A program made the translations under genes and the position numbers. From Amycolatopsis sp. 2-15 (GTDB lineage Bacteria > Actinomycetota > Actinomycetes > Mycobacteriales > Pseudonocardiaceae): a DNA stretch of 64,000 nucleotides. The stretch spans positions 1,188,001 through 1,252,000 of the forward strand of contig NZ_CP127294.1 in assembly GCF_030285625.1 (NCBI RefSeq), in the 5' to 3' direction. Of the stretch, positions 1 to 64,000 are shown piece by piece. Position 1 is the first letter of the stretch, and each line of letters starts with the position of its first letter. The notes under the pieces were generated by a model. The model searched no databases. It saw only the letters and a list, made by a program, of their open reading frames with translations, and was not told the DNA's origin.

Positions 1-384
1 AGCCTGCTGGTCGACCACGAAGGTGCCGCGGATGTTGACGCGGTGCATGCGGTCAAGGTCGTCGAGCTTGAGCTCGGTCAGCGGCGCCAGGAGCATGATC
101 CCGGCGGTGTGCACGACCACGTCGACCCCGCCGTAACGCTGCTCCGCGGTGTCGAACAGGGCCTCGACCTGAGCCTCGTCCGCCACGTCGGCCTGCGCCG
201 AGCTCGCGGTGCCGCCGGCGGCGGTGATCGCGGCCACGACCTCGTCGGCGCGCTGCGGGTTGCCCGAGTAGTGCACCAGCACCTGCATGCCGTCCTTGGC
301 CAGGCGCTCGGCCACGACCCGGCCGATCCCGCCCGACCCACCGGTCACGATCGCGACACGCTGCGTGGTCTCGTTGCTGGTCAT
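1..384 (-). CDS. SDR family oxidoreductase (3' part missing)
   Basis: Only the first 128 codons lie in the window; the gene runs off the left edge. The protein opens with an NAD(P)-binding fold (VAIVTGGSGGIGR, about residues 9-21), followed by DVADEAQVEALF and VVVHTAGIM, which correspond to the classical SDR cofactor-binding blocks (TGxxxGxG and the NAG-like motif). The catalytic Ser-Tyr-Lys segment is outside the window, so the substrate cannot be guessed. The ATG at 384 gives a normal SDR N-terminus. A 12-bp palindrome lies about 30 bp upstream and may be an operator. Confidence 0.85.
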   Translation of the reverse strand, partial: MTSNETTQRVAIVTGGSGGIGRVVAERLAKDGMQVLVHYSGNPQRADEVVAAITAAGGTASSAQADVADEAQVEALFDTAEQRYGGVDVVVHTAGIMLLAPLTELKLDDLDRMHRVNIRGTFVVDQQA

Positions 385-675
385 CTCAGTCTCCGTATCG
401 TCGTTTCGCTCTGTTGGTACCAACGTTACAACTGAACTCGTATCCGCGCTAGAGCATTCCCGTATCAACGTTATGACGTAGGCAACACCAGCACGTAGCG
501 GCGCTTCTCACGGCTACCCCCGCTCGTGTGGCGCAACCCACGCGGCGTTTCGCCCGGTTCGGCACCGCCCGTTCCCTGCCGCACCCCTGCGCGCCGACGA
601 CCGGACATCTTGTTTTCACGAGGCGGTGCTGGGGTGACGTGCGCACATCCCCGTGCACCGGAACGAGGAGCTGTC
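385..675. other. Intergenic region between divergent SDR and glycosidase genes
   Basis: About 290 bp separate the divergent SDR gene and the large secreted protein. Apart from the 413-424 palindrome and the ribosome binding site at 661-670, I see no hairpin, repeat or convincing small gene. The open frame continuing upstream of 676 has no signal-peptide-like start and is treated as untranslated leader. Confidence 0.5.
413..424. promoter_or_regulatory. 12-bp palindrome GTTGGTACCAAC upstream of the SDR gene
   Basis: A perfect palindrome lies 29-40 bp upstream of the SDR start, where a TetR- or MarR-type repressor could block transcription. The sequence AACGTT occurs within it and again at 467-472. 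The operator role is inferred from position and symmetry only; no adjacent regulator gene is visible in the window. Confidence 0.35.
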
Positions 676-3600
676 TTGAAACGCAGTCGAAGAAGCAGCG
701 CGGTGGTCGCCGCTCTGCTCGCGGGAAGCGTGGTCACCTTCGGGGCCACCGGAACGGCGGAGGCCGCGGCACCCAAGCCGTGGTTGCCGGCCACTCCCGC
801 AAACTGGAGCCTCGTCGTCGACCAGACGAAGACGACGCCGGTGACGGTCACGCGCGGCGTGACCCAGTACTCCGAGACCTACGACACCGTCGGCGGCCGC
901 CAGCGCACCCAGGTGCTGGACGTGAACCTCGCCGACCCGAACGTGCGCCTCGGCGTCGTCGAAGCCGGCGACGTGATCACCAACCCGGCCGACGAGACGG
1001 TCGGCTCGATGGCCGCCCGCACCCACGCGGTGGCCGGCGTCAACGGCGACTTCTTCGAGATCAACGCCAGCGGCCGCCCGCTCGGCGGCGTGATCACGAA
1101 CGGCAAGCTGCTCAAGAGCCCGCGCCCGAACTTCAACGCGCAGCTCGGCGTGCGCGCCGACGGCACGATGGTGCTCGGCCCGCAGACCTTCTCCGGCTCG
1201 GTCAAGGACGGTGCCGCGAGCACTCCGCTGACCTCTGTCAACGTTGTCAACGACGTGGCGTCCGGCGGCATCACCGAGATCACCCCCGACCTCGGCAGCG
1301 CGACGGCTCTCCCGGCCAGCACTCTCGTGCTCGGGCACGAGACGAAGGCGGGCACGTTCGTCGTCGACTCCGTGCAGACGGGCGTCACCGCGGCTCCGGC
1401 CCTGCCGAAGGGCCAGCTCGGCCTCCTCGGCGGCGGCGCGGGCGGCACGTGGCTGTCGACCACCGTCCACAGTGGAGACTCGGTCTCGGTCACGGCCGAC
1501 ACCGGAGGCCTCAAGCAGCTGCTGTCCGGCTCGACCATGCTGGTCAAGGACGGCGCGGTCTACAACGACCCCACCGGCAACCCGCCGGGCGGCGTCAACC
1601 CCGAGACCGTGGTCGGCGTGAGCAAGGACGGCAAGCACACGATCATCGCGACGCTCGACGGGCGCCTCGGCGCGAGCGCGGCCCTGGGCGTGACGCCGGC
1701 GCAGGTCGCGGGCTACATGGTGGCCCACGGCGCGTACAACGCCGTGCTATTCGACGGCGGTGGCTCCACCGAGATGGTGGCCCGCAAGCCCGGTGACCCG
1801 GCCGTCTCGGTGATGAACAGCCCGTCGGACGGCCACGAGCGGCCCGTCGCCAACGGCCTGTTCCTCTACTCCACCGAGCAGGCCCCCGGCTTCGCCCGGT
1901 CGATGGTCGTCAACGGCAACAAGGGCGTGGACACCGTGCCCGGCGCGACCGTGCCGGTCCCCGCGTTCGGCCTCGACTCGCTCGGCAACCCCGCGCTCGA
2001 GAAGGCGTCCGTGCAGGTCGTGCCCTCGACGCTCGGTTCGTGGAAGGACGGCCAGTTCACCGCCGGTCACGCGGGCATCGGCGTGCTGATCGCCCGCGCG
2101 GGCATCGCGGTCTCCGTGCAGCCGTTGCGGGTCGTCGACCGGCTCGGGTCGCTGCAGATCTCGCCGACCGACCCGGACCTGAACAACGGTGGGACGCAGA
2201 CGTTCACCCTGTCCGGCTCGACGTCCACGGGCACTGCGGTCGCCATCCCCGCCGCCGCGGCTTCGTGGTCGGTGAGCGACGCAACGCTGGGCAGCGTCGA
2301 CAAGTCCGGTGTCTTCACGGCGGACGCGGTGAACTCGGGCCTGGAGAAGGTGACGGCGAAGGTCGGCGGCGCCACGGCGACCGCGACCGTGGCCATCGGC
2401 AGCGTGTCGCAGGAGCTCAACGACTTCAGCGACCCGTCGGCGTGGAGCTTGCGCAACACCACGGGCCAGCCGGCCACGATGGTCGCCGCGCCGGGCGTGG
2501 TCCCGCCGGGTTCGACGGCTTCGGCCTCGACGCAGCTGACGTACACGATGCCCGCGGGCTCCGGCGTGAAGCAGCTTGTGCTGTCGCCGAAGTCCACGAT
2601 CACGGCCGGCGCCAACGCCGGCGGCCAGAACCCGACCGGCATCGGCGTGTGGGTGAAGGGTGACGGCACCGGCATCCAGCTGGCCGAGTCGTACATCGGC
2701 ATCGACGGCGCCACCACCACGCTGTACCCGACCACGGTGACGTGGAAGGACTGGCGCCTGGCCATCGCGACGCTGCCGCCGGGCCTGAACTTCCCGCTAC
2801 GGATCAGCTTCGTCGGCTTCCTCACGATCAACCCGAGCCAGACGACGTCGGGCACGCTGAACGTGAGCGGTCTGCAGGCGCTGTATTCACCGCGCCCGCT
2901 GGTCGCGCCGCCGTACCAGGCGATTCCGCAGAACCCGTCGTGGTTGAAGTTCTCGGAGAACGCAGCGGACTTCTCGCGTTCGGGCTCGACGATGCTGCTG
3001 GGCGACGACGCGCACATGGTGGCGAGCGACCCGGGTTCGGCGTCGTCGAACGTCATGGACACGATCAAGGGCCGGCTGCCGACCTTGCCTTCGCAGGCAC
3101 GGCCGTCTTCGGTGCAGGCGCTCGGTGACATGTCGGACGACGGCGCACTCGCCGACCTGCAGTACGCGCAGCAGAAGATCGCCGCGCTGGGCGTGCCGTA
3201 CCACGACGTGGTGGGCAACCACGAGATCAGCCAGGGCGTGCTGCCGGAGAACGGCAACTTCGCCCAGGTCTTCGGGGCCACGCACTACCAGTACAAGGCC
3301 GGCGACGCGCAGGTGATCGTGACCGACAACGCGCACGGCAGCCTGCAGTCGTCGGACGCGTTCCAATCGCCCGCCGAGGCGCAGTACCCGTGGCTGGTCA
3401 AGCAGCTCACGGACGCTTCGTCGCAGACCGTGCTGGTGACCACGCACATGCCGGCGTACGACCCGCACCCGGTGGCCAACAGCCAATTCAGCGACCGGTG
3501 GGAAGCGCGCATGTACGTGCGGCTGGTGCAGCGCTACCAGCAGACGCACCCGGACAAGCACGTGGTGATGCTCTACGGCCACGCGCGCGGGTTCGCCGAC

Positions 3601-4053
3601 CAGGTCATCGACCCGCTGGGCAACCCGACGTCGCCGGCCGCCGGCGGTGTCCCGCAGCTGACGATCGCGGACCTCGGCATGCCGGCGTACGCGCCTTCGG
3701 ACGAGGGCGGCATCTACCACTTCGTGCTGCTGCACACTGCTCGCGGTGACGTGCAGTTCTCGGTGGAGCCGGTGCTGTCGTCGATCGCGGTGACGGTGCC
3801 CTCGGCTTCGCTGCGGGTGGGTGCTTCGGTCAGCGCTTCCGCCACCGGCGCCGAGGTCGGCGGGGACAACCTCCCCGCCGCCAAGATGCCGATCGCCGAT
3901 CCGGCCTCGCACGTGTGGTCGTCGAGCGACTCTCGCGTCGCCTCGGTGGACGCGAAGACGGGCGAGATCACCGCTCGCCGCGCGGGCACCGTGACGATCT
4001 CGGTGACCAGCGGTGGCGTGACGGGGTCGGCTCAGCTGGCTGTCACGCGCTGA
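676..4053 (+). CDS. Secreted phosphodiester glycosidase / metallophosphoesterase fusion with Ig-like domains
   Basis: The TTG start is preceded by GAACGAGGAG (661-670) and begins a clear Sec signal peptide: KRSRR, a hydrophobic core, and AEA near residue 30. The mature protein of about 1,095 residues has a phosphodiester glycosidase (NAGPA/DUF2233) domain at about 120-400, with VNGDFFE, GRPLGGVI and VLFDGGGSTEM. A Big-like Ig segment follows at about 488-580, then a linker. A calcineurin-like metallophosphoesterase spans about 770-1030, with GDMSDDG near 816, GNHE near 846, THMP near 922 and YGHARG near 965. A second Ig-like domain ends the protein. The usual final GHxH is GHAR here. Family knowledge suggests hydrolysis of sugar-phosphate diesters outside the cell; the true substrate is unknown. 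Confidence 0.88.
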   Translation: MKRSRRSSAVVAALLAGSVVTFGATGTAEAAAPKPWLPATPANWSLVVDQTKTTPVTVTRGVTQYSETYDTVGGRQRTQVLDVNLADPNVRLGVVEAGDVITNPADETVGSMAARTHAVAGVNGDFFEINASGRPLGGVITNGKLLKSPRPNFNAQLGVRADGTMVLGPQTFSGSVKDGAASTPLTSVNVVNDVASGGITEITPDLGSATALPASTLVLGHETKAGTFVVDSVQTGVTAAPALPKGQLGLLGGGAGGTWLSTTVHSGDSVSVTADTGGLKQLLSGSTMLVKDGAVYNDPTGNPPGGVNPETVVGVSKDGKHTIIATLDGRLGASAALGVTPAQVAGYMVAHGAYNAVLFDGGGSTEMVARKPGDPAVSVMNSPSDGHERPVANGLFLYSTEQAPGFARSMVVNGNKGVDTVPGATVPVPAFGLDSLGNPALEKASVQVVPSTLGSWKDGQFTAGHAGIGVLIARAGIAVSVQPLRVVDRLGSLQISPTDPDLNNGGTQTFTLSGSTSTGTAVAIPAAAASWSVSDATLGSVDKSGVFTADAVNSGLEKVTAKVGGATATATVAIGSVSQELNDFSDPSAWSLRNTTGQPATMVAAPGVVPPGSTASASTQLTYTMPAGSGVKQLVLSPKSTITAGANAGGQNPTGIGVWVKGDGTGIQLAESYIGIDGATTTLYPTTVTWKDWRLAIATLPPGLNFPLRISFVGFLTINPSQTTSGTLNVSGLQALYSPRPLVAPPYQAIPQNPSWLKFSENAADFSRSGSTMLLGDDAHMVASDPGSASSNVMDTIKGRLPTLPSQARPSSVQALGDMSDDGALADLQYAQQKIAALGVPYHDVVGNHEISQGVLPENGNFAQVFGATHYQYKAGDAQVIVTDNAHGSLQSSDAFQSPAEAQYPWLVKQLTDASSQTVLVTTHMPAYDPHPVANSQFSDRWEARMYVRLVQRYQQTHPDKHVVMLYGHARGFADQVIDPLGNPTSPAAGGVPQLTIADLGMPAYAPSDEGGIYHFVLLHTARGDVQFSVEPVLSSIAVTVPSASLRVGASVSASATGAEVGGDNLPAAKMPIADPASHVWSSSDSRVASVDAKTGEITARRAGTVTISVTSGGVTGSAQLAVTR

Positions 4054-4063
4054 TCGTTTCAAG

Positions 4064-4102
4064 GCCGGGCGCGCCCTGTTTCCTGGGGCGCGCCCGGCTT
4101 TT
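4064..4102. terminator. Intrinsic terminator after the glycosidase gene
   Basis: A 13-bp perfect GC-rich stem (4064-4076 with 4086-4098) and a 9-nt loop are followed on the plus strand by TTTT. It lies 10 bp after the stop of the secreted fusion protein and before the stop of the convergent DUF427 gene. Confidence 0.85.
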
Positions 4103-4110
4103 CGCGTGGG

Positions 4111-4491
4111 TCAGGCGGGCAGTTCCTCGATCGAGACGCGGTCCGCGTAGAAGGCGACGTGGTCCTTGATCGGGGACACCGCGTCGTAGGGCTCCTCGTA
4201 CGTCCAGACGGCATTGTCGCCCGCGGAACCGGCCGAGGTCAGGGTGTAGTAGGCCGCGTTGCCCTTGTACGGGCAGTACGTGTGGTGCTCGGTCCGCGCG
4301 AGGGCGGCGAAGTCGACGTCCTCACGCGGGATGTACTGCACCGCCGGGTACGTGGACTCGCGCAGCACCTGCGCCCGGGTCGTGTCGGCGATGACCGTGT
4401 CACCCAGCTTCACGAGCACGCGGGCCGGGTTGACCTCGACCGTGATCGGGTGGTTGGGGCCGGGGATCTTCTGCTGCGTTGCCTGGGACAT
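4111..4491 (-). CDS. DUF427 domain-containing protein
   Basis: This 126-residue cytosolic protein matches the DUF427 family in length and landmarks: VRVEVNPARV-type opening, ADTTRAQVLRESTYP, VQYIPREDVD, TYCPYKGNAAYY and the ending WTYEEPYDAVSPIKDHVAFY. The family is a small beta-barrel fold without an established reaction. The ATG at 4491 is preceded by AGGAGACCC, a good ribosome binding site. It stands alone between two terminator-like hairpins, so it is probably monocistronic. Confidence 0.92.
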   Translation of the reverse strand: MSQATQQKIPGPNHPITVEVNPARVLVKLGDTVIADTTRAQVLRESTYPAVQYIPREDVDFAALARTEHHTYCPYKGNAAYYTLTSAGSAGDNAVWTYEEPYDAVSPIKDHVAFYADRVSIEELPA

Positions 4492-4568
4492 GGGTCTCCT
4501 CGTTCCGCTGCGTCTTCTCGTAGTGACAACCACGAAGCGGCGCGGACCCTTCCCGTCGCCTGGTCGAG

Positions 4569-4600
4569 CGGGCCACCGCCCGCGCAGGGTGGCGGCCCGG
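4569..4600 (-). terminator. Imperfect GC hairpin after the S1 protease gene
   Basis: The segments GGGCCACCGCCC and GGGTGGCGGCCC can pair with mismatches in the middle, just downstream (minus strand) of the protease stop at 4611. There is no clear T run, so this is a weak terminator call. Confidence 0.35.
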
Positions 4601-4610
4601 TCACGTTCCG

Positions 4611-5261
4611 TCAGACGCCCGCGACCTGCGAGATCCAGCTGCGGTCCTGCGTGATGTTGGTGTACGCCGTGTTGTTCGACCGGTCGCTCGTGGAGGCGAC
4701 GCCGACCTGGCGGCCGGAGGCGAACATCGGGCCGCCGGAGTCGCCGCCGGCGGTGATGCCGGTGCCGCGGTTGGCGCAGACGGCGATGCCGCCCGTGTAG
4801 TCGCGGCAGGTGATGGAGTTGACGCGGACGTCGGCGACCTTGAGCAGGCGCGACTGGCAGTTGATCTCCGAGCCGCACTGGCTGGTGGCGCCCCAGCCGT
4901 AGACCTGGGCGGTCTGGCGGACGGCGACGTCGCCGGTGCGGCCGAGCGGCGAGTAGGTGGCGCTGACCGAGGTGGACAGGTGGGCGATGGCCAGGTCGGC
5001 GACGCCCGGGTACTTGGTGATCGCGTCGGCCGTCGCGGTGGTGCCGCCGGCGGTCTGGTCGAGGCTGCCGATGCGGAAGGTGTAAGTGCCCGACTCGGCG
5101 ACGCAGTGCTTCGCGGTGAGGATGTAGCGCGGGGCGATGATCGTGGCGGTGCAGTTCTGCTGGTGAGCAGCATCAAACACGTGCGCAGACGCATGTTCGC
5201 TCGTTTCTGCGGCGGATCTCGCCGCGGGGTTCCGGTGGGGACTCGGAGAGGCCCTGATCAT
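4611..5261 (-). CDS. Trypsin-like S1 serine protease with disrupted N-terminus
   Basis: The chymotrypsin-fold core is intact. His52 lies in TAKHC, Asp89 in VADLAIAHL and Ser175 in GGDSGGP, with paired cysteines around each. Members of this actinobacterial secreted family normally carry a signal peptide, a propeptide and an Ile-Gly-Gly mature start before this point. Here the frame upstream of NCTATIIAP reads as non-hydrophobic filler. A plausible signal-peptide start (MRLRTCLMLL at 5194) lies in a different frame and runs straight into the catalytic part out of frame. About 60-80 residues therefore seem to have been deleted, and the product as written would be neither exported nor activated normally. 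The start at 5261 is nominal. Confidence 0.6.
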   Translation of the reverse strand: MIRASPSPHRNPAARSAAETSEHASAHVFDAAHQQNCTATIIAPRYILTAKHCVAESGTYTFRIGSLDQTAGGTTATADAITKYPGVADLAIAHLSTSVSATYSPLGRTGDVAVRQTAQVYGWGATSQCGSEINCQSRLLKVADVRVNSITCRDYTGGIAVCANRGTGITAGGDSGGPMFASGRQVGVASTSDRSNNTAYTNITQDRSWISQVAGV

Positions 5262-5368
5262 CAGGGGATTTGTCCGGATGCCGGAACCGACGAATGTAGC
5301 CGGGGGGATACCTGTTTTCCGCAGGATCGACGGCTACGTGCAGTTCTGCGTAGTGTTTCCGAGGCCGC

Positions 5369-5779
5369 TCAGGCCGAGACGCGCTGGGGCGCGGTCCGCC
5401 ACAGCCAGTACAGGCCGACCAGCGGCAGCACGAGCGGGATGAACACGTAACCCTGGCCGTAGACCGACCACACGGTCGCGTCGGGGAAGGCCTGGCGGTC
5501 GAAGACGCTGAGCGTGCCGATGGTCAGCACGCCGAGGAACTCGATGCTGCACGCCACGAGTGCGACGCGCCACCAGCGTTCACCGCCCTTGGCAAGGGCG
5601 AAGGTCGCGAGGAGGTAGACGACGGCGGCGAAGGCCGAAAGCACGTAGGCCAGCGGCGCTTCGTGGAACTTCGTGCCGATCTGGACGCCGGCGCGCGAGG
5701 TCGCGGCCAGCGCGAAGATCGCGTACACCGCGACCAGCACCCGGCCCGGGCCCGTGGCCGTCTTACGCGCTTGCTCCAC
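5369..5779 (-). CDS. Small integral membrane protein (4 TM)
   Basis: The 136-residue product has four hydrophobic stretches, roughly residues 15-33, 45-65, 75-95 and 110-130, and ends in a short basic tail (WRTAPQRVSA). I do not recognise a functional family. Its start overlaps the end of the next membrane gene upstream by 17 bp, so the two are translationally coupled and probably form one membrane unit. Nothing in the sequence points to a substrate. Confidence 0.75.
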   Translation of the reverse strand: MEQARKTATGPGRVLVAVYAIFALAATSRAGVQIGTKFHEAPLAYVLSAFAAVVYLLATFALAKGGERWWRVALVACSIEFLGVLTIGTLSVFDRQAFPDATVWSVYGQGYVFIPLVLPLVGLYWLWRTAPQRVSA

Positions 5780-6128
5780 TCCACACCTCGTTCAGTCGCA
5801 GCACCATCACCGGGATGGCCAGGCAGGCGATGCCGAGCACGACCGTGCTCGACCGGCTCCGCTCGGCCAGCGCCCACGCCGCGCCGACCGGCAGCACGAC
5901 CAGGCAGCCGATCAGGTAGGCCAGGAACGTGGCGAGGCTGCCCGGCTTCTCGCCGCTCGCGAGCAGCACGATGCCGACCACGAGCTGGGCGACGAGCAGC
6001 ACCTCCACCACACCGAGCGCGACGAGCAGCGGGGTGTCCGGCAGGCGCTTGCGCGCGGCCTGCACGAAGCTCCACAGCGCGACCAGCAGTGCGCACACCG
6101 CCACCGCCACCGCGAAACCGAGAATCAC
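5763..6128 (-). CDS. Small integral membrane protein (4 TM)
   Basis: I chose the GTG at 6128, giving 121 residues, because AAGGAGGAAC (6131-6140) precedes it at ideal spacing and the protein then starts directly with a membrane helix (ILGFAVAVAVCALLVALW). Four predicted helices follow, separated by short charged loops (AARKRLPD, GEKPGS, AERSRSS). The family is not recognised. The 17-bp overlap with the following gene suggests a two-component membrane complex. Confidence 0.75.
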   Translation of the reverse strand: MILGFAVAVAVCALLVALWSFVQAARKRLPDTPLLVALGVVEVLLVAQLVVGIVLLASGEKPGSLATFLAYLIGCLVVLPVGAAWALAERSRSSTVVLGIACLAIPVMVLRLNEVWSGASA

Positions 6129-6560
6129 CCGTTCCTCCTTCTGCCGCGCTGGCCACAAGGTACCCGCTGGCGTTTCCGGGGCTGTTCGCCGAGGGCTGCC
6201 GACGTGGCCGGCGCCACGGCCGTCGGTCTCCTGTGGACTGAGCCCGCCCCCAGGTCGGCGTGGCCGTCGAAATCGGACACCGGAATCCGTTGATGGCATT
6301 CTGCCAATTTCGGGGTACAGTTATGCCGCGCTTCGCCGGACCTGCATGAACAATGCGCAGCGCCGGGTGTTACACCACGACCGAGTGGTCGAGTAATCCG
6401 TGAAATCACACAGGGTCTCCGCTTTCGGACTCCCCCAGCACTTCCGCCTACCCTGATCAGCCCAGCCGAACCCCCGGGTTGGCGGATTGGCCTACGCACC
6501 TCCGGCGTGCGGGAATATTCCTCGTCAGGAAGTGCGGAAGTACGCGGAGGGTGCGGTTTC
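6129..6560. other. Promoter region of the lanthipeptide operon
   Basis: This 432-bp region lies between the divergent membrane-protein operon and lanKC. It contains an 8-bp inverted pair, GCACTTCC at 6438-6445 and GGAAGTGC at 6528-6535, and a local repeat GGAAGTGCGGAAGTACGC just before the start codon. I see no convincing sigma-70 promoter or small gene. In Streptomyces the equivalent ram/amf promoter is bound by the response regulator RamR; whether these repeats play that part is unknown. Confidence 0.45.
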
Positions 6561-9107
6561 ATGGACATGCGGTATGAAGCTTTCTGCTTCGCGGATCCGC
6601 TGTTCTTCGACGAACAACGCGAAACCCGAGCGCCTGCCGACGACTTCGCCGCCGGGCTGCCGACGCCGGGACCGATGTGGACGGTGGCCACCCGCGGCAT
6701 CTGGCGCGTGCTGCACCCGCAGGGCGTTGACCTGCCGGAACAGGGCTGGAAGGTCCACGTTTCGGCCGGAATGGACAATGCGGACCGCGTACTGTCGACG
6801 GTGCACGAGTACTGCGTGGACCATCGCCTTGCGTTCAAGCACCTGCGATCACGGACCATCCTGCTGGCGCGGAATTCGAAATACGCATCTCGCGACGGAA
6901 GCGGCAAGTTGATCACGCTTTATTCGCTCGACGAGTGCGAACTGGCGCGGGTTCTTCGAGATCTTTCCGAGCGGCTGAGTGGCGAACACGGCGCTTATGT
7001 GCTCAGCGACCTTCGTTACGAATCCGGACCGTTATACGTACGTTATGGTGGATTCGCCGAACAATGGGTGGAACACGACGGCACTCGGGTGCTCGCGATC
7101 CGCAAACCCGACGGTACACCCGTGCCCGACCGGCGTGAGCCCGTTTTCTCGGTACCCGATTGGGTGAAGATTCCGGCATGCCTGGACGCGAGTGTCGCGG
7201 CCCGCAAAGGCGGCGATCCGGGGCAGTTCCCGTACCGCGTGACGAGCTCCCTGCACTTCTCCAACGGCGGCGGCGTGTACCTGGCCGAGCGCAAGGCGGA
7301 TGGGGCGGAAGTCGTGCTCAAGGAGGCCCGGCCCCACGCCGGGCTGGACCGCGAGCTGGTGGACGCCGTCGAACGGTTGCGGCGCGAGCACGAGGTGCTG
7401 CGGCGGCTGGCGGACGTTCCGGGCGTTCCGGACGCGTACGAGCGCTTCACCGTGTGGGAGCACCACTACCTGGCGATGCAGCGGATGCCGGGCACGTCGC
7501 TGGGCAGCTGGCTCGCGCTGCACTACCCGCTCACGCGCCGCGACAGCAGCGAGGCCGACCTGCTGGCGTACCGCGACCGGGCGCTGGGGGTGCTCGCGCA
7601 GGTGGAGCGGATCGTCGCCGACCTGCACGAACGCGGGGTGGTGTTCGGTGACCTGCACGCGCTGAACGTGCTGGTGGCCGACGACGACACGGTGTCGCTG
7701 ATCGACTTCGAGATGGCCTTCGACGTCGCCTCGGGATCGCGGCCGGCGCTGGGTGCGCCCGGCTTCCGCGCGCCGGCCGACCGGCACGGGTTCGACATCG
7801 ACCGGTACGCGCTGGCGATGCTGCGGCTGTGGCTGTTCCTGCCGTTGGCAGCACTGCTGGAGCTGGCGCCGGCGAAGCTGCGGGGCGCGGCCGAGTTCGC
7901 GCAATGGCGGTTCGGGCTGCCGGACGGGTACGCGGACGAGCTGGTGCGGGTGCTTGGCTCGCCGGGCGTCGGCGTGACCCACACCGCGCTCGACGAGGAG
8001 CGCCCCGACTGGACTCTGGTGCGCAAACAGGTCGTGGAGGGCATTCTCGCTTCGGCGACCCCGTCGCGACTGGACCGGTTGTTCCCGGGCGACATCGAGC
8101 AGTTCCGGGTGGGCGGCGCGTGTTTCGGCTTCGGCGCGGCGGGTGTGCTGTGGGCGCTGGACGTGGCCGGGGCCGGTCGGTTCCCGGAGCACGAGCAGTG
8201 GCTGCTCGACGCCGTGCGCCGCGAGCCACCCGCACGGCCGGGGTTCTTCGACGGCAGCCACGGGATCGCGTACGTGCTCGAGCGCTTCGGCCACCACGAC
8301 GCGGCTTCGGCATTGCTGGCCTCGTCTCGGGCGTTGGTGGACCAGACCACTGACCACGCGCTCGAGGGCGGCCTCGCGGGGATCGCCTTGACCCAGCTGC
8401 ACTTCGCGACTTCGCGCGGCGACAACGAATACGGGCGCCAGGCGTTGGCCACCGCCGTGCGGCTCGCCGAGACGTTGGAGACGGCCGCGCCGCCGGGGAA
8501 GTTCGCGCGGGCGGGGCTGTTGAGCGGCTGGTCGGGGCCGGCGTTGCTGTTCATCCGGCTGTACGAGCGGACCGGTGAGCCCGCGTGGCTGTCGTTCGCG
8601 GACCAGGCGCTGCGCCGCGACCTCGAAGAATGCGACACCGCGGACGACGCCTCCCTCCAGGTCCGCGACGGCGAGCGGCGAACGCTGCCGTATGCCGGGA
8701 TCGGCAGCGCCGGGATCTTGCTGGTGCTGGAGCAGCTGGCGCGCGTTTCGCCTGCCGCCTTGGCGTGCTCGAATCTGCCCGCGCTGCGCGAGGCGTGCCG
8801 CGGCGAGTTCGTGATCCAGCCCAGCCTGCTGCACGGCCGAGCGGGCCTGATGGCGGCGTTGTCGTTCGACGCTTCGCCTCCTGACCGGGTTCGCTCGGCC
8901 ATCGACCTGCACCTGGCGCGCCTGGCGTGGCACGCCGTCCCGTACCGCGGGGGTCTGGCCTTCCCGGGCAACCAGCTGCTGCGGCTGTCCACCGACGTCA
9001 CCACCGGGAGCGCGGGTGTGCTGCTCGCGCTGTCGGCCCTGCTGGACGGCTCGGAGGTGCTGCCGTTCCTGGGCGCCACGCCGTCCCCCCACACCTCCGG
9101 CCGCTGA
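6561..9107 (+). CDS. lanKC: Class III lanthipeptide synthetase LanKC
   Basis: This 848-residue trifunctional enzyme phosphorylates Ser/Thr in the precursor, eliminates phosphate and cyclises Cys onto the dehydro residues. Residues about 1-200 are the lyase-type N-terminal domain (HGAYVLSDLRYESGPLYVRYGGF near its end). The kinase domain has Lys254, a catalytic loop D364-L-H-A-L-N369 and D382-F-E for metal binding. The C-terminal LanC-like domain (about 490-848) keeps GSHGIAY and LLSGWSGP. It has SLLHGRAG where zinc-type cyclases have a Cys-His-Gly ligand, so it is class III (RamC/LabKC) rather than class IV. The ATG at 6561 follows GGAGG at 6546-6550. It heads the operon lanKC-lanA-two ABC genes. 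Confidence 0.93.
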   Translation: MDMRYEAFCFADPLFFDEQRETRAPADDFAAGLPTPGPMWTVATRGIWRVLHPQGVDLPEQGWKVHVSAGMDNADRVLSTVHEYCVDHRLAFKHLRSRTILLARNSKYASRDGSGKLITLYSLDECELARVLRDLSERLSGEHGAYVLSDLRYESGPLYVRYGGFAEQWVEHDGTRVLAIRKPDGTPVPDRREPVFSVPDWVKIPACLDASVAARKGGDPGQFPYRVTSSLHFSNGGGVYLAERKADGAEVVLKEARPHAGLDRELVDAVERLRREHEVLRRLADVPGVPDAYERFTVWEHHYLAMQRMPGTSLGSWLALHYPLTRRDSSEADLLAYRDRALGVLAQVERIVADLHERGVVFGDLHALNVLVADDDTVSLIDFEMAFDVASGSRPALGAPGFRAPADRHGFDIDRYALAMLRLWLFLPLAALLELAPAKLRGAAEFAQWRFGLPDGYADELVRVLGSPGVGVTHTALDEERPDWTLVRKQVVEGILASATPSRLDRLFPGDIEQFRVGGACFGFGAAGVLWALDVAGAGRFPEHEQWLLDAVRREPPARPGFFDGSHGIAYVLERFGHHDAASALLASSRALVDQTTDHALEGGLAGIALTQLHFATSRGDNEYGRQALATAVRLAETLETAAPPGKFARAGLLSGWSGPALLFIRLYERTGEPAWLSFADQALRRDLEECDTADDASLQVRDGERRTLPYAGIGSAGILLVLEQLARVSPAALACSNLPALREACRGEFVIQPSLLHGRAGLMAALSFDASPPDRVRSAIDLHLARLAWHAVPYRGGLAFPGNQLLRLSTDVTTGSAGVLLALSALLDGSEVLPFLGATPSPHTSGR

Positions 9108-9139
9108 TGGCCGGCGGAAGAACACGAGAAGGGATCACC

Positions 9140-9291
9140 ATGGAACTGGTTCTCGACCTGCAGGCCCTGGAAGCCCCCGAAGCCCTCGAAGGCCACGGCG
9201 GCGGTCACGGTCACGGCCACGGGCGCCGAGCAACCTGAGCCTGCTGGCTTCGTGCGCGCACAGCACGCTCAGCCTGCTGACCTGCCACTGA
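9140..9291 (+). CDS. lanA: SapB/AmfS-like class III lanthipeptide precursor, leader and core in different frames
   Basis: The ATG at 9140 opens a leader MELVLDLQALEAPE with the LDLQ motif that class III kinases recognise, followed by a Gly/His tract. In this frame translation ends at 9238 without any Ser or Cys. In the -1 frame the next codons read SNLSLLASC and STLSLLTC up to a TGA at 9289-9291: two Ser-x2-Ser-x(3-4)-Cys motifs, exactly what labionin/lanthionine formation needs. One extra G in the GGG at 9221-9223 would join them into a 50-residue precursor. A base-calling error, a real inactivating deletion or a -1 frameshift could explain this. Its place directly after lanKC and before two ABC genes matches ramC-ramS-ramA-ramB. 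Confidence 0.8.
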
Positions 9292-9360
9292 GTTAGCTGA
9301 CCTACTGACCCTTCGATCCTTGTCGACCTTCTGACGCTCTTCGAGTGTCACGGACCGGGT

Positions 9361-9395
9361 GCGGGAGCGGCGCAGGCCAAGTGCGCCGCTCCCGC
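9361..9395 (+). terminator. Perfect 14-bp hairpin after lanA
   Basis: GCGGGAGCGGCGCA (9361-9374) and its exact complement (9382-9395) flank a 7-nt loop, 70 bp after the core-frame stop of lanA. There is no T run. It could attenuate transcription into the transporter genes, raising the amount of precursor mRNA relative to transporter mRNA, which is common in RiPP operons. Confidence 0.7.
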
Positions 9396-9492
9396 CTCAT
9401 CATTCTGCCCCGGTGCCGGGGGTTTGGGCACCGGGTTCGCTGGGTTCTGCTGCGCGGTCGGCGGTTGGTTGGGCTGGTTGGCTAGTCGGCTG

Positions 9493-9546
9493 GTTGGACT
9501 CGTTGGACTCGTTGGACTCGTTGGACTCGTTGGACTCGTTGGACGA
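9493..9546 (+). repeat. 9-bp tandem repeat GTTGGACTC
   Basis: Five exact copies of GTTGGACTC occupy 9493-9537 and a sixth, partial copy follows (GTTGGACGA). The bases just upstream (about 9460-9492) are degenerate GGTTGG-like units, suggesting an older, decayed array. It ends immediately before the GAGGAG that would serve as ribosome binding site for the next gene. A unit of three codons keeps any reading frame open, giving Ser-Leu-Asp repeats in one frame. Confidence 0.9.
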
Positions 9547-9554
9547 GGAGTGAG

Positions 9555-11654
9555 ATGCCGGGGTACGGAGCACCTTCCGACGGTCCCGTCGACGCGGTGC
9601 CTACCACCGGCCCCACCGGTGCGCCCCGCCCCGATTCGGCAGGCTCGGCTGCGGTCTGGCAAGTTGCCACTCCACACTCGCCCTTGCCACAGCCGACGGC
9701 ACACCGCCACCCCGCGGCTCCTCAGCCACCGGCAAGCACCACCCCCGAACGGCACGTTGCCGATACCCGCACTGACTTGCCACAGCCAACGGCACACCGA
9801 GACCGTGCCGCACGACCGGCAGGCAGCGGAGTCGAACGGCAAGGTGCCGAACTCCGCCCGGACTTGCCACAGCCCATGGCACACCACGGCCGAGCGGCAC
9901 GAGCGAGGCCGGCATCTGGCGTAGCTGCGCGGCAAGTTGCCGAACCAGCACCCGACTTGCCGGAGTCCGTGGCAAAACACAAGCGAAAGGCCAGGAAACC
10001 AGCGGCACCCGGCGATCGGCTGCTGGGCGAAGTCGCGAAGCGGGATCCGTGGCGGGTCGGGGTGCTCGTCGTGGTCGGGCTTGTCGCGGTGGGGGCGAGT
10101 TTGTTGTTGCCCGGGGCGTTGGCGGGTGCCACCGATGCCGTGATCAGCGGCAGGGGCGCCGCGAAACAGGTTGCCTGGCTGGTCGTCGTCGGTGGGGCTG
10201 AGATCGTGGCCGACGTGGTGGGCGGGGTGGTCGTCGTGAGGGTCACCAGTGGTGCCGGCGCGTGGCTGCGGCGCAGGATGATCGATCGGCTGCTGGCCCA
10301 GCGGACGAAGACCCCGTTCGCCGAAGGGGATGCAGTGAGCCGGATGGCCGGGGACGCCGTGGGGGCGGGCAGTATCGTGCCGGTCGTCGTGCAGCTGGTG
10401 TCCGCCGCCGTGATCTCGGTGGGTGCCATCGTGTTGCTCGCGGTCCTCGACTGGCGGCTGGCGCTCGTGTTCCTCGGCAGCATTCCCGTGGCGCTGCTCC
10501 TCGCGCGGTCGCACCTCAAGAACACGGCCGACGACGTCCTCACCTACCAGCGCGTCTCCGGCGAGCTCGCGGCGCGGCTGCTCGACGCCAACGCCGGGCT
10601 CGCCACGATCGCCGCCTCCGGGACCGCGGACCAGGAGGCCGAGCGGGTGCTGAAACCGTTACCCCGGCTCAGTCTTGCCGGTCGCGGGATGTGGCGGACA
10701 CAGGCGAAGATGGTGTGGCGCGCCGCGTTGCTGTTGCCGGCCGTGGAGCTGGCGGCGCTCACCGCGGCGGGGTTCGGGGTCCTCGCGCACCGGCTGACGG
10801 TCGGCGACGTGCTCGCCGCCCTCGGCTACGTCGCCCTCGGCATGGGGATCGTGACGCAAATCCCGTTGCTCACCACGGTTTCGCGGACCCGAAGCTGCGC
10901 CCAGCGCGTCGCCGAGGTCCTCGACGTCCCCACGCCCGAGCGCGGCAAGCTCGGCCTCCTGCCCGGCAACGGGACGCTCACCCTCCACAACGCCACCGTC
11001 CAAGGCGCCCTGCACCCCACCACGCTCACCATCCCCGGCGGTACGTTCACCGCCATAGTGGGGAAATCCGGCTCCGGAAAGTCCACTGTGGTCAGTCTCC
11101 TCGGCGGCCTCACCACTCCCGACGCCGGCGAAGCCCACCTCGACGGCCGCGACCTCACCACCCTGCGCCCCGAGGAACTCCGCGCCGTGATGGGCTACGG
11201 CTTCGCCCGGCCGCACCTGCTCGGCACCACCGTCGCCGACGCCGTGGGCTACGGCAGCTGGGCCGGCGACACCGCCGTCCGCACGGCCTGCCGCACCGCC
11301 CGCATCCACGACGTCATCACCCGCCTCCCCCACGGCTACCACACGCCGCTCGCCGAAACCCCGCTCTCGGGCGGAGAAGCGGCACGCGTGGGCCTCGCGC
11401 GGGCCATCGTGCACCACCCGCGCGTCCTCCTCCTCGACGACGCCACCGCCAGCCTCGACACCGTCACCGAACAGTCCGCCCTCGCCGACGTCGGCGCACG
11501 AACCCTGGTGGCCGTCACCCACCGCGCCACCCTCGCCTCCCGCGCCGACACCGTCGTCTGGCTCGACGACGGCCACGTCAGAGCCGTCGCCCCGCACGCC
11601 CAGCTGTGCCAGGACCCGCGGTACCGCGCCGTGTTCACGGAGGAGGCGGGATGA
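9555..11654 (+). CDS. Lanthipeptide ABC exporter, permease-ATPase fusion (RamA/AmfA-like)
   Basis: The conserved part is a type I ABC half-transporter: membrane region about residues 160-430, Walker A GKSGSGKST at 503-511, signature LSGGE at 604-608, Walker B VLLLDD at 624-629 and switch His656. The first 150 residues are unusual: four imperfect in-frame repeats of 29-31 residues (DLPQPxAHxxRAAR) ending in a basic stretch. The ATG at 9555 has a good GAGGAG 4 bp upstream. A GTG at 9969 would give a normal-sized protein starting VAKHKRKARK, but with a cramped ribosome binding site. Together with the following ABC gene it probably forms the heterodimeric exporter of the lanthipeptide. Confidence 0.85.
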   Translation: MPGYGAPSDGPVDAVPTTGPTGAPRPDSAGSAAVWQVATPHSPLPQPTAHRHPAAPQPPASTTPERHVADTRTDLPQPTAHRDRAARPAGSGVERQGAELRPDLPQPMAHHGRAARARPASGVAARQVAEPAPDLPESVAKHKRKARKPAAPGDRLLGEVAKRDPWRVGVLVVVGLVAVGASLLLPGALAGATDAVISGRGAAKQVAWLVVVGGAEIVADVVGGVVVVRVTSGAGAWLRRRMIDRLLAQRTKTPFAEGDAVSRMAGDAVGAGSIVPVVVQLVSAAVISVGAIVLLAVLDWRLALVFLGSIPVALLLARSHLKNTADDVLTYQRVSGELAARLLDANAGLATIAASGTADQEAERVLKPLPRLSLAGRGMWRTQAKMVWRAALLLPAVELAALTAAGFGVLAHRLTVGDVLAALGYVALGMGIVTQIPLLTTVSRTRSCAQRVAEVLDVPTPERGKLGLLPGNGTLTLHNATVQGALHPTTLTIPGGTFTAIVGKSGSGKSTVVSLLGGLTTPDAGEAHLDGRDLTTLRPEELRAVMGYGFARPHLLGTTVADAVGYGSWAGDTAVRTACRTARIHDVITRLPHGYHTPLAETPLSGGEAARVGLARAIVHHPRVLLLDDATASLDTVTEQSALADVGARTLVAVTHRATLASRADTVVWLDDGHVRAVAPHAQLCQDPRYRAVFTEEAG
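9658..9985 (+). repeat. Four imperfect about 90-bp tandem repeats with internal hairpins
   Basis: The landmark TTGCCACAGCC recurs at 9684, 9777 and 9864, and as TTGCCGGAGTCC at 9957. The spacings of 93, 87 and 93 bp are all multiples of three. Each unit contains GGCAAGTTGCC-like and TGCCA...TGGCA-like inverted repeats. On the opposite strand the units would encode CHGLWQVRAEFGTLP-like peptides. The array lies within the N-terminal extension of the ABC gene or, if translation starts at 9969, in its leader. Confidence 0.8.
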
Positions 11655-11950
11655 CCGACGACATCGACCGCACGACACCCGCCCGCCAACCCCGCGCCGC
11701 CTTGCCGCTCGCGGGACGACCCGCAGCGCAACATCGCCAGCGCGGCCACACGAATCCCGCCGGCCGGCAACGCGAACACCGTGGGTCAAGCGGCAGCAAC
11801 CTCGACCGCACCACTCCCCCGCACCAACCGCGCGCCGCCTCGCCGCTCGCGGCACCACCCGCAACGCCACTCGCCCAGCGCGGCCACACGAACCCAACCG
11901 ACCAGCAACAAAACGGCGGATCCAAGCACCCCGCGAAGGAGGCGGGATGA
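11651..11950 (+). CDS. Repeat-derived 99-residue protein between the two ABC genes
   Basis: The ATG overlaps the stop of the upstream ABC gene (ATGA) and follows GGAGGCGGG. The frame ends by overlapping the start of the second ABC gene, again after GGAGGCGGG. The product is hydrophilic and made of two copies of a 46-residue unit with the consensus DRTTPxxQPRAAxPLA and QRGHTNP. There is no signal peptide, membrane helix or recognised domain. It may be a real coupled peptide or merely an interspersed repeat inserted at the junction, duplicating the ribosome binding site. The expected gene at this place in ram/amf operons is the second transporter itself. Confidence 0.4.
   Translation: MTDDIDRTTPARQPRAALPLAGRPAAQHRQRGHTNPAGRQREHRGSSGSNLDRTTPPHQPRAASPLAAPPATPLAQRGHTNPTDQQQNGGSKHPAKEAG
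11669..11920. repeat. Two-copy 138-bp tandem repeat
   Basis: Two diverged copies of a unit beginning GACCGCAC start near 11666 and 11804, with the conserved block CAGCGCGGCCACACGAA in both. The 138-bp period is a multiple of three. On the minus strand the copies would read as GFVWPRW...ASGxAARGW. It is unrelated in sequence to the 9658-9985 array, so two separate repeat families flank lanT1. Confidence 0.8.
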
Positions 11951-13662
11951 GCGTCACTCACCTCTACCGGGCCACCCTCCTACAGCAATGGCGCGGCGGC
12001 CTCGTCCTCCTGGCCTGTTCCGCGCTCGAAGGGGCTCCCGCGTTCTTCTCCGGGCGGTTGGTCGAGCTGGCCGTCGACCGGGGGTTCGCGGTGGGGGCGC
12101 CGAAGGCCGGCGTCGGTTATCTCGCGTTGTTCGGGGTGGCGGCGCTGGCCGGGGCGTTCGGGTCGCGGTTGGTGTGGCGGCAGCTCGGCCAGGTGGTGGA
12201 GCCGCTGCGGGACGCGCTGGTGACGGCCGTGGTGCGGGGCGTGCTGCACGACCCCAACCCGCCGCGGAACGCGGCCGACGCGAGTGGCGTCGCGAGGATC
12301 ACGCAGCACGTGGAGGTGGTGCGCGACGCCACGGCGGGACTGCTCGTGCAGGCGCGCGCGATGGTCGTGACGACGGCGGCGGCGATCGTGGGGCTGGCGA
12401 CCGTCGCGGGGCAGCTGCTGCTGCCGGTGGCGGTGCCCGTGGTGGTCGCCGTCGCGGTGTTCGCGGCGCTGTTGCCGTCGCTCGCGCGGAGGCAGCGGGC
12501 GCTGGTGCTGGCCGACGAGCGGACCGCCGAGACCACCGGCGCCGTGCTCGGCGGGATGCGGGACGTGGTGGCGTGCGGGGCCGAGCCGGGGGCGGCGTTG
12601 GCGGTGTACGACGCCGTCGAGAAGCAGGCCGAAGCCGCCGTCAAAGTGGCGCATTCCGGGGCGGCGCGGTCGTTGGTGATCTCGCTCGGGGCGTTCGTCC
12701 CGTTGATCGCGAGCCTGGCGGTCGCGCCGGGGTTGGTCGAGAGCCAAGAGTTGACGGCGGGCGCGGCGCTCGGCGCGTTGGTCTACCTGGCGACGACGAT
12801 GCAACCGACGCTACGAGGCCTGGCCGCCACCGCCGGAACAGTTGTACTCAGGCTGATCGTGGCGCTCAAGCGGCTGGCCGAGACCGCCGAGGTGCCACCG
12901 CCGAAACCCGAAACCCGAGAAGCCCACGGCGCCGACCTCGAAGTCCGCGGCCTCACCTTCCGCTGGGGCGCCGCGCCCGAACCCGTCGTGCGTGGACTGG
13001 ACCTCGACCTGCGCGCGGGCGATCACCTCGCCGTCGTCGGGCCGAGCGGGATCGGCAAGTCGACACTCGCCGGACTGCTCACGGGACTGCTCACCCCCCA
13101 GGCCGGCCGGGTGCTGCTCGACGGCGTGCCCGTGGCCGAGGCCGCCAACCGGCACGAGCTCATCGCCCTCATCCCCCAGCAGGCCTACGTCTTCGCCGGC
13201 ACACTACGTGACAACCTCGGCCTCTTCGCTCCCACCGCGTCGGACGAGCACCTTCGCGACGCCGCCCGAGCCGTCGGCGCCGAAGAACTGCTCACCCGCC
13301 TCGGCGGCCTCGACGCCGAGCTCGGCCACGAAGCCGAGGGCCTCTCCGGCGGCGAGGCCCAGCTCATCGCCCTCGCCCGCGTCCACGCGAGCGCGGCCCG
13401 CATCGTCATCCTCGACGAAGCGACGTCCACTTTGGACCCCGCCGCCGAGGCCCGCGCCGAGCGCGCCTTCACCACCCGTGGCGGCACGCTGGTCGTGATC
13501 GCGCACCGCCTGTCCTCCGCCGTGCGGGCGCGCAGCGTCCTGGTGCTCGACGGACGGGAGACGCTGCTCGGCAGTCATGCCGAACTGCTGGTCCATTCAC
13601 GGCGATACGCAGCGCTGATGCAGGCTTGGCTACCCGCCGAACCAATCCGGACGGGACACTGA
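11947..13662 (+). CDS. Lanthipeptide ABC exporter, second permease-ATPase (RamB/AmfB-like)
   Basis: This 571-residue ABC half-transporter has a membrane domain at about residues 15-300 and a nucleotide-binding domain with Walker A GPSGIGKST at 365-373, a Q-loop near 411, signature LSGGE at 466-470, Walker B IVILDE at 487-492 and His520. The ATG at 11947 follows GGAGGCGGG. Its length is that of a normal half-transporter, unlike the extended partner upstream. In SapB-type systems the two ABC proteins act as a pair to export the modified peptide. There is no separate leader peptidase gene nearby, as usual for class III clusters. Confidence 0.92.
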   Translation: MSVTHLYRATLLQQWRGGLVLLACSALEGAPAFFSGRLVELAVDRGFAVGAPKAGVGYLALFGVAALAGAFGSRLVWRQLGQVVEPLRDALVTAVVRGVLHDPNPPRNAADASGVARITQHVEVVRDATAGLLVQARAMVVTTAAAIVGLATVAGQLLLPVAVPVVVAVAVFAALLPSLARRQRALVLADERTAETTGAVLGGMRDVVACGAEPGAALAVYDAVEKQAEAAVKVAHSGAARSLVISLGAFVPLIASLAVAPGLVESQELTAGAALGALVYLATTMQPTLRGLAATAGTVVLRLIVALKRLAETAEVPPPKPETREAHGADLEVRGLTFRWGAAPEPVVRGLDLDLRAGDHLAVVGPSGIGKSTLAGLLTGLLTPQAGRVLLDGVPVAEAANRHELIALIPQQAYVFAGTLRDNLGLFAPTASDEHLRDAARAVGAEELLTRLGGLDAELGHEAEGLSGGEAQLIALARVHASAARIVILDEATSTLDPAAEARAERAFTTRGGTLVVIAHRLSSAVRARSVLVLDGRETLLGSHAELLVHSRRYAALMQAWLPAEPIRTGH

Positions 13663-14070
13663 CCGGCCCTGCCCACCGGACAGCCCACTCGTCTGTCGAC
13701 AAATCAATTCGGCGACTACCCGACCAGTGGGATTCACCACCTTCCCCCGGATTTCGCATTCACCCGTTCAGCTCAGCACACGTCCAAGAGGTTGCCTGCC
13801 GAGGTCATTACCACCAGAAATGCCGGTAATCGGCCCCTCACGCGACGTGATGGGTCACGGTGGGCCACACATCGGCAGGTCGAGCGCTCGATCAGCGGCA
13901 CCACGATGCCCCGGTTCATGGTAAAAAACGGACCCTGATCTGTTCCGTGGTGAAACGAAGGGTGAGTCGAGGACTCGTGACGACGGCCGCCCCGGTCCCA
14001 CCGTCGTGTCCGCTTCCCCTGCCGGCTTCCGGCTTTTCGCCGACTGTGACTCAGGAGTTCGTGAATCGTC
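13663..14070. other. Intergenic region upstream of the conservon
   Basis: These 408 bp separate the second ABC gene from the conservon. I see no strong hairpin after the ABC stop, no repeats and no credible small gene. AGGAG at 14053-14057 lies 13 bp before the GTG start of the sensor gene, farther than usual. The conservon promoter is probably here, but I cannot point to it. Confidence 0.4.
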
Positions 14071-16503
14071 GTGGAGAACAAAGATGAGTCCGGCAAGGCG
14101 TACGACAAGTCGATCCGGAAAAGGCTGACCAGGACCGTTCTCATCCCGAGCATCACGCTGCTGGTGCTGGTGGCCGCGGTCTCGTCGTACTTTTTCATCA
14201 ACGGCCTGTACGTGCGCCTCGTCGCCGTCTCCGTGCGTGAGGTGTCGATCCCCGCGATCCAGGCGCTGTCGTCACTGCAGCAGGAGCGCCAGGTGGCGCT
14301 TCAGTTCCTCGACACCCCCAGCGCGGGGAACGGCGAGCTCCAGCAGCTGCAGAAGGGCAACGACGAGAAGCTCAGGGGCATGCAGGACGCCTTCGCGTCC
14401 ACCATCTCGAGCGCGCCCGCCGAGATCGCCGACAAGGTCACCGCGCTGAAGACGCAGCTCGACCAGCTGCCGGTGCTGCGTTCGCAGATCAACTTCCGCA
14501 CCATCGGCCGGGCGCAGGTGAACTCCTACTTCAACGGCGTGCTCGACACGGCGTCGACGCTGTTCGACACCCAGGCCCGCATCGTGCCCGACGCGACAGC
14601 CGTGCAGGGCGCGATCTCCGCGACCTCACTGTTCCGGGCGACCGACCTGATGTCGCGCGAGACCTCGCTGGTGACCAGCGCGCTCGCGAGCGGCAGCTTC
14701 GCACCCGACGACTTCGTGCAGTTCACACAGCTGACGGGCTTCTACCGCACGCAGGTCAGCCAGATCGCGCCGTTCCTCGAGCCCAAGGTGCGCGACGACT
14801 ACCAGGCGCTCGTGGCGAGCCCGGGCTGGAAACAGCTCACCGACGCGGAGAGCGCACTGGTGAAGCACGGCCCGTGGACGCAGGCGGACCGGGACACGGT
14901 GCCGGTCACGGCAGCGGACTGGCTGACCCTCACCGGCCAGGTCTCGAACAGCCTCACCCAGCTGACGATCGCCCAGGGCGACGAGGTGTCCGCCGCTGCC
15001 ATCGAGTCCGGCGACTCGCAGTTGCGCAACGCGATCATCGGCAGTATCGCGGCCCTGATCGCCTCGCTGGTCGCGATCATCATCGCCGTGCGGGTGTCCC
15101 GGTCGCTCGTCGACCGCACCCTGATGACACGGCTGGCGCGCCTGCGCAACGACTCCCTCGACCTCGCGCGCAACCGCCTGCCGAACATCGTCGACCGGCT
15201 CAAGAACGGCGAAGCCGTGGATGTCGGCGCCGAGCTGCCCCAGCTCGACCACGGCCTCGACGAGATCGGCCAGGTAGCCGAGGCCTTCAACGCCGCCCAG
15301 CTGACCGCCGTCAACGCGGCGGCGAGCGAGGCGAAGGCGCGAAGCGGTGTGCACAACGTGTTCCTCGGTATCGCGCACCGCAACCAGGTGCTCGTGCACC
15401 GGCAGCTGCAGATCCTCGACGAGATGGAAAGCCGCGAGGAGAACTCGACGCAGCTGGCGTCGCTGTTCCAGCTCGACCACCTCGCCGCCCGCGCGCGCCG
15501 CACCACGGAAAACCTGATCATCCTCGGTGGCAAGCAGCCCGGCCGGCGCTGGCGCAAGCCGGTGTCGCTCATGGAAGTGCTGCGCGCGGCCGTGTCCGAG
15601 ACCGAGCAGTACTCGCGGGTGCAGGTGGAGCAGGTGCCCGACGTGTCGATCGTCGGCTCGGCCGTGGCCGACGCCATCCACCTGATCGCCGAACTCGTGG
15701 ACAACGCCACGTCGTTCTCCCCGCCCGGCTCGCCGGTCGAGGTGACCAGCCGCATGGTCGCGCGCGGCGTCGTCGTCGACGTCTCCGACCAGGGTCTCGG
15801 CATGAAGGAAGCGGTGCGTGACTGGGCCAACGCGATGATGGCCGACGCGCCCGAGTTCGACGCCATGGCGCTGCGGGCCGACTCCAGCCTCGGCCTGTTC
15901 GTGGTCGCGCGCCTGGCTTCGCGGCTCGACATCACTGTCACGTTCGACCCGTCCCGGTACGGCGGCACGCGCGCCACCGTGCTGATCCCGTCCCAACACC
16001 TGGCCGGCAACGAGTCGGCCGACGCCGTCGGCAACGCCGAGTTCCGGCCCGAAGCCCCGCGTGAGCAAGCCGGGGTACTGGAGCCGGTGGGCGGTGCCGC
16101 GCGTCCGGCACTGGAGGGCTCACCGCGTGTCATGGAACCCACCAGCTCGTTCACCGGCCAGATCCCGATGAGGCGAGACGCCAAGCCGAGGCCGTACCCG
16201 GCTCGCGCGTACACCTCGGGCGAGCCGGAACCCCTGCAGTCACAACCGCCGGCTCCGGTCCAGGTACCGGTAGCCGCGGCCGTGGAACCGGCCCGCGAGC
16301 CCGATCAGAGCCTGCTGGTCGGCGACGATCGGCCCCGGCTGCCCCGGCGGCAGCCGCAGCAGAACCTCGTCGCCCAGCTGCAGCAGGACGACCCGGGCGA
16401 CCGGGACGTCGACCTCGCGGGCACCGGCGAAGCCACGGCCCGCACGCTGCTGGCGTTCCACAAGGGCACCCGCCGCGCCCGTGGCGGCACCGACGATGCC
16501 TAG
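14071..16503 (+). CDS. Conservon sensor histidine kinase-like protein (CvnA), NIT domain
   Basis: This 810-residue membrane sensor has TM1 at about residues 22-45, a large extracytoplasmic helical nitrate/nitrite-sensing-type domain to about 310, TM2 near 311-335 and a HAMP-like linker. The cytoplasmic part has LDHLAARARRTTENLIIL and an HATPase_c domain with ELVDNATSFSPPGSPV (N box) and DQGLGM (G1). A canonical phospho-acceptor H box (HExxxP-type) is not visible, as is typical of conservon kinases. The last 170 residues are Pro/Gln-rich and disordered. It is the first gene of a four-gene set with roadblock, DUF742 and GTPase genes. Conservons act like membrane-associated G-protein complexes controlling development or antibiotics. 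Confidence 0.9.
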   Translation: MENKDESGKAYDKSIRKRLTRTVLIPSITLLVLVAAVSSYFFINGLYVRLVAVSVREVSIPAIQALSSLQQERQVALQFLDTPSAGNGELQQLQKGNDEKLRGMQDAFASTISSAPAEIADKVTALKTQLDQLPVLRSQINFRTIGRAQVNSYFNGVLDTASTLFDTQARIVPDATAVQGAISATSLFRATDLMSRETSLVTSALASGSFAPDDFVQFTQLTGFYRTQVSQIAPFLEPKVRDDYQALVASPGWKQLTDAESALVKHGPWTQADRDTVPVTAADWLTLTGQVSNSLTQLTIAQGDEVSAAAIESGDSQLRNAIIGSIAALIASLVAIIIAVRVSRSLVDRTLMTRLARLRNDSLDLARNRLPNIVDRLKNGEAVDVGAELPQLDHGLDEIGQVAEAFNAAQLTAVNAAASEAKARSGVHNVFLGIAHRNQVLVHRQLQILDEMESREENSTQLASLFQLDHLAARARRTTENLIILGGKQPGRRWRKPVSLMEVLRAAVSETEQYSRVQVEQVPDVSIVGSAVADAIHLIAELVDNATSFSPPGSPVEVTSRMVARGVVVDVSDQGLGMKEAVRDWANAMMADAPEFDAMALRADSSLGLFVVARLASRLDITVTFDPSRYGGTRATVLIPSQHLAGNESADAVGNAEFRPEAPREQAGVLEPVGGAARPALEGSPRVMEPTSSFTGQIPMRRDAKPRPYPARAYTSGEPEPLQSQPPAPVQVPVAAAVEPAREPDQSLLVGDDRPRLPRRQPQQNLVAQLQQDDPGDRDVDLAGTGEATARTLLAFHKGTRRARGGTDDA

Positions 16504-16513
16504 TCCGCGACCG

Positions 16514-16541
16514 CACACAGGAAAGTCCACACAGGAAAGTC
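16514..16541 (+). repeat. Perfect 14-bp tandem duplication before the roadblock gene
   Basis: CACACAGGAAAGTC is present twice in a row (16514-16527 and 16528-16541), each copy carrying an AGGAAAG that resembles a ribosome binding site. The roadblock ATG follows at 16555. The duplication may affect translation initiation of the downstream conservon genes. Confidence 0.85.
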
Positions 16542-16554
16542 AAGGTCTCTCCGC

Positions 16555-16980
16555 ATGAACGAGTACGGGAACTCCAAACCCGACCTCAACTGGCTCCTCG
16601 ACGATGTCGTCCACCGCGTCGTCGGCGCGCAGAACGCCATCGTGCTGTCCGCCGACGGGTTGCTGCTCGGCAAGTCGAGCGGCATGAGCAAGGACGACTC
16701 CGACCAGTTGTCGGCGATCGCGTCCAGCCTGCAGAGCCTCGCCAAGGGGGTGAGCCGGCAGTTCAACCGGGGTCCCGTGCTGCAGAACATGATCGAGATG
16801 GAGGGCGGGTACCTCTTCGTGTCGGCGGCCGGCCAGGGCGCGTGCCTCGCGGTGCTGGCCGGCGCCGACGTGGACGTGGAGATGATCGCCTATGAGATGA
16901 ACCGGCTGGTCAAACGCGTCGGCGACTACCTCGCCTCGGCGCCGCGGGAAGCCGCCACCATGCTCAGGGAAGCCACGTGA
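16555..16980 (+). CDS. Roadblock/LC7 domain protein (CvnB)
   Basis: This 141-residue single-domain protein has the roadblock/LC7 fold pattern: DVVHRVVGAQNAIVLSADGLLLG, then SGMSKDDSDQLSAIASSLQSLAKG and a beta-rich GGYLFVSAAGQGACLAVLA. In bacteria these proteins regulate Ras-like GTPases, here the CvnD protein encoded two genes downstream. It is transcribed with the sensor gene 51 bp upstream. Confidence 0.95.
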   Translation: MNEYGNSKPDLNWLLDDVVHRVVGAQNAIVLSADGLLLGKSSGMSKDDSDQLSAIASSLQSLAKGVSRQFNRGPVLQNMIEMEGGYLFVSAAGQGACLAVLAGADVDVEMIAYEMNRLVKRVGDYLASAPREAATMLREAT

Positions 16981-17014
16981 CCACCGCCGACGTGCTCGTT
17001 CCCGCGGAGGCGGC

Positions 17015-17383
17015 ATGACAGACGACAACTGGTACGACGAGGCCGCCGGCCCGCTGGTGCGGCCCTACACGATCACCAGCGGCCGCACGCCGTCCGAAGG
17101 CGCGCAGCTCGACGTGTCCACGCAGGTGATGACCCTGCAGTCGGAACAGGAGCCGGCCGGTCTCGGTCCGGAGCACCTGGCGATCACCCGGCTGTGCCGC
17201 CGGCCGCTGTCGGTCGCGGAGATCGCGGTCTACGTGAAGCTGCCGCTCGGCGTCGTCCGCGTGTTGTGCGGCGACCTGATCGAGCGCGGCCTCGTCATCA
17301 CGCGGTCCCCGTCCCACCAGCCGGCCCAGGCGCCGGACCACGAAACTCTCCAGGCGGTTCTCGATGGCCTCATCAAGCTCTGA
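17015..17383 (+). CDS. DUF742 family protein (CvnC)
   Basis: This 122-residue protein has the DUF742 landmarks: WYDEAAGPLVRPYTITSGRT near the N-terminus, LGPEHLAITRLCRRPLSVAEIAVYVKLPLGVVRVLCGDLIERGLV in the middle (a winged-helix-like region) and HETLQAVLDGLIKL at the end. It is the third conservon gene. The coding region overlaps the following GTPase gene by 20 bp, indicating translational coupling. Confidence 0.95.
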   Translation: MTDDNWYDEAAGPLVRPYTITSGRTPSEGAQLDVSTQVMTLQSEQEPAGLGPEHLAITRLCRRPLSVAEIAVYVKLPLGVVRVLCGDLIERGLVITRSPSHQPAQAPDHETLQAVLDGLIKL

Positions 17384-17954
17384 CGGCAAGGGTGCCGACT
17401 CGGTCCCGACACCGGTCAAGATCATCATCGCGGGCGGTTTCGGCGCCGGGAAGACCACGATGGTCGGCTCGGTCAGCGAAATCCCGCCGCTGTCCACCGA
17501 GGAGGTGCTGACCGAGGCGAGCCACGGCGTCGACGACCTGTCCGGCGTGGAACGCAAGAAGACCACCACGGTCGCCCTCGACTTCGGGCGCATCACGATC
17601 TCACCGCGCCACGTGCTGTACCTCTTCGGCACGCCCGGCCAGGAACGATTCTGGTTCATGTGGGACGACCTCGCGCGCGGCGCGATCGGGACCATCGTGC
17701 TCGCGGACACGCGCCGCCTGGAGACGAGCTTCGCGGCCGTCGACTTCTTCGAGCGCCGGCGGATTCCGTTCATCGTCGCGGTGAACTGCTTCGACAACGC
17801 GCCGCGCTACACCGCCGACGAAATCCGGGAAGCGCTGGTCGTGCCCGACCGCGTGCCGATCGTGATGTGCGACGCGCGGCAGCGGGACTCGAGCAAGATC
17901 GCGTTGATCCGCCTCGTGAAACACGCGATGACAGTGGTACCGCAACCTGCGTGA
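17364..17954 (+). CDS. Conservon GTP/ATP-binding protein (CvnD)
   Basis: This 196-residue small GTPase-like protein has the P-loop GGFGAGKTT around residues 24-32, a switch region with the SGVERKKTTTVALDFG block, the DxxG-like motif LFGTPGQERFWFMWDDL and a downstream VNCFDNAPRYTADEIREAL where Ras-like proteins bind guanine. It completes the conservon. Family knowledge places it at the membrane with CvnA, with nucleotide state controlled by CvnB and CvnC. No cytochrome P450 gene follows, unlike in some conservons. Confidence 0.95.
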   Translation: MASSSSDGKGADSVPTPVKIIIAGGFGAGKTTMVGSVSEIPPLSTEEVLTEASHGVDDLSGVERKKTTTVALDFGRITISPRHVLYLFGTPGQERFWFMWDDLARGAIGTIVLADTRRLETSFAAVDFFERRRIPFIVAVNCFDNAPRYTADEIREALVVPDRVPIVMCDARQRDSSKIALIRLVKHAMTVVPQPA

Positions 17955-17991
17955 AACACCGGCCTCCGTGGAAACACCGGCTTCCATGAAA

Positions 17992-18035
17992 CACAGTGGA
18001 GGGTCGCTCCCAGCTGGAAGCTACCCTCCACTGTG
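17992..18035. terminator. Bidirectional terminator between conservon and tryptophanase
   Basis: A perfect 13-bp stem (17992-18004 with 18023-18035) with an 18-nt loop lies between the converging GTPase and tryptophanase genes. The right arm contains TCCACTGTGGA, an 11-mer also found elsewhere in the window. Confidence 0.8.
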
Positions 18036-18042
18036 GACTGGA

Positions 18043-19416
18043 TCAGGCGACGGGCGCCATCGTCAGGTTGAAGTGCCGCAGGATCTTCGGCGCCTCGACG
18101 ATCCGGTAGCCCGGCACGCTTTCCGGGTTCTTCGCGATGTCACCCAGGATCTCGGCGACGTAGTCGTAGTGGCCCCGGGAGTAGGTCCGGCGCGGCAGCG
18201 CCAGTCGGACGAGCTCGAACGGCGCCGGCGTCACCAGCTCGTTGTTCTCGTCGAGCTCGCCGATGTAGAGCGAACCCAGTTCCGCGCAACGAATCCCGCC
18301 CGCCAGGTACAGCTCGCACGCGAGCGAGTGGCCCGGGAAGCGGCTCGCCGGCAGGTGCGGCAGCAGGCGGCCGGCGTTGAGGTAGAGCGCGTGGATTCCC
18401 GGCGGCTGCACGATGTCCACGCCCGCCTCGTTCGCGAGCTGCGCCAGCCGCGCGGCCTCAGCCGCGCGCGCCTCGAGATAGTGCGGGTCGAGCACCTCTC
18501 GCAGGCCCCTGGCGAGACGATCGAGGTCGTGGGCGCCGAGGCCGCCGTAGGTGCGAAACCCCTCGGTCGCGATCAGGAGCGCTTCGCAGCGCTGCGCGAG
18601 CTCGGGATCGCGCAGACCGATGAACGCGCCCATCGGCGAGATGCCGTCCTTCTTGAGGCTGGCCACGCAGCCGTCGACGAGGCCGAACGCCTCCTCCGCC
18701 ACCTCGCGCGGCGTCTTGCCCGCGTAGCCCTCCTCACGCTGCACCACGAGCCAGGCGTTCTCCGCGAACCGCGCGGCGTCGAGGAAGATCGGCACGCCGT
18801 GCGCCCGAGCCAGGCGGCTCGCGGCGGCCAGGTTCGCCATCGACACGGGCTGGCCACCGCCGCCGTTGTTGGTGATCGTGACGAGCACCATGCCGACGCG
18901 GCCGGCCTCCGGCCCCGTCAGCAGCTGCTCCAGGACGTCGAGGTTGATGTTGCCCTTGAACGGTTCCAGGCTGTCGAGGTCACCGAACTCCGCGCACGGC
19001 AGGTCGCGGGCCTCGGCGCCGAGCAGCTCGACGTTGGCGCGCGTGGTGTCGAAGTGCGTGTTGCTCACCGAGATCTTGCCTCGCCCGAGCACGTTCGTGA
19101 ACAGCACGCGCTCGGCCGCACGGCCCTGGTGCACCGGCAGGAGGTGGGGGTAGTGCGTGAGCTCGCTGAGCGCCTCGCGGAAGCGGAAGAAGGACTCGGA
19201 GCCCGCGTAAGAGCGGTCCGCGGCCGCGGCCGCCGCCTCCTGTTTCGCGGAGACCGCACCGGTTCCCGAGTCCGTGAGCAGGTCGATCGAGACCATGTTG
19301 GCCGGCAGGTTGAACGCGTTGTAGCCGGCCGCGGCGAGCGCACGTTCACGCTCCGCGCGGGTGGTCACCGGGATTTCCGCGACAACCTGGGCGCGGTAGG
19401 GCGGGAAGGTCCGCAT
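18043..19416 (-). CDS. tnaA: Tryptophanase (tryptophan indole-lyase)
   Basis: This PLP enzyme of 457 residues (E. coli TnaA has 471) splits tryptophan into indole, pyruvate and ammonia. Visible motifs are ANMVSIDLLTDSGTGA, the cofactor aspartate region DAARFAENA at 213-221 and SLKKDG at 253-258, with Lys256 as the expected Schiff-base lysine. The ending ILRHF carries His448; tyrosine phenol-lyases have Phe at this place, so tryptophanase is favoured. GGAGGAA precedes the ATG. It lies 45 bp downstream of an indole prenyltransferase gene in the same orientation, so it probably releases indole from prenyltryptophan, or supplies indole, within a secondary metabolite pathway rather than in catabolism. 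Confidence 0.92.
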   Translation of the reverse strand: MRTFPPYRAQVVAEIPVTTRAERERALAAAGYNAFNLPANMVSIDLLTDSGTGAVSAKQEAAAAAADRSYAGSESFFRFREALSELTHYPHLLPVHQGRAAERVLFTNVLGRGKISVSNTHFDTTRANVELLGAEARDLPCAEFGDLDSLEPFKGNINLDVLEQLLTGPEAGRVGMVLVTITNNGGGGQPVSMANLAAASRLARAHGVPIFLDAARFAENAWLVVQREEGYAGKTPREVAEEAFGLVDGCVASLKKDGISPMGAFIGLRDPELAQRCEALLIATEGFRTYGGLGAHDLDRLARGLREVLDPHYLEARAAEAARLAQLANEAGVDIVQPPGIHALYLNAGRLLPHLPASRFPGHSLACELYLAGGIRCAELGSLYIGELDENNELVTPAPFELVRLALPRRTYSRGHYDYVAEILGDIAKNPESVPGYRIVEAPKILRHFNLTMAPVA

Positions 19417-19461
19417 CAGGTATTTCCTCCACTGTCTGGTGTCGGTGAAAAACTACCGCAG

Positions 19462-20538
19462 TCACGAAACCGGTCCGAGGACCGGCCTCTTTCGCGCCGG
19501 CAGAACCTGATATGCCTCTGACGACAGGTACACGGTGATTCCCGAGCCGAATTCCCCCATTCTCAGAGAGACGTGTGCGATCAGCCCGACACCGGCGCTC
19601 AGCGGGCGCTGCGAAACCGCTGCCAGGGCTTTGTCCAGTTTTGTCCCGTCGAAGCCGTACTGCGCGAGAACGGCGTGCGCGCGGGCGCGGGCCACTTCAT
19701 CGTCGGGCACATAGCTGCGAATGGGCAGATAGACGCTGTAGTTGGCCGGTCGGGCTCCTGAGCCCTCCACGAACGAATAGCTGGAGACCAGTGGCCGGGC
19801 TTCGAACGGACCTTTCCCGCCACCCAGCACGGCGAGGAACTCGCGGATCAGCAGCGGGTCGGTGCCGGCCACCAGCTCCGCCGCGAACTCGACGTCCGCC
19901 GATTCCGCGGCCTCGTGCGACACGTACACCTTCACCCGCGCGAGAGGATCGTCGTCGAGGTCGAGCGCGAAGAAGGAAAAGTTGTCCCGCTCGCCGCGGC
20001 GCAGCGCGTGCTCGATCATGGAATCGAATGCCTCGTCGATGTTCAGCCGACGCAACCCTTCGCTGACCAGGGAATCAGCCATCGAGGGACCGCTGATCTG
20101 CGGGTTCAGGTAGACCTTGATCTTCGGCGCGCGGCCGGGCCGGAAGATCAGCGAGTACCACAGCGTGAACGGCCCCTGCCGCTCCTCGTGCGGCAGGAAC
20201 AGGTCGGCGACAGCGTCGAGCCGGTCGGTGACCAGGCCGTATTCGCCGGCCACCTCGTCGAGGAACTCACGGGGGCTCCTCGACCCGACGGTCTCGCCGA
20301 GGACCCGCACGACACATTCACCCGTGGTGTCGAAGGCGAGCGAGAATTCGACGGGAGTTGTGTCGTCCGCCACATTCGAGGGGAATTCAGACGGGGTCGC
20401 CAGGCTCCTTTCTCCCTGGGCGCCCAGCAGGCCGCGCAATAAGCCCAGGTGACGGCCGTCCGCGTCGTCGAAACCGACTACTTCACAAAGCCGCTCGAGT
20501 TGTCCGCTGAGGTGGGTGTACATCGACATATCAGCCAT
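19462..20538 (-). CDS. DMATS-type aromatic (indole/tryptophan) prenyltransferase
   Basis: This ABBA-fold prenyltransferase of the bacterial DMATS group (6-DMATS/IptA type) transfers a dimethylallyl unit to the indole ring of tryptophan without a metal DDxxD motif. Recognisable blocks are THLSGQLERLCEVVGF at the N-terminus, DDTTPVEFSLAF, RPGRAPKIKVYLNP, a block near ARVKVYVSHEA, YSVYLPIRSY and LSAGVGLIAHVSLR. The start is uncertain: ATG at 20538 has GGAG 11 bp upstream and fits the family, while ATGs at 20559 and 20580 are in frame. It is the first gene of a two-gene operon with tryptophanase. The pairing matches known Streptomyces clusters that make prenylated indoles. Confidence 0.88.
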   Translation of the reverse strand: MADMSMYTHLSGQLERLCEVVGFDDADGRHLGLLRGLLGAQGERSLATPSEFPSNVADDTTPVEFSLAFDTTGECVVRVLGETVGSRSPREFLDEVAGEYGLVTDRLDAVADLFLPHEERQGPFTLWYSLIFRPGRAPKIKVYLNPQISGPSMADSLVSEGLRRLNIDEAFDSMIEHALRRGERDNFSFFALDLDDDPLARVKVYVSHEAAESADVEFAAELVAGTDPLLIREFLAVLGGGKGPFEARPLVSSYSFVEGSGARPANYSVYLPIRSYVPDDEVARARAHAVLAQYGFDGTKLDKALAAVSQRPLSAGVGLIAHVSLRMGEFGSGITVYLSSEAYQVLPARKRPVLGPVS

Positions 20539-20897
20539 CGACACACTCGCTCCGACCATGACGCCGTATTCACCATTCATTCGTGCTTCGCGCGTTCGGC
20601 CCAATGCCGCCGCCGCCAGTTGGCGGACAGCCAAGAGAACCGTCGATAGATTAGACGGAGGAATACGGCGCCGCTACGTCTGACGGGGCGATCCGGACAT
20701 GAAAAGCTGTGCCTGAGTGTGCTTGCGGGATCAAAGAGTTCACCTGAACAACGCATCGACACGAAGCGGTACTGCGGGTACGCGGGCGCGCACACGCGAG
20801 TCGGCGCCCACCGCGCAGCCCGGTTGGCGGCTGGACGCGTTCCGAAGCCGATGCCATCATCATTCGCGCCATCAGGCGGTTCCGAAGGGGTGCAGAA
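20539..20897. promoter_or_regulatory. Divergent promoter region of the prenylindole cluster
   Basis: About 360 bp separate the prenyltransferase and methyltransferase starts. The region must hold both promoters. I see no clear palindrome or repeat in it. AAGGGG at 20885-20890 is the ribosome binding site of the methyltransferase. Confidence 0.5.
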
Positions 20898-21758
20898 GTG
20901 ACTTCAGTGACAAACACTGGCGGAGTCGAAGAGACCGTGCGCGGCTATTACAACGCAGCCATCGACGCCTATGCCGTGATGATGCCCCAGGACGCCTGGC
21001 ACCACGGCGACGAGCGTGCTCACAACGCGGGACTGTCCTCAGAGGAAGCCGCGCTGGACATGCAGCGCCAACTGGTCGCCGCGGCCGGGATCACCGGCGG
21101 CGACCTCGTGCTCGACTTCGGCTCCGGAGTCGGCGGGGCGGTGGTCAACATGGCGGAGATGTCGGGCGCGCGGTTCGTCGGCATCTCCAACAACGACGCG
21201 CTGACGGCGAAAGCCCAGCGGCTGGCCGCGGCGCGTGGCTTGGCGGACAAGGCTTTCTTCCACTCGGTCGGGGACACCGAGTACCGGACGCTCGGCGCGT
21301 GGCCGGACGCCGCGTTCGCGGCCATCACCTACCAGGAGTCGGTGGTCCACCTGCCGGACAAGCAAGCCTTCTTCAACGCCGCGTTCCGGGTGCTGCGCCC
21401 GGGCGGCACCCTGGCCGCCGTGGACTGGATCCAGCGCCCGTGGGGCGAACACCGCAGCCCTGAGCAGATCGAGGCAGTGATGGCCGAGGTCAACCGCGGA
21501 TTCTGCATCCCGCACCACGCCACCGTCGAGCAGTACCGGGCCATGCTGGTCTCCGCCGGGTTCGACGTGCGCGAAGCGGTCGACCTCTTCCCGTCCGGCC
21601 CTTGCTGGGGCTCGACGCCCGAGGAGGAGCGGGACAAGTGGCTCACCTACGAAGGTGACCGCAACGATCTCTTCCACGACTCGAAGATCGCGCTCGACGC
21701 GGCTCGGGCCGCCGGCGTGTTCTCCGTGGCCAAACTGGTCGCGACCAAGCCGTTCTAG
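20898..21758 (+). CDS. SAM-dependent methyltransferase of the prenylindole cluster
   Basis: This 286-residue class I methyltransferase has the SAM motif VLDFGSGVGG at 71-80, preceded by a YYNAAIDAYAVMMPQDAWHHG segment. Motif-like blocks FAAITYQESVVHLPDK and VLRPGGTLAAVDW follow, then a C-terminal substrate part. The WHHG-type opening resembles small-molecule C- or O-methyltransferases, including isoprenyl diphosphate methyltransferases, but I cannot assign the substrate. It starts with GTG, divergent from the prenyltransferase-tryptophanase operon, so it likely methylates the prenylindole or its prenyl donor. A perfect 56-bp palindrome terminates it. Confidence 0.85.
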   Translation: MTSVTNTGGVEETVRGYYNAAIDAYAVMMPQDAWHHGDERAHNAGLSSEEAALDMQRQLVAAAGITGGDLVLDFGSGVGGAVVNMAEMSGARFVGISNNDALTAKAQRLAAARGLADKAFFHSVGDTEYRTLGAWPDAAFAAITYQESVVHLPDKQAFFNAAFRVLRPGGTLAAVDWIQRPWGEHRSPEQIEAVMAEVNRGFCIPHHATVEQYRAMLVSAGFDVREAVDLFPSGPCWGSTPEEERDKWLTYEGDRNDLFHDSKIALDAARAAGVFSVAKLVATKPF

Positions 21759-21775
21759 CGTTGTTTCCTTCGGGA

Positions 21776-21831
21776 CAGGGCTTTGTCAGGTCCGCGGTCG
21801 CTCGAGCGACCGCGGACCTGACAAAGCCCTG
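21776..21831. terminator. 56-bp perfect palindrome, bidirectional terminator
   Basis: Positions 21776-21803 are exactly complementary to 21804-21831, a 28-bp arm without spacer (centre CTCGAG). It sits between the converging methyltransferase and MFS genes. The length and perfection are exceptional compared with the other 10-17 bp terminator stems in this window. Confidence 0.9.
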
Positions 21832-21842
21832 CTACCGAAGAC

Positions 21843-23153
21843 CTACTCGACGGCTTCGATCCGCCGCCCGGTCGAGTCGGGCGCGGCCAGAGAGAGCACT
21901 GCCGCCGCGACCGGGCCGACGATGCCGAACGCCAGCGCGAGCGGCACCGTGCCGGCGATCGACAGGGCGATGAGCGGGAACAGCCCCGCGCCCAGTCCGC
22001 GGCCGGCGTAGTAGCTGAGGTTCGAGCCGGTGGAGCGCACGCGCGTGGGGAAGAACTCGGCCATCCACACGCCGAGCACGCCGAAGCCGCTGGCGCCCGC
22101 GGCGCACAACATCAGTGCCCAGAACGTCGGCGCGCCCCAGAAGTTCGACCCGATCTTCGCGTTGTGGCCCACCACGAGGATGAGGAACCAGGCGAAGCCG
22201 ATGACGCCGAACGCGCCGGCCACGAACATGGCCCACTTGCGCTTGATCTTGTCGGACAGCGCGCCGGCCATCGGATAGGTGACCGCCGTGACGATGAGGT
22301 TGAGCAACACGATCAGGCTGGCCGTGCCGAGCGGCACCTTCTCCACCTTGATCAGGAACGTCGACAGGTACGAGATCATCGAGTTCGTGGTGAGGAACAG
22401 AGCCGTCGCGATGCCCATGAACAGGATGGTGCCGCCGGCGTAGCCGTTGCGGAACAGGTCCAAGATCGGCACCTTGGTGCGCCGCTTGTCCTCGGGCACG
22501 CGGCCCTCGCGCAGCTCCCGCTGGTAGGTCCGCCACTGCTCCGACTCCGGCAGCATGATCGCCGACAGCACACCGATCAGCAGGGTCACGGCACCGATCA
22601 CGATGTAGCCGGCGCGCCAGCCCGACGCCGTGCCGAACTGGACGATGCAGAAGTAGATGACGCCCTCGGTCACGATCTGCCCGACGATGTACATCGACTG
22701 GATCGAGCCGCCCATCAGGCCGCGCTTGCTCGTCTTCCACGCCTCGGCGAACATCGAGTACGACAGTCCGAACAGGCCACCCATGCCGACGCCGGCGAGC
22801 AGCCGCGTGAGCAGGAACAGCAGGTAGTTCGGCGCGAGCCCGCCCAGCAGCGCGGCGAGCCCGAAGACGACCACCGAGCCCGTGTACGTCCAGCGGCGGC
22901 CGTAGAGATCACCGAGCCAGCCGACGAGGATGCCGCCCGCGATCGAGGCGAAGCCTTGCAGCGTCGCGACCTGCACGATCTGGATGGTGCTCACGTGCAG
23001 GCTTTCCGACAGGTAGGCCAGCGGGTAGCCGACGAGGTTCAGCTCCGCACCGTCGAAGAGCGTGCCGAGGAAGGCGAACACGAGAATGCGCGCGGTTGCC
23101 GGGTGGACGCCGGTGCCCCCGCCGGACGGGGCGGAGATGCGGACGGTCGACAT
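21843..23153 (-). CDS. MFS transporter (aromatic acid/metabolite:H+ symporter type)
   Basis: This 436-residue protein has 12 predicted membrane helices. The MFS motif A is GWLGDLYGRRWTYTG between TM2 and TM3, with DGAELNLVGYPLAYL in TM1 resembling the aromatic acid/sugar symporter group. A central loop of about 40 charged residues (ELREGRVPEDKRRTK) separates the two halves. It is transcribed after a second, related MFS gene (36 bp apart) and lies next to the IclR-controlled oxidation operon, so uptake of the substrate of that operon is the likely role. Confidence 0.88.
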   Translation of the reverse strand: MSTVRISAPSGGGTGVHPATARILVFAFLGTLFDGAELNLVGYPLAYLSESLHVSTIQIVQVATLQGFASIAGGILVGWLGDLYGRRWTYTGSVVVFGLAALLGGLAPNYLLFLLTRLLAGVGMGGLFGLSYSMFAEAWKTSKRGLMGGSIQSMYIVGQIVTEGVIYFCIVQFGTASGWRAGYIVIGAVTLLIGVLSAIMLPESEQWRTYQRELREGRVPEDKRRTKVPILDLFRNGYAGGTILFMGIATALFLTTNSMISYLSTFLIKVEKVPLGTASLIVLLNLIVTAVTYPMAGALSDKIKRKWAMFVAGAFGVIGFAWFLILVVGHNAKIGSNFWGAPTFWALMLCAAGASGFGVLGVWMAEFFPTRVRSTGSNLSYYAGRGLGAGLFPLIALSIAGTVPLALAFGIVGPVAAAVLSLAAPDSTGRRIEAVE

Positions 23154-23189
23154 GCAGGGGCCTTTCGCGGGGGTTGGGATGAGCGAGGA

Positions 23190-24515
23190 TCAGTCGGGCA
23201 GCTGCTGGCCGCGCGTCTCGGGGCAGAACGGGGCGACGACGAGGCCGAGGATGTAGATGAGCCCGACGACGGTGGCGGCCACGCCGTAGCCGCCGAGCTG
23301 CGAGATGATCGCGCCCGCGGTCAGCGGGCCGAGGAAGGCGATGAAGCGTGCGGCGTTGAACACGAACGCGGCGCCGGTCGCGCGCAGGTGCGTGGGGTAG
23401 AACTCGGGCAGCCACACCGGCATCCACGTGTACTGGCCGAGGGTGAAGAAGCCGTTGATCACCAGCACGACCACGATCAGGCCGAGGCTGTGCGTCCACA
23501 GGAACAACACGGGCGTGAGCACCAGCGACGCACCGAAGAACAGCAGCACCGCGGGTTTTCGGCCGAAGCGGTCGGCGATGAAGCCGAACGCGATGTACCC
23601 GGCGATGGCGCCCGCGTTGTAGATCATCCCGGCCGCGCTGGCCCACGACTGCCCTGAAGCACCGTTCTGGGCCGCCACCGAAGCGACGTACGAGGGCACC
23701 CAGGTGGAGATGCCCCACCAGCCGAGCGTGGTCACCAGGGACATGAGCGACCCGAGGATGGTCAGCTTGCGCAGCTTGGGGTCGATCATGATCTGGCGCA
23801 ACGTGAGCCGCGTGAACGACTGCTCGTGCTCGGTGAGCCCCTGGCCCTTGCGTTCCTTCAGTTCCTTGCGCCGCTTGTGCGCGCTCTTCCAGTTCTCGGA
23901 CTCGGGCACCGACTTGCGCAGCCACAGCGCGAACAGCGCCGGCAGCACCCCGATGAGGAACATGTAGCGCCACGAGTCCGCGCCCAGCGGCGCGATGAAC
24001 AGCCAGCAGGCCGATGCGATGAAGAAGCCCAGCCCGAGACCGCATTGCATGAGACCCGCGGCCTTGGCCCGCGCGTTGGCCGGCCAGGTCTCGGCGACCA
24101 GCGACGTACCCGTGCCCCACTCCGAGCCGAGCGCGAAGCCGGTGATGAAGCGCAGGACCAGGAACGACGTCCACGACCACGACACCGCGGTCAGGCCCGT
24201 GAACGCCGCGTACAGGACCATCGACGTCAGCAGCGCCCGGCGCCGGCCGAAGTAGTCGGCGAAGATTCCGCCGAGGATGCCGCCGAAGCCCCAGCCCAGG
24301 AGCGTCACGGCGATGGTCGCGCCGGTCAGGAAGGCGACCTGGCTCGCGGGCGCGCCGGGGTCGAGCCGCTTGAGCACCACGGCCGCCGTGAGGATCAGGG
24401 CGTAGGTCTCGAAGCCGTCGAACAGCCAACCGAGGTTGGCTGCGACAAGTGACCGCCACTGGGTGCGGTTCAGGGTCTTGGTCCACGAGGTGGGCTTGAC
24501 GGCGACGTCGCTCAC
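23190..24515 (-). CDS. MFS transporter (aromatic acid/metabolite:H+ symporter type)
   Basis: This 441-residue, 12-helix transporter has DGFETYALILTAAVV in TM1, the motif A-like GIFADYFGRRRAL and a long central charged loop (HKRRKELKERKGQGL). I chose GTG at 24515 because GGAAAGGAG lies six bases before it; the ATG at 24521 abuts the ribosome binding site. It is the first gene of a two-MFS operon. A GTCCTC-TATC-GAGGAC palindrome lies 60-75 bp upstream and shares its half-site with the promoter of the divergent oxidation operon, suggesting common IclR control. Confidence 0.88.
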   Translation of the reverse strand: MSDVAVKPTSWTKTLNRTQWRSLVAANLGWLFDGFETYALILTAAVVLKRLDPGAPASQVAFLTGATIAVTLLGWGFGGILGGIFADYFGRRRALLTSMVLYAAFTGLTAVSWSWTSFLVLRFITGFALGSEWGTGTSLVAETWPANARAKAAGLMQCGLGLGFFIASACWLFIAPLGADSWRYMFLIGVLPALFALWLRKSVPESENWKSAHKRRKELKERKGQGLTEHEQSFTRLTLRQIMIDPKLRKLTILGSLMSLVTTLGWWGISTWVPSYVASVAAQNGASGQSWASAAGMIYNAGAIAGYIAFGFIADRFGRKPAVLLFFGASLVLTPVLFLWTHSLGLIVVVLVINGFFTLGQYTWMPVWLPEFYPTHLRATGAAFVFNAARFIAFLGPLTAGAIISQLGGYGVAATVVGLIYILGLVVAPFCPETRGQQLPD

Positions 24516-24574
24516 GGCCATCTCCTTTCCGGGCCGCCATGGGCCGGATCGAGATTCGAAGGGCGGGACAGGTT

Positions 24575-24590
24575 GTCCTCTATCGAGGAC
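24575..24590. promoter_or_regulatory. Candidate IclR operator GTCCTC-TATC-GAGGAC
   Basis: A 6-bp inverted repeat with a 4-bp spacer, upstream of the MFS pair. The string AGTCCTCTAT recurs at 25553-25562 overlapping the start of the oxidation operon. Both promoters flank the IclR gene, so a shared operator is plausible; it is not proven. Confidence 0.5.
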
Positions 24591-24688
24591 ATAGAGTCCC
24601 GCATGCGGCACATTAAGCGAGCCGGTCGACAGCGGTCAAGAAACGCGCGACCAGGCAAGATCGCAGTACCTCCGCAGATGCGGAACTA

Positions 24689-25456
24689 TTACTCGATTTT
24701 AACCGCACCTCCGGTGCGGTCGGTGATTCTTAGTCCGCATTCGCGGATCAAAGAGCCATGTTGATCCACAGTGGACTCGTTCAGGTCCGAAGAGAACGCG
24801 AGCGTGCAGACGACCATCGACACGCGCCGCTGAGCGTCGAACACCGGCGCCGCGACACCCGACTGGCCGAGGTCGAACTCCCTGATACTGACGCTGTAGC
24901 CACGCTCACGTGTGGCAGCCATCTCCTCACGCAACGCCACCCGCGTGGTCACGGTTTCGGCCGTGAAAGCCTCCAGCCCATAACGCTCCGCGAGCCGTTC
25001 GACGTTCGCCGGGTCCTCCCACGCGTAGAACGCGCGCATGATCGCGGGCGCGGAGAAGGGGAACGTGTCGCCGATGCCGACGGTGATCCGCACGCCCTTG
25101 CCGCGATCACCCTTCGCCAGCACGGAGTACTCGGCGGCACCGTGGCGCTGCACCGCGAAGACGATGAAACCCGTGCGCTGGCTCAGCGAATCGAGCTCCT
25201 GCTGCACGATGTCGGTCATCCAGTCCTCGGACACGCGGGCCATCGACAGCAGCCGCGGCCCCAGCGACCAGCCACCGCGGTCGCCGCGGGTCGCGGTCCA
25301 GCCGGCCCGCTGCAGGGTGCCGAGGATGTTGTAGGCCGTGCTGCGGTTGAGCCCGAGCTCGTCGATCAGCGCCCCGGAAGACACCGGTTCCGGCCAATCG
25401 CGGGCAATTCGCTCCAGGAGCCGCATCGCGTTCAGCACCGCCGGAACGTCGCTCAT
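24689..25456 (-). CDS. IclR family transcriptional regulator
   Basis: This 255-residue regulator has an N-terminal winged helix (VLNAMRLLERIAR, SSGALIDELGLNRSTAYNILGTLQRAGW, about residues 7-55) and the C-terminal effector-binding domain (GDTFPFSAPAIMRAFYA, ESTVDQHGSLIRECG). IclR proteins usually respond to an aromatic or small acid from the pathway they control. It sits between the MFS pair and the divergent Mo-hydroxylase/UbiD operon and most likely regulates both. Confidence 0.93.
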   Translation of the reverse strand: MSDVPAVLNAMRLLERIARDWPEPVSSGALIDELGLNRSTAYNILGTLQRAGWTATRGDRGGWSLGPRLLSMARVSEDWMTDIVQQELDSLSQRTGFIVFAVQRHGAAEYSVLAKGDRGKGVRITVGIGDTFPFSAPAIMRAFYAWEDPANVERLAERYGLEAFTAETVTTRVALREEMAATRERGYSVSIREFDLGQSGVAAPVFDAQRRVSMVVCTLAFSSDLNESTVDQHGSLIRECGLRITDRTGGAVKIE

Positions 25457-25572
25457 GATCCGTCACCCCTCGCCATTCTGCTTCAGCGCACGGTAGCCGA
25501 GCCCTTTCCGGACTCGCCACGACCGTGTTAACGTCCTGTGGAGCAGACACTTAGTCCTCTATGGTGGTCATT
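25457..25572. promoter_or_regulatory. Divergent promoter between IclR and CoxG-like genes
   Basis: This roughly 100-bp spacer contains TTAGTCCTCTAT (25551-25562), repeating the half-site of the candidate operator at 24575. It overlaps the first possible ATG (25561) of the next gene. No Shine-Dalgarno sequence is visible before either possible start, so leaderless or weak initiation is possible. Confidence 0.45.
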
Positions 25573-26175
25573 ATGAAGCTTGGATCCTCCTTTGTCGTCC
25601 CCGCGGACCACAAACGCGTGTTCGCCCATTTCCTCGACCCCGACACGATGCGGGTCGCCATCCCCGGCGCCGCGGAGCTCGTCCGTTCGGACAGCACGCA
25701 CTACCGCGGCAAGCTGGTCAACGAGATCGCGCACGTGAAGTTCAGCGCCGGGTTCTCCGCCGAGATCACGGAGCTGACCGAGCCCGAGGAAGTCAAAGCC
25801 CTCCTGAAGGGCGAGGACCACAAGCTCGGCAGCTCGATCAAGATCGACGCCCGGCTCGGCGTGCAGCCCGAGGGCGATTCGTCGTCCAAAGTGGACTACA
25901 GCCTCGACGTGGCGATCTGGGGCAAGATCGGGCGCATGGGCGAGTCGATCGTCCGGCGCCGCTCGCAGGAGGTGGAGCGGGAGTTCGTGGCCGCGTTCGC
26001 CGAGATCTGCGCCGCGGGCCCGCCCGGGCCGGACAACCCCGGCCTCGCGAGTGTGATCGCCAAGCGGGAAGGCCCGAAGAAGCGGGTCGCCGAGACGCCG
26101 GCCGGTGCCGCCGCGCCCGCGAAGGAATCCTGGTGGCGCCGCCTGCTCGCCAAGCTGTTCGGTGGCAAGAAATGA
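25561..26175 (+). CDS. CoxG-like SRPBCC protein of the Mo-hydroxylase operon
   Basis: This 204-residue protein belongs to the carbon monoxide dehydrogenase subunit G (CoxG) family. The SRPBCC domain occupies about residues 5-150 (FVVPADHKRVFAHFLDPDTMRVAIPGA, GKLVNEIAHVKFSAGFSAEIT). A variable linker leads to the C-terminal ESWWRRLLAKLFGGKK, a basic amphipathic tail that could bind the membrane. In CO dehydrogenase systems CoxG recruits the enzyme to the membrane. The ATG at 25573 is an alternative start. It is the first gene of a six-gene overlapped operon. Confidence 0.85.
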   Translation: MVVIMKLGSSFVVPADHKRVFAHFLDPDTMRVAIPGAAELVRSDSTHYRGKLVNEIAHVKFSAGFSAEITELTEPEEVKALLKGEDHKLGSSIKIDARLGVQPEGDSSSKVDYSLDVAIWGKIGRMGESIVRRRSQEVEREFVAAFAEICAAGPPGPDNPGLASVIAKREGPKKRVAETPAGAAAPAKESWWRRLLAKLFGGKK

Positions 26176-27056
26176 CCGCCTACCACTACCCCACCACGCT
26201 CGACGAGACGTGCGCGCTCCTCGACGACGGTGAGGACACGATGGTCTACGGCGGCGGCACGGCCGTGCAGATCCTGCTCAAGCAGGGTGTGCTGTTCGCC
26301 ACGGACCTGGTCGACATCGGCGGCGTGCCGGGCCTGGACGAGATCACCGAGACGTCGAAGGGGCTGCGTGTCGGCCCGTTGGTCACGTTGCGGAGCATGG
26401 AGACCAGCCCGATCGTGCGCCGGGTCGCCCCGATCGCGGCCGAGGTCTACGGCCGCGTGGCCAACCCGCGAGTGCGCAACACGGCGAGCGTCGGCGGCAA
26501 CATCGCCCACGGCGACTACCGGCTCGACCCACCGACGGCGTTGATGGTGCTCGACGCGACCGTGGAGCTCACCTCGCGCCGCGGCTCGCGCAAAGTGCCG
26601 GCGCGCGAGTTCTTCGTCGACTTCCAGCAGACCGCGCTGGAGCACGGCGAGCTCGTGTCGGCGATCGAGATCCCCAGCCAGCCCGAGTCCGCGGGCGCGC
26701 ACTTCGCGAAGCTCTCCAGCCTCGCGGCCAACGACTGGCCCGCGGCTTCGGCGGCCGCGCTCGTGGTCCAGGGCTCGCGCGGCAAGCGCGACGTCCGGCT
26801 CGGCCTCGGCGCGTTGAGCCACGTGCCCGTGTTCCTGCAGTTCGAGGCAGCGGCCGACACGTCGGTGGACGACGTCGTCACCGCGGCGAAGGACGCCGCG
26901 ACGCCGCTGCTCGACCCGCTTCCCGACGTGCGCGGGAGTTCCGACTACAAGCGGCGTCTCGGCCTCGTGGCCGTTGAAGAAGCCATCCGCAATTCCTGGA
27001 AGGAGGGCAGCGATGACCACCGTCGAGTCTCGATCTTCGGTCGCCGCCGTCGGTGA
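26172..27056 (+). CDS. Molybdenum hydroxylase FAD-binding subunit
   Basis: This 294-residue medium (CoxM/CutM) subunit carries electrons from the Mo/Fe-S subunits to FAD. The FAD-binding PCMH-type domain begins with YHYPTTLDETCALL and contains the pyrophosphate-binding YGGGTAV and NPRVRNTASVGGNIAHGDYRLDPPTAL, the usual TxGGN signature. The ATG overlaps the stop of the CoxG-like gene (ATGA). Confidence 0.93.
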   Translation: MTAYHYPTTLDETCALLDDGEDTMVYGGGTAVQILLKQGVLFATDLVDIGGVPGLDEITETSKGLRVGPLVTLRSMETSPIVRRVAPIAAEVYGRVANPRVRNTASVGGNIAHGDYRLDPPTALMVLDATVELTSRRGSRKVPAREFFVDFQQTALEHGELVSAIEIPSQPESAGAHFAKLSSLAANDWPAASAAALVVQGSRGKRDVRLGLGALSHVPVFLQFEAAADTSVDDVVTAAKDAATPLLDPLPDVRGSSDYKRRLGLVAVEEAIRNSWKEGSDDHRRVSIFGRRRR

Positions 27057-29331
27057 GCGCTGGGCGCGTGTCGACGGCCGGGCCAAGGTCCGCGGCGAGC
27101 TGCGCTACGCGGCCGACCAGCCGGTGCGCCCGTGTCTCGATGTCGCCGTGCACCGCAGCACCCGTCCCCACGCGAAGATCACCGCCATCGACACGAGCCG
27201 CGCGCTCGCGGCCGAGGGCGTGGTCGCCGTGGTGACCGGCGCCGACCTGTACGCGGAGTTCGGCGACCGGCTCATGACCGGCCCCGCGTTCTCCGACCAG
27301 CCGTGCCTCGCCTACGGCAAGGTGCGTTACGTCGGCGAGCCGATCGCCGCGGTGATCGCGCACGGCGTCAAGCAGGCGCGGGAGGCGGCCGAGCTGATCG
27401 AGGTCTCCTACGACGAGCTCGAGCCGGTGCACGACGTCGACAAGGCTGTGCAAGGGGCACCGTTCGTGCACGACGAGCTGCGGCCGTCGATCGTTTTCGG
27501 CGACCTGAAGCACCTGCGCGGCAAGCGCGACACGAACGTGAACTACGAGTACAACCTGCGCAAGGGCGACCCGTCGAGCGTCAGCGGCACCACGGTGTCG
27601 TACGACTTCTGGTGCCCGCCGACGCACCACGTGCCGATCGAGCTGCCGTACGCGGCCGCCTGGTGCGAGGGCGAGCGGCTGGAACTGATGGCGACCACGC
27701 AGACGCCGTCGTACGTGCGCCAGTCGCTGGCCGACCTGCTCGACCTGCCGCTGAACCGCGTCCGCGTGCGCACCGCGCCGCTGGGCGGAAGCTTCGGCGC
27801 GAAGATGTACGACCGGCTGGAACCGCTGGTCGCGGCGCTGGCGTGGACGCAGAAGATGGCCGTGAAGATCACGGCGACGCGTGAAGAGGCGTTCCTGCTC
27901 ACCACGCGCCACGGCTGCGCGGTGGCGGGCAGCATGACCGCGGACGAGAACGGCATGATCGTGGCGTCCACTTCGGACGTTCGCTACGACACCGGCGCCT
28001 ACGCCGACGTCGGCCCGCGCATCACCGCGAAGTCGGGCCTGGTCGCACCGGGTCCGTACAAGATCGAAAACGTTCGCGTGAAGTCGCGGTGCGTGTACAC
28101 GAACAAGCCGTCGGCCGGGCCGTTCCGCGGGTTCGGTGTGCCGCAGGTGACGTGGGCGCACGAGTCGCTGGCCGACGAGCTCGCGCGGCAGCTCGGCGAG
28201 GACCCGGTGGAGTTCCGCCGCCGCAACATGCTGCGCGAAGGCGACATCGCGCCCGTCGGCACGCCGATGCACAGCGCCGACTTCCTCGGCAGCCTCGACG
28301 CCGTGACCGAGGCGATCGGGTGGGGCACGCCGTTCGTGAAGCAGGAGGGCACGCTGGTACGCGGCCGCGGCGTCGCGGTGGGCGTGAAGGCCGTGCTGAC
28401 GCCGACGATCTCCAACGCCGTGGTCCAGCTCAACCAGGACGGCTCGGCGTCGCTGCTGATCAGCACCATCGACATGGGCCAGGGCAGCGACACGATCATG
28501 GCGCAGATCGCGGCCGAGGTGCTGTGCCTCGGCGAGGGCGACGTGCGCGTGATCCAAGCCGACACCGACGTGACGCCCTACGACACGATCACCGCCGGCA
28601 GCCGCTCGACCTACCACACCGGCAACGCCGTGCGCCTGGCCGCGGAGAACATGCGCGACAAGCTCGTGGAGCTGGCGGCGGAGCGCTTCGGTGTGGAGGC
28701 GACGGACATCAAGCTCACGTCCGACGGTCTCGTCAGCGCGCAGACGCAGGAGACCGTGTCCGTCTCGGAACTGCTGCACGGGCACTTCGGGGCGCGCGGC
28801 ACGACGTTGACGGCGGAGGCCAACTTCAGCACGTCGTGGCAGCCGTACGACCACGAGAACGGCCTGTCGCCGCAGGTCACCGAGCACTGGTTCGCCGGTG
28901 CGGCCGCGGTGCAGCTCACCGTGGACACGGCGACCGGGCGCATCCACATCGAGCACCTGGCCGTGGCCGGTGACGTGGGCCGCGCGATCAACCCCGCGAT
29001 GGTGGAGCAGCAGCTCTCCGGCGCGGCAATCATGGGCATCGGGCACGCGCTGTTCGACCAGATGGTGTTCGACGAGGGCCAGATCGTGAACGGCACACTG
29101 CTGGACTACCAGCTGCCATCCATCAAGGACATGCCGGACAAGCTCACGCCGATCATCATCGAGAGTCCACATCGGACGGGTCCGTTCGGCGCGAAGGGCG
29201 TCGGCGAGACCACCATCATCCCGCTCGCGCCGGCCATCGCCAACGCCGTGCGCGACGCGACCGGCGTGCGCATCACCACGCTTCCCCTGACGCCCGAACG
29301 CGTCCTGACCGCGCTGGAGGAACAGCCGTGA
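27013..29331 (+). CDS. Molybdenum hydroxylase large (molybdopterin) subunit
   Basis: This 772-residue xanthine dehydrogenase-family large subunit binds the Mo-molybdopterin cytosine dinucleotide and hydroxylates its substrate with water. I see GRAKVRGELRYAAD at the start, LGGSFGAKM, GPFRGFGVPQ near residue 370, DMGQGSDTIMAQIAAEVL and the C-terminal PFGAKGVGET, whose Glu is the expected catalytic base. The loop PFRGFGVPQ replaces the AYxCSFR of true form I CO dehydrogenase, so CO is not the substrate. AAGGAGG precedes the ATG at 27013, which lies 44 bp inside the FAD subunit gene. The likely substrate is an aromatic or N-heterocyclic acid or an acyl-CoA. Confidence 0.92.
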   Translation: MTTVESRSSVAAVGERWARVDGRAKVRGELRYAADQPVRPCLDVAVHRSTRPHAKITAIDTSRALAAEGVVAVVTGADLYAEFGDRLMTGPAFSDQPCLAYGKVRYVGEPIAAVIAHGVKQAREAAELIEVSYDELEPVHDVDKAVQGAPFVHDELRPSIVFGDLKHLRGKRDTNVNYEYNLRKGDPSSVSGTTVSYDFWCPPTHHVPIELPYAAAWCEGERLELMATTQTPSYVRQSLADLLDLPLNRVRVRTAPLGGSFGAKMYDRLEPLVAALAWTQKMAVKITATREEAFLLTTRHGCAVAGSMTADENGMIVASTSDVRYDTGAYADVGPRITAKSGLVAPGPYKIENVRVKSRCVYTNKPSAGPFRGFGVPQVTWAHESLADELARQLGEDPVEFRRRNMLREGDIAPVGTPMHSADFLGSLDAVTEAIGWGTPFVKQEGTLVRGRGVAVGVKAVLTPTISNAVVQLNQDGSASLLISTIDMGQGSDTIMAQIAAEVLCLGEGDVRVIQADTDVTPYDTITAGSRSTYHTGNAVRLAAENMRDKLVELAAERFGVEATDIKLTSDGLVSAQTQETVSVSELLHGHFGARGTTLTAEANFSTSWQPYDHENGLSPQVTEHWFAGAAAVQLTVDTATGRIHIEHLAVAGDVGRAINPAMVEQQLSGAAIMGIGHALFDQMVFDEGQIVNGTLLDYQLPSIKDMPDKLTPIIIESPHRTGPFGAKGVGETTIIPLAPAIANAVRDATGVRITTLPLTPERVLTALEEQP

Positions 29332-29807
29332 GGGAGATCGAACTGAAGGTCAACGGCCTGCGCCGCAAGCTGGGCGTGGCCGACGACGAGCTGCTGCTCG
29401 ACGTGCTGCGCCGCGAGTTCGGCACCACGAGCGTGCGCGAAGGCTGCGGCGTCGGCGCGTGCGGCGCCTGCACGGCGCTGGTCGGCGGCAAGAGCGTGTC
29501 GACGTGTCTTTCGCGGGCCGCGCGCTTCGACGGTGCCGAGATCACCACCGCCGACGGCCTGCCGGACGACGACGAGGTGGTCGACGAGTTCGTCGCCAAC
29601 CGCGCGATGCAGTGCGGCTACTGCATTCCCGGGTTCGTGATGATGGCCCACGAGCTGCTGGGCGAGAACCCGCAGCCGACCGACGAAGAGGTCGTGGAGC
29701 ACCTGGAGGGCAACATCTGCCGTTGCGGCACGTACTCCGAGATCCACGCCGCGATCAAGGCCGCGGCCACGCGCCGGGCCGCCCGGAACGAAAGGGCCAC
29801 CGCGTGA
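29328..29807 (+). CDS. Molybdenum hydroxylase [2Fe-2S] subunit
   Basis: This 159-residue small subunit (CoxS type) has a plant-ferredoxin cluster with Cys40, Cys45, Cys48 and Cys60 (GCGVGACGACTALV...STC) and a second [2Fe-2S] domain with Cys95, Cys98, Cys130 and Cys132 (QCGYCIPGF and NICRCGTY). It passes electrons from the Mo site to FAD. The GTG start overlaps the stop of the large-subunit gene. No CO-type accessory gene (coxD/E/F) follows. Confidence 0.95.
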   Translation: MREIELKVNGLRRKLGVADDELLLDVLRREFGTTSVREGCGVGACGACTALVGGKSVSTCLSRAARFDGAEITTADGLPDDDEVVDEFVANRAMQCGYCIPGFVMMAHELLGENPQPTDEEVVEHLEGNICRCGTYSEIHAAIKAAATRRAARNERATA

Positions 29808-30589
29808 ACGTCGAAACCCCGCAGGGCACGCTGCACGTCCACCGGACGGGAACGTCCGGCCGGCCACTGCTGCTCCTGCACCCGCTCGCGCTGTCCGGAG
29901 CGGTCTGGGACCCGGTGGCGCGGTTCTTCTCGGACAAGGCGCAGGTCCTCGCACTGGACGCACGAGGCCACGGCGAGTCCACTTGGGACGGTGCCGACTT
30001 CACGGTCGACGACATGGCGGCGGACGCGGCGGCCGTCCTGGAAGCGGCGGACGCCGGTCCCGCCGACGTCGTCGGCTTGTCCATGGGCGCCAGCACCGCG
30101 CTGACCCTCGCGGCGACGCGGCCCGAGCTCGTGCACCGGCTGGTCCTGGCCGACGGCACGGCGTATTACGGTGACGACGCCGTGCCGGTCTGGGCGGAGC
30201 GAGCCGAGCGCGCGACGACGGTTGCCCGGGACAAGCAGCTGGAATTCCAGCGGGACCGGTGGTTCGCGGCGCCCTTCCTCGCCGAGCACCCGGACGAGGT
30301 CGAGCGCGTCTGCGAGATCTTCCTGAAGACGGACTCGGCCGCGCACGGGGCTGCGTGCCGGGCGCTGGGCGGGCTGGACGCGCGTGCGCGGGTCGGTGAC
30401 GTGGCGGCTCCGACGCTCGTTCTCGTCGGCGAGGAGGACTACGCGACTCCGCCCGAGATGTCCGAGGCACTGGCCGCGGGCATCGCCGGGGCCGAGCTGC
30501 GCGTCCTGGAGAAGACCCGGCACCTCAGCCTGCTGGAGCGACCGGATCTGTGGCCCTCGCTCGCCGCGTTCTTCGGCGGCCCGCAGTGA
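29804..30589 (+). CDS. Alpha/beta hydrolase (enol-lactonase-like)
   Basis: This 261-residue hydrolase has LLLLHPLALSGAVWDPV (oxyanion region), the nucleophile elbow VVGLSMGAS, the acid in LVLVGEEDYATPP and a His in EKTRHLSLLERP. The overall shape resembles 3-oxoadipate enol-lactonases (PcaD). It is coupled by GTGA overlaps to the Fe-S subunit gene before it and the UbiD gene after it, so it should act on an intermediate of the same route, possibly opening a lactone or cleaving a thioester. Confidence 0.88.
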   Translation: MNVETPQGTLHVHRTGTSGRPLLLLHPLALSGAVWDPVARFFSDKAQVLALDARGHGESTWDGADFTVDDMAADAAAVLEAADAGPADVVGLSMGASTALTLAATRPELVHRLVLADGTAYYGDDAVPVWAERAERATTVARDKQLEFQRDRWFAAPFLAEHPDEVERVCEIFLKTDSAAHGAACRALGGLDARARVGDVAAPTLVLVGEEDYATPPEMSEALAAGIAGAELRVLEKTRHLSLLERPDLWPSLAAFFGGPQ

Positions 30590-32031
30590 CGGACGAACCT
30601 CTCCTCAGCCTCCGCACGCACCTCGACGCGATCGCCGGCTACGGCGAGCTGCGTGACGTGAAGGGCGCCGACTGGGACCTCGAGCTGGGCGGCATCGCCG
30701 AGCTGAGCTACCGGATGGACCCGCCGCCCGCGTTGCTGTTCGACGACATCAAGGGCTACGCGAGCGGCCTGCGCGTCCTGACCGGCAGCACGGGTTCACC
30801 CCGCCGGCTGGGCCGCACGCTGCGCCTCGGCGAGGACCTCGACTCCGTCGGCGTAGTGGACGCCCTGCGCGGGAAGCCGTCCCAGTGGTCGGCCACGGCG
30901 CGGGACTTCCCCGTGCTGCCGGTCTCGGACGCGCCGCTGCTGGCCAACTCCGTGCCCGGCACCGAGGTCAACCTCCTCGACTTCCCCGTGCCCCGCTGGC
31001 ACGCGGACGACGGCGGGCGCTTCATCGGCACCGGCTGCTTCGTGGTGACGTCCAACCCGGAAACCGGCGTCCACAACGGCGGCTGCTACCGCATGGAGGT
31101 CCAGGACGACGGCCGCGGCGTCACCGTCGCCATGGTCCCCGGCAAGCACGGCGACCAGAACGTGCGGGCGTGGTTCGAGAAGGAAGGCCGCGCCCCGGTC
31201 ACGGTGTCGTTCGGCCACGACCCGCTGTTGCTGGTCCTCGGCGGCACGGAGGTGCCGGGCGGGGTTTCGGAGCTGGAGTACGCGGGCGCGGTGCTGGGTT
31301 CGCGGGTGCCGGTCGTCCTCGGCCCCGACACCGGCCTCCCCATCCCCGCCGGCAGCGAGATCGCCATCGAGGGCTGGCTGCGGCCGGACCACCAGCGCGA
31401 CGAGGGCCCGTTCGGCGAGTGGACCGGGTACTACTCGGGCAAGCGCCGGCCGAACCTGGCCATCGACATCACGCGGATGTACTACCGCGACAACCCGATC
31501 CTGCTCGGCGCGCCGCCCGGGAAACCGCCGCACGACTACTCGTACATGCGGACCGTGATGAAGTCGGCGATGATCCACGACGAGCTCGCCGCCACCGGCG
31601 TGCCGGGTGTGGTGAAGGCGTGGGCGCACGAATCGGGTGGCGGGCGGCTGTTCATCGCCGTTTCGCTGCAGCAGAAGTACCCCGGTCACGCGCGGCAGGT
31701 CGCGTACCTGGCCGCGCAGTGCCCCGCGGCGGCGTACATGAACCGCTACGTGGTGGTCGTGGACGACGACGTCGATCCCGCCGACCCGGACGAGGTCATC
31801 TGGGCCATGTCCACCCGCAGCGACCCGTCCCGCGACATCGAGATCATGAAGCAGACGTGGGGCAGCAAGCTCGACCCGCTGTACGTGGACGGTTCTCCCG
31901 CCTACAACAGCCGGGCCATCATCGACGCGTGCCGCCCCTTCGAACGCCTGGCCACCTTCCCCAAGGTGGCCTCCAGCGACCCGGCGTTCCTCACGTCGCT
32001 GGCCGACAAGTGGCGTGACGTGCTCGGTTGA
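30586..32031 (+). CDS. UbiD family decarboxylase
   Basis: This 481-residue UbiD-type enzyme performs reversible (de)carboxylation of aromatic, heteroaromatic or alpha,beta-unsaturated acids using prenylated FMN. Characteristic blocks are FPVPRWHADDGGRFIGTG, SFGHDPLLLVLGGTEVPGG, EIAIEGWLRPDHQRDEGPFGEWTGYYSG (the Glu/Arg/Glu active-site region) and GAPPGKPPHDYSYMR. The GTG start overlaps the hydrolase stop. No UbiX (prFMN synthase) gene is present in the window, so the cofactor must come from elsewhere. Combination with a Mo-hydroxylase recalls furoate and pyrrole- or hydroxybenzoate-type routes. Confidence 0.92.
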   Translation: MTDEPLLSLRTHLDAIAGYGELRDVKGADWDLELGGIAELSYRMDPPPALLFDDIKGYASGLRVLTGSTGSPRRLGRTLRLGEDLDSVGVVDALRGKPSQWSATARDFPVLPVSDAPLLANSVPGTEVNLLDFPVPRWHADDGGRFIGTGCFVVTSNPETGVHNGGCYRMEVQDDGRGVTVAMVPGKHGDQNVRAWFEKEGRAPVTVSFGHDPLLLVLGGTEVPGGVSELEYAGAVLGSRVPVVLGPDTGLPIPAGSEIAIEGWLRPDHQRDEGPFGEWTGYYSGKRRPNLAIDITRMYYRDNPILLGAPPGKPPHDYSYMRTVMKSAMIHDELAATGVPGVVKAWAHESGGGRLFIAVSLQQKYPGHARQVAYLAAQCPAAAYMNRYVVVVDDDVDPADPDEVIWAMSTRSDPSRDIEIMKQTWGSKLDPLYVDGSPAYNSRAIIDACRPFERLATFPKVASSDPAFLTSLADKWRDVLG

Positions 32032-32038
32032 CCGCCGC

Positions 32039-32070
32039 CGGTGAAGGGCTCCGCGAGGGGCCCTTCACCG
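32039..32070. terminator. Bidirectional terminator after UbiD
   Basis: CGGTGAAGGGC (32039-32049) pairs with its complement at 32060-32070 over a 10-nt loop, between the convergent UbiD and alpha/beta hydrolase genes. Confidence 0.8.
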
Positions 32071-32073
32071 CGG

Positions 32074-32826
32074 TCAGACCAGGTAGCGCTTGGCCCAGGT
32101 GGCGAGGATGTCCGCGGCGAACGCGGCGTCCGCGCGGCCCGTGAGCAGGTGGTCGGCCCCGTCGAGCGCGACGAACGACTTCGGGTGCCGCGCGGTGTCG
32201 AAGATGATGCGGGCGTTCTCCACGCCCACCTCGGCGTCGACCGGCGAATGCATCACCAGCAGCGCCGCCTTCAGCCCGCGGATGCGCTCGGCCTGCGGCT
32301 GCGCCGCGATGTCCTCCAGGAACTGCTTGCGGATGCGGAACGGCCGCCCCGCCAGCACCACCTCGGCCTCGCCCTGCCGTTCGATCTCCTCACGGCTGTC
32401 GCCGAGCAGCCTCGCCACGTGCTGCGGATCCGCGGGTGCGGCGATCGTCGCCACCGCTCGCACCTCCGGCAGCGCGTGCCGCGCCGCCAAGACGGCCGCC
32501 CCACCCAGCGAGTGCCCGATCAGCAGCTGCGGCGCCTCGTACTCGTCGCGCAGGTGGTTCGCGGCCGCGACGAGGTCGCCGACGTTCGAGCTGAAGTCCG
32601 TGTTGGCGAACTCGCCCTCCGACCCGCCGAGCCCGGTGAAGTCGAACCGCAGCACGGCCACGCCGAACGCCGTGAGCCCCCGCGCGACCCGCGTCGCCGC
32701 GACCACGTCCTTGTTGCACGTGAAGCAGTGCGCGAAGAGCGCGTACGCCTTGGGCGCGCCTTCCGGCAATTCGAGCCGCGCCGCCAGCGACGTGCCTTGA
32801 GACCCGGGAAACTCAAACCTCGTCAC
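32074..32826 (-). CDS. Alpha/beta hydrolase of the hydrolase/OsmC-associated type
   Basis: This 250-residue protein opens with [18 protein letters not shown], then [27 protein letters not shown], the nucleophile elbow [15 protein letters not shown] and a catalytic DGADHLL near the end. The [20 protein letters not shown] combination is that of hydrolases often fused to or paired with OsmC-type redox proteins; no OsmC partner is present here. The substrate is unknown. Confidence 0.85.
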
Positions 32827-32933
32827 GCGCTCTCCTTCAGCAAGAACTCCTGAGGCCGATCAGACCACGCGCGGTGCGATCGGGTCGACGGCGACCGGCC
32901 GGGAGTGTCCCCTCGTACCAGGAGATTTGACCG

Positions 32934-33650
32934 TCAGCCACACTTCACGGAGGCGTCCAGCAACGCGACGTACGTGGCCTTCGCGCCGACGGCCGTGAAG
33001 TCGTACGTCCACGTCGGGTGCCCCGGCACGGCCACCGCGAAATGCCCCTCCGGCGTCGGCTTGAGGCCCGTGGCGTCGTAGAGCCGGTGCAGATCGGCGA
33101 GCGGCGTGCCCGCGCCGGCCCCCTCCGGCGTCTTGACCTGCGGTGGAGCCACGACCGACCGCACCTTGTCCCCGGCGAACACCGCCCCGCCACTCGCCGC
33201 GAGGTCGGCCGCGCGCTCCTCGCGCAGCTCGGTGACGACGACAGTGGCCGCCGCGGCTTGCGCGCTCAGCTTGGCTGCCGCCTCCGACTCAGCGGCGGAC
33301 TTCGCGTAGTCGGCCGCCGAACCACGCAGCCCCGGATCCAGCACGTGCGCGTCGGCGGCCTGGGCCTTCCGGTTCAGGCCGTCGGCCTTGGCGACGGCCC
33401 GCTGCTCTTCCTCGATGGCGCCCGGCTGGGGCGCCGGCCCGCCCGCGAACGAGTACGACTTGCAACCGTCGAAGCCCGACATCGGCTCGGCCGCGAGCGT
33501 GGCGCCGGCGGCTGCCTTGGTGACGCCCGGCGCGAGGCCGCGCAACCCGTCCGGCCCCAGCGCCTCAGGTTTGGGCGCACTCGCCTGCGGCCCGGAACTA
33601 CACGCCGCCAACGCCACGAGCAGCGCAGCACCGATCACGACGATCCGCAT
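32934..33650 (-). CDS. Secreted lipoprotein, unknown function
   Basis: This 238-residue protein has a short hydrophobic signal ending in LAAC (lipobox, Cys near residue 17) followed by a Ser/Pro-rich linker. A helical, alanine- and glutamate-rich middle (ADYAKSAAESEAAAKLSAQAA) may form a coiled coil. The C-terminal part carries two of the few cysteines (DGCKSY and the terminal KCG). I do not recognise a family. It appears monocistronic and is probably anchored on the outer face of the membrane. Confidence 0.7.
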   Translation of the reverse strand: MRIVVIGAALLVALAACSSGPQASAPKPEALGPDGLRGLAPGVTKAAAGATLAAEPMSGFDGCKSYSFAGGPAPQPGAIEEEQRAVAKADGLNRKAQAADAHVLDPGLRGSAADYAKSAAESEAAAKLSAQAAAATVVVTELREERAADLAASGGAVFAGDKVRSVVAPPQVKTPEGAGAGTPLADLHRLYDATGLKPTPEGHFAVAVPGHPTWTYDFTAVGAKATYVALLDASVKCG

Positions 33651-33713
33651 GAATATTTCCCCTCTTTCCGGATCGGAAAACTACCCGAACCGGATCAAGG
33701 AGGCACCCACGTT

Positions 33714-34751
33714 TCAGGCGAACACGTGCTCCGCCACCGCGTCGAGCTGCCGCGCCGCCGAGCCCAGCAGCTGGCGGCGCGCACGGGCGTGCTTGAGGTG
33801 GACGTGTGACGGGTGTTCCCAGGTGAAGCCGATGCCGCCGTGGGCCTGCAGCGCGTCACGGGTTGCGGCATCAGCGGCGTCGCTCGCGGCGGCCACGGCG
33901 GTGCGCGCCGCGGCCAGGCCGGCAACGCCGGAATCCACCGTGGAGGCAGCCCATTCGACCAGCAGCCGCGCCGCGTCGAGCTGCACGAACCGGTCGGCGA
34001 GCAGGTGCTTGAGCGCCTGGAACGACCCGATCGCCCGCCCGAACTGCTGCCGTTGCTTCGCGTACTCCACCGCGCCGTCGAGTGCCCGCTGCCCCGTGCC
34101 GACCAGCTCCGCCGCGAGCACCGTCAGCACTCGCGCCGATACGTCGGCCGCGGGCAGCTCGACAACCGGTACCGCAGACAACGACACCGCCGCGGCCGGC
34201 TCGATCACGTCGAACGCCCCCACCGACTCCCGCCGTACCCCGGCCGCCGTCAGGTCGATCCGCACGAACCGGCCCTCGACGGCCGCCACGAGCACCTCCG
34301 CGTCGAGCCCGAACGGCACCGCCCCCAGCACACCGTCCACAGTGGATCCGCTCAGCCGCAACGGCGAACGATGCCCGGGAAACACGGGGAACGTCTCCCA
34401 CGCCGCCACCGCCACGGCCGAACCCTCCACAAGGTTGTCCACATTGTGCACAGAACTCAGCACGGCCACCGCGGAAACCGCCGCGGCGAACGGGATCCGC
34501 GGCAGCGCGGCCCCGACTTCCTCGGCCACCACACACAGTTCCCGCAAACCACCACCGGACCCACCGCGTTCTTCGGGTACGCCCAACCCGAGCAGACCGG
34601 CCTCGGCGAACGTCTTCCACAGGGCTCCGTCGAGGCCCGCGCCCACGGCCTCCCACGCGGGCGGCAGCGGCGCCGTGCGCGCGGCGTCGGCGAGCATCCG
34701 CCGCACCGCCCCGGCGAGCTCGCGCTGCTCGTCCGTCGTCGCGTAACCCAT
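33714..34751 (-). CDS. Acyl-CoA dehydrogenase (small, partner-type)
   Basis: This 345-residue ACAD-fold protein has a helical N-terminal domain (TTDEQRELAGAVRRML, GLGVPEERGGSGGGLRELCVVAEEVG) and a shortened middle beta-domain. The C-terminal helical domain contains YAKQRQQFGRAIGSFQALKHLLAD and the ending AHGGIGFTWEHPSHVHLKHA. Such short ACADs often form heterotetramers with a full-length partner; the divergent gene at 34855 is the obvious candidate. GAGGAGG lies before the ATG at 34751. Confidence 0.88.
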   Translation of the reverse strand: MGYATTDEQRELAGAVRRMLADAARTAPLPPAWEAVGAGLDGALWKTFAEAGLLGLGVPEERGGSGGGLRELCVVAEEVGAALPRIPFAAAVSAVAVLSSVHNVDNLVEGSAVAVAAWETFPVFPGHRSPLRLSGSTVDGVLGAVPFGLDAEVLVAAVEGRFVRIDLTAAGVRRESVGAFDVIEPAAAVSLSAVPVVELPAADVSARVLTVLAAELVGTGQRALDGAVEYAKQRQQFGRAIGSFQALKHLLADRFVQLDAARLLVEWAASTVDSGVAGLAAARTAVAAASDAADAATRDALQAHGGIGFTWEHPSHVHLKHARARRQLLGSAARQLDAVAEHVFA

Positions 34752-34854
34752 CACGCCTCCTCGAAGAACCAGGCCCGTACCGAGCATTGACTATCGGGTC
34801 TATCTACGCAACTGTTGAGGTCAGGACGGAGTTGTCGCCCAGGCAGGAGGCCGC
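34752..34854. promoter_or_regulatory. Divergent promoter between the acyl-CoA dehydrogenase genes
   Basis: This 103-bp spacer contains a direct repeat CTATCGGGTCTATC and the sequence TTGACT near 34790. It carries the promoters of both ACAD operons, so they are likely co-regulated. No KstR-like palindrome is visible and there is no adjacent regulator gene. Confidence 0.45.
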
Positions 34855-36054
34855 GTGGGAAGTTTTCGCGAGCAGGTCCGCGAGTTCGTCGCCGCCCTCG
34901 TGCCGCCCGGCTGGCGCGGCATCGGCGGCCTCGAAGGCGACGCCTACGCCGAGTTCCGCACCCGGGCCCGCGCGGCGCTGGCCGAGCGCGGCTGGGTCGC
35001 GCCCGCGTGGCCCGTCGAATACGGCGGCGCCGGCCTCAGCCCCGCCGAACTCGTGGTGCTGGTGGAAGAACTGTCCACCGCCGGGATCCCGTTCGGCTCC
35101 GACAACGACGCGTTCGGCATCGGCATGCTCGGCAACACCATGCTCCGCTGGGCGAAACCCGAGCTGTGCCGGCGGTTCCTGCCGCGCATCGTCTCCGGCG
35201 AGTACGTGTTCGCCCAGGGCTTCTCCGAGCCGGGCGCCGGGTCCGACCTCGCGTCGCTCGCCCTGCGCGCCGAGCCCGACGGCGACCGGTGGCGGCTCAA
35301 CGGCCAGAAGCTGTGGTCCTCGGGCGCGCACCTGGCCAACTGGATGTTCGTGCTCGCCCGTACCAATCGGGAAGCCGCGCCGCACAAGGGGATCAGCATG
35401 CTGCTGGTCCCGCTCGACCAGCCCGGCGTGAAAATCCGGCCGATCCGCAACATCACCGGCGGCACCGACTTCAACGAGGTGTTTTTCACCGACGCCACCA
35501 CCGACCGCGAGCTCGTGGTGGGTGACGTCGACCGCGGCTGGGCCGTCGCGATGACCTTGCTCGGCTTCGAGCGCGGCGAAACCGCGCTGCACGCCCCGAT
35601 CCGCTTCCGCGCCGAACTCGACCGGCTGGTCGAGCTGGTCCGGGAGCGCGGCCTGGACTCCGATCCGGACGTCCGCCGCCGCGTCGCGTGGTGCCACGTG
35701 CAGGTGGAACAGCTGCGCTGCCACGGCCTCCGCACGGCCGCGCAGCTGATCGACGGCGAGGAGCCCGGGCCGCGCGCGGCGGCCTTCAAGCTGCTGTGGA
35801 GCGAGTACCATCGGGTGGTCACGGAGCTCGCGCTCGACGTGCTCGGCCTCGACGCGCTCACGCCGTCGGGGCGGCCGTCGCCGAACTGGTACCACACCGA
35901 CGATCCCGGCGCGCCGAACTCGACCGCGTCGTGGACCAGCGTCTACCTCAACTCCCGCGCCGGCACGATCTACGCCGGCTCGTCGCAGATCCAGCGCGGC
36001 ATCATCGGCGACCTGCTGCTCGGGCTGCCCAAGGAACCCAAGCCCGCGCGCTGA
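34855..36054 (+). CDS. Acyl-CoA dehydrogenase
   Basis: This 399-residue full-length FAD-dependent ACAD has GWVAPAWPVEYGGAGLSPAELVVLVEEL, the FAD/substrate block FAQGFSEPGAGSDLASLALRAE, GQKLWSSGAHLANWM and the C-terminal NSRAGTIYAGSSQIQRGIIGDLLLG, which is diagnostic. The GTG start follows GCAGGAGG. It is followed after 25 bp by an acyl-CoA ligase gene and is divergent from a short ACAD gene, so ligase plus two ACADs probably activate and desaturate a branched, cyclic or steroid-like acid. Confidence 0.93.
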   Translation: MGSFREQVREFVAALVPPGWRGIGGLEGDAYAEFRTRARAALAERGWVAPAWPVEYGGAGLSPAELVVLVEELSTAGIPFGSDNDAFGIGMLGNTMLRWAKPELCRRFLPRIVSGEYVFAQGFSEPGAGSDLASLALRAEPDGDRWRLNGQKLWSSGAHLANWMFVLARTNREAAPHKGISMLLVPLDQPGVKIRPIRNITGGTDFNEVFFTDATTDRELVVGDVDRGWAVAMTLLGFERGETALHAPIRFRAELDRLVELVRERGLDSDPDVRRRVAWCHVQVEQLRCHGLRTAAQLIDGEEPGPRAAAFKLLWSEYHRVVTELALDVLGLDALTPSGRPSPNWYHTDDPGAPNSTASWTSVYLNSRAGTIYAGSSQIQRGIIGDLLLGLPKEPKPAR

Positions 36055-36079
36055 ACCCGCGGCCTGCCCAGGAGGAGCG

Positions 36080-37633
36080 ATGGCCATTCGCAGCACCTAC
36101 CCCGACGTCGTCATCCCCGAGGGATCCCTGCCCGGCCTGCTGCTGGGCTCGCTCACACCCGAGGAAGCCGCGCACCCCGCGGTCATCGACGCCGGCTCGG
36201 GCAAGCGACTGACCTACGGCGAGCTCGCCACGGCCGTCGAGCGGCTGGCCGCCGCGCTGGCCGAACGCGGCATCGGCCGCGGCGACGTCGCGGTACTCGC
36301 CGCGCCGAACTGCGCCGAGTACCCCGTGGTGTTCCACGGCGTGTTGCGCTCCGGCGCCGCGGTGTCGCCTGCCAACCCGCTCAACACCCCCGCCGAGCTG
36401 GCGCACCAACTGCGTGACGCGGGCGCGCGGATCCTGTTCACCACCTCCGCCGGGCTCGGCACCACACGCGCCGCCGTGAAAGAAGAAGGCGTACGCGTCG
36501 AAGAGATCGTGGTGCTCGACGCGGCCGACGGCGTGCCGTCGCTCGACGACCTGCTCACCAGCACCGCCGCCACGCCGCCCGAACCGACGGCCGACGACCT
36601 CGCCGTGCTGCCGTACTCCTCGGGCACCACCGGCCTGCCGAAGGGCGTACTGCTGACGCACCGGAACGTCGCCGCGAACCTCAGCCAGATGCAGCCGCTG
36701 ACGGAGCTGCGCCCGGGCAAGCGTTCTATCGCCGTGCTGCCGCTGTTCCACATCTACGGCATGAACGGGATCATGAACGTCAGCCTGCTCAACCGGGCGA
36801 CCGTGGTGACCATGCCGAGGTTCGACCTCAAGGCTTTCCTCGCCGCCGTGGCCGAGCACCGCGTGGACCACTTGTTCATCGCGCCGCCGATCGCGCTCGC
36901 GCTGGCGAAGGTCCCGTTCGTGACCGACTACGACCTCGGCTGCGTCGACGTGGTGATGAGCGCCGCCGCGCCGCTCGACGCCGGCATCGCCCAGGAGCTG
37001 GCCGCGCGGCTGAACGTCACGGTCCTGCAGGGCTACGGCCTCACCGAGACCAGCCCCTGCACCCACGGCATCCCGGCCGACCGGCCCGACGTCGACCGCG
37101 GGTCGATCGGGCTGCTGATGCCGAGCGTCGAGGCGCGCGTGGTCGACCCCGTGACCGGCGAAGACGCCGAGCGCGGTGAGCTGTGGGTGCGCGGGCCGAA
37201 CGTGATGCGCGGCTACCTCAACAACGCCGCCGCCACCGCCGCGACCATCGACTCCGACGGCTACCTGCACACCGGCGACATCGTGACCGTCGACGACGGC
37301 GGCGTGTTCCACGTGGTCGACCGCCTCAAGGAACTGATCAAGTACAAGGGTTTCCAGGTCCCGCCCGCCGAGCTGGAGGCGCTGCTGCTGACCCACCCGG
37401 GCATCGCCGACGCGGCCGTGATCGGCGTGCCCGACGACGAGGCCGGCGAGGTGCCCAAGGCGTTCGTCGTGCGGCGGTCACCCGAACTGGACGAGGCCGC
37501 GGTGCAGGCGTTCGTCGCCGAGCGGGTGGCGCCGTACAAGAAGGTGCGGCAGGTGGAGTTCGTGGACGCCATCCCGAAGTCGGCCGCAGGAAAGATCCTG
37601 CGGAAGGTGCTGCGGGCGACCGTTCAGAGCTGA
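36080..37633 (+). CDS. AMP-dependent acyl-CoA synthetase (4-coumarate-CoA ligase family)
   Basis: This 517-residue adenylate-forming ligase has the P-loop-like YSSGTTGLPKGVLLTHRN, YGLTETSPCTHG, the hinge region GYLHTGDIVTVDDGGVFHVVDRLKELIKYKGFQVPPAELE and the catalytic C-terminal Lys in IPKSAAGKILRK. It converts a carboxylic acid, ATP and CoA into the acyl-CoA. An AGGAGGAG sits just before the ATG. It is in an operon with the upstream ACAD; its acid could be aromatic (4CL type) or a medium/cyclic fatty acid. Confidence 0.93.
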   Translation: MAIRSTYPDVVIPEGSLPGLLLGSLTPEEAAHPAVIDAGSGKRLTYGELATAVERLAAALAERGIGRGDVAVLAAPNCAEYPVVFHGVLRSGAAVSPANPLNTPAELAHQLRDAGARILFTTSAGLGTTRAAVKEEGVRVEEIVVLDAADGVPSLDDLLTSTAATPPEPTADDLAVLPYSSGTTGLPKGVLLTHRNVAANLSQMQPLTELRPGKRSIAVLPLFHIYGMNGIMNVSLLNRATVVTMPRFDLKAFLAAVAEHRVDHLFIAPPIALALAKVPFVTDYDLGCVDVVMSAAAPLDAGIAQELAARLNVTVLQGYGLTETSPCTHGIPADRPDVDRGSIGLLMPSVEARVVDPVTGEDAERGELWVRGPNVMRGYLNNAAATAATIDSDGYLHTGDIVTVDDGGVFHVVDRLKELIKYKGFQVPPAELEALLLTHPGIADAAVIGVPDDEAGEVPKAFVVRRSPELDEAAVQAFVAERVAPYKKVRQVEFVDAIPKSAAGKILRKVLRATVQS

Positions 37634-37744
37634 TCCCTGTCCTGGGGTGGTAGTCCCTCGCGTTTGGTGGGGTGGCGGTCCGTCGCGGTGGCTGAGGGGG
37701 GCCGAGGCCAGACGGTGGCAATTCGGAGGATTCTCCGCTATCGT

Positions 37745-37766
37745 AGTAAGTATTCAGTTACTTACT
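37745..37766. promoter_or_regulatory. TetR-type operator AGTAAGTA-N6-TACTTACT
   Basis: Perfect 8-bp arms are separated by 6 bp, 12 bp upstream of the SDR start codon. The second gene of this operon encodes a TetR regulator, so autoregulation through this site is very likely. Confidence 0.75.
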
Positions 37767-37777
37767 TGAGGACGGCC

Positions 37778-38605
37778 ATGGGACGCGCCCTGCTCATCAC
37801 CGGAACTTCCCGCGGCCTCGGCCGGGCGCTCGCGGTCACGGCGCTCGAGGCCGGCCACCGGGTCGTGGCCACGGCACGCCGCGCCGACGCGGTCGCGGAC
37901 CTCGTCTCGGCGTATCCCGAGTCGGCCCGCGCGGTGGCCTTGGACGTGCGGGATCCCGAGGCCGCCACGGCCGCCGTGCAGGTCGCGGTGGACGAGTTCG
38001 GCCGGCTCGACGGCGTGATCAACAACGCCGGGTACGCCAACGTCTCGAGCCTCGAGGACACCCCGCTCGCCGACTTCCGCGACCAGGTCGAGACGAACCT
38101 CTGGGGCGCGGTCCACGTCAGCCGCGCGGCACTGCCGGTGTTCCGCGAGCAGGGCGCGGGGCACGTCGTGCAGATCTCGTCGGTGAGCGGGCGGCTGGCG
38201 CCGGCGGCGGGGCTCGGGCCGTACGTCACGGCGAAGTTCGCCTTGGAGGGGTTCTCCGAGGCGCTGGCCCTGGAGACGGCCGGGTTCGGCGTGCGCGTGA
38301 CGGTGGTGGAAGCCGGGTCGATGGCGACGTCGCTGTACTCGTCGATGGACGCGCCTGAGCCGAGCCCCGCGTACGCGTCCGTGCTGGCGCCGATGCGCAC
38401 AGCCCACGCCTGCGGGCAGGCCCCGGGTGTCGACCCGGCGCGGGCGGCGGCGATGATCCTGAGCGTGTTCGAGCTGACTGACCCGCCGCTGTGGCTGCCG
38501 CTCTCAGGCGAGGCCGTGGACTTCATCCGGCCCGCGGAGCAGCGGAAACTCGCGGAGCTGGACCGGTGGGAGGAGCTGAGCCGCTCGGTGGAGGCCCATG
38601 GCTGA
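37778..38605 (+). CDS. SDR family oxidoreductase
   Basis: This 275-residue classical SDR has TGTSRGLGRALAV (cofactor), VINNAGYAN, SSVSGRLAPAAGLGPYVTAKFALEGFSEAL (catalytic Ser, Tyr and Lys) and VEAGSMATSLYSS. The overall pattern resembles the ketoreductase/3-oxoacyl reductase-like group that follows TetR partners. The ATG at 37778 has GAGGA 5 bp upstream. The stop overlaps the downstream tetR gene by 8 bp. Its expression is likely derepressed when the TetR protein binds the SDR substrate or a related compound. Confidence 0.92.
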   Translation: MGRALLITGTSRGLGRALAVTALEAGHRVVATARRADAVADLVSAYPESARAVALDVRDPEAATAAVQVAVDEFGRLDGVINNAGYANVSSLEDTPLADFRDQVETNLWGAVHVSRAALPVFREQGAGHVVQISSVSGRLAPAAGLGPYVTAKFALEGFSEALALETAGFGVRVTVVEAGSMATSLYSSMDAPEPSPAYASVLAPMRTAHACGQAPGVDPARAAAMILSVFELTDPPLWLPLSGEAVDFIRPAEQRKLAELDRWEELSRSVEAHG

Positions 38606-39161
38606 GGTTCCGGCCCGCGACGCCGCCGCCACTCGCCGCCGGATCCTCGACGCGGCCGTCGAGGAGTTCTCCGACGCCGGGCTCGCCGGTGGGCGCGTCG
38701 GCCGCATCGCCGAGCGGGCACGCGCGAACCAGCGCATGATCTACGCGTATTTCGGCAGCAAGGACGGGCTGTTCGAGGCCGTGCTGACGGAAAAGGTGCT
38801 GCAGGCGCAGGCCGCGGTGATGTTCGACGCCGAGGACCTGCCGGGGTACGCGTGCCAGGTCTTCGACTTTTACCGCGCCAATCCGCGAATGGCGCGGCTC
38901 AACCTGTGGCAGGCGCTCGAACGGCCGGATCTGCTGCCGTCCCTGGCTCCGGTCGAGCGCGCGATGGCCGACAAGGTGGCGGGCATCGCGGCGGCGCAGG
39001 CCTCGGGGGCGGTGTCGTCGGCGTTGCCGGCTGCCGTGCTGCTCGACCTGGTCCTGGCGTTGACGTACGGCAACATCGCGCAGGCCGGGAACGCCGCGTT
39101 GTGGCCGGATTCGCAGCGGACGGCCTTGGCCACGGCGGTTTCGCGGCTGGTAACGCGGTGA
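38598..39161 (+). CDS. TetR family transcriptional regulator
   Basis: This 187-residue protein has an N-terminal helix-turn-helix: RRRILDAAVEEFSDAGLAGGRVGRIAERARANQRMIYAYFGSKDGLFEAVL (about residues 12-63). A helical ligand-binding domain follows, containing YACQVFDFYRANPRMARLNLWQALE. It probably represses its own SDR operon through the palindrome at 37745-37766. Confidence 0.93.
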   Translation: MAEVPARDAAATRRRILDAAVEEFSDAGLAGGRVGRIAERARANQRMIYAYFGSKDGLFEAVLTEKVLQAQAAVMFDAEDLPGYACQVFDFYRANPRMARLNLWQALERPDLLPSLAPVERAMADKVAGIAAAQASGAVSSALPAAVLLDLVLALTYGNIAQAGNAALWPDSQRTALATAVSRLVTR

Positions 39162-39197
39162 GCCGGATTTGTCGGTGCCGGGTGAGACCGTGGGCGG

Positions 39198-39734
39198 ATG
39201 GAGATTCCCCAGCACTTCTCGCCCGTGGCCGAAGGCACGCGAGAGGCCATCCCCAGGCTGGCCGGTGAGCGCGACACGCTGGTCGCGTTCCTCGACTGGC
39301 ACCGCGAGACGTTCGCGCTGAAGTGCGCCGGCCTCGGGCAGAGCGCCCTGTCGACCAAGGCCGTGCCCCCGTCGGGCCTTTCCCTGCACGGCATCCTGCG
39401 CCACCTCGCGGGCGTCGAACGCTGGTGGTTCCAGCAACAGTTCGCCGGTGAGGACGTTCCCCTGCTCCACTACTCCGACGACGACCCCAACCAGGACTTC
39501 GACTCCCTCGACGGGGACGTCACGGAGGCGATGGCCCTGTGGCGCTCGGAGTGCGCGCGCTCGCGGGAGATCGTCGCGGCGGCTTCGTCGCTGGAGGACC
39601 AGGGGACGTCGCTGGTGACCGGTGAACCGTTCACGTTGCGGTGGTTGCTGGTGCACCAGATCGCGGAGTACGCCCGCCACAACGGCCACGCCGATCTGCT
39701 GCGCGAATCCCTCGACGGCACGGTGGGCCACTGA
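39198..39734 (+). CDS. DinB/DUF664 family protein
   Basis: This 178-residue four-helix-bundle protein of the DinB/DUF664 group has ERDTLVAFLDWHRETFALKCAGLG, GLSLHGILRHLAGVERWWFQQQFAGE and WLLVHQIAEYARHNGHADLLRE. The histidines in these blocks (DWHR, RHLAGVE, EYARHNGHAD) are in the positions that usually bind a metal in this fold. Related proteins include mycothiol-dependent transferases, which fits an actinobacterium, but no reaction can be assigned. Confidence 0.88.
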   Translation: MEIPQHFSPVAEGTREAIPRLAGERDTLVAFLDWHRETFALKCAGLGQSALSTKAVPPSGLSLHGILRHLAGVERWWFQQQFAGEDVPLLHYSDDDPNQDFDSLDGDVTEAMALWRSECARSREIVAAASSLEDQGTSLVTGEPFTLRWLLVHQIAEYARHNGHADLLRESLDGTVGH

Positions 39735-39797
39735 CCCGATGCGAGGCTCCGCACAGGAGCACGGTGGCGGCGAGGCCTGCGTGCGATGCTGGGCGGC

Positions 39798-41144
39798 ATG
39801 AGCGTCGATCCTGATTCCGGGTTGTTGTCGCCTGTGCGGGCCGGGACCCCGGTCGAGGCGGTGACCGGGGACAACGCCGTGGTGGGGGCGATGCTGGCGG
39901 TCGAGGCGGCGCTGGCGAGGGCGCAGGCGCGGCTGGGGACCGTGCCGGCCGGGGCCGCGGAGGCGATCACCGCGAAGGCCGCCGAGGTGGCGCGGGAGAT
40001 CGACGTGCCGACGTTGGCGAAAACGGCGCGGGCGACGGCGAATCCCGTTGTCGCGTTGGTCAAGGAGCTCACGGCGGCAGTGGGCGCCGAGCACGCCGAC
40101 TACGTGCACCGCGGGTCGACGAGTCAGGACATCGTCGACACGGCGCTGATGCTCGTCGCGAAGGATGCGCTGGAGCTGCTGCGAAACGACCTGGCGACAA
40201 CCGCGGCGGCGCTCGCGGACCTGGCTCGCGCGCACCGCGACACCGTGATGCCCGGCCGCACACTCACGGCCCACGCCGTGCCCACGACGTTCGGGCTCAA
40301 GGCCGCGGGCTGGCGGCAGTACGTGCTCGACGCGGCCGAGCGGGTGCGCCGCCTCGAGCTGCCCGTGTCGCTGGGCGGCGCGGCCGGGACGCTGGCGGCG
40401 TACGTCGAGTACGGCGACGGCACCGACGACTACGCGGAGCGGCTCGTCGAGGCCTTCGCCGCGGAAACCGGGCTGGCCGCCACCACGTTGCCCTGGCACG
40501 CGAACCGCACGCCCGTCGCCGATCTCGTGGCCGCGCTGGCGCAGGCGGCCACGGCGCTGGGCAAGTTCGCGGTCGACGTCCAGGTGCTCACGCGCACCGA
40601 GATCGGCGAGGTCGCCGAGCCCACGGGCGGCGGCTCGTCGGCGATGCCGCACAAGCGCAATCCCGTGCTGTCGGCCCTGATCCGCTCCGCCGCGCTCCAG
40701 GCGCCGGTGCTCGCGGCCGGCGTGACGCAGTCCGGGCTGGCCGAGGACGAGCGGTCCGCCGGCGTGTGGCAGGCCGAGTGGCAGCTCCTGCGCGAGTGCC
40801 TGCGCCTCACGGGCGGGGCCGCGCACACGGCCGTCGAACTGGCGCGCGGCTTGGCCGTGGACGCGGAGCGGATGCGGGAGGACGTCGACCTCACGCACGG
40901 GCTCATCGTGTCGGAGCGGCTGTCGGCCGCGCTGGCGCCGTTGCTCGGCAAGGCGCGCGCGAAGGACGTGCTCGGCGAAGCGTCGAAGCGGGCGGTCGGC
41001 GAGAACCGGCCGCTGCGGACGGTCCTCGCCGAGATTCCCGAGGTCACCGACGTCCTCGACCCCGCGAAGCTCGACGACCTCCTCGACCCCGCCCAGTACA
41101 CGGGCGCGGCCGGGCGACTGGTCGACCGCGCCCTCGAAGGGTGA
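39798..41144 (+). CDS. pcaB: 3-carboxy-cis,cis-muconate cycloisomerase-like protein
   Basis: This 448-residue member of the fumarase/aspartase superfamily has the signature GSSAMPHKRNPVLSALI, an N-terminal DNAVVGAMLAVEAALARAQARLG and YVHRGSTSQDIVDTALMLVAKDALELL. The pattern fits PcaB of the beta-ketoadipate pathway (lactonising 3-carboxymuconate), with adenylosuccinate lyase as the main alternative. Other pca genes are not adjacent, so the pathway assignment rests on family similarity only. The start ATG at 39798 has a weak ribosome binding site. Confidence 0.8.
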   Translation: MSVDPDSGLLSPVRAGTPVEAVTGDNAVVGAMLAVEAALARAQARLGTVPAGAAEAITAKAAEVAREIDVPTLAKTARATANPVVALVKELTAAVGAEHADYVHRGSTSQDIVDTALMLVAKDALELLRNDLATTAAALADLARAHRDTVMPGRTLTAHAVPTTFGLKAAGWRQYVLDAAERVRRLELPVSLGGAAGTLAAYVEYGDGTDDYAERLVEAFAAETGLAATTLPWHANRTPVADLVAALAQAATALGKFAVDVQVLTRTEIGEVAEPTGGGSSAMPHKRNPVLSALIRSAALQAPVLAAGVTQSGLAEDERSAGVWQAEWQLLRECLRLTGGAAHTAVELARGLAVDAERMREDVDLTHGLIVSERLSAALAPLLGKARAKDVLGEASKRAVGENRPLRTVLAEIPEVTDVLDPAKLDDLLDPAQYTGAAGRLVDRALEG

Positions 41145-41207
41145 CGGAAAGTAGTCACAACTTCTGCTGAACCGCTCCGCCCGGCCTCCCGTGTAGGAGG
41201 GTGGGAA

Positions 41208-41225
41208 GCGTTCCTCGCGGAACGC
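41208..41225. other. GCGTTCC-TCGC-GGAACGC hairpin
   Basis: A 7-bp perfect stem with a 4-nt loop, 64 bp after the pcaB-like stop and 57 bp before the next start. It could be a weak terminator or part of the lipoprotein leader. Confidence 0.35.
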
Positions 41226-41281
41226 GGGGGGTACCGGCAGCTGCGCCTGGCGCGGCGACCACGTACCCAAGGAGAAGTTTC

Positions 41282-42241
41282 ATGCTTCGCAGGTTCCGCA
41301 CGGGCGTCATCGTCGTCTCGGCAGCCGCAGGGCTCACGCTGCTGAGCGCCTGCTCGGGCACGACCGCTCCACCCGCGCCGGTGCCCGGCGGCGGGACCGG
41401 GGGCGGTCAGGGCAAGCTCGCCGCGGCCGCCACCGAGACGGCCGTCAAACTCGCGGCCACCGACGTCGGTGAGCTGGGCAAGGTCCTCACCGACGGCGAC
41501 GGCCACACCCTCTACCGCTTCGACAAGGACACCGCCAAACCGCCGAAGTCCGCCTGCGTGGACGACTGCGCCAAGGCGTGGCCGCCGCTGCTGTCGAAGG
41601 GCGACGTGCAGCTCGACGGCGTGGACAAGAGCCTCGTCGGCAGCGTGACCCGCGACGACGGCACCGAGCAGGTGACCGTGAACGGCTGGCCGCTCTACAC
41701 CTACGCCAAGGACGCCACGCCCGGCGACGCCACCGGCCAGGGCGTGAACGGCACCTGGTTCGCGGCCACACCCCAGGGCGGCAAGGCCAAGTCCACTTCG
41801 GACACTGTGAAGCTCAGTGCCGGCGAGGTCGACGGCGTCGGCGCGGCCGTGACGGACCAGGACGGCTTCACGCTCTACCTGTTCACCAAGGACAGCAAGA
41901 AACCCTCGAAGTCCACTTGCGACGGTGACTGCGCCAAGCTGTGGCCGCCCGTGCTGACCACCGGTGACGTCGCACTCGACGGCATCGACGCCAAGCTGCT
42001 CGGCAGCGTCAAGCGCGCCGACGGCACCACGCAGGCCACGCTCGGCGGCTGGCCGCTGTACCGGTACTCGAAGGACACCGCGCCCGGCCAGGCCAACGGC
42101 ATGGGCGTGAAGGGCACGTGGTTCGTGATCGAGCCCAACGGCTGCAAGTCCGGCACCACCGCGAGCACCCGAACCGCCCCGGCCAAGCCGGCCACGAGCG
42201 CCCCGGCCCCCAGCGCTTCGAGCGACCCGTACAGCTACTGA
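41282..42241 (+). CDS. Lipoprotein with duplicated COG4315-type domains
   Basis: This 319-residue exported lipoprotein has a signal ending LLSAC (lipobox Cys near residue 23) followed by a Pro/Gly linker. Two homologous units follow. Each contains DGHTLYRFDKD- or DGFTLYLFTKD-like opening blocks, a C-x3-C pair in CVDDCAKAWPPL or CDGDCAKLWPP, LGSVxRxDGTxQxTxxGWPLYxYxKD and GVxGTWF. This is the secreted repeat family PF03640, of unknown function, often linked to electron-transfer or heme contexts. AAGGAG precedes the ATG. The Pro/Ala/Ser tail is disordered. Confidence 0.9.
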   Translation: MLRRFRTGVIVVSAAAGLTLLSACSGTTAPPAPVPGGGTGGGQGKLAAAATETAVKLAATDVGELGKVLTDGDGHTLYRFDKDTAKPPKSACVDDCAKAWPPLLSKGDVQLDGVDKSLVGSVTRDDGTEQVTVNGWPLYTYAKDATPGDATGQGVNGTWFAATPQGGKAKSTSDTVKLSAGEVDGVGAAVTDQDGFTLYLFTKDSKKPSKSTCDGDCAKLWPPVLTTGDVALDGIDAKLLGSVKRADGTTQATLGGWPLYRYSKDTAPGQANGMGVKGTWFVIEPNGCKSGTTASTRTAPAKPATSAPAPSASSDPYSY

Positions 42242-42326
42242 CCCCAGACCCGGCGCCGCGCCCCGACAGCGCGTCGTCAGGACAACCGGCCACGGGCGGC
42301 GGAAGGAGGGCAGTTCCCGAGCACAA

Positions 42327-42365
42327 ACGATGGCCCGGCAACCGCGGGGGTTGCCGGGCCATCGT
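42327..42365. terminator. Bidirectional terminator, 17-bp stem
   Basis: Arms 42327-42343 and 42349-42365 are perfectly complementary around a 5-nt loop. The hairpin lies between the lipoprotein gene and the convergent DUF4383 gene. Confidence 0.88.
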
Positions 42366-42375
42366 GTTGGGGAAA

Positions 42376-42963
42376 TCAGTGCGCGAGACCGGGGCCGCGC
42401 TTCTCCCGGGGCTGGATCTCCCGCGTCGACCCGGCGTGCTCGTCGTCCTCGACGCGCTCGATCATGCTCGTCTGGGCCTGATCCGCCGTGATCGGCTCCA
42501 CGTCCTCCTCCGGCAGCCGCACCTTGCGGCGCGCCGGCGCCATCGCGATCACCAGACCCAGCACGGCGATGCCGAGGTGCAGCCAGTTGTCCGGCGTCGT
42601 GAGGTCCAGCGGGTTGCCGGCGACGACGAACGGGTTGGCGGCGATCATGCCGGTGATCATCAGGCCCCACACGAACAGCACGCCGTAGCCGAGGAAGAGC
42701 AGCCAGCCGAACGTCCGCGCGCGGCCGGCGCCGAACGCGAACAGCAGGCCGATCACGCCGGTCACCACGTGCACCAGGTTGTTCATCGGGTTGCCGGAGA
42801 ACCGCCAGAAACCGGCGGCGTGGTGCCCGGTGAAGTCCCCGACGCCGGTCCGCGCGAAGCCGATGACGCCGTAGACCAGGAACGCGATGCCCACCAGGGC
42901 GGCCAGAACCTGCGCGGGCTGCAGACCCTCCACCCGGATCCGGGCTCCATGCGCATGAACCAT
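42376..42963 (-). CDS. DUF4383 family membrane protein
   Basis: This 195-residue integral membrane protein has four helices within the first 150 residues (QVLAALVGIAFLVYGVIGFARTG, NNLVHVVTGVIGLLFAFGA, RTFGWLLFLGYGVLFVWGLMI, NWLHLGIAVLGLVIAMAP). A charged cytoplasmic tail follows. The GDFTGHH...NPMNNLVHVVTG pattern is that of DUF4383. Function is unknown. The ATG at 42963 follows GAAGGA. Confidence 0.88.
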   Translation of the reverse strand: MVHAHGARIRVEGLQPAQVLAALVGIAFLVYGVIGFARTGVGDFTGHHAAGFWRFSGNPMNNLVHVVTGVIGLLFAFGAGRARTFGWLLFLGYGVLFVWGLMITGMIAANPFVVAGNPLDLTTPDNWLHLGIAVLGLVIAMAPARRKVRLPEEDVEPITADQAQTSMIERVEDDEHAGSTREIQPREKRGPGLAH

Positions 42964-43148
42964 GACTTCAGTCCTTCCCGTGGTGAGCTGACTCACGCGG
43001 AGGAAGTACCCCGTCTTCACCCGGGGTGAAACGCCGGTGCTTGCCCGCAGGCCCCCGGAGCGTCACCGGATTTGGCCTTCTTCGAGATCAATGCCACAAA
43101 AGGCCTCCGATTCGGCAACACCGAACGGGTGATCGGACAAATCCGGTC

Positions 43149-44078
43149 ATGCGCAAAGTGAACATCCTCTTCCTCGTGGGGCTGTGCCTGGGGGCACTCG
43201 TCGCGCTGGTGCTCGTGGTGGTGCAGCCGCAGCGCCACATCGTCACCGCGCTGGGACCGACGCCCGTCGCGGCGGCGGGCACGGAGACCACCGGCGGTCA
43301 GGAGCCCGCGCCGGACACCTCGGACACCCCGGCCCCGACCCGGTCCAGCGGCGCGAGCGCGAAGTCGCACGCCCCCGCCAAACCTGGCGCCGATCGGGGC
43401 AAGCAGCTGGAGAAACTGGTCCCGGACGGACACGTGAGCGTGGTCGTCTACGACCGCCGCACCAAGTCCACGGTGATCTCACTCAACCCCGACCGCACCT
43501 ACACCTCGGCGTCGCTGGTGAAGCTGATGATCGCGTTCCGGGCTCTCGACCACGGCGCGGCAGCGTCGACCGTCACGGAGATGCTGGAACGCAGCGACGA
43601 CCACACCGCCAGCGCGCTCTGGACCCAGTACGGCTGGACGTCGATCGTCGACGACGCCGTTTCGCGCATGGGGCTCAAGAACACGCGGCCACCGGCCAGC
43701 GCCGGCCACTGGGGCGACACGCGGATCACGGCCGGCGACATCACCAGGATCTACCAGTACCTCATGGACGAGGCACCGGAGCGTGACCGCACGGTGATCC
43801 TCAACGCGCTGCACCACGCGACCGAATACGGGGCCGACGGCATCCGCCAGTTCTTCGGTATCCCCGACGCCTTCGGGCCCGGGAACTTCGCCGTGAAGCA
43901 AGGGTGGTCCTGCTGCGAACCGTCCGACTCGATCATGCTGCACACCACCGGACTGGTGGACGACGACCGCTTCCTCGTCACCGTCCTCACGCAACAGCCG
44001 GCGGCCGCCGACTACGGCAAGGCGTCGGCAAAGATCACCGCCGTCATCAAGAACCTGGTGTCACTGCTGAGAAGCTGA
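43149..44078 (+). CDS. Serine hydrolase, class A beta-lactamase-like fold
   Basis: This 309-residue exported or membrane-anchored protein has a single N-terminal helix (VNILFLVGLCLGALVALVLVVV) and a Pro/Thr/Ser linker. The serine hydrolase core has S122-L-V-K125 (SxxK), S149-D-D (SxN equivalent) and K250-Q-G-W (KTG equivalent). Without a convincing Glu166 equivalent and with a modified KTG, it is more likely a penicillin-binding or carboxypeptidase-like relative than a true beta-lactamase. It ends back to back with the convergent esterase gene. Confidence 0.85.
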   Translation: MRKVNILFLVGLCLGALVALVLVVVQPQRHIVTALGPTPVAAAGTETTGGQEPAPDTSDTPAPTRSSGASAKSHAPAKPGADRGKQLEKLVPDGHVSVVVYDRRTKSTVISLNPDRTYTSASLVKLMIAFRALDHGAAASTVTEMLERSDDHTASALWTQYGWTSIVDDAVSRMGLKNTRPPASAGHWGDTRITAGDITRIYQYLMDEAPERDRTVILNALHHATEYGADGIRQFFGIPDAFGPGNFAVKQGWSCCEPSDSIMLHTTGLVDDDRFLVTVLTQQPAAADYGKASAKITAVIKNLVSLLRS

Positions 44079-45290
44079 TCACTGGTCCGTTGAGGACAGT
44101 CCACCTCGGGCACCCGCCGAAGGCAGCGGCCACGGCCGCACTCCCCCGCTGACGTCGAGCTGCCGACCGGCCGCGCACGGCCCGGGGATGCGCGCGCCGA
44201 TCCACGCCAGGACGTCCGGCAGCTGCGACTTGAAGGTGTTCATGTTGTGCCCCGCGTCGGGGATCCGCCACGAGGAGAAGCGGACGGGGGCTTGGGCGGC
44301 CGCGCGGATCTGGTCGATGGCGAAGCTCTCGTAGCTCTCCTTGTCGCCTGAGATGGCGAGAATGTCCACAGGGGACGGGTGCAGCCGCACGTTCACGCGG
44401 ACGTTGTTGGCGTCGTCGATGTCGTGGCGGCCGTGGAAGAGGTCCTCGGTTTCGGAGTCGACCTGGGCGCGGTCGTAGCCGCTCACGCTGACGGCCTGCG
44501 CGAACCACTGCGGGTGGCGCGTCACGAGGTTCATGGCGCAGTAGCCGCCCGAGGACCAGCCCGCGATGGTCCACGCGCCGCGCGCCGGGTTGAGGCCGAG
44601 GCGCTGGATGGCCCACTCGCGGACGTCGGCGGAGAGGTAGGTGTCGTTCGGGGTCCCGCCGACCTCGTCGACGCATTCGGTGTCGTGGCCGACCTTCGGG
44701 ACACCCGTCGGGTCGGGGATCACGACGACCGTGGGCGGCAGCACGTGCTTGGCGATCGCCGCGTCGAGCTGTTCGGGCAGGCGGTAGCCGCTCGTGGCGA
44801 CCTCCGGGCCCGAGGGGTAGTTCGGGATCCACTCGATCGCCGGGAACTTCAGCGAGTGGTAGGCCAGCTGGAAGTACTGCGGCGGCAGGTACACGGCGAC
44901 GTCGCGCACCAGCCCGGTGCGCCGGCCCGTGACCTTCATGTGCAGCACGGTCCCCTTGCCCTCGCGCGCGTGCACCACGCCGAGGTCGCGCATCTTGTCG
45001 AGGTCCGCGCCGTTGTCGCCGGCCTCGGCGTCGACGCTTTCGGCCGCGTACACGCCCGTGCCGAGCAGCGAGCCGAGCGTGGGGAAGAAGCCGCCGATCA
45101 GGTTGCCCACCAGCGAAACGCTCCCCACGACCAGCACCACCGCCGTGAGCACAGTGGCGCTGCGTCCGAGCTGCTTGCGTTTGCGCCACCGGTCCCAGAA
45201 CCACGGAACGGCCACGACCGCGAGCACGGCCAGCACGCCGATCACGATCACTTCGACCGGTGAGTCCAGCGGGATGCTGCTCAGGTGCAC
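44079..45290 (-). CDS. Membrane-anchored esterase (Esterase D / antigen 85-like)
   Basis: This 403-residue protein has two N-terminal membrane helices (VIVIGVLAVLAVVAVPWFW and VLTAVVLVVGSVSLVGNLIGGFF). The external alpha/beta hydrolase domain has the nucleophile elbow AGWSSGGYCAMN, a DAGHNM catalytic His region and DVREWAIQRLGLNP, resembling the esterase group related to mycolyltransferases. GGAGGGGG precedes the GTG start. Two CTGTACAA repeats upstream may be a control site. A cell-envelope ester is a plausible substrate. Confidence 0.85.
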   Translation of the reverse strand: MHLSSIPLDSPVEVIVIGVLAVLAVVAVPWFWDRWRKRKQLGRSATVLTAVVLVVGSVSLVGNLIGGFFPTLGSLLGTGVYAAESVDAEAGDNGADLDKMRDLGVVHAREGKGTVLHMKVTGRRTGLVRDVAVYLPPQYFQLAYHSLKFPAIEWIPNYPSGPEVATSGYRLPEQLDAAIAKHVLPPTVVVIPDPTGVPKVGHDTECVDEVGGTPNDTYLSADVREWAIQRLGLNPARGAWTIAGWSSGGYCAMNLVTRHPQWFAQAVSVSGYDRAQVDSETEDLFHGRHDIDDANNVRVNVRLHPSPVDILAISGDKESYESFAIDQIRAAAQAPVRFSSWRIPDAGHNMNTFKSQLPDVLAWIGARIPGPCAAGRQLDVSGGVRPWPLPSAGARGGLSSTDQ

Positions 45291-45331
45291 GGGAACCCCC
45301 TCCAGGACGCGTGTCCGGAAGATCGAACCCG

Positions 45332-45351
45332 CTGTACAAACCTCTGTACAA
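45332..45351. promoter_or_regulatory. CTGTACAA direct repeats upstream of the esterase gene
   Basis: Two exact copies of CTGTACAA start 12 bp apart (45332 and 45344), about 40-60 bp upstream of the GTG start of the membrane esterase. Such direct half-sites can bind a dimeric regulator on one face of the helix. No adjacent regulator gene is known. Confidence 0.35.
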
Positions 45352-45440
45352 GAAACGTTCGGCAGGCCACCCCCGTTGTGATCAGGTGAGCGCTGTCACA
45401 AGATCAAGAGGGTAGCCCGCCGGGCGTCTCAGCTGCGGTT

Positions 45441-46405
45441 TCAGGCCCCGAACGCGGTACGCAGGACGCTGATCGCCTGCTTGATCGCGGCGTCGGCGGC
45501 CAGGGTCTCGCGCAGCGCGTTGACCATCACGAAGTCGTGGATGGCGCCGCCGTAGCGCGCGGCCGTCACGGCGACGCCCGCCTGGCGCAGCTTCGCCGCG
45601 TACGCCTCGCCCTCGTCGCGAAGCACGTCGGCTTCGCCGGTGATCACGAGCGCCGGCGGCAGGTCCGCCAGGTCCGCGAGCGCCGCGCGCAGCGGCGACG
45701 CGGTGATCTCGGCGCGCTGGGCCTCGTCGGTCGTGTACTGGTCCCAGAACCACTTCATGGCGTCGCGCTGGAGGAAGTAGCCCGTGGCGAACAGGCGGTA
45801 GGACTCGGTGTCGAAGTTGGCGTCGGTGACCGGGTAGAAGAGCACCTGCTGCAGGAAGCGCACGTCGCCGCGCTGCTTGGCCATGATCGTGAGGGCGGCG
45901 GTCATGTTCCCGCCCACGGAGTCACCCGCGATGGCGACACGGGAGGTGTCGAGCCCCTTCTCGGCGCCGTGCTCGACGGCCCACTTCGCGACCGCGTAGT
46001 TCTCCTCGATCGCGACGGGGTAGCGAGCTTCGGGCGAAAGGCTGTACTCGGGGAAGACCACGGCCGCGCCGGTGCCGGCAGCGAGCTCGCGGACCAGGCG
46101 CTCGTGGGTGTGGAAGCCGCCGAAGACCCAGCCGGCGCCGTGGACGTAAACGAGGATCGGCAGGGGACCGGTCACGCCCTGGGGCTTGACGATGCGGACC
46201 TCGACGTCGCCGTTCGGGCCACCCGGCACCTGGACGACCTCGATGTCGGCGGGCGGCATCTCGACGGGGCCGTCCTGCACGCCGTCGACAGCCTTGCGGC
46301 CTTCGGCCGGCGGGAGCTCGAACAGGAACGGGGCGCGGCCGTGGCCTCGGAAAACGCCTGCGCTGCGGGTTCGAGGGCGAGGTTCTGCGGGTTCGGGGTG
46401 GTCAT
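45441..46405 (-). CDS. HSL-family alpha/beta hydrolase (esterase), N-terminal frameshift
   Basis: The body is a hormone-sensitive lipase-type esterase: HGAGWVFGGFHTHERL (HGG-like oxyanion), the nucleophile elbow IAGDSVGGNM, VITGEADVLRDEGEAY with the acid and GAIHDF with the His. The natural start is the ATG at 46405, preceded by GGAGGAG, reading MTTPNPQNLALEPAAQAF. That frame loses register before FLFELPPAEGRKAVD. One extra C in the C4 run (GGGG on the plus strand, 46330-46333) would join the two parts. It is therefore a recent pseudogene or a sequencing indel. It is divergent from an OhrR-like regulator gene across a palindromic operator. Confidence 0.8.
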
Positions 46406-46460
46406 CTCGGGTCTCCTCCAGGCGGTGTCCGTTGCTGACCCTCATGAAACTAGTACACAA

Positions 46461-46480
46461 CTTAGTTGCGCACAACTAAG
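46461..46480. promoter_or_regulatory. MarR/OhrR-type operator CTTAGTTG-CGCA-CAACTAAG
   Basis: Perfect 8-bp arms with a 4-bp centre lie in the divergent promoter between the esterase and the OhrR-like gene. GTAC occurs symmetrically on both sides (46453-46456 and 46485-46488). It very likely controls both genes. Confidence 0.7.
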
Positions 46481-46569
46481 CTGAGTACAATGAGATGTAA
46501 GGCACTTGAGTTGCCTGTTGGGCACAATTCGGGGATCATCGAGAGTTACACCTTGCAGAGGAGGTACCC

Positions 46570-47043
46570 ATGACCAGCCAGGATCCCGGTGAGACGGGCT
46601 CGCTCCTGCTCGACGACCAGCTCTGCTTCGGGCTCTACTCCGCGTCGCGCGCCGTCACGTCGCTCTACCGGGCACTGCTCGAGCCGCTCGACCTCACGTA
46701 CCCGCAGTACCTCGTGATGCTGGCGCTGTGGGAGCACGACGCCCAGCAGGTCAAGGAGCTCGGCGCCGCGCTGAACCTCGACTCGGGCACGTTGTCGCCG
46801 CTGTTGAAGCGCCTGGAGAAAGCCGGCCTCGTCACGCGCGAGCGGCAGGCCGACGACGAGCGCTCCGTGCGCATCACGCTCACCGACCAAGGCCAGGCGC
46901 TGCGCGAACAGGCCGAGCGGATCCCGCCGCACATCGGCCGCGCACTGGGCTTCGACCTCGACACGATCGTCCGGCTGCGCACTTCGATGGACCAGTTGAC
47001 GGAATCCGTGAACGCCTATCGGGACGCCATCACCCCGAACTGA
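46570..47043 (+). CDS. MarR family regulator, OhrR-like
   Basis: This 157-residue winged-helix regulator reads LLLDDQLCFGLYSASRAVTSLYRALLEPLDLTYPQYLVMLALWE. The Cys19 in the QLCF block and the TYPQYLVML helix are the hallmarks of the peroxide-sensing OhrR branch of MarR. LDSGTLSPLLKRLEKAGLV is the recognition helix region. OhrR proteins release DNA when this Cys is oxidised by organic peroxides. Normally OhrR controls a peroxidase (Ohr); here the divergent gene is an esterase. GAGGAG precedes the ATG. Confidence 0.9.
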   Translation: MTSQDPGETGSLLLDDQLCFGLYSASRAVTSLYRALLEPLDLTYPQYLVMLALWEHDAQQVKELGAALNLDSGTLSPLLKRLEKAGLVTRERQADDERSVRITLTDQGQALREQAERIPPHIGRALGFDLDTIVRLRTSMDQLTESVNAYRDAITPN

Positions 47044-47099
47044 TCCGCGTGTTCCGCGCCGTGGTTAGCATGGGCGCGAATCGAGCGGTGAGGACGGCG

Positions 47100-47948
47100 A
47101 TGATCGAAAACGACGAAGCCCTGCGCGCTGTCGAAGGCAGCATCGACCGGCCGTCCGCGGCCCGGATCTACGACTACTTCATCGGCGGTCACACGAACTA
47201 CGCCATCGACCGCGAGTTCGCCGAAAAGGTGCGCGCGCGGCTGCCGCTCATGGGCGACTACTGCCTGACCAGCCGGCAGTTCCTCGGCCGCGCCGTGCGC
47301 CAGTGCGTGCGCGCCGGCATCCGGCAGTTCATCGACATCGGTTCGGGTCTGCCGACGGCCGGCAACGTGCACGAGGTCGCCGACGAGGAGCGCCCCGAGC
47401 ACGACGTCAACGTGCTTTACACCGACAACGAGCCCGTGGCACTCGCGCACTCGCGGATCCTGCTCGACGAGACCGCCGACCCGGAGCGCCACGAGGCCGT
47501 GGCCGCCGACCTGCTGCAGCCGGAAGAGCTGTGGGACCGCGTGATGGACTCCGACGTCATCGACGTGCGCGAGCCCGTCGCGCTGATCGTGAACGCGGTG
47601 CTGCACTTCATCAAGGACGACCAGGACCCCGACGCCATCCTGTCCTTCTACCGCGACCGCGTGGCGCCCGGTTCTCTGCTGGTGCTCTCGCAGATGACCA
47701 ACGAGAACCCCGTGGACGACGACGAACGCCAGGCGCTGGCCGACCTGCTGGAGTACTACGAGTCCACGACCAACCCCGGCGTTCTGCGGACCATGGCGGA
47801 GTTCTCCCGGTTCTTCGGCGGGTGGCCACTGCTGGAGCCCGGCCTCGTCTACGCGCCGGCGTGGCACCCGGACCGCAACACCGTGTTCGCCAAGGCGCCT
47901 TCGGAGTCGCGCGTGATCGGCGGGGTGGCGCGGAAACCGTCGCTCTGA
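47100..47948 (+). CDS. SAM-dependent methyltransferase, DUF574 family
   Basis: This 282-residue protein of the large actinobacterial S-adenosylmethionine methyltransferase group (DUF574/Methyltransf_19) has RPSAARIYDYFIGGHTNYAIDREFAEKV, the SAM motif FIDIGSGLPTAGNVHEVA, VLYTDNEPVALAHSRILL and NAVLHFIKDDQDPDAILSFYRD, all diagnostic. AGGA precedes the ATG at 47100; in-frame starts at 47088 (GTG) and 47070 (ATG) are alternatives. The substrates of this abundant family are mostly unknown. Confidence 0.92.
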   Translation: MIENDEALRAVEGSIDRPSAARIYDYFIGGHTNYAIDREFAEKVRARLPLMGDYCLTSRQFLGRAVRQCVRAGIRQFIDIGSGLPTAGNVHEVADEERPEHDVNVLYTDNEPVALAHSRILLDETADPERHEAVAADLLQPEELWDRVMDSDVIDVREPVALIVNAVLHFIKDDQDPDAILSFYRDRVAPGSLLVLSQMTNENPVDDDERQALADLLEYYESTTNPGVLRTMAEFSRFFGGWPLLEPGLVYAPAWHPDRNTVFAKAPSESRVIGGVARKPSL

Positions 47949-48068
47949 CCGGTTTACGCGGCCTCGGCGGGGTGAAACCGACCCGGGATCAACCCTGGGT
48001 TTGACGTTTCCCGGCCCGCCGCCCGCCAAGCTGGTGCTCACCTTGGGTTCGGCCTGGAGGGGACCACC

Positions 48069-48539
48069 GTGAGCAACACCGTCAACATCCTCATCGGACT
48101 CGTCGTGCTGGCGCGGCTGTGTTGGCGACAGACGCAGAAACGCCTCGTGCGCGAAGACCGCAAACCGACCGTCCTGCTCATCCTCGCCGTGCTCGGCGTG
48201 GTCTCCCTCGCGTCCTTCTTCAAGGGCGGCACCCCGGGCACGCCCGCCGTGCTGCTGCTCATCGGCAGCCTGATCGTCGCGGCGCTCTTCGGCCTCGTCC
48301 GCGCCTACACCGTGCGCCTCTGGCGCGCCGACGGACAACTCTGGCGCCAGGGCACCTGGCTGACCGTGGCCCTGTGGGTGGCCGCCATCGCCATCCACAT
48401 CGGACTGGACTTCGTGATCGACGCGAACAGCCCGGCGAAGGGCCTGGGGAGTGCTTCGATCCTGCTGTACCTGGCGGTTTCGCTGGGTGCGCAACGGGTT
48501 GTGGTGCAGTCAAGGGCGAACCACGTCGTGGCGGCCTGA
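48069..48539 (+). CDS. Small membrane protein, unknown function
   Basis: This 156-residue protein has about four membrane helices (NILIGLVVLARLCW, TVLLILAVLGVVSLASF, AVLLLIGSLIVAALFGLVRAY, TWLTVALWVAAIAIHIGLDFVID) and a final hydrophobic stretch. The YTVRLWRADGQLWRQGTWLTVALW part resembles DUF1453-like membrane proteins, but I do not claim the family. GAGGGGACC precedes the GTG start. Confidence 0.75.
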   Translation: MSNTVNILIGLVVLARLCWRQTQKRLVREDRKPTVLLILAVLGVVSLASFFKGGTPGTPAVLLLIGSLIVAALFGLVRAYTVRLWRADGQLWRQGTWLTVALWVAAIAIHIGLDFVIDANSPAKGLGSASILLYLAVSLGAQRVVVQSRANHVVAA

Positions 48540-48540
48540 G

Positions 48541-48920
48541 GTGACGGCGCGCAAGAGCCCGCAGGAGAAGAAGGCCCTGAGCTAAACCGGCGCAACAACT
48601 ACGGCGAGAACGACAAGAGCTCACGCAAGAACATCCGCCGCAACAAGCGCGGGTCCAACAGCGCCGACCGGCGCCACGACCGCCTGGTGACGCACTCGGC
48701 GACCGGCCCCGTCGACCTCGAAGCCGCCGAGCAGGCGGACGAGCGGCTCGGCGTCAACAAGTCGCAGTGGTTCACCAAGGGCTGGCGGAAGTTCCGTGAC
48801 GCTCCACTGGCCGACGACGTCGTCTATCGCCTCGCGCGCCGGGCGCGGAAGGGGATGACCACGCCCGAAGCCGCCGAGGAGCGCATCGAGCGTGTGCGGC
48901 GGCGGTCGCGGCGGCGCTGA
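48541..48920 (+). pseudogene. Frameshifted small basic protein of an actinobacterial family
   Basis: A GTG one base after the previous stop begins MTARKSPQEKKALS and then hits TAA at 48583. In the next frame the protein clearly continues: NRRNNYGENDKSSRKNIRRNK, RGSNSADRRHDRLVTH, and an open tail to 48920 ending ERVRRRSRRR. The SPQEKKALS...NYGEND order is that of a widespread small actinobacterial hypothetical family, so a deletion of 1 (or 4) bases near 48583 has split one gene. An annotation without repair would show only 48687-48920. Function is unknown; it is very basic and may bind nucleic acid. Confidence 0.6.
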
Positions 48921-48923
48921 GCT

Positions 48924-49862
48924 TCAGGAAGCTTCCCTCAACTGTTCCAACGCGCTGTACACCGCTTCCCGGCCCAGCTCCACCGCCCGCCGCAGCACGG
49001 CGGGGTCGCGTTCCAGCGCCCCGACGGCCGGGGAGCCGGCGGGTGGGCGGATGGTCGCCAGCCGTGGGTCCTCGCGCAGCAGGTGTTCGTCTTCCAGGTC
49101 GTGGGCGTACTGCTCGCGCCAGGCGGTGATCGTGCCCGGGGCGTGGCGGCGCAGGAACCGGGGCACCACGACGTCCTGCACCCGGGGCGGCGGGGCCGGT
49201 ACCTCGTCCGACCGGCGGGTGCGCAAGACCAGCACGTCCGTCGCCCCTTGAGCCAGAGCCGTCCGAAAGGGCAACGGCTCCGCGACTCCCGCGTCGACAA
49301 AACGACGGCCGCCCATCGCGATGGGCGGCCCGGCGAGGACGGGCATGCACGACGAGGCCGCCAGGGCGGTTTTGATGTCGGCGACCTCGGAGATGAACGG
49401 GTGCAGGTCGGTGGACTCGCCGGTGTCCGCGTCGGTCGCCAAGGGGTGGAACGTGACGGGGTTGGCGAGGATCGCCGGGAAGTCCATGGGCTCCAGCACC
49501 GAATACACCTGGTGCACGAGGTAGTCCAGGTCGATCACGGACTTGCCGCGCAGAGCTTGGAGCGGGTTGATGATCCGGCGCATCACGGTGGGGTTCCACC
49601 AGGTGCGCACGCCCGTCTGCGAGCGTCCGCAGAGCAGCCACGCGGCGTTCAGAGCGCCGGCGGACGAGCCGTAGACCGCGTCGAACGCGGGCGTCGCGCC
49701 CATCTCGTCCAAGGCCAGGACCATGCCGCTCGAGTACGTACCGCGGCTGCTGCCCCCTTCGATCGCGAGCACGAGGCGGCGGTCGTCACTCCGCTCCCCC
49801 GGCACGCTGCCCGACGCCAGCCGCTCGTTGATCAGTTCCAGAACCGGGTGCACGGTGTCCAT
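48924..49862 (-). CDS. Patatin-like phospholipase
   Basis: This 312-residue protein has the glycine-rich oxyanion motif EGGSSRGTYSSG (36-41 core), the nucleophile elbow GSSAG at 65-69 (Ser67) and the Asp of the dyad in FVDAGVAEPLPF (Asp190). It is a Ser/Asp dyad lipid acyl hydrolase. The start is uncertain because the ATG at 49862 has only a weak ribosome binding site. It is divergent from a PadR regulator gene, which may control it. Confidence 0.88.
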   Translation of the reverse strand: MDTVHPVLELINERLASGSVPGERSDDRRLVLAIEGGSSRGTYSSGMVLALDEMGATPAFDAVYGSSAGALNAAWLLCGRSQTGVRTWWNPTVMRRIINPLQALRGKSVIDLDYLVHQVYSVLEPMDFPAILANPVTFHPLATDADTGESTDLHPFISEVADIKTALAASSCMPVLAGPPIAMGGRRFVDAGVAEPLPFRTALAQGATDVLVLRTRRSDEVPAPPPRVQDVVVPRFLRRHAPGTITAWREQYAHDLEDEHLLREDPRLATIRPPAGSPAVGALERDPAVLRRAVELGREAVYSALEQLREAS

Positions 49863-49920
49863 CCTGGTCGGTTCACGCCATTCGTCGACCCGATTTGCCC
49901 CACCCTGCCGGGTGACCTGC

Positions 49921-49952
49921 GTTGCACTGGGTTGCACTGCACCTAGTTGCAT
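49921..49952. promoter_or_regulatory. GTTGCA repeats, candidate PadR operator
   Basis: GTTGCACT occurs twice in tandem (49921 and 49931) and GTTGCAT follows at 49946, just upstream of the padR start. The TGCA-CCTAGT-TGCA arrangement is near-symmetric. It is the best candidate for the site where the PadR protein represses both divergent genes. Confidence 0.45.
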
Positions 49953-49954
49953 AG

Positions 49955-52510
<2,556 letters not shown>

Positions 52511-52532
52511 CCGGGTTGCGGCCACTGGCAGG

Positions 52533-53510
52533 ATGAGGCCCGTGCGAGATGTGTGCGTGATCGGGCTCGGGCTCATCGGCGGGTCGCTGCTGCGCGCGAG
52601 CGTGGCCAGCGGCAGGACCACGTGGGGCGCCGCGGTGTCCGAAGTGGACGCCGACGCCGCCAGCCGCGCCGGCTACGACGTGACCACCGACGTGGAGGCG
52701 GCCCTGCACCGCGCGGCGACAGCCGAGGCGCTGATCGTGCTCGCCGTGCCGCTGCCGGCCGTCGAGAACCTGTTGCGGCTGGTCGCGCAACACGCGCCGC
52801 ACTGCGTGCTCACCGACGTGGTGAGCGTGAAGGGCCCGATGCTCGACGCCGTGCGCCGGCGCGCGCCATACACGCGTTACGTCGGCGGGCACCCGATGGC
52901 GGGCACCGCCGAGTCGGGCTGGCTCGCGGGCAACGCCTCGCTGTTCGAGGGCGCGGCCTGGGTCGTCGGCGTCGAGGAGGACACCGACCTGCTGGCCTGG
53001 GCCGAGGTGACCCGGCTGGTGCTCGACGTGGGCGCGTTCGCGGTGCCGCTGCCCGCCGACTCGCACGACGAGACCGTCGCGCGGATCTCGCACCTGCCCC
53101 ACCTGTTCGCCGCCATCCTGGCGACCATCGGCGCCCAGGGCGGCCCGCTCGCGATGTCCCTGGCCGCCGGCTCCTACCGCGACGGCACCCGCGTGGCCGG
53201 CTCCAGCCCCGAACTGGTCCGCGCCATGACCGAAGGCAACCGCGACGCGCTGCTGCCCATCGTCGACGAGGCCCTCGGCCGCCTCGGCGCCGCTCGCGGC
53301 TCCCTCGCCTCCACCGGCGGCCTCGCCGCCACCATCAAAGCCGGCCACGACGGCGCGCTGGCCTACTCCACCGCCCACGACGCCGCCCGCTCGGGCGTGC
53401 GCATCACGCTCTCCGCCCCGGACGCCCGCGACGCGCTGATCGGGTTGGGCGAGCGCGGGGGCCGGATCACCGCCCTCGACGACGGCGTGGCCGGCGGCGA
53501 AGTCACCTAA
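52533..53510 (+). CDS. tyrA: Prephenate dehydrogenase
   Basis: This 325-residue protein has the Rossmann motif VIGLGLIGGS at 9-18, DVVSVKGPMLDAVRRR, GGHPMAGTAESGWLAGNASLFEGAAWV and ADSHDETVARISHLPHLFAA, all hallmarks of TyrA. It oxidises and decarboxylates prephenate with NAD(P)+ to 4-hydroxyphenylpyruvate in tyrosine synthesis. It is a stand-alone dehydrogenase with no fused chorismate mutase or ACT domain. ATG at 52533 and GTG at 52542 are both possible starts. Confidence 0.95.
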   Translation: MRPVRDVCVIGLGLIGGSLLRASVASGRTTWGAAVSEVDADAASRAGYDVTTDVEAALHRAATAEALIVLAVPLPAVENLLRLVAQHAPHCVLTDVVSVKGPMLDAVRRRAPYTRYVGGHPMAGTAESGWLAGNASLFEGAAWVVGVEEDTDLLAWAEVTRLVLDVGAFAVPLPADSHDETVARISHLPHLFAAILATIGAQGGPLAMSLAAGSYRDGTRVAGSSPELVRAMTEGNRDALLPIVDEALGRLGAARGSLASTGGLAATIKAGHDGALAYSTAHDAARSGVRITLSAPDARDALIGLGERGGRITALDDGVAGGEVT

Positions 53511-53591
53511 CCCAGGGAATTCGCCGGAGTTGCCGGGGGCGTCCGTTGTGTGACGATGAGGGCGTCTCAACTCCGGGATTGGGGAGCGAAC

Positions 53592-53831
53592 ATGGGCATC
53601 AACTTCGACGAGCTCAAGAACAAAGCCACCGAGGCGCTGCGCGACAACAGCGACAAGATCGAGCAGGGCCTCGACAAGGCGGCCGGGTTCGCCAAGTCCA
53701 AGACGAGTGGCCACGACTCGCAGATCGACGGCGGCGTCGAGAAGGCCAAGGGCTTCCTCGGAAAGCTCGCCGGCAACGACAAGCCCGGCAACGGCAACCC
53801 CGGCGAGGGTCAGCAGCCGCCGCAGCAGTAG
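53592..53831 (+). CDS. MT0933-like antitoxin family protein
   Basis: This 79-residue helical protein reads NFDELKNKATEALRDNSDKIEQGLDKAAGFAKSKTSGHDSQIDGGVEKAKGFLG, the pattern of the Mycobacterium MT0933/Rv0909-type antitoxin family. A disordered GNPGEGQQPPQQ tail follows. No toxin gene is adjacent, so it may be an orphan or have a different role, such as stress response. GGGGAGC precedes the ATG. Confidence 0.8.
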   Translation: MGINFDELKNKATEALRDNSDKIEQGLDKAAGFAKSKTSGHDSQIDGGVEKAKGFLGKLAGNDKPGNGNPGEGQQPPQQ

Positions 53832-53838
53832 CGGCCGG

Positions 53839-55800
53839 TCAGGTGCGCCGGTGGTAGGGCAGGAACCGGCGCACCAGCCGCAGCGGGGTGGTTTCCACGA
53901 GGTCCGGGCCGCGCACCGCGTCGAACGTCGAGCCGAGCTGGTCGACGACGCCGGCGAGCTGGGCGCTGTCCGGCAAGGGCACGGACTCCGGCTCACGTTG
54001 CTCGCGCACGGCCGCCGCGAGCTCGGCCAGCGCGTCGGTGACCAGCGTGATCTCCGCGGGCGACGGGGCCGGTACGCCGCGGCCGAGCGTCACGGAGACC
54101 TCGGTGACGGCGTCCGTCACGCGTTCGAGCCCGGCGATCACCGGCCACCAGGCCACGGCGTGCCGGCCCGCGGGTGAGGGCTCCACGATCACCTGCTGGA
54201 ACGCCGTGCGCAGGTCCGCGAGAGCGCGGTAGGCGGCGCGGCGGGAGCGGGAACGGGCCAGCCGCGCTTCGGGCGTCGAGTTGAGGACCAAGGCCGCCCG
54301 GACGTAAGCCGCGACCGTGTCGAAGCTGTCCGCCAGCCGGCCGCCGACCCGGGGGCGGCGGGAGCCGGGCCAGAGCAGGTAGCCGATCAGCAGCACGATC
54401 ACGCAGCCGGTGACGGTGTCCAGCAACCGCGCGAGGACGACCGACCAGCTGCCCGTCTGGGCGAGGTCCATCTGCAGGATGATCAGCGGCGTCACGAAGG
54501 TGCCGAGCATGCCGTAGTTGCGCACCTTCCCGATCGCGGCACCGCCCGCGAACAGGGCGATCAGCGCCACCAGCACCCAGCCGCGCGCGCCGATCGCGAG
54601 CACGACGGCGCCGATGCCGACGCCCGCGATCGTCCCCGTGCCACGGAGCAGCGCGCGGCCGAAGACCGAGCCGAAGTCGGGTTTCAGCACGACGCCGACC
54701 GTCAGTGTGATCCAGTACGAGCGCTCGAACGGCACCAGCAGCGCCACGACCTCGGCCACCGCCACGCACACCGTGAGCCGCAGGGCAGCCAGCCACGTGT
54801 AGGGCCCCGAAGCGAGCGAACCGAGCCATTCGCGGAAGCGCTGCCACGGCGACGCGGGCTTGCGGCGCTGCCGGTCGTCACCCTTCTCGATGCGCGCGAG
54901 ACCGGCGTAGAGCGCGGACTCCACCGGGTTGAGGTCGTCCTCGGGGACCGGCGGCGGCTCGGGTGGCGGCTGCGTCGCGAGCACCGACGCGGCCACGCGC
55001 GTGAGGTAGTCGATGACCTCGGGCGGCGGCCGGTGCCCGGCGTTGACCATCGCCACGGACGCCTCGACGGCCGGTGTGGTGGCGGACAGCAGGTTCAGCA
55101 GCTGACGGTAGGTGGCGTCGCGGCCCGAGAGCCACGAGCGCGCGGTGAGCAGCCGGTCGTAGGCGGTGCTCATCGCCGTGGTGAGCTGGTTTCGGGCGAC
55201 GCGCGAGGTCGGCTCGTTTGTGGCCGACAGCATCGCCGCGAGCTCGATGTAGACCTGCGCGACAGCGGTGCGTTCGGGGCTCGTGCCGCGGACCGTCCAC
55301 GTCACCAGCGCCACGAACAGGCTCCAGGCCGCGCCGAGGCAGAAGTAGCCGAACAGCTCTTCGACCTTCAGGCCCGTCGCGTGCTGCGCGGTGCCGAGCA
55401 CGCAGAAGACGAACATCTGCAGCGCCGCCACCGACGCGTTGCTGCCGCCCGCGCTGATCAGCGCCGACACGGCCGCGATCACCACGATCGCCGGGATCGA
55501 CCACGCCGGCATCCCGCCCGTGAGCAGGCCGACGAGGTAGCCGCCGGCCGCCGCGAACGTCGCGCCGCCCAGCCGGCGGGCGCGGTAGCGGTACGGCCCG
55601 GCGGCCTCGGACAACACGGCGGGCAGCGCGCCGGTGGAGACCAGGGCGCCCACGCCGATGTCCCCGGCCGCATACGCGACGGCCAGTGGCGTGGCGAGCG
55701 CGACGACGGCGCGGGCGACCATGTTCCACGGCACCGGGACCGGTTTCGAGCGGAGGAGCTGGACCAGCCAGTGCGGCGCGGCGAAGTCGGGGCGGCTCAC
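53839..55800 (-). CDS. FUSC family membrane protein (aromatic acid exporter type)
   Basis: This 653-residue protein has two hydrophobic halves of the FUSC fold. The N-terminal membrane block (ARAVVALATPLAVAYAAG and ALPAVLSEAAGPYRYRARRLGGA) is followed by a long cytoplasmic helical region. The second block contains PFERSYWITLTVGVVLKPDFGSVFGRALLRGTGTIAGV, which is diagnostic. Relatives (YccS, AaeB) are thought to export aromatic acids or stabilise the envelope. The start is GTG at 55800, divergent from an SRPBCC gene. Confidence 0.92.
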   Translation of the reverse strand: MSRPDFAAPHWLVQLLRSKPVPVPWNMVARAVVALATPLAVAYAAGDIGVGALVSTGALPAVLSEAAGPYRYRARRLGGATFAAAGGYLVGLLTGGMPAWSIPAIVVIAAVSALISAGGSNASVAALQMFVFCVLGTAQHATGLKVEELFGYFCLGAAWSLFVALVTWTVRGTSPERTAVAQVYIELAAMLSATNEPTSRVARNQLTTAMSTAYDRLLTARSWLSGRDATYRQLLNLLSATTPAVEASVAMVNAGHRPPPEVIDYLTRVAASVLATQPPPEPPPVPEDDLNPVESALYAGLARIEKGDDRQRRKPASPWQRFREWLGSLASGPYTWLAALRLTVCVAVAEVVALLVPFERSYWITLTVGVVLKPDFGSVFGRALLRGTGTIAGVGIGAVVLAIGARGWVLVALIALFAGGAAIGKVRNYGMLGTFVTPLIILQMDLAQTGSWSVVLARLLDTVTGCVIVLLIGYLLWPGSRRPRVGGRLADSFDTVAAYVRAALVLNSTPEARLARSRSRRAAYRALADLRTAFQQVIVEPSPAGRHAVAWWPVIAGLERVTDAVTEVSVTLGRGVPAPSPAEITLVTDALAELAAAVREQREPESVPLPDSAQLAGVVDQLGSTFDAVRGPDLVETTPLRLVRRFLPYHRRT

Positions 55801-55872
55801 GCACCCATCTTGACCTACGCTGAGCGCCTCGGGTCAATTATCACCCTGTCAACAAGACGGAAGGGGCCGACG
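55801..55872. promoter_or_regulatory. Divergent promoter of FUSC and SRPBCC genes
   Basis: A 72-bp spacer with an inverted pair TTGACC (55810-55815) and GGTCAA (55832-55837), whose 22-bp centre spacing is typical of a dimer operator. The AAGGGG near 55861 is the ribosome binding site of the SRPBCC gene. Confidence 0.4.
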
Positions 55873-56325
55873 ATGCCGGGCCGTACGTACTCGTTCGAGG
55901 TCAACCGCGTGAGCACGGCGCCGCCGGAAGTCCTGTTCCGCCTGGAAACCGAGGGTCCGCTGTGGTCGACGTGGGGCCGGCCGCTGATCGTGCAGGCGCG
56001 CTGGGCGCGGCGGGGTGACGACGATCCCAACGGCGTCGGCGCCGTCCGCGAAGTGGGACTGTGGCCGGTGCTGCTGCGGGAGAAGACAGTGGAGTACGAG
56101 CCCGACCGGCGCCACGTCTACACGTTCGACGGCTCCGGGCCCGTGCGCGACTACCGCGCCGAAGTGTTCTTCACCCCCAACACCGCGGGCGGCACGGACC
56201 TGCGCTGGACGGGTTCGTTCAGCGAGTCCGTGCCCGGAACCGGAGCTTTCGCCGCCGCCGCGCTCCGCAGGGCGATCCGGATCCTGTCGGCACAACTGGT
56301 CAAAGCGGCCGACTCCGGGCGCTGA
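55873..56325 (+). CDS. SRPBCC family protein
   Basis: This 150-residue START-like (polyketide cyclase/AHA1) fold protein reads TYSFEVNRVSTAPPEVLFRLETEGPLWSTWGRP, VGAVREVGLWPVLLREKTVEYEPDRRHVYTFDGSGPVRDYRAEVFFTP and ends with a long amphipathic helix. The fold makes a deep ligand pocket, but no ligand can be assigned. It is divergent from the FUSC gene. Confidence 0.88.
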   Translation: MPGRTYSFEVNRVSTAPPEVLFRLETEGPLWSTWGRPLIVQARWARRGDDDPNGVGAVREVGLWPVLLREKTVEYEPDRRHVYTFDGSGPVRDYRAEVFFTPNTAGGTDLRWTGSFSESVPGTGAFAAAALRRAIRILSAQLVKAADSGR

Positions 56326-56385
56326 CCCGGGTGTGCTGGGCCACAGCGGTTCAACTCCGGCCACGGTCGCGACGTCTCCCCTCGT

Positions 56386-57153
56386 GTGAAGCGCGTGACG
56401 AAGCTGGGTGCTGTGGTGGCCGGGTTGTTCGTGGTGGCGGCTTGTTCCGCCCCGGCACCGGTTGTCGCGCCGCCGCCCAGCCAGCCGAACCCCGCGCCGG
56501 GCGCGGTGCACCCGGCGGCTCCGCCGGGGCCGTACGCGTTCGGCACGGTGCAGCAGAAGGCACCCGCCATCGCCGACGGCAAGGTCGGCGTGGTTCGCCG
56601 CATCACCACCACCAAGCCGTACGTGTTCATCACCATGGACGACGGCGCCGTCAGGGATCCTTCGGCACCCGGGCTGATCCAGCAGTCGGGCGGGCACCCG
56701 GTGCTGTTCCTGAACCAGCGCTACGTCAAGGGCCACGAAGCCTACTTCAAGTCCATTTTGGACTCGACGGGCGCGACGCTGGGCGACCACACCGTCGACC
56801 ACCCCAACCTCAAGGGAAAACCGCTGGCCTACCAGCAAAAGCAGATCTGTGACGACGCCGACGACTTCGAGCACGAGCTCGGCGTGCGGCCCGTGTTGTT
56901 CCGCCCACCGTTCGGCAACTACGACCAGAACACCCTGCACGCCGCCCAGCTCTGCGGCATGCGGGTCGCGGTGCTGTGGTCCGCCGCCGTGAACGACGGC
57001 CACGTCCAGTTCCAGGTCGGCGACAAGTTGCGACCCGGCGACATCGTGCTCATGCATTTCCGCAAGACGTTCAAGGAAGACTACGAAGCTTTCCTCGCGC
57101 AGGCAAAGAAGGACGGTCTGACGCCGGTGCCGCTGGCGGACTTCGTGGGCTAG
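56386..57153 (+). CDS. Polysaccharide deacetylase lipoprotein (NodB/CE4)
   Basis: This 255-residue lipoprotein (lipobox VAAC, Cys20) has a CE4 domain: motif 1 TMDDG (83-87, normally TFDDG), motif 2 HTVDHP (135-140) and motif 3 RPPFGNYD (173-180). The metal-binding Asp/His/His set is present. It probably removes acetyl groups from peptidoglycan or another envelope sugar. The GTG start begins the signal peptide. It converges on the CHAT protease gene 4 bp away. Confidence 0.93.
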   Translation: MKRVTKLGAVVAGLFVVAACSAPAPVVAPPPSQPNPAPGAVHPAAPPGPYAFGTVQQKAPAIADGKVGVVRRITTTKPYVFITMDDGAVRDPSAPGLIQQSGGHPVLFLNQRYVKGHEAYFKSILDSTGATLGDHTVDHPNLKGKPLAYQQKQICDDADDFEHELGVRPVLFRPPFGNYDQNTLHAAQLCGMRVAVLWSAAVNDGHVQFQVGDKLRPGDIVLMHFRKTFKEDYEAFLAQAKKDGLTPVPLADFVG

Positions 57154-57157
57154 CTCG

Positions 57158-59782
57158 TCAGCCCGCACCCAGGCACACGAACGGCCGCCGCAGCGGGTCC
57201 ACGGCGATCGCCTCCGCCAACGCCAGCGCGGGCGGCGTGCCGTCGGACAGCCGCTGGTGCAGGTCCGACATCGTGTCCGCCGCCGCGCGGTCGCCGACGC
57301 GGGCGACGGCGCCGATGACCGTGCGGGAACCGCTCGCCAGCAGCGTGCCGGCGAAGCCGAGGGCTTCCTCGCCCGGGCGGATGTGGCTCATGGCGAGCTC
57401 GCAGGCCGCGAGGACGACGCGTTCGGGCGGGTTCGCGAGGCGCGAGGTCTCGTGGGCGAACAACGGGCCGTCGACGAGTTCGAGGCGGGAGAACAACGCG
57501 TTGGCCGGCTCGTGGGCGCCGTGGGCGACGAGGTGGGCCAGGCGGGTGCCGTCGAGGGCGGCGAGGACGGCGGAGCTGGTGGCACCGGAGCCGTCGACGA
57601 GGCGGGCGTCCGGGTAGACCGAGCGGAGTTTGCTCACCTCGCCGACCGCGCCGGGCACACCGGGGCCGCCCGCGAGCAGCACGGCGCCGGCGTCGGTGGC
57701 GCGTTTGGCGGTGATCCACGCGGTGGCCGACGGCGCGATGGACACCGCGTGGCCACGCAGCGACGGCAGCGCGCCCCACGGCATCGCGTAGAGCTGGCCG
57801 ATCGGGACGATCACGAGCTCGCGGTCGTCGAGGGTCTTGACCAGCGACGCGGAGATCAGCGCGTCGAGCTTGTCCGCGCGTTGGACGGCGGAAGCCGCCA
57901 CGGTCTCGGCAAGCATCGGGGGCAGGTGATCGGGCGCCAACGCGTCGAGGTCGGCGTGCAGCTGCTTCGCCGTCTCCACGATGTCGTGGTACGGCCCGAG
58001 TTTCAGCAGCCGGAACGAGCCGCGGTCGACGACCACTGAGTACAGCTGCCCGTTGTAGGGCACCAGGCTCACGAGCACGCGGTCGCCGAGCTGCGCCACG
58101 ACCTCGTCCGGCGTCGCGACCGGCCGCGGCCGGCCCCACGGGCTCGTGTGCCAGCCGAGTCGGCTCGCCTCGTGCTGCAGCGCAGAGTAGCGCTGCTCCA
58201 GCGCCTTCACGGGCTCGCCCTCGGCGCGGGCGCGCTGGATGGTGCGCTGCAGGTGCCGCATCTCGGTGATGTGCTTCGACAGCGCCGGATCCTCGATCAC
58301 CGGCAACGGTTCGTAGCGGTAGACCTGTGCCCGCGTGCGCTCCAGCCACGCGAACATCCGGCGGGCGCCCGCGGCGTTGTTGCGGGCGCGGCGCAACACG
58401 AGCTGCATCGCGAGCCGGCCCAGCTCTTCGCCGTGCACGGCCGTGCCGCACACCAGGTCGAGCCCGCCCATGCGGTCGCGGATCATGCCCAGCTCACGAA
58501 GCCCGGCGCGCGCCTGCGCGAGCGCGGACCGCGGCCGGCCCGTGGCCACGGCCAGCTCCGCGCGGCACAGCCGGAACAGCATCCGGTGGTCGATCGGCGT
58601 CGTCTCACGCGGCTTCGGCACCCGGGCCAGCACCTTCGCGGCCTCGTCGATTTCCTGACGCCGCAACAGGAGCCGGACGGCGAGCAGCCGCGCGACGGCC
58701 GCCTCATCGCGCACCCCGAGCTCCGACAGGCGTTCAGCCAGCGCCACGAGCTCGGCGGGCAGCCGCGGCGTCGACCGGGCGCCCCGCGTGCTGAGGATCT
58801 TGTGCGCGTCGGCGCGGAACCGGGCGAGGCCGGCGATCTCGGCCCACCTCGTGTTGCCACGGCGCAGGAACCGGCGCCGCGCGGCGGACGCGAACTTGCG
58901 CGCCAGCGCGAAGTCACCTTCCAGCAACGCGGCGGCTGCGCGGGCGACTTCGGCTTCAGCGACGTACTGGCCCGAGCCGTTCGCGCGCAGCTCGGGCAAC
59001 GCTTCGTCGAGGTGACGTGCCGCTTCCTCGCCGAGGCCCGCGGTGAGCAGCGCCCGCGCTTGGTCGAGCCGCACGACCATCAGCGCCCCGGGCGCGACCG
59101 TGCCGAGCAGCCGCGCAGCCTCTTCGTAGTTGCGCAGTGCCTCGGGCACGTCGCCGACGAGCTGGGCGTGGTCGCCGAGGTTCTGCCGGATCTTCGCCTC
59201 GAGCAAGGTGAGACCGTGCTCGACCGCGAGGGCAAGCGCGCGGCTCAGGTCACCGTGCGCGAGGTCCGGCTTGTTCATCGCCATGTGCACGAGGGCGCGG
59301 TTGTTCAGCGTCCGTACGAGCAGCACGAACCCATCATCCACTTCGGACTCGATGGACGGCAGCACCAGGTCGTAGAGGGCCCGCGCGTCGGCGAAGCGGC
59401 CCGCGCGCATGACGATGACGGCGCGCTGCAGGCTGATGATCAGCCGCAGTGAGCTCCGCAACGCCCCTGGCGGAAGCCGCAATCGCACGTCTTCGGCGAC
59501 CTCGAGGTGCGCCAGGCCCGCCCGGGTCGACGTGACCTCCGCTTCGGCCGAGGCCAGGCTGATGAGCACCCTGGTGCGCAGCTCGAGGACGTCGGGCACC
59601 GGTTCGGGCGCGCGAGCGAGCCGGCTGAGCGTGTGCCGGAACAGCCGGATCGCTAGGCCGGGCCGATGATCGGCGGCCGCGGCGCGACCTCGGGTGTACA
59701 AATCAGCCGCCGCCGCGATCACTCGATCGAGGGCTGACAACTGCTCTGACACACCTTCTATCTGAGCACACTCCAGCGACAC
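57158..59782 (-). CDS. TPR-CHAT (caspase-like) protease
   Basis: This 874-residue protein has about 600 residues of tetratricopeptide-like helical pairs (RLFRHTLSRLARAP, NNRALVHMAMNKPDLAHGDLSRALALAVEHG, RNYEEAARLLG). A C-terminal CHAT domain (about 640-874) carries the caspase-type dyad His754 (HLVAHGAH) and Cys794 (VVLAACELA). CHAT proteins with TPRs act as sensors that cleave a partner when activated. The gene is third in an operon after an ECF-type sigma factor and a small beta-rich protein (21-bp gap), so the protease probably controls sigma activity or its partner. The start is weakly supported; GTG at 59752 is an alternative. Confidence 0.9.
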   Translation of the reverse strand: MSLECAQIEGVSEQLSALDRVIAAAADLYTRGRAAAADHRPGLAIRLFRHTLSRLARAPEPVPDVLELRTRVLISLASAEAEVTSTRAGLAHLEVAEDVRLRLPPGALRSSLRLIISLQRAVIVMRAGRFADARALYDLVLPSIESEVDDGFVLLVRTLNNRALVHMAMNKPDLAHGDLSRALALAVEHGLTLLEAKIRQNLGDHAQLVGDVPEALRNYEEAARLLGTVAPGALMVVRLDQARALLTAGLGEEAARHLDEALPELRANGSGQYVAEAEVARAAAALLEGDFALARKFASAARRRFLRRGNTRWAEIAGLARFRADAHKILSTRGARSTPRLPAELVALAERLSELGVRDEAAVARLLAVRLLLRRQEIDEAAKVLARVPKPRETTPIDHRMLFRLCRAELAVATGRPRSALAQARAGLRELGMIRDRMGGLDLVCGTAVHGEELGRLAMQLVLRRARNNAAGARRMFAWLERTRAQVYRYEPLPVIEDPALSKHITEMRHLQRTIQRARAEGEPVKALEQRYSALQHEASRLGWHTSPWGRPRPVATPDEVVAQLGDRVLVSLVPYNGQLYSVVVDRGSFRLLKLGPYHDIVETAKQLHADLDALAPDHLPPMLAETVAASAVQRADKLDALISASLVKTLDDRELVIVPIGQLYAMPWGALPSLRGHAVSIAPSATAWITAKRATDAGAVLLAGGPGVPGAVGEVSKLRSVYPDARLVDGSGATSSAVLAALDGTRLAHLVAHGAHEPANALFSRLELVDGPLFAHETSRLANPPERVVLAACELAMSHIRPGEEALGFAGTLLASGSRTVIGAVARVGDRAAADTMSDLHQRLSDGTPPALALAEAIAVDPLRRPFVCLGAG

Positions 59783-59803
59783 GCCGTAACGCCCGTCCGG
59801 GTT

Positions 59804-60286
59804 CTAGAGCACGACCGTGGGAGTCACGACAGTCCGGCGCCGCGGCCCCTCACCGAGGTGCACCAGGATCTGCGTGGTCCCGCACGGCACGTTCTCGAGC
59901 ACGAACCGGCCACCCTCGTCGGCGACGGTGGCGAACGTGCCCTCGTCGGCGACGCGAACCTCCACCTGGTACCCGCCGGCGGGCGCGAGCCAGCCGTCGA
60001 TCCGGTGCAGCTTGCCGACGCGGGTCAGGTTGACCATCACTGTCAGGTCGCTGACGGTGAACGTGATCGTGCCCGTGGCCGTGCTGCGGACGCCGGCGAG
60101 CTCGCCGGCACGCTCCCACCGCGCGACCTCGACGTCGAGGTTCTCCAGTTCGAGCGCGAATTGGACCCGCTGCACCAGATCGTCCGGTGGCGGGTCCAGT
60201 TCGTCGAGGAAACGACCTAGGTCGGCGAGCAGCGTCTCGTCGTCAGGCAGAGCGCTGCCACTTCCCGGCGCGCCGATGTCGTTCAT
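59804..60286 (-). CDS. CHAT-associated beta-rich partner protein
   Basis: This 160-residue protein begins with an acidic helical part (DDETLLADLGRFLDELDPPPDDLVQRVQFALELENLDVEVARWE). A beta-sandwich-like domain follows: GTITFTVSDLTVMVNLTRVGKLHRIDGWLAP, YQVEVRVADEGTFATVADEGGRFVLENVPCGTTQILVHLGE. The latter resembles carboxypeptidase-regulatory-like folds. Its ATG overlaps the stop of the sigma gene. It may be the anti-sigma factor or the substrate cleaved by the TPR-CHAT protein encoded next. No known enzyme motif is present. Confidence 0.75.
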   Translation of the reverse strand: MNDIGAPGSGSALPDDETLLADLGRFLDELDPPPDDLVQRVQFALELENLDVEVARWERAGELAGVRSTATGTITFTVSDLTVMVNLTRVGKLHRIDGWLAPAGGYQVEVRVADEGTFATVADEGGRFVLENVPCGTTQILVHLGEGPRRRTVVTPTVVL

Positions 60287-60888
60287 CGGCCACCCCCTTC
60301 TCCTGCGAGGAGATCGCGCATCGTGTCGAGGCAACGACCCCTGGTGGGTCCGATGCTGCCGCGCGGCATCCGCATCGCTTCGGCCACCGCCTGGTATTCG
60401 GCGCGGCCGGCGAGCACGGTGAGGCGAAGCAGTTCCTGGCAGCGAGTGGGCAGCCGGAGGAAGGCGCGCCAGACCCGTCGGTCGTTGTCGGCGCGCACCG
60501 CTTCGTCCTCCGGCGCGGGGTGAGTGCTTTCGAGGTTCTCGGCGACCTCGTCGCTCAACGGCACCGGCTGGACGCGGCGCCCGTACGGGTGGGCTGCTTC
60601 GCGTCTCGCGGTGGTGATCAGCCACGCGGCCAGCGCGCGCGGATCGCGCAGCTTCTCCAGCTGGCTGAACAGAGCGAGCCACACCGTCTGCACGACGTCT
60701 TCGGCGACCTGGCGGTTCAGCCCGTTCGCGCGCGCGACGTGCCAGACGAGCGGCGTCAGCTCCTCGACGAGTTTCGCCATCGCCCGCCGGTCACCGGCCC
60801 GCGCCGCCTCCATGCAGGCAGCGTGCAGGTCGACGCCGGTCAGGCCTTCCCATGGCGGGTCTACCTCGGTGGTTTGCACGTCGGTCAC
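60283..60888 (-). CDS. ECF-type RNA polymerase sigma factor
   Basis: This 201-residue sigma-70 family protein has region 2 (LVEELTPLVWHVARANGLNRQVAEDVVQTVWLALFSQLEKLRDPRALAAWLITTARREA) and region 4 (WRAFLRLPTRCQELLRLTVLAGRAEYQAVAEAMRMPRGSIGPTRGRCLDTMRDLL). The chosen start is the GTG at 60888 with GAGG 8 bp upstream; an ATG at 60993 would add an unusual Pro-rich tail. It heads the sigma-partner-CHAT operon. No classic zinc anti-sigma gene is next to it, which supports control by the partner and CHAT proteins. Confidence 0.88.
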   Translation of the reverse strand: MTDVQTTEVDPPWEGLTGVDLHAACMEAARAGDRRAMAKLVEELTPLVWHVARANGLNRQVAEDVVQTVWLALFSQLEKLRDPRALAAWLITTARREAAHPYGRRVQPVPLSDEVAENLESTHPAPEDEAVRADNDRRVWRAFLRLPTRCQELLRLTVLAGRAEYQAVAEAMRMPRGSIGPTRGRCLDTMRDLLAGEGGGR

Positions 60889-61040
60889 CGTATCTGCCTC
60901 GCTCGCGAGGCGCGTTGGGTTCGGCGGCGGTGTGGTGGGTCTGTCTCGGGGGCCTTCTCGGGGAAGGAGCAGGCAGGAAGGGCTGGGATACATCGGGTCA
61001 CTTACTCGGGTGGAGGGCCGGTGTGGTGGGTCGTTGGTGG

Positions 61041-61090
61041 ATCGGTGCTGATCAGTGCTGATCAGTGCTGATCAGTGCTGATCGGTGCGG
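61041..61090. repeat. 10-bp iterons ATCAGTGCTG
   Basis: Three exact copies of ATCAGTGCTG (61051-61080) are flanked by ATCGGTGCTG and ATCGGTGCGG. Each unit contains TGATCA across its junction. One unit equals one helical turn, so all copies face the same side of the DNA. They lie 150-200 bp upstream of the sigma start and could be a cooperative binding site. Confidence 0.85.
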
Positions 61091-61220
61091 TGGATCGGTG
61101 GCGCAGGGTCGGGTTCTCGGCGGTCCGGTCGGGTGCGGGCCGGCCTGGTCGGTCGGCCCTCCTCGACGCGGTCCTGCTGCGGTGGGCCGGCCCGGTAGAG
61201 GCCAGTCCGTCGCGGTTCGG

Positions 61221-61480
61221 TTGTCCATGGCCCGACCTGGTAGGTCGGCCCTCGGTCGCGCGGACTCGGTAGCCGGCTCGGTGTGCCGGTCCTCGTCCGC
61301 GCAGTTCAGTTGTCCGCGACCCGACCTGACGGGTCGGTCCTCGGTCCTCCGGACTCCGTAGCCGGCTCGGTGTGCCGGTCCTCGTCCCCGTCCCCGCTGT
61401 TCGGTTGTCCGCGACCCGACCTCGCGGGTCGGTCCTCGATCGCCCGGACTCGGAGGGCCGGTCGTTGGTCACGTGGTCTC
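61221..61480. repeat. Three about 90-bp repeats each containing a hairpin
   Basis: TTGTCC-anchored units start at 61221, 61310 and 61405 (spacings 89 and 95 bp). Each contains a CCGACC-N-GGTCGG type inverted repeat and, in the first two, GTAGCCGGCTCGGTGTGCCGG. The third unit is truncated. The spacing is not a multiple of three, arguing against protein coding. Confidence 0.75.
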
Positions 61481-61842
61481 GCGGTGAGCCGGCGTGGTGT
61501 GCAGGTTCTTGTCCTCGTGGTCCGCGGTGGCGGACCGGCTCGTCGTGGACCGGTCTGGTCCTCCGGCCCGGTTGATCACCTGATCCGGCGTGGTGCACCG
61601 GACCGGCAACCACCCCGGCCCCGCCCAGGGACCGATCCGGTGACCGGCTCCCCCGTGAGCCGGCCCGGCAAGGCGACTTTGTGCACCGACCGGCGCGAGC
61701 GTGCACCCGCACCGGCCGGCGCTCCCCTCCCTCTTCCACGGGTCCGCTCCCCATCGGACCCGTCCGGACGGGTCCTCCCCTGAACCCGCCCGGCAGACGG
61801 CGTCCGGCAGCCCCCTCGGCCCCCGGGCGCCGCCCGGTCTCG

Positions 61843-61983
61843 CTACTTCGAGGTGGTCGGCTCGTCGTACGGGTCGAAAGAGCCATCGGGCTGCGTCGTG
61901 GTGCCGCCGCCGTGGGGCGGCTCGCCGGTGGTGACCGGCGGCACCGTGGTCGGCGTGGGTTCTTCGGTGGATTCGGCAGGCAT
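61843..61983 (-). CDS. 46-residue Thr/Pro/Glu-rich peptide
   Basis: The short frame starts with ATG at 61983 behind AAGGGAG at good spacing and reads MPAESTEEPTPTTVPPVTTG through to FDPYDEPTTSK. It has no signal peptide, cysteine or hydrophobic segment and is strongly acidic. Composition and the DPYDEP ending differ from random high-GC frames, and a GC hairpin (61823-61837) follows. It lies in the same orientation as the sigma-CHAT operon about 1 kb downstream and might be its signal or substrate; that link is speculative. Confidence 0.55.
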   Translation of the reverse strand: MPAESTEEPTPTTVPPVTTGEPPHGGGTTTQPDGSFDPYDEPTTSK

Positions 61984-62083
61984 TGGGGTCTCCCTTTTCC
62001 CTCGGCTGCCCCATAGGACGCAACCAGGGTCCACCCAGATACACGGAGAGCAAAGATTTCTGGGAACTCTTCGTCTCCGCTGG

Positions 62084-62839
62084 TCAGATGGGCTGGCGCG
62101 GCTCTCTCGGATGCGGACCGACCGTGACCACCGGTAGGCCGGCAACCACCGCGGGCGCCAACGCCGCGGCCCAGTCGCGGTACCCGACCGGCCCCGGGTG
62201 GAAGCGGTCCTCGGCGAACGTGCCCTCGTGCAGCAGGTCGGGTGTCATCGCCGAGTACGTGACGCCCGGCAGCCGCGCGAGCTCGGCCGCCGCCGTGTCC
62301 AACGCCGTCGAGCGCGCGGACAGCGCGTCCCGCAGCGGCCGCGGCAACGACGGGAAGCTCGCCATCGGCGGCACCCCGGCCAGGACCACCGGCACCGGCC
62401 CCAGCCGCCGCCGCACGTCGACGACCACCCCGAGCAGGTCGCGCCGGAACCGCGCGGCCGAGTGCAGCTCGAGGGTGTCGTTCACCCCCAGCGCGACCAC
62501 CACAACGTCAGCCGGCGCCAGCCGCGCGACCAGCGAACGCCGGACCACCGCGGCAGTCGCCCCCGTCAGGCCCACTGCTTGCCAGCGCACCCGCAGACCG
62601 CGGCGGGCGAGCTCGTTCGCGAGCTGCCCGGTGAGCCCGTCGGCGTGCGCGGCCACGCCGACGCCGTCCACGGTGGACTCCCCCAGCACGGCGACCCGGA
62701 CCACGGGACCCTCGCCGGTGATCCCCTCGGCGGGGCCGCCGGCGCCGGGCAGGCGCGGGGTGCCGCGACGAACGCGCAGCGCTTGCACCGCGAGGACCGG
62801 GGCCAGCGCGGCGAACAGGAAGAACCGGAGGAGGACCAT
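62084..62839 (-). CDS. SGNH/GDSL-type hydrolase
   Basis: This 251-residue protein starts with a signal or anchor helix (VLLRFFLFAALAPVLAVQAL). The SGNH core has block I LGESTVDGVG (GES in place of GDS), block II Gly in LTGATAAVV, block III VVALGVNDT and block V DRFHPGP with Asp and His. It is a secreted or membrane-bound ester hydrolase of unknown substrate. Confidence 0.88.
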   Translation of the reverse strand: MVLLRFFLFAALAPVLAVQALRVRRGTPRLPGAGGPAEGITGEGPVVRVAVLGESTVDGVGVAAHADGLTGQLANELARRGLRVRWQAVGLTGATAAVVRRSLVARLAPADVVVVALGVNDTLELHSAARFRRDLLGVVVDVRRRLGPVPVVLAGVPPMASFPSLPRPLRDALSARSTALDTAAAELARLPGVTYSAMTPDLLHEGTFAEDRFHPGPVGYRDWAAALAPAVVAGLPVVTVGPHPREPRQPI

Positions 62840-62926
62840 GCCACCGACCTTAAACACGATCACCGACGGTTCCGGCGCCCGAAGCCGAGTTGCCCACAGG
62901 CAGAGCGAGTTGTGGACAACTCGCCC

Positions 62927-63550
62927 TCAACCGCGCGCGATCCCGACGGTCTCCCCGATCAACGCCGTATCCTCCGCCGCGTCGAGCAGGAACGTCGCAA
63001 CGTCGGCGCGCGAAATGACGAAGCCGCCCCGCACCGCGCCGTGCTTGCTGAAGCGCACGCGGCCCGTGGCCGGACCATCGGTGAGCCGAGGCGGCCGCAC
63101 GATCGTCCACTTCATGGCACTGGCCCGGATCACCGACTCCATCACGCGCAGATCGTCGAAACCGTTGCGCAGCACCGCACCCAGGATGGGTTTGACCACC
63201 AACCGCGTGAACGGGTCGTCGCCCTCGGTCGTCAGGCCGATCGCGCTCACCGCGACGAACCGCGCGGTGCCCGCCGCCGCGATCACGGCCCGCGCACCGT
63301 CGGCGTTCACCGTGGTCGGCCGCCGGTCGCGCGCCCCGAGCGCCAGGACGATCGCGTCGCGTCCCTCCACCGCCGAACCCAGCGAAGGATCGTCCAGCTC
63401 GAAAACCGCGACGTCCAGCTGTGGGTGACTCGCGACGTGCAGCCGCTCGGGCGACCGGACCACGGCCGTCACGTGCGAGCCCCGCGCCAGCGCCTCCCGC
63501 ACGGCCAGCGTGCCGATCCGTCCACTCGCGCCGAGAACGGTGATTTTCAT
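62927..63550 (-). CDS. NAD(P)-binding atypical SDR (NmrA/YwnB-like)
   Basis: This 207-residue protein begins MKITVLGASGRIGTLAVREAL (NAD(P)-binding) and contains RDAIVLALGARDRRPTTVNADGARAVIAAA and the C-terminal KWTIVRPPRLTDGPATG typical of this group. It lacks the classical YxxxK site in a clear position, as usual for this branch. GGAGGAG precedes the ATG at 63550. It is divergent from a TetR gene across two identical inverted operators, so it is the likely target of that regulator. Confidence 0.9.
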   Translation of the reverse strand: MKITVLGASGRIGTLAVREALARGSHVTAVVRSPERLHVASHPQLDVAVFELDDPSLGSAVEGRDAIVLALGARDRRPTTVNADGARAVIAAAGTARFVAVSAIGLTTEGDDPFTRLVVKPILGAVLRNGFDDLRVMESVIRASAMKWTIVRPPRLTDGPATGRVRFSKHGAVRGGFVISRADVATFLLDAAEDTALIGETVGIARG

Positions 63551-63570
63551 GGCGACTCCTCCCGCCCAGG

Positions 63571-63612
63571 GGTGAGTGTTCACTCACCAGGTAGGGTGAG
63601 TGAACACTCACC
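63571..63612. promoter_or_regulatory. Twin 18-bp TetR operators
   Basis: GGTGAGTGTTCACTCACC (63571-63588) and its exact reverse complement GGTGAGTGAACACTCACC (63595-63612) lie 6 bp apart. Each is itself a palindrome with 8-bp arms, so the pair forms a 42-bp near-symmetric control region between the reductase and the tetR gene. Confidence 0.85.
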
Positions 63613-63640
63613 ACGCTGAGAACGTCCTCAGGGAGCACCG

Positions 63641-64000
63641 TTGGGAAGCCGTCAGGACCTCGTCGCCGCAGCCGCCAAGGTCATGCGCGAGCAGGGCTAC
63701 GCGCACGCGACCACGAAGGCCATCGCGCAGGCCGCGGGGTATTCGGAAGCCCTGCTGTACAAGCACTTCCGCGACAAGACAGCGTTGTTCCTCGCCGTGC
63801 TGAGCGAGGAGCTGCCGGCGCTGGGCGCCACGGCCGCGCACCTGACGCGCCACGCCGCCGACGCGTCGCTGGAACAAAACCTGACCGAGCTCGCCGGCAC
63901 CGCGCTCGAGTTCTACCGCGCGAGCTTCCCGATCTCCGTCTCGATCTTCTCTTCACGCGACCTGCTGCGCACCCACCGCGCCGCGCTCGACACCGGCCAC
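63641..64000 (+). CDS. TetR family transcriptional regulator (3' end missing)
   Basis: The gene starts at TTG (63641) after GGGAG and runs off the right edge with 120 codons visible. The N-terminal helix-turn-helix is clear: SRQDLVAAAAKVMREQGYAHATTKAIAQAAGYSEALLYKHFRDKTALFLAVL. It is expected to repress itself and the divergent reductase through the twin operators. Confidence 0.9.
   Translation, partial: MGSRQDLVAAAAKVMREQGYAHATTKAIAQAAGYSEALLYKHFRDKTALFLAVLSEELPALGATAAHLTRHAADASLEQNLTELAGTALEFYRASFPISVSIFSSRDLLRTHRAALDTGH

Follow-up and report, generated by a model that had tools for sequence, protein, structure and literature searches.

The window, that is, the whole stretch of DNA analysed here, comprises 64,000 nt (G000:C1:1188001-1252000) of an Amycolatopsis genome assembled as a single contig of 10.05 Mb (G000). 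It holds a standard SapB/AmfS class III lanthipeptide cluster of the ram/amf type, made up of LanKC, precursor and two ABC transporters, in which the precursor is split between two reading frames:

6507–9107, plus strand: lanKC, class III lanthionine synthetase, intact, 866 aa, no stops (NF038151, 1021.6 bits, cut-off 575)
9140–9238, plus strand: precursor leader ORF, ATG at 9140, 32 codons, out-of-frame stop at 9236–9238
9191–9223, plus strand: Gly/His tract containing short repeats, its last bases being GGG (9221–9223), delimited by alignments to relatives and tandem repeat detection
9229–9291, plus strand: SapB/AmfS-type core SNLSLLASCAHSTLSLLTCH, shifted into the -1 frame with respect to the leader, stop at 9289–9291
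9555–11654, plus strand: ABC transporter 1 (abc1; PF00664, PF00005), orthologue at 94.7% in G094
11947–13662, plus strand: ABC transporter 2 (abc2), matching exporter models, none above its curated cut-off, orthologue at 94.2% in G094

LanKC enzymes of this family bind the leader, phosphorylate serine residues, carry out their elimination and form thioether rings with the two cysteines. Maturation and export of the peptide follow, through a protease and the transporters. The locus resembles the Streptomyces ram/amf clusters in that the precursor lies directly 3' of lanKC, as is characteristic for class III clusters, and is followed downstream by two ABC transporters. It also shares the L-D-L-Q leader and two Ser-x2-Ser-x(3-4)-Cys motifs of the SapB/AmfS lanthipeptides (NF033212; PF19402). 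Unlike in ram/amf, leader and core are found in different frames in this assembly. Pfam recognised no RamR/AmfR-type regulator among ten neighbouring proteins (703–17951), two of which matched nothing, and such a gene may be located elsewhere. The LanKC protein is 94% identical to that of G094 and 80% to those of G034 and G009; PADLOC matches on it map to its kinase domain. The system is of a known kind and does not look like a new way of making a peptide. A conserved L-L-D-L-Q leader motif is described as the recognition sequence in PMC13380574, and the biosynthesis of the family is covered in part there and in PMC7268733. Among the open-licence papers searched, no listed title or abstract concerned a frame-split SapB-type precursor or this cluster in Amycolatopsis.

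The leader ORF translates into MELVLDLQALEAPEALEGHGGGHGHGHGRRAT and carries MELVLDLQ from 9140, so that the recognition motif L-[DE]-L-Q is present. A second in-frame ATG at 9107, overlapping the lanKC stop, offers an alternative leader start, and a database protein (P0006) begins at the equivalent position. The core contains SNLSLLASC (Ser-x2-Ser-x4-Cys) and STLSLLTC (Ser-x2-Ser-x3-Cys). Against NF033212, the SapB/AmfS family model, the leader half scores 29.1 bits over profile positions 2–23 and the core-frame half (9184–9288) 32.2 bits over positions 21–42, with a cut-off of 25; against PF19402 (RamS) the two reach 29.3 and 28.7 bits, respectively, with a cut-off of 24.3. The halves fit complementary parts of the SapB/AmfS model and, since each alone exceeds the curated cut-off, they are not a chance occurrence. 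What had been read from the sequence alone, namely a class III SapB/AmfS-like precursor with leader and core in adjacent frames right after lanKC and with two Ser-x2-Ser-x(3-4)-Cys motifs in the core, is substantiated by these scores together with that of LanKC for NF038151. The single ORF typical of a RamS precursor is missing from G000, where the frames of leader and core differ by one base.

This difference was judged against a survey of 80 Amycolatopsis genomes including G000. In 63 of the 79 others (30 of 35 genomes in a first set, 32 further genomes, and G094), lanKC is followed by leader and core in a single intact ORF, with a length of 44–52 residues as called by our own script; the core is thus in frame in the precursors of most relatives. 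The frame split is absent from all 64 relatives in which both halves exist. The nearest relative, G094, is 97% identical over 8900–9300 and has the same gene order, and according to the alignment its Gly/His tract is one base longer than that of G000, which joins its leader and core into a single ORF of 50 residues. A protein search with the precursor of A. saalfeldensis returned 20 proteins, among them P0009 (four member sequences, nine contigs), which holds the leader and core of the window in one 50-residue chain. Both G094 and P0009 therefore carry the 50-residue form that the sequence-only reading had expected of the intact precursor, and both differ from G000 by the one additional base in the tract. 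The A. saalfeldensis precursor itself (L041) likewise follows lanKC, starting 34 bases beyond the lanKC match, with the core SNLSLLASCTNSTLSLLTCH; it differs by its length of 47 residues and a shorter Gly tract, and is a single ORF. Since G094 is one base longer and no split occurs in the 64 relatives, the lesion is private to the G000 assembly. We are nearly certain that it is a private one-base frame lesion of the precursor, be it an error or a recent mutation, and involves no recoding. One base would be lost where the Gly/His tract ends, leaving leader and core in different frames. As assembled, translation stops after the leader, as can be read directly from the stop codon, and neither the core nor a lanthipeptide should be made; were the precursor intact, the product would, judged by the family, be a SapB-like peptide with two rings.

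Recoding, by programmed -1 frameshifting or by transcript slippage, could join leader and core and thereby set the dose of the precursor. In its favour, the frame of the core stays open where it overlaps the leader and ends cleanly at 9291. However, no X XXY YYZ heptamer occurs in the leader ORF, the junction has a GGG run of only 3 bases, and the RNA fold following the junction is ordinary (z -1.42, 20 of 200 shuffles as stable). Furthermore, the split is not conserved (0 of 64). With both hallmarks of programmed -1 frameshifting lacking, a slippery heptamer and a conserved split, it was set aside, and with it the -1 slip at the GGG run that had been suggested from the sequence; we regard recoding of any sort as extremely improbable. 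The case shows that a RiPP precursor which looks split is best compared with its close relatives; here a single such comparison disposes of the recoding reading.

Nor do we see any real prospect that leader and core each form a product of their own, or that a different precursor serves lanKC. Apart from the split itself nothing speaks in favour of this; against it, start codons (ATG, GTG or TTG) are lacking near the core in the core frame, whose ORF opens as far back as 9016, within lanKC. A second RamS-type precursor was considered for the genome and dropped, because the PF19402 profile search of G000 returned the two halves alone, so a different intact precursor gene, which would have undone the sequence-only reading, did not appear. 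The model NF038159 gave one extra match in G000 (C1:9212809), at 16.8 bits far under its cut-off of 30, and NF038154 matched in none of the genomes, 14 control genomes included, and is hence uninformative.

Having returned to a private lesion as the explanation, one has to distinguish an error of the assembly from a mutation, the two alternatives which the sequence-only reading had named as a wrong sequence and a dead cluster. A real loss of one base, by recent slippage in the GC-rich tract, would have inactivated the precursor so lately that the rest of the cluster shows no decay yet. The other genes of the cluster show no relaxed selection, which speaks against this. Compared with G094, dN/dS is 0.157 for lanKC, 0.148 for abc1 and 0.147 for abc2, all between the quartiles of 305 genes (0.073–0.179), the value for lanKC lying above the median of 0.127. 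The dN values to G009 are nearly the same for G000 and G094 (lanKC 0.141 and 0.142, abc1 0.186 and 0.176, abc2 0.164 and 0.165, respectively), abc1 being slightly farther from G009 in G000 than in G094.

A second argument against a mutation comes from the surrounding assembly. Two blocks of 400 kb were compared, G094 genes against G000 DNA and the reverse, covering 0.8 of the 10.05 Mb; genes were taken from our own simple caller with a minimum of 60 residues, which is why the precursor is not among the genes counted. In the block around the window, 10 of 335 G094 genes were frameshifted in G000 and one had an internal stop, versus one frameshift and one internal stop among 337 G000 genes in G094. 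The next block had one frameshift in 300 genes in G000 and one in 297 in the reverse direction, and no internal stops either way. The 10 events lie at about 1.121–1.362 Mb of G000:C1, and one event at 1.4–1.8 Mb. An earlier, looser count for the block around the window gave 9 frameshifts and 4 stops in 335 genes, three of these stops near gene ends, and 2 and 1 in 337 for the reverse. With the genes of G009 as queries, 5 frameshifts and 5 stops were counted among 243 genes in G000, and 1 and 4 among 241 in G094. Weaker constraint does not explain the difference between the blocks, because their median dN/dS is similar (0.127 around the window, 0.117 in the next block). Frameshifts thus crowd near the window and internal stops do not, which leans to a local consensus error.

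The crowding rests on small numbers, and several of the 10 events are weak. In the DNA alignments listed, four of nine genes flagged in the looser count show a single clean one-base gap (B_13, B_66, B_157 and B_257), whereas B_202 has a net two-base and B_204 a net one-base difference, both among other gaps, and B_45, B_78 and B_338 contain many gaps or poorly matching stretches. The events in B_78 and B_104 may be effects of rearrangement or alignment, and the frame junction falls within the first 26 residues in B_13, B_61, B_104 and B_157. Comparison with G009 confirmed B_13, B_45 and B_257 as broken in G000 alone. In a second check against G009, B_13, B_45 and B_157 were in one frame, B_66 was matched as two pieces sharing a frame, B_202 was just 31% alike, B_204 had no match and B_257 was not covered. 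One frameshifted gene lies within the window, an alpha/beta-hydrolase (esterase-like) gene on the minus strand (45444–46405) with its frameshift near 46333; G094 and G009 each have this gene in a single frame. In our judgement the frameshifted genes that have a Pfam name look accessory, which would also fit real pseudogenes.

A real loss does occur elsewhere in the genus. In G090 (L172; 89% identical), leader and core still share a frame (PF19402, 54.3 bits), and the start codon of the precursor is changed, so that the usual start is absent. Its lanKC lies in two frames, though this break may be an error of the sequence; of abc2 only a fragment remains, again spread over two frames, and abc1 was not found within the fetched stretch of 10 kb, the sole part of G090 that was read. 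The existence of this damaged copy, of 12 species for which neither a precursor nor an adjacent transporter was found, and of a Gly/His tract that differs in length between species according to the alignment, all favour a recent mutation. The damage in G090, including a missing transporter gene, together with the accessory look of the named broken genes, is the reason for keeping this alternative. Summarizing, we consider a local consensus error of the assembly the most likely origin of the lesion, with a somewhat better than even chance, and give a very recent inactivating mutation a sizeable chance that stays below even. A further thought is that the GC-rich Gly/His tract acts as a slippage switch, so that the morphogen precursor is on in some strains or cells and off in others. 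We think this very unlikely; were it true, the isolate would have been caught in the off state, with its intact lanKC and transporters still under selection.

The cluster occurs widely across Amycolatopsis, and at least two separate places in the genus show damage to it or its loss. Three of the 79 relatives have no intact copy of lanKC: G061 and G081 gave no LanKC match at E 1e-100, and G071 has only a 48% homologue and a 67% fragment, along with two PF19402 matches under the cut-off (20.5 and 20.1 bits). In another 12 of the 79 (G017, G023, G025, G027, G035, G072, G075, G088, G089, G091, G097 and G102; loci L029, L030 and L202–L211) lanKC is present and no RamS-type precursor was found. PF19402 had no match in these 12 genomes even at E 0.1, and NF038159 reached about 17 bits in G072 and G023 (cut-off 30), a level at which 2 of 14 control genomes match as well. 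No match to abc1 or abc2 lies within 1.5 kb of these 12 lanKC genes. In a tree of 41 Amycolatopsis LanKC sequences and two outgroups, the 12 form one group with a support of 100/100. The genus-wide view points to a clade that keeps LanKC, for which no precursor and no adjacent transporter were found.

Constraint on the LanKC proteins of this clade is weaker and yet present, because dN/dS is 0.17–0.26 in six pairs without precursor versus 0.08–0.18 in seven pairs with one. All 12 genes are open, save that in G097 residue 2 of the matched stretch is a stop, which probably lies before the start of that gene. The alignment has Lys, Asp, Asn and Asp, positions to which we ascribe kinase motif roles, in all 10 LanKC taken from genomes with leader and core, whereas at least one of these residues is lost in 6 of the 12 (G017, G023, G027, G035, G091 and G097). 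The protein of this clade thus remains open, and in half of the group its kinase chemistry appears to fail, which would fit either a second role or slow decay.

Several minor observations concern the immediate surroundings. Stretch 6507–13662 gave no plasmid match, and the 36-base core pattern is absent from the viral contigs, in searched sets which may omit records near the genome of the window. A 9-base tandem repeat of 8.8 copies is located at 9468–9544, between precursor and abc1, and an 87-base repeat of 2.4 copies at 9746–9961; these repeats lie partly inside the N-terminal part of the ORF that opens at 9555. The conserved part of abc1 begins at about 10062, and the part of its ORF from 9555 onwards that holds repeat DNA is probably non-coding. 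Directly after the cluster, at 14071–17954, genes for a NIT-domain histidine kinase, a Roadblock protein, a DUF742 protein and an ATP-binding protein follow each other in a row, which we take to be conservon-like.
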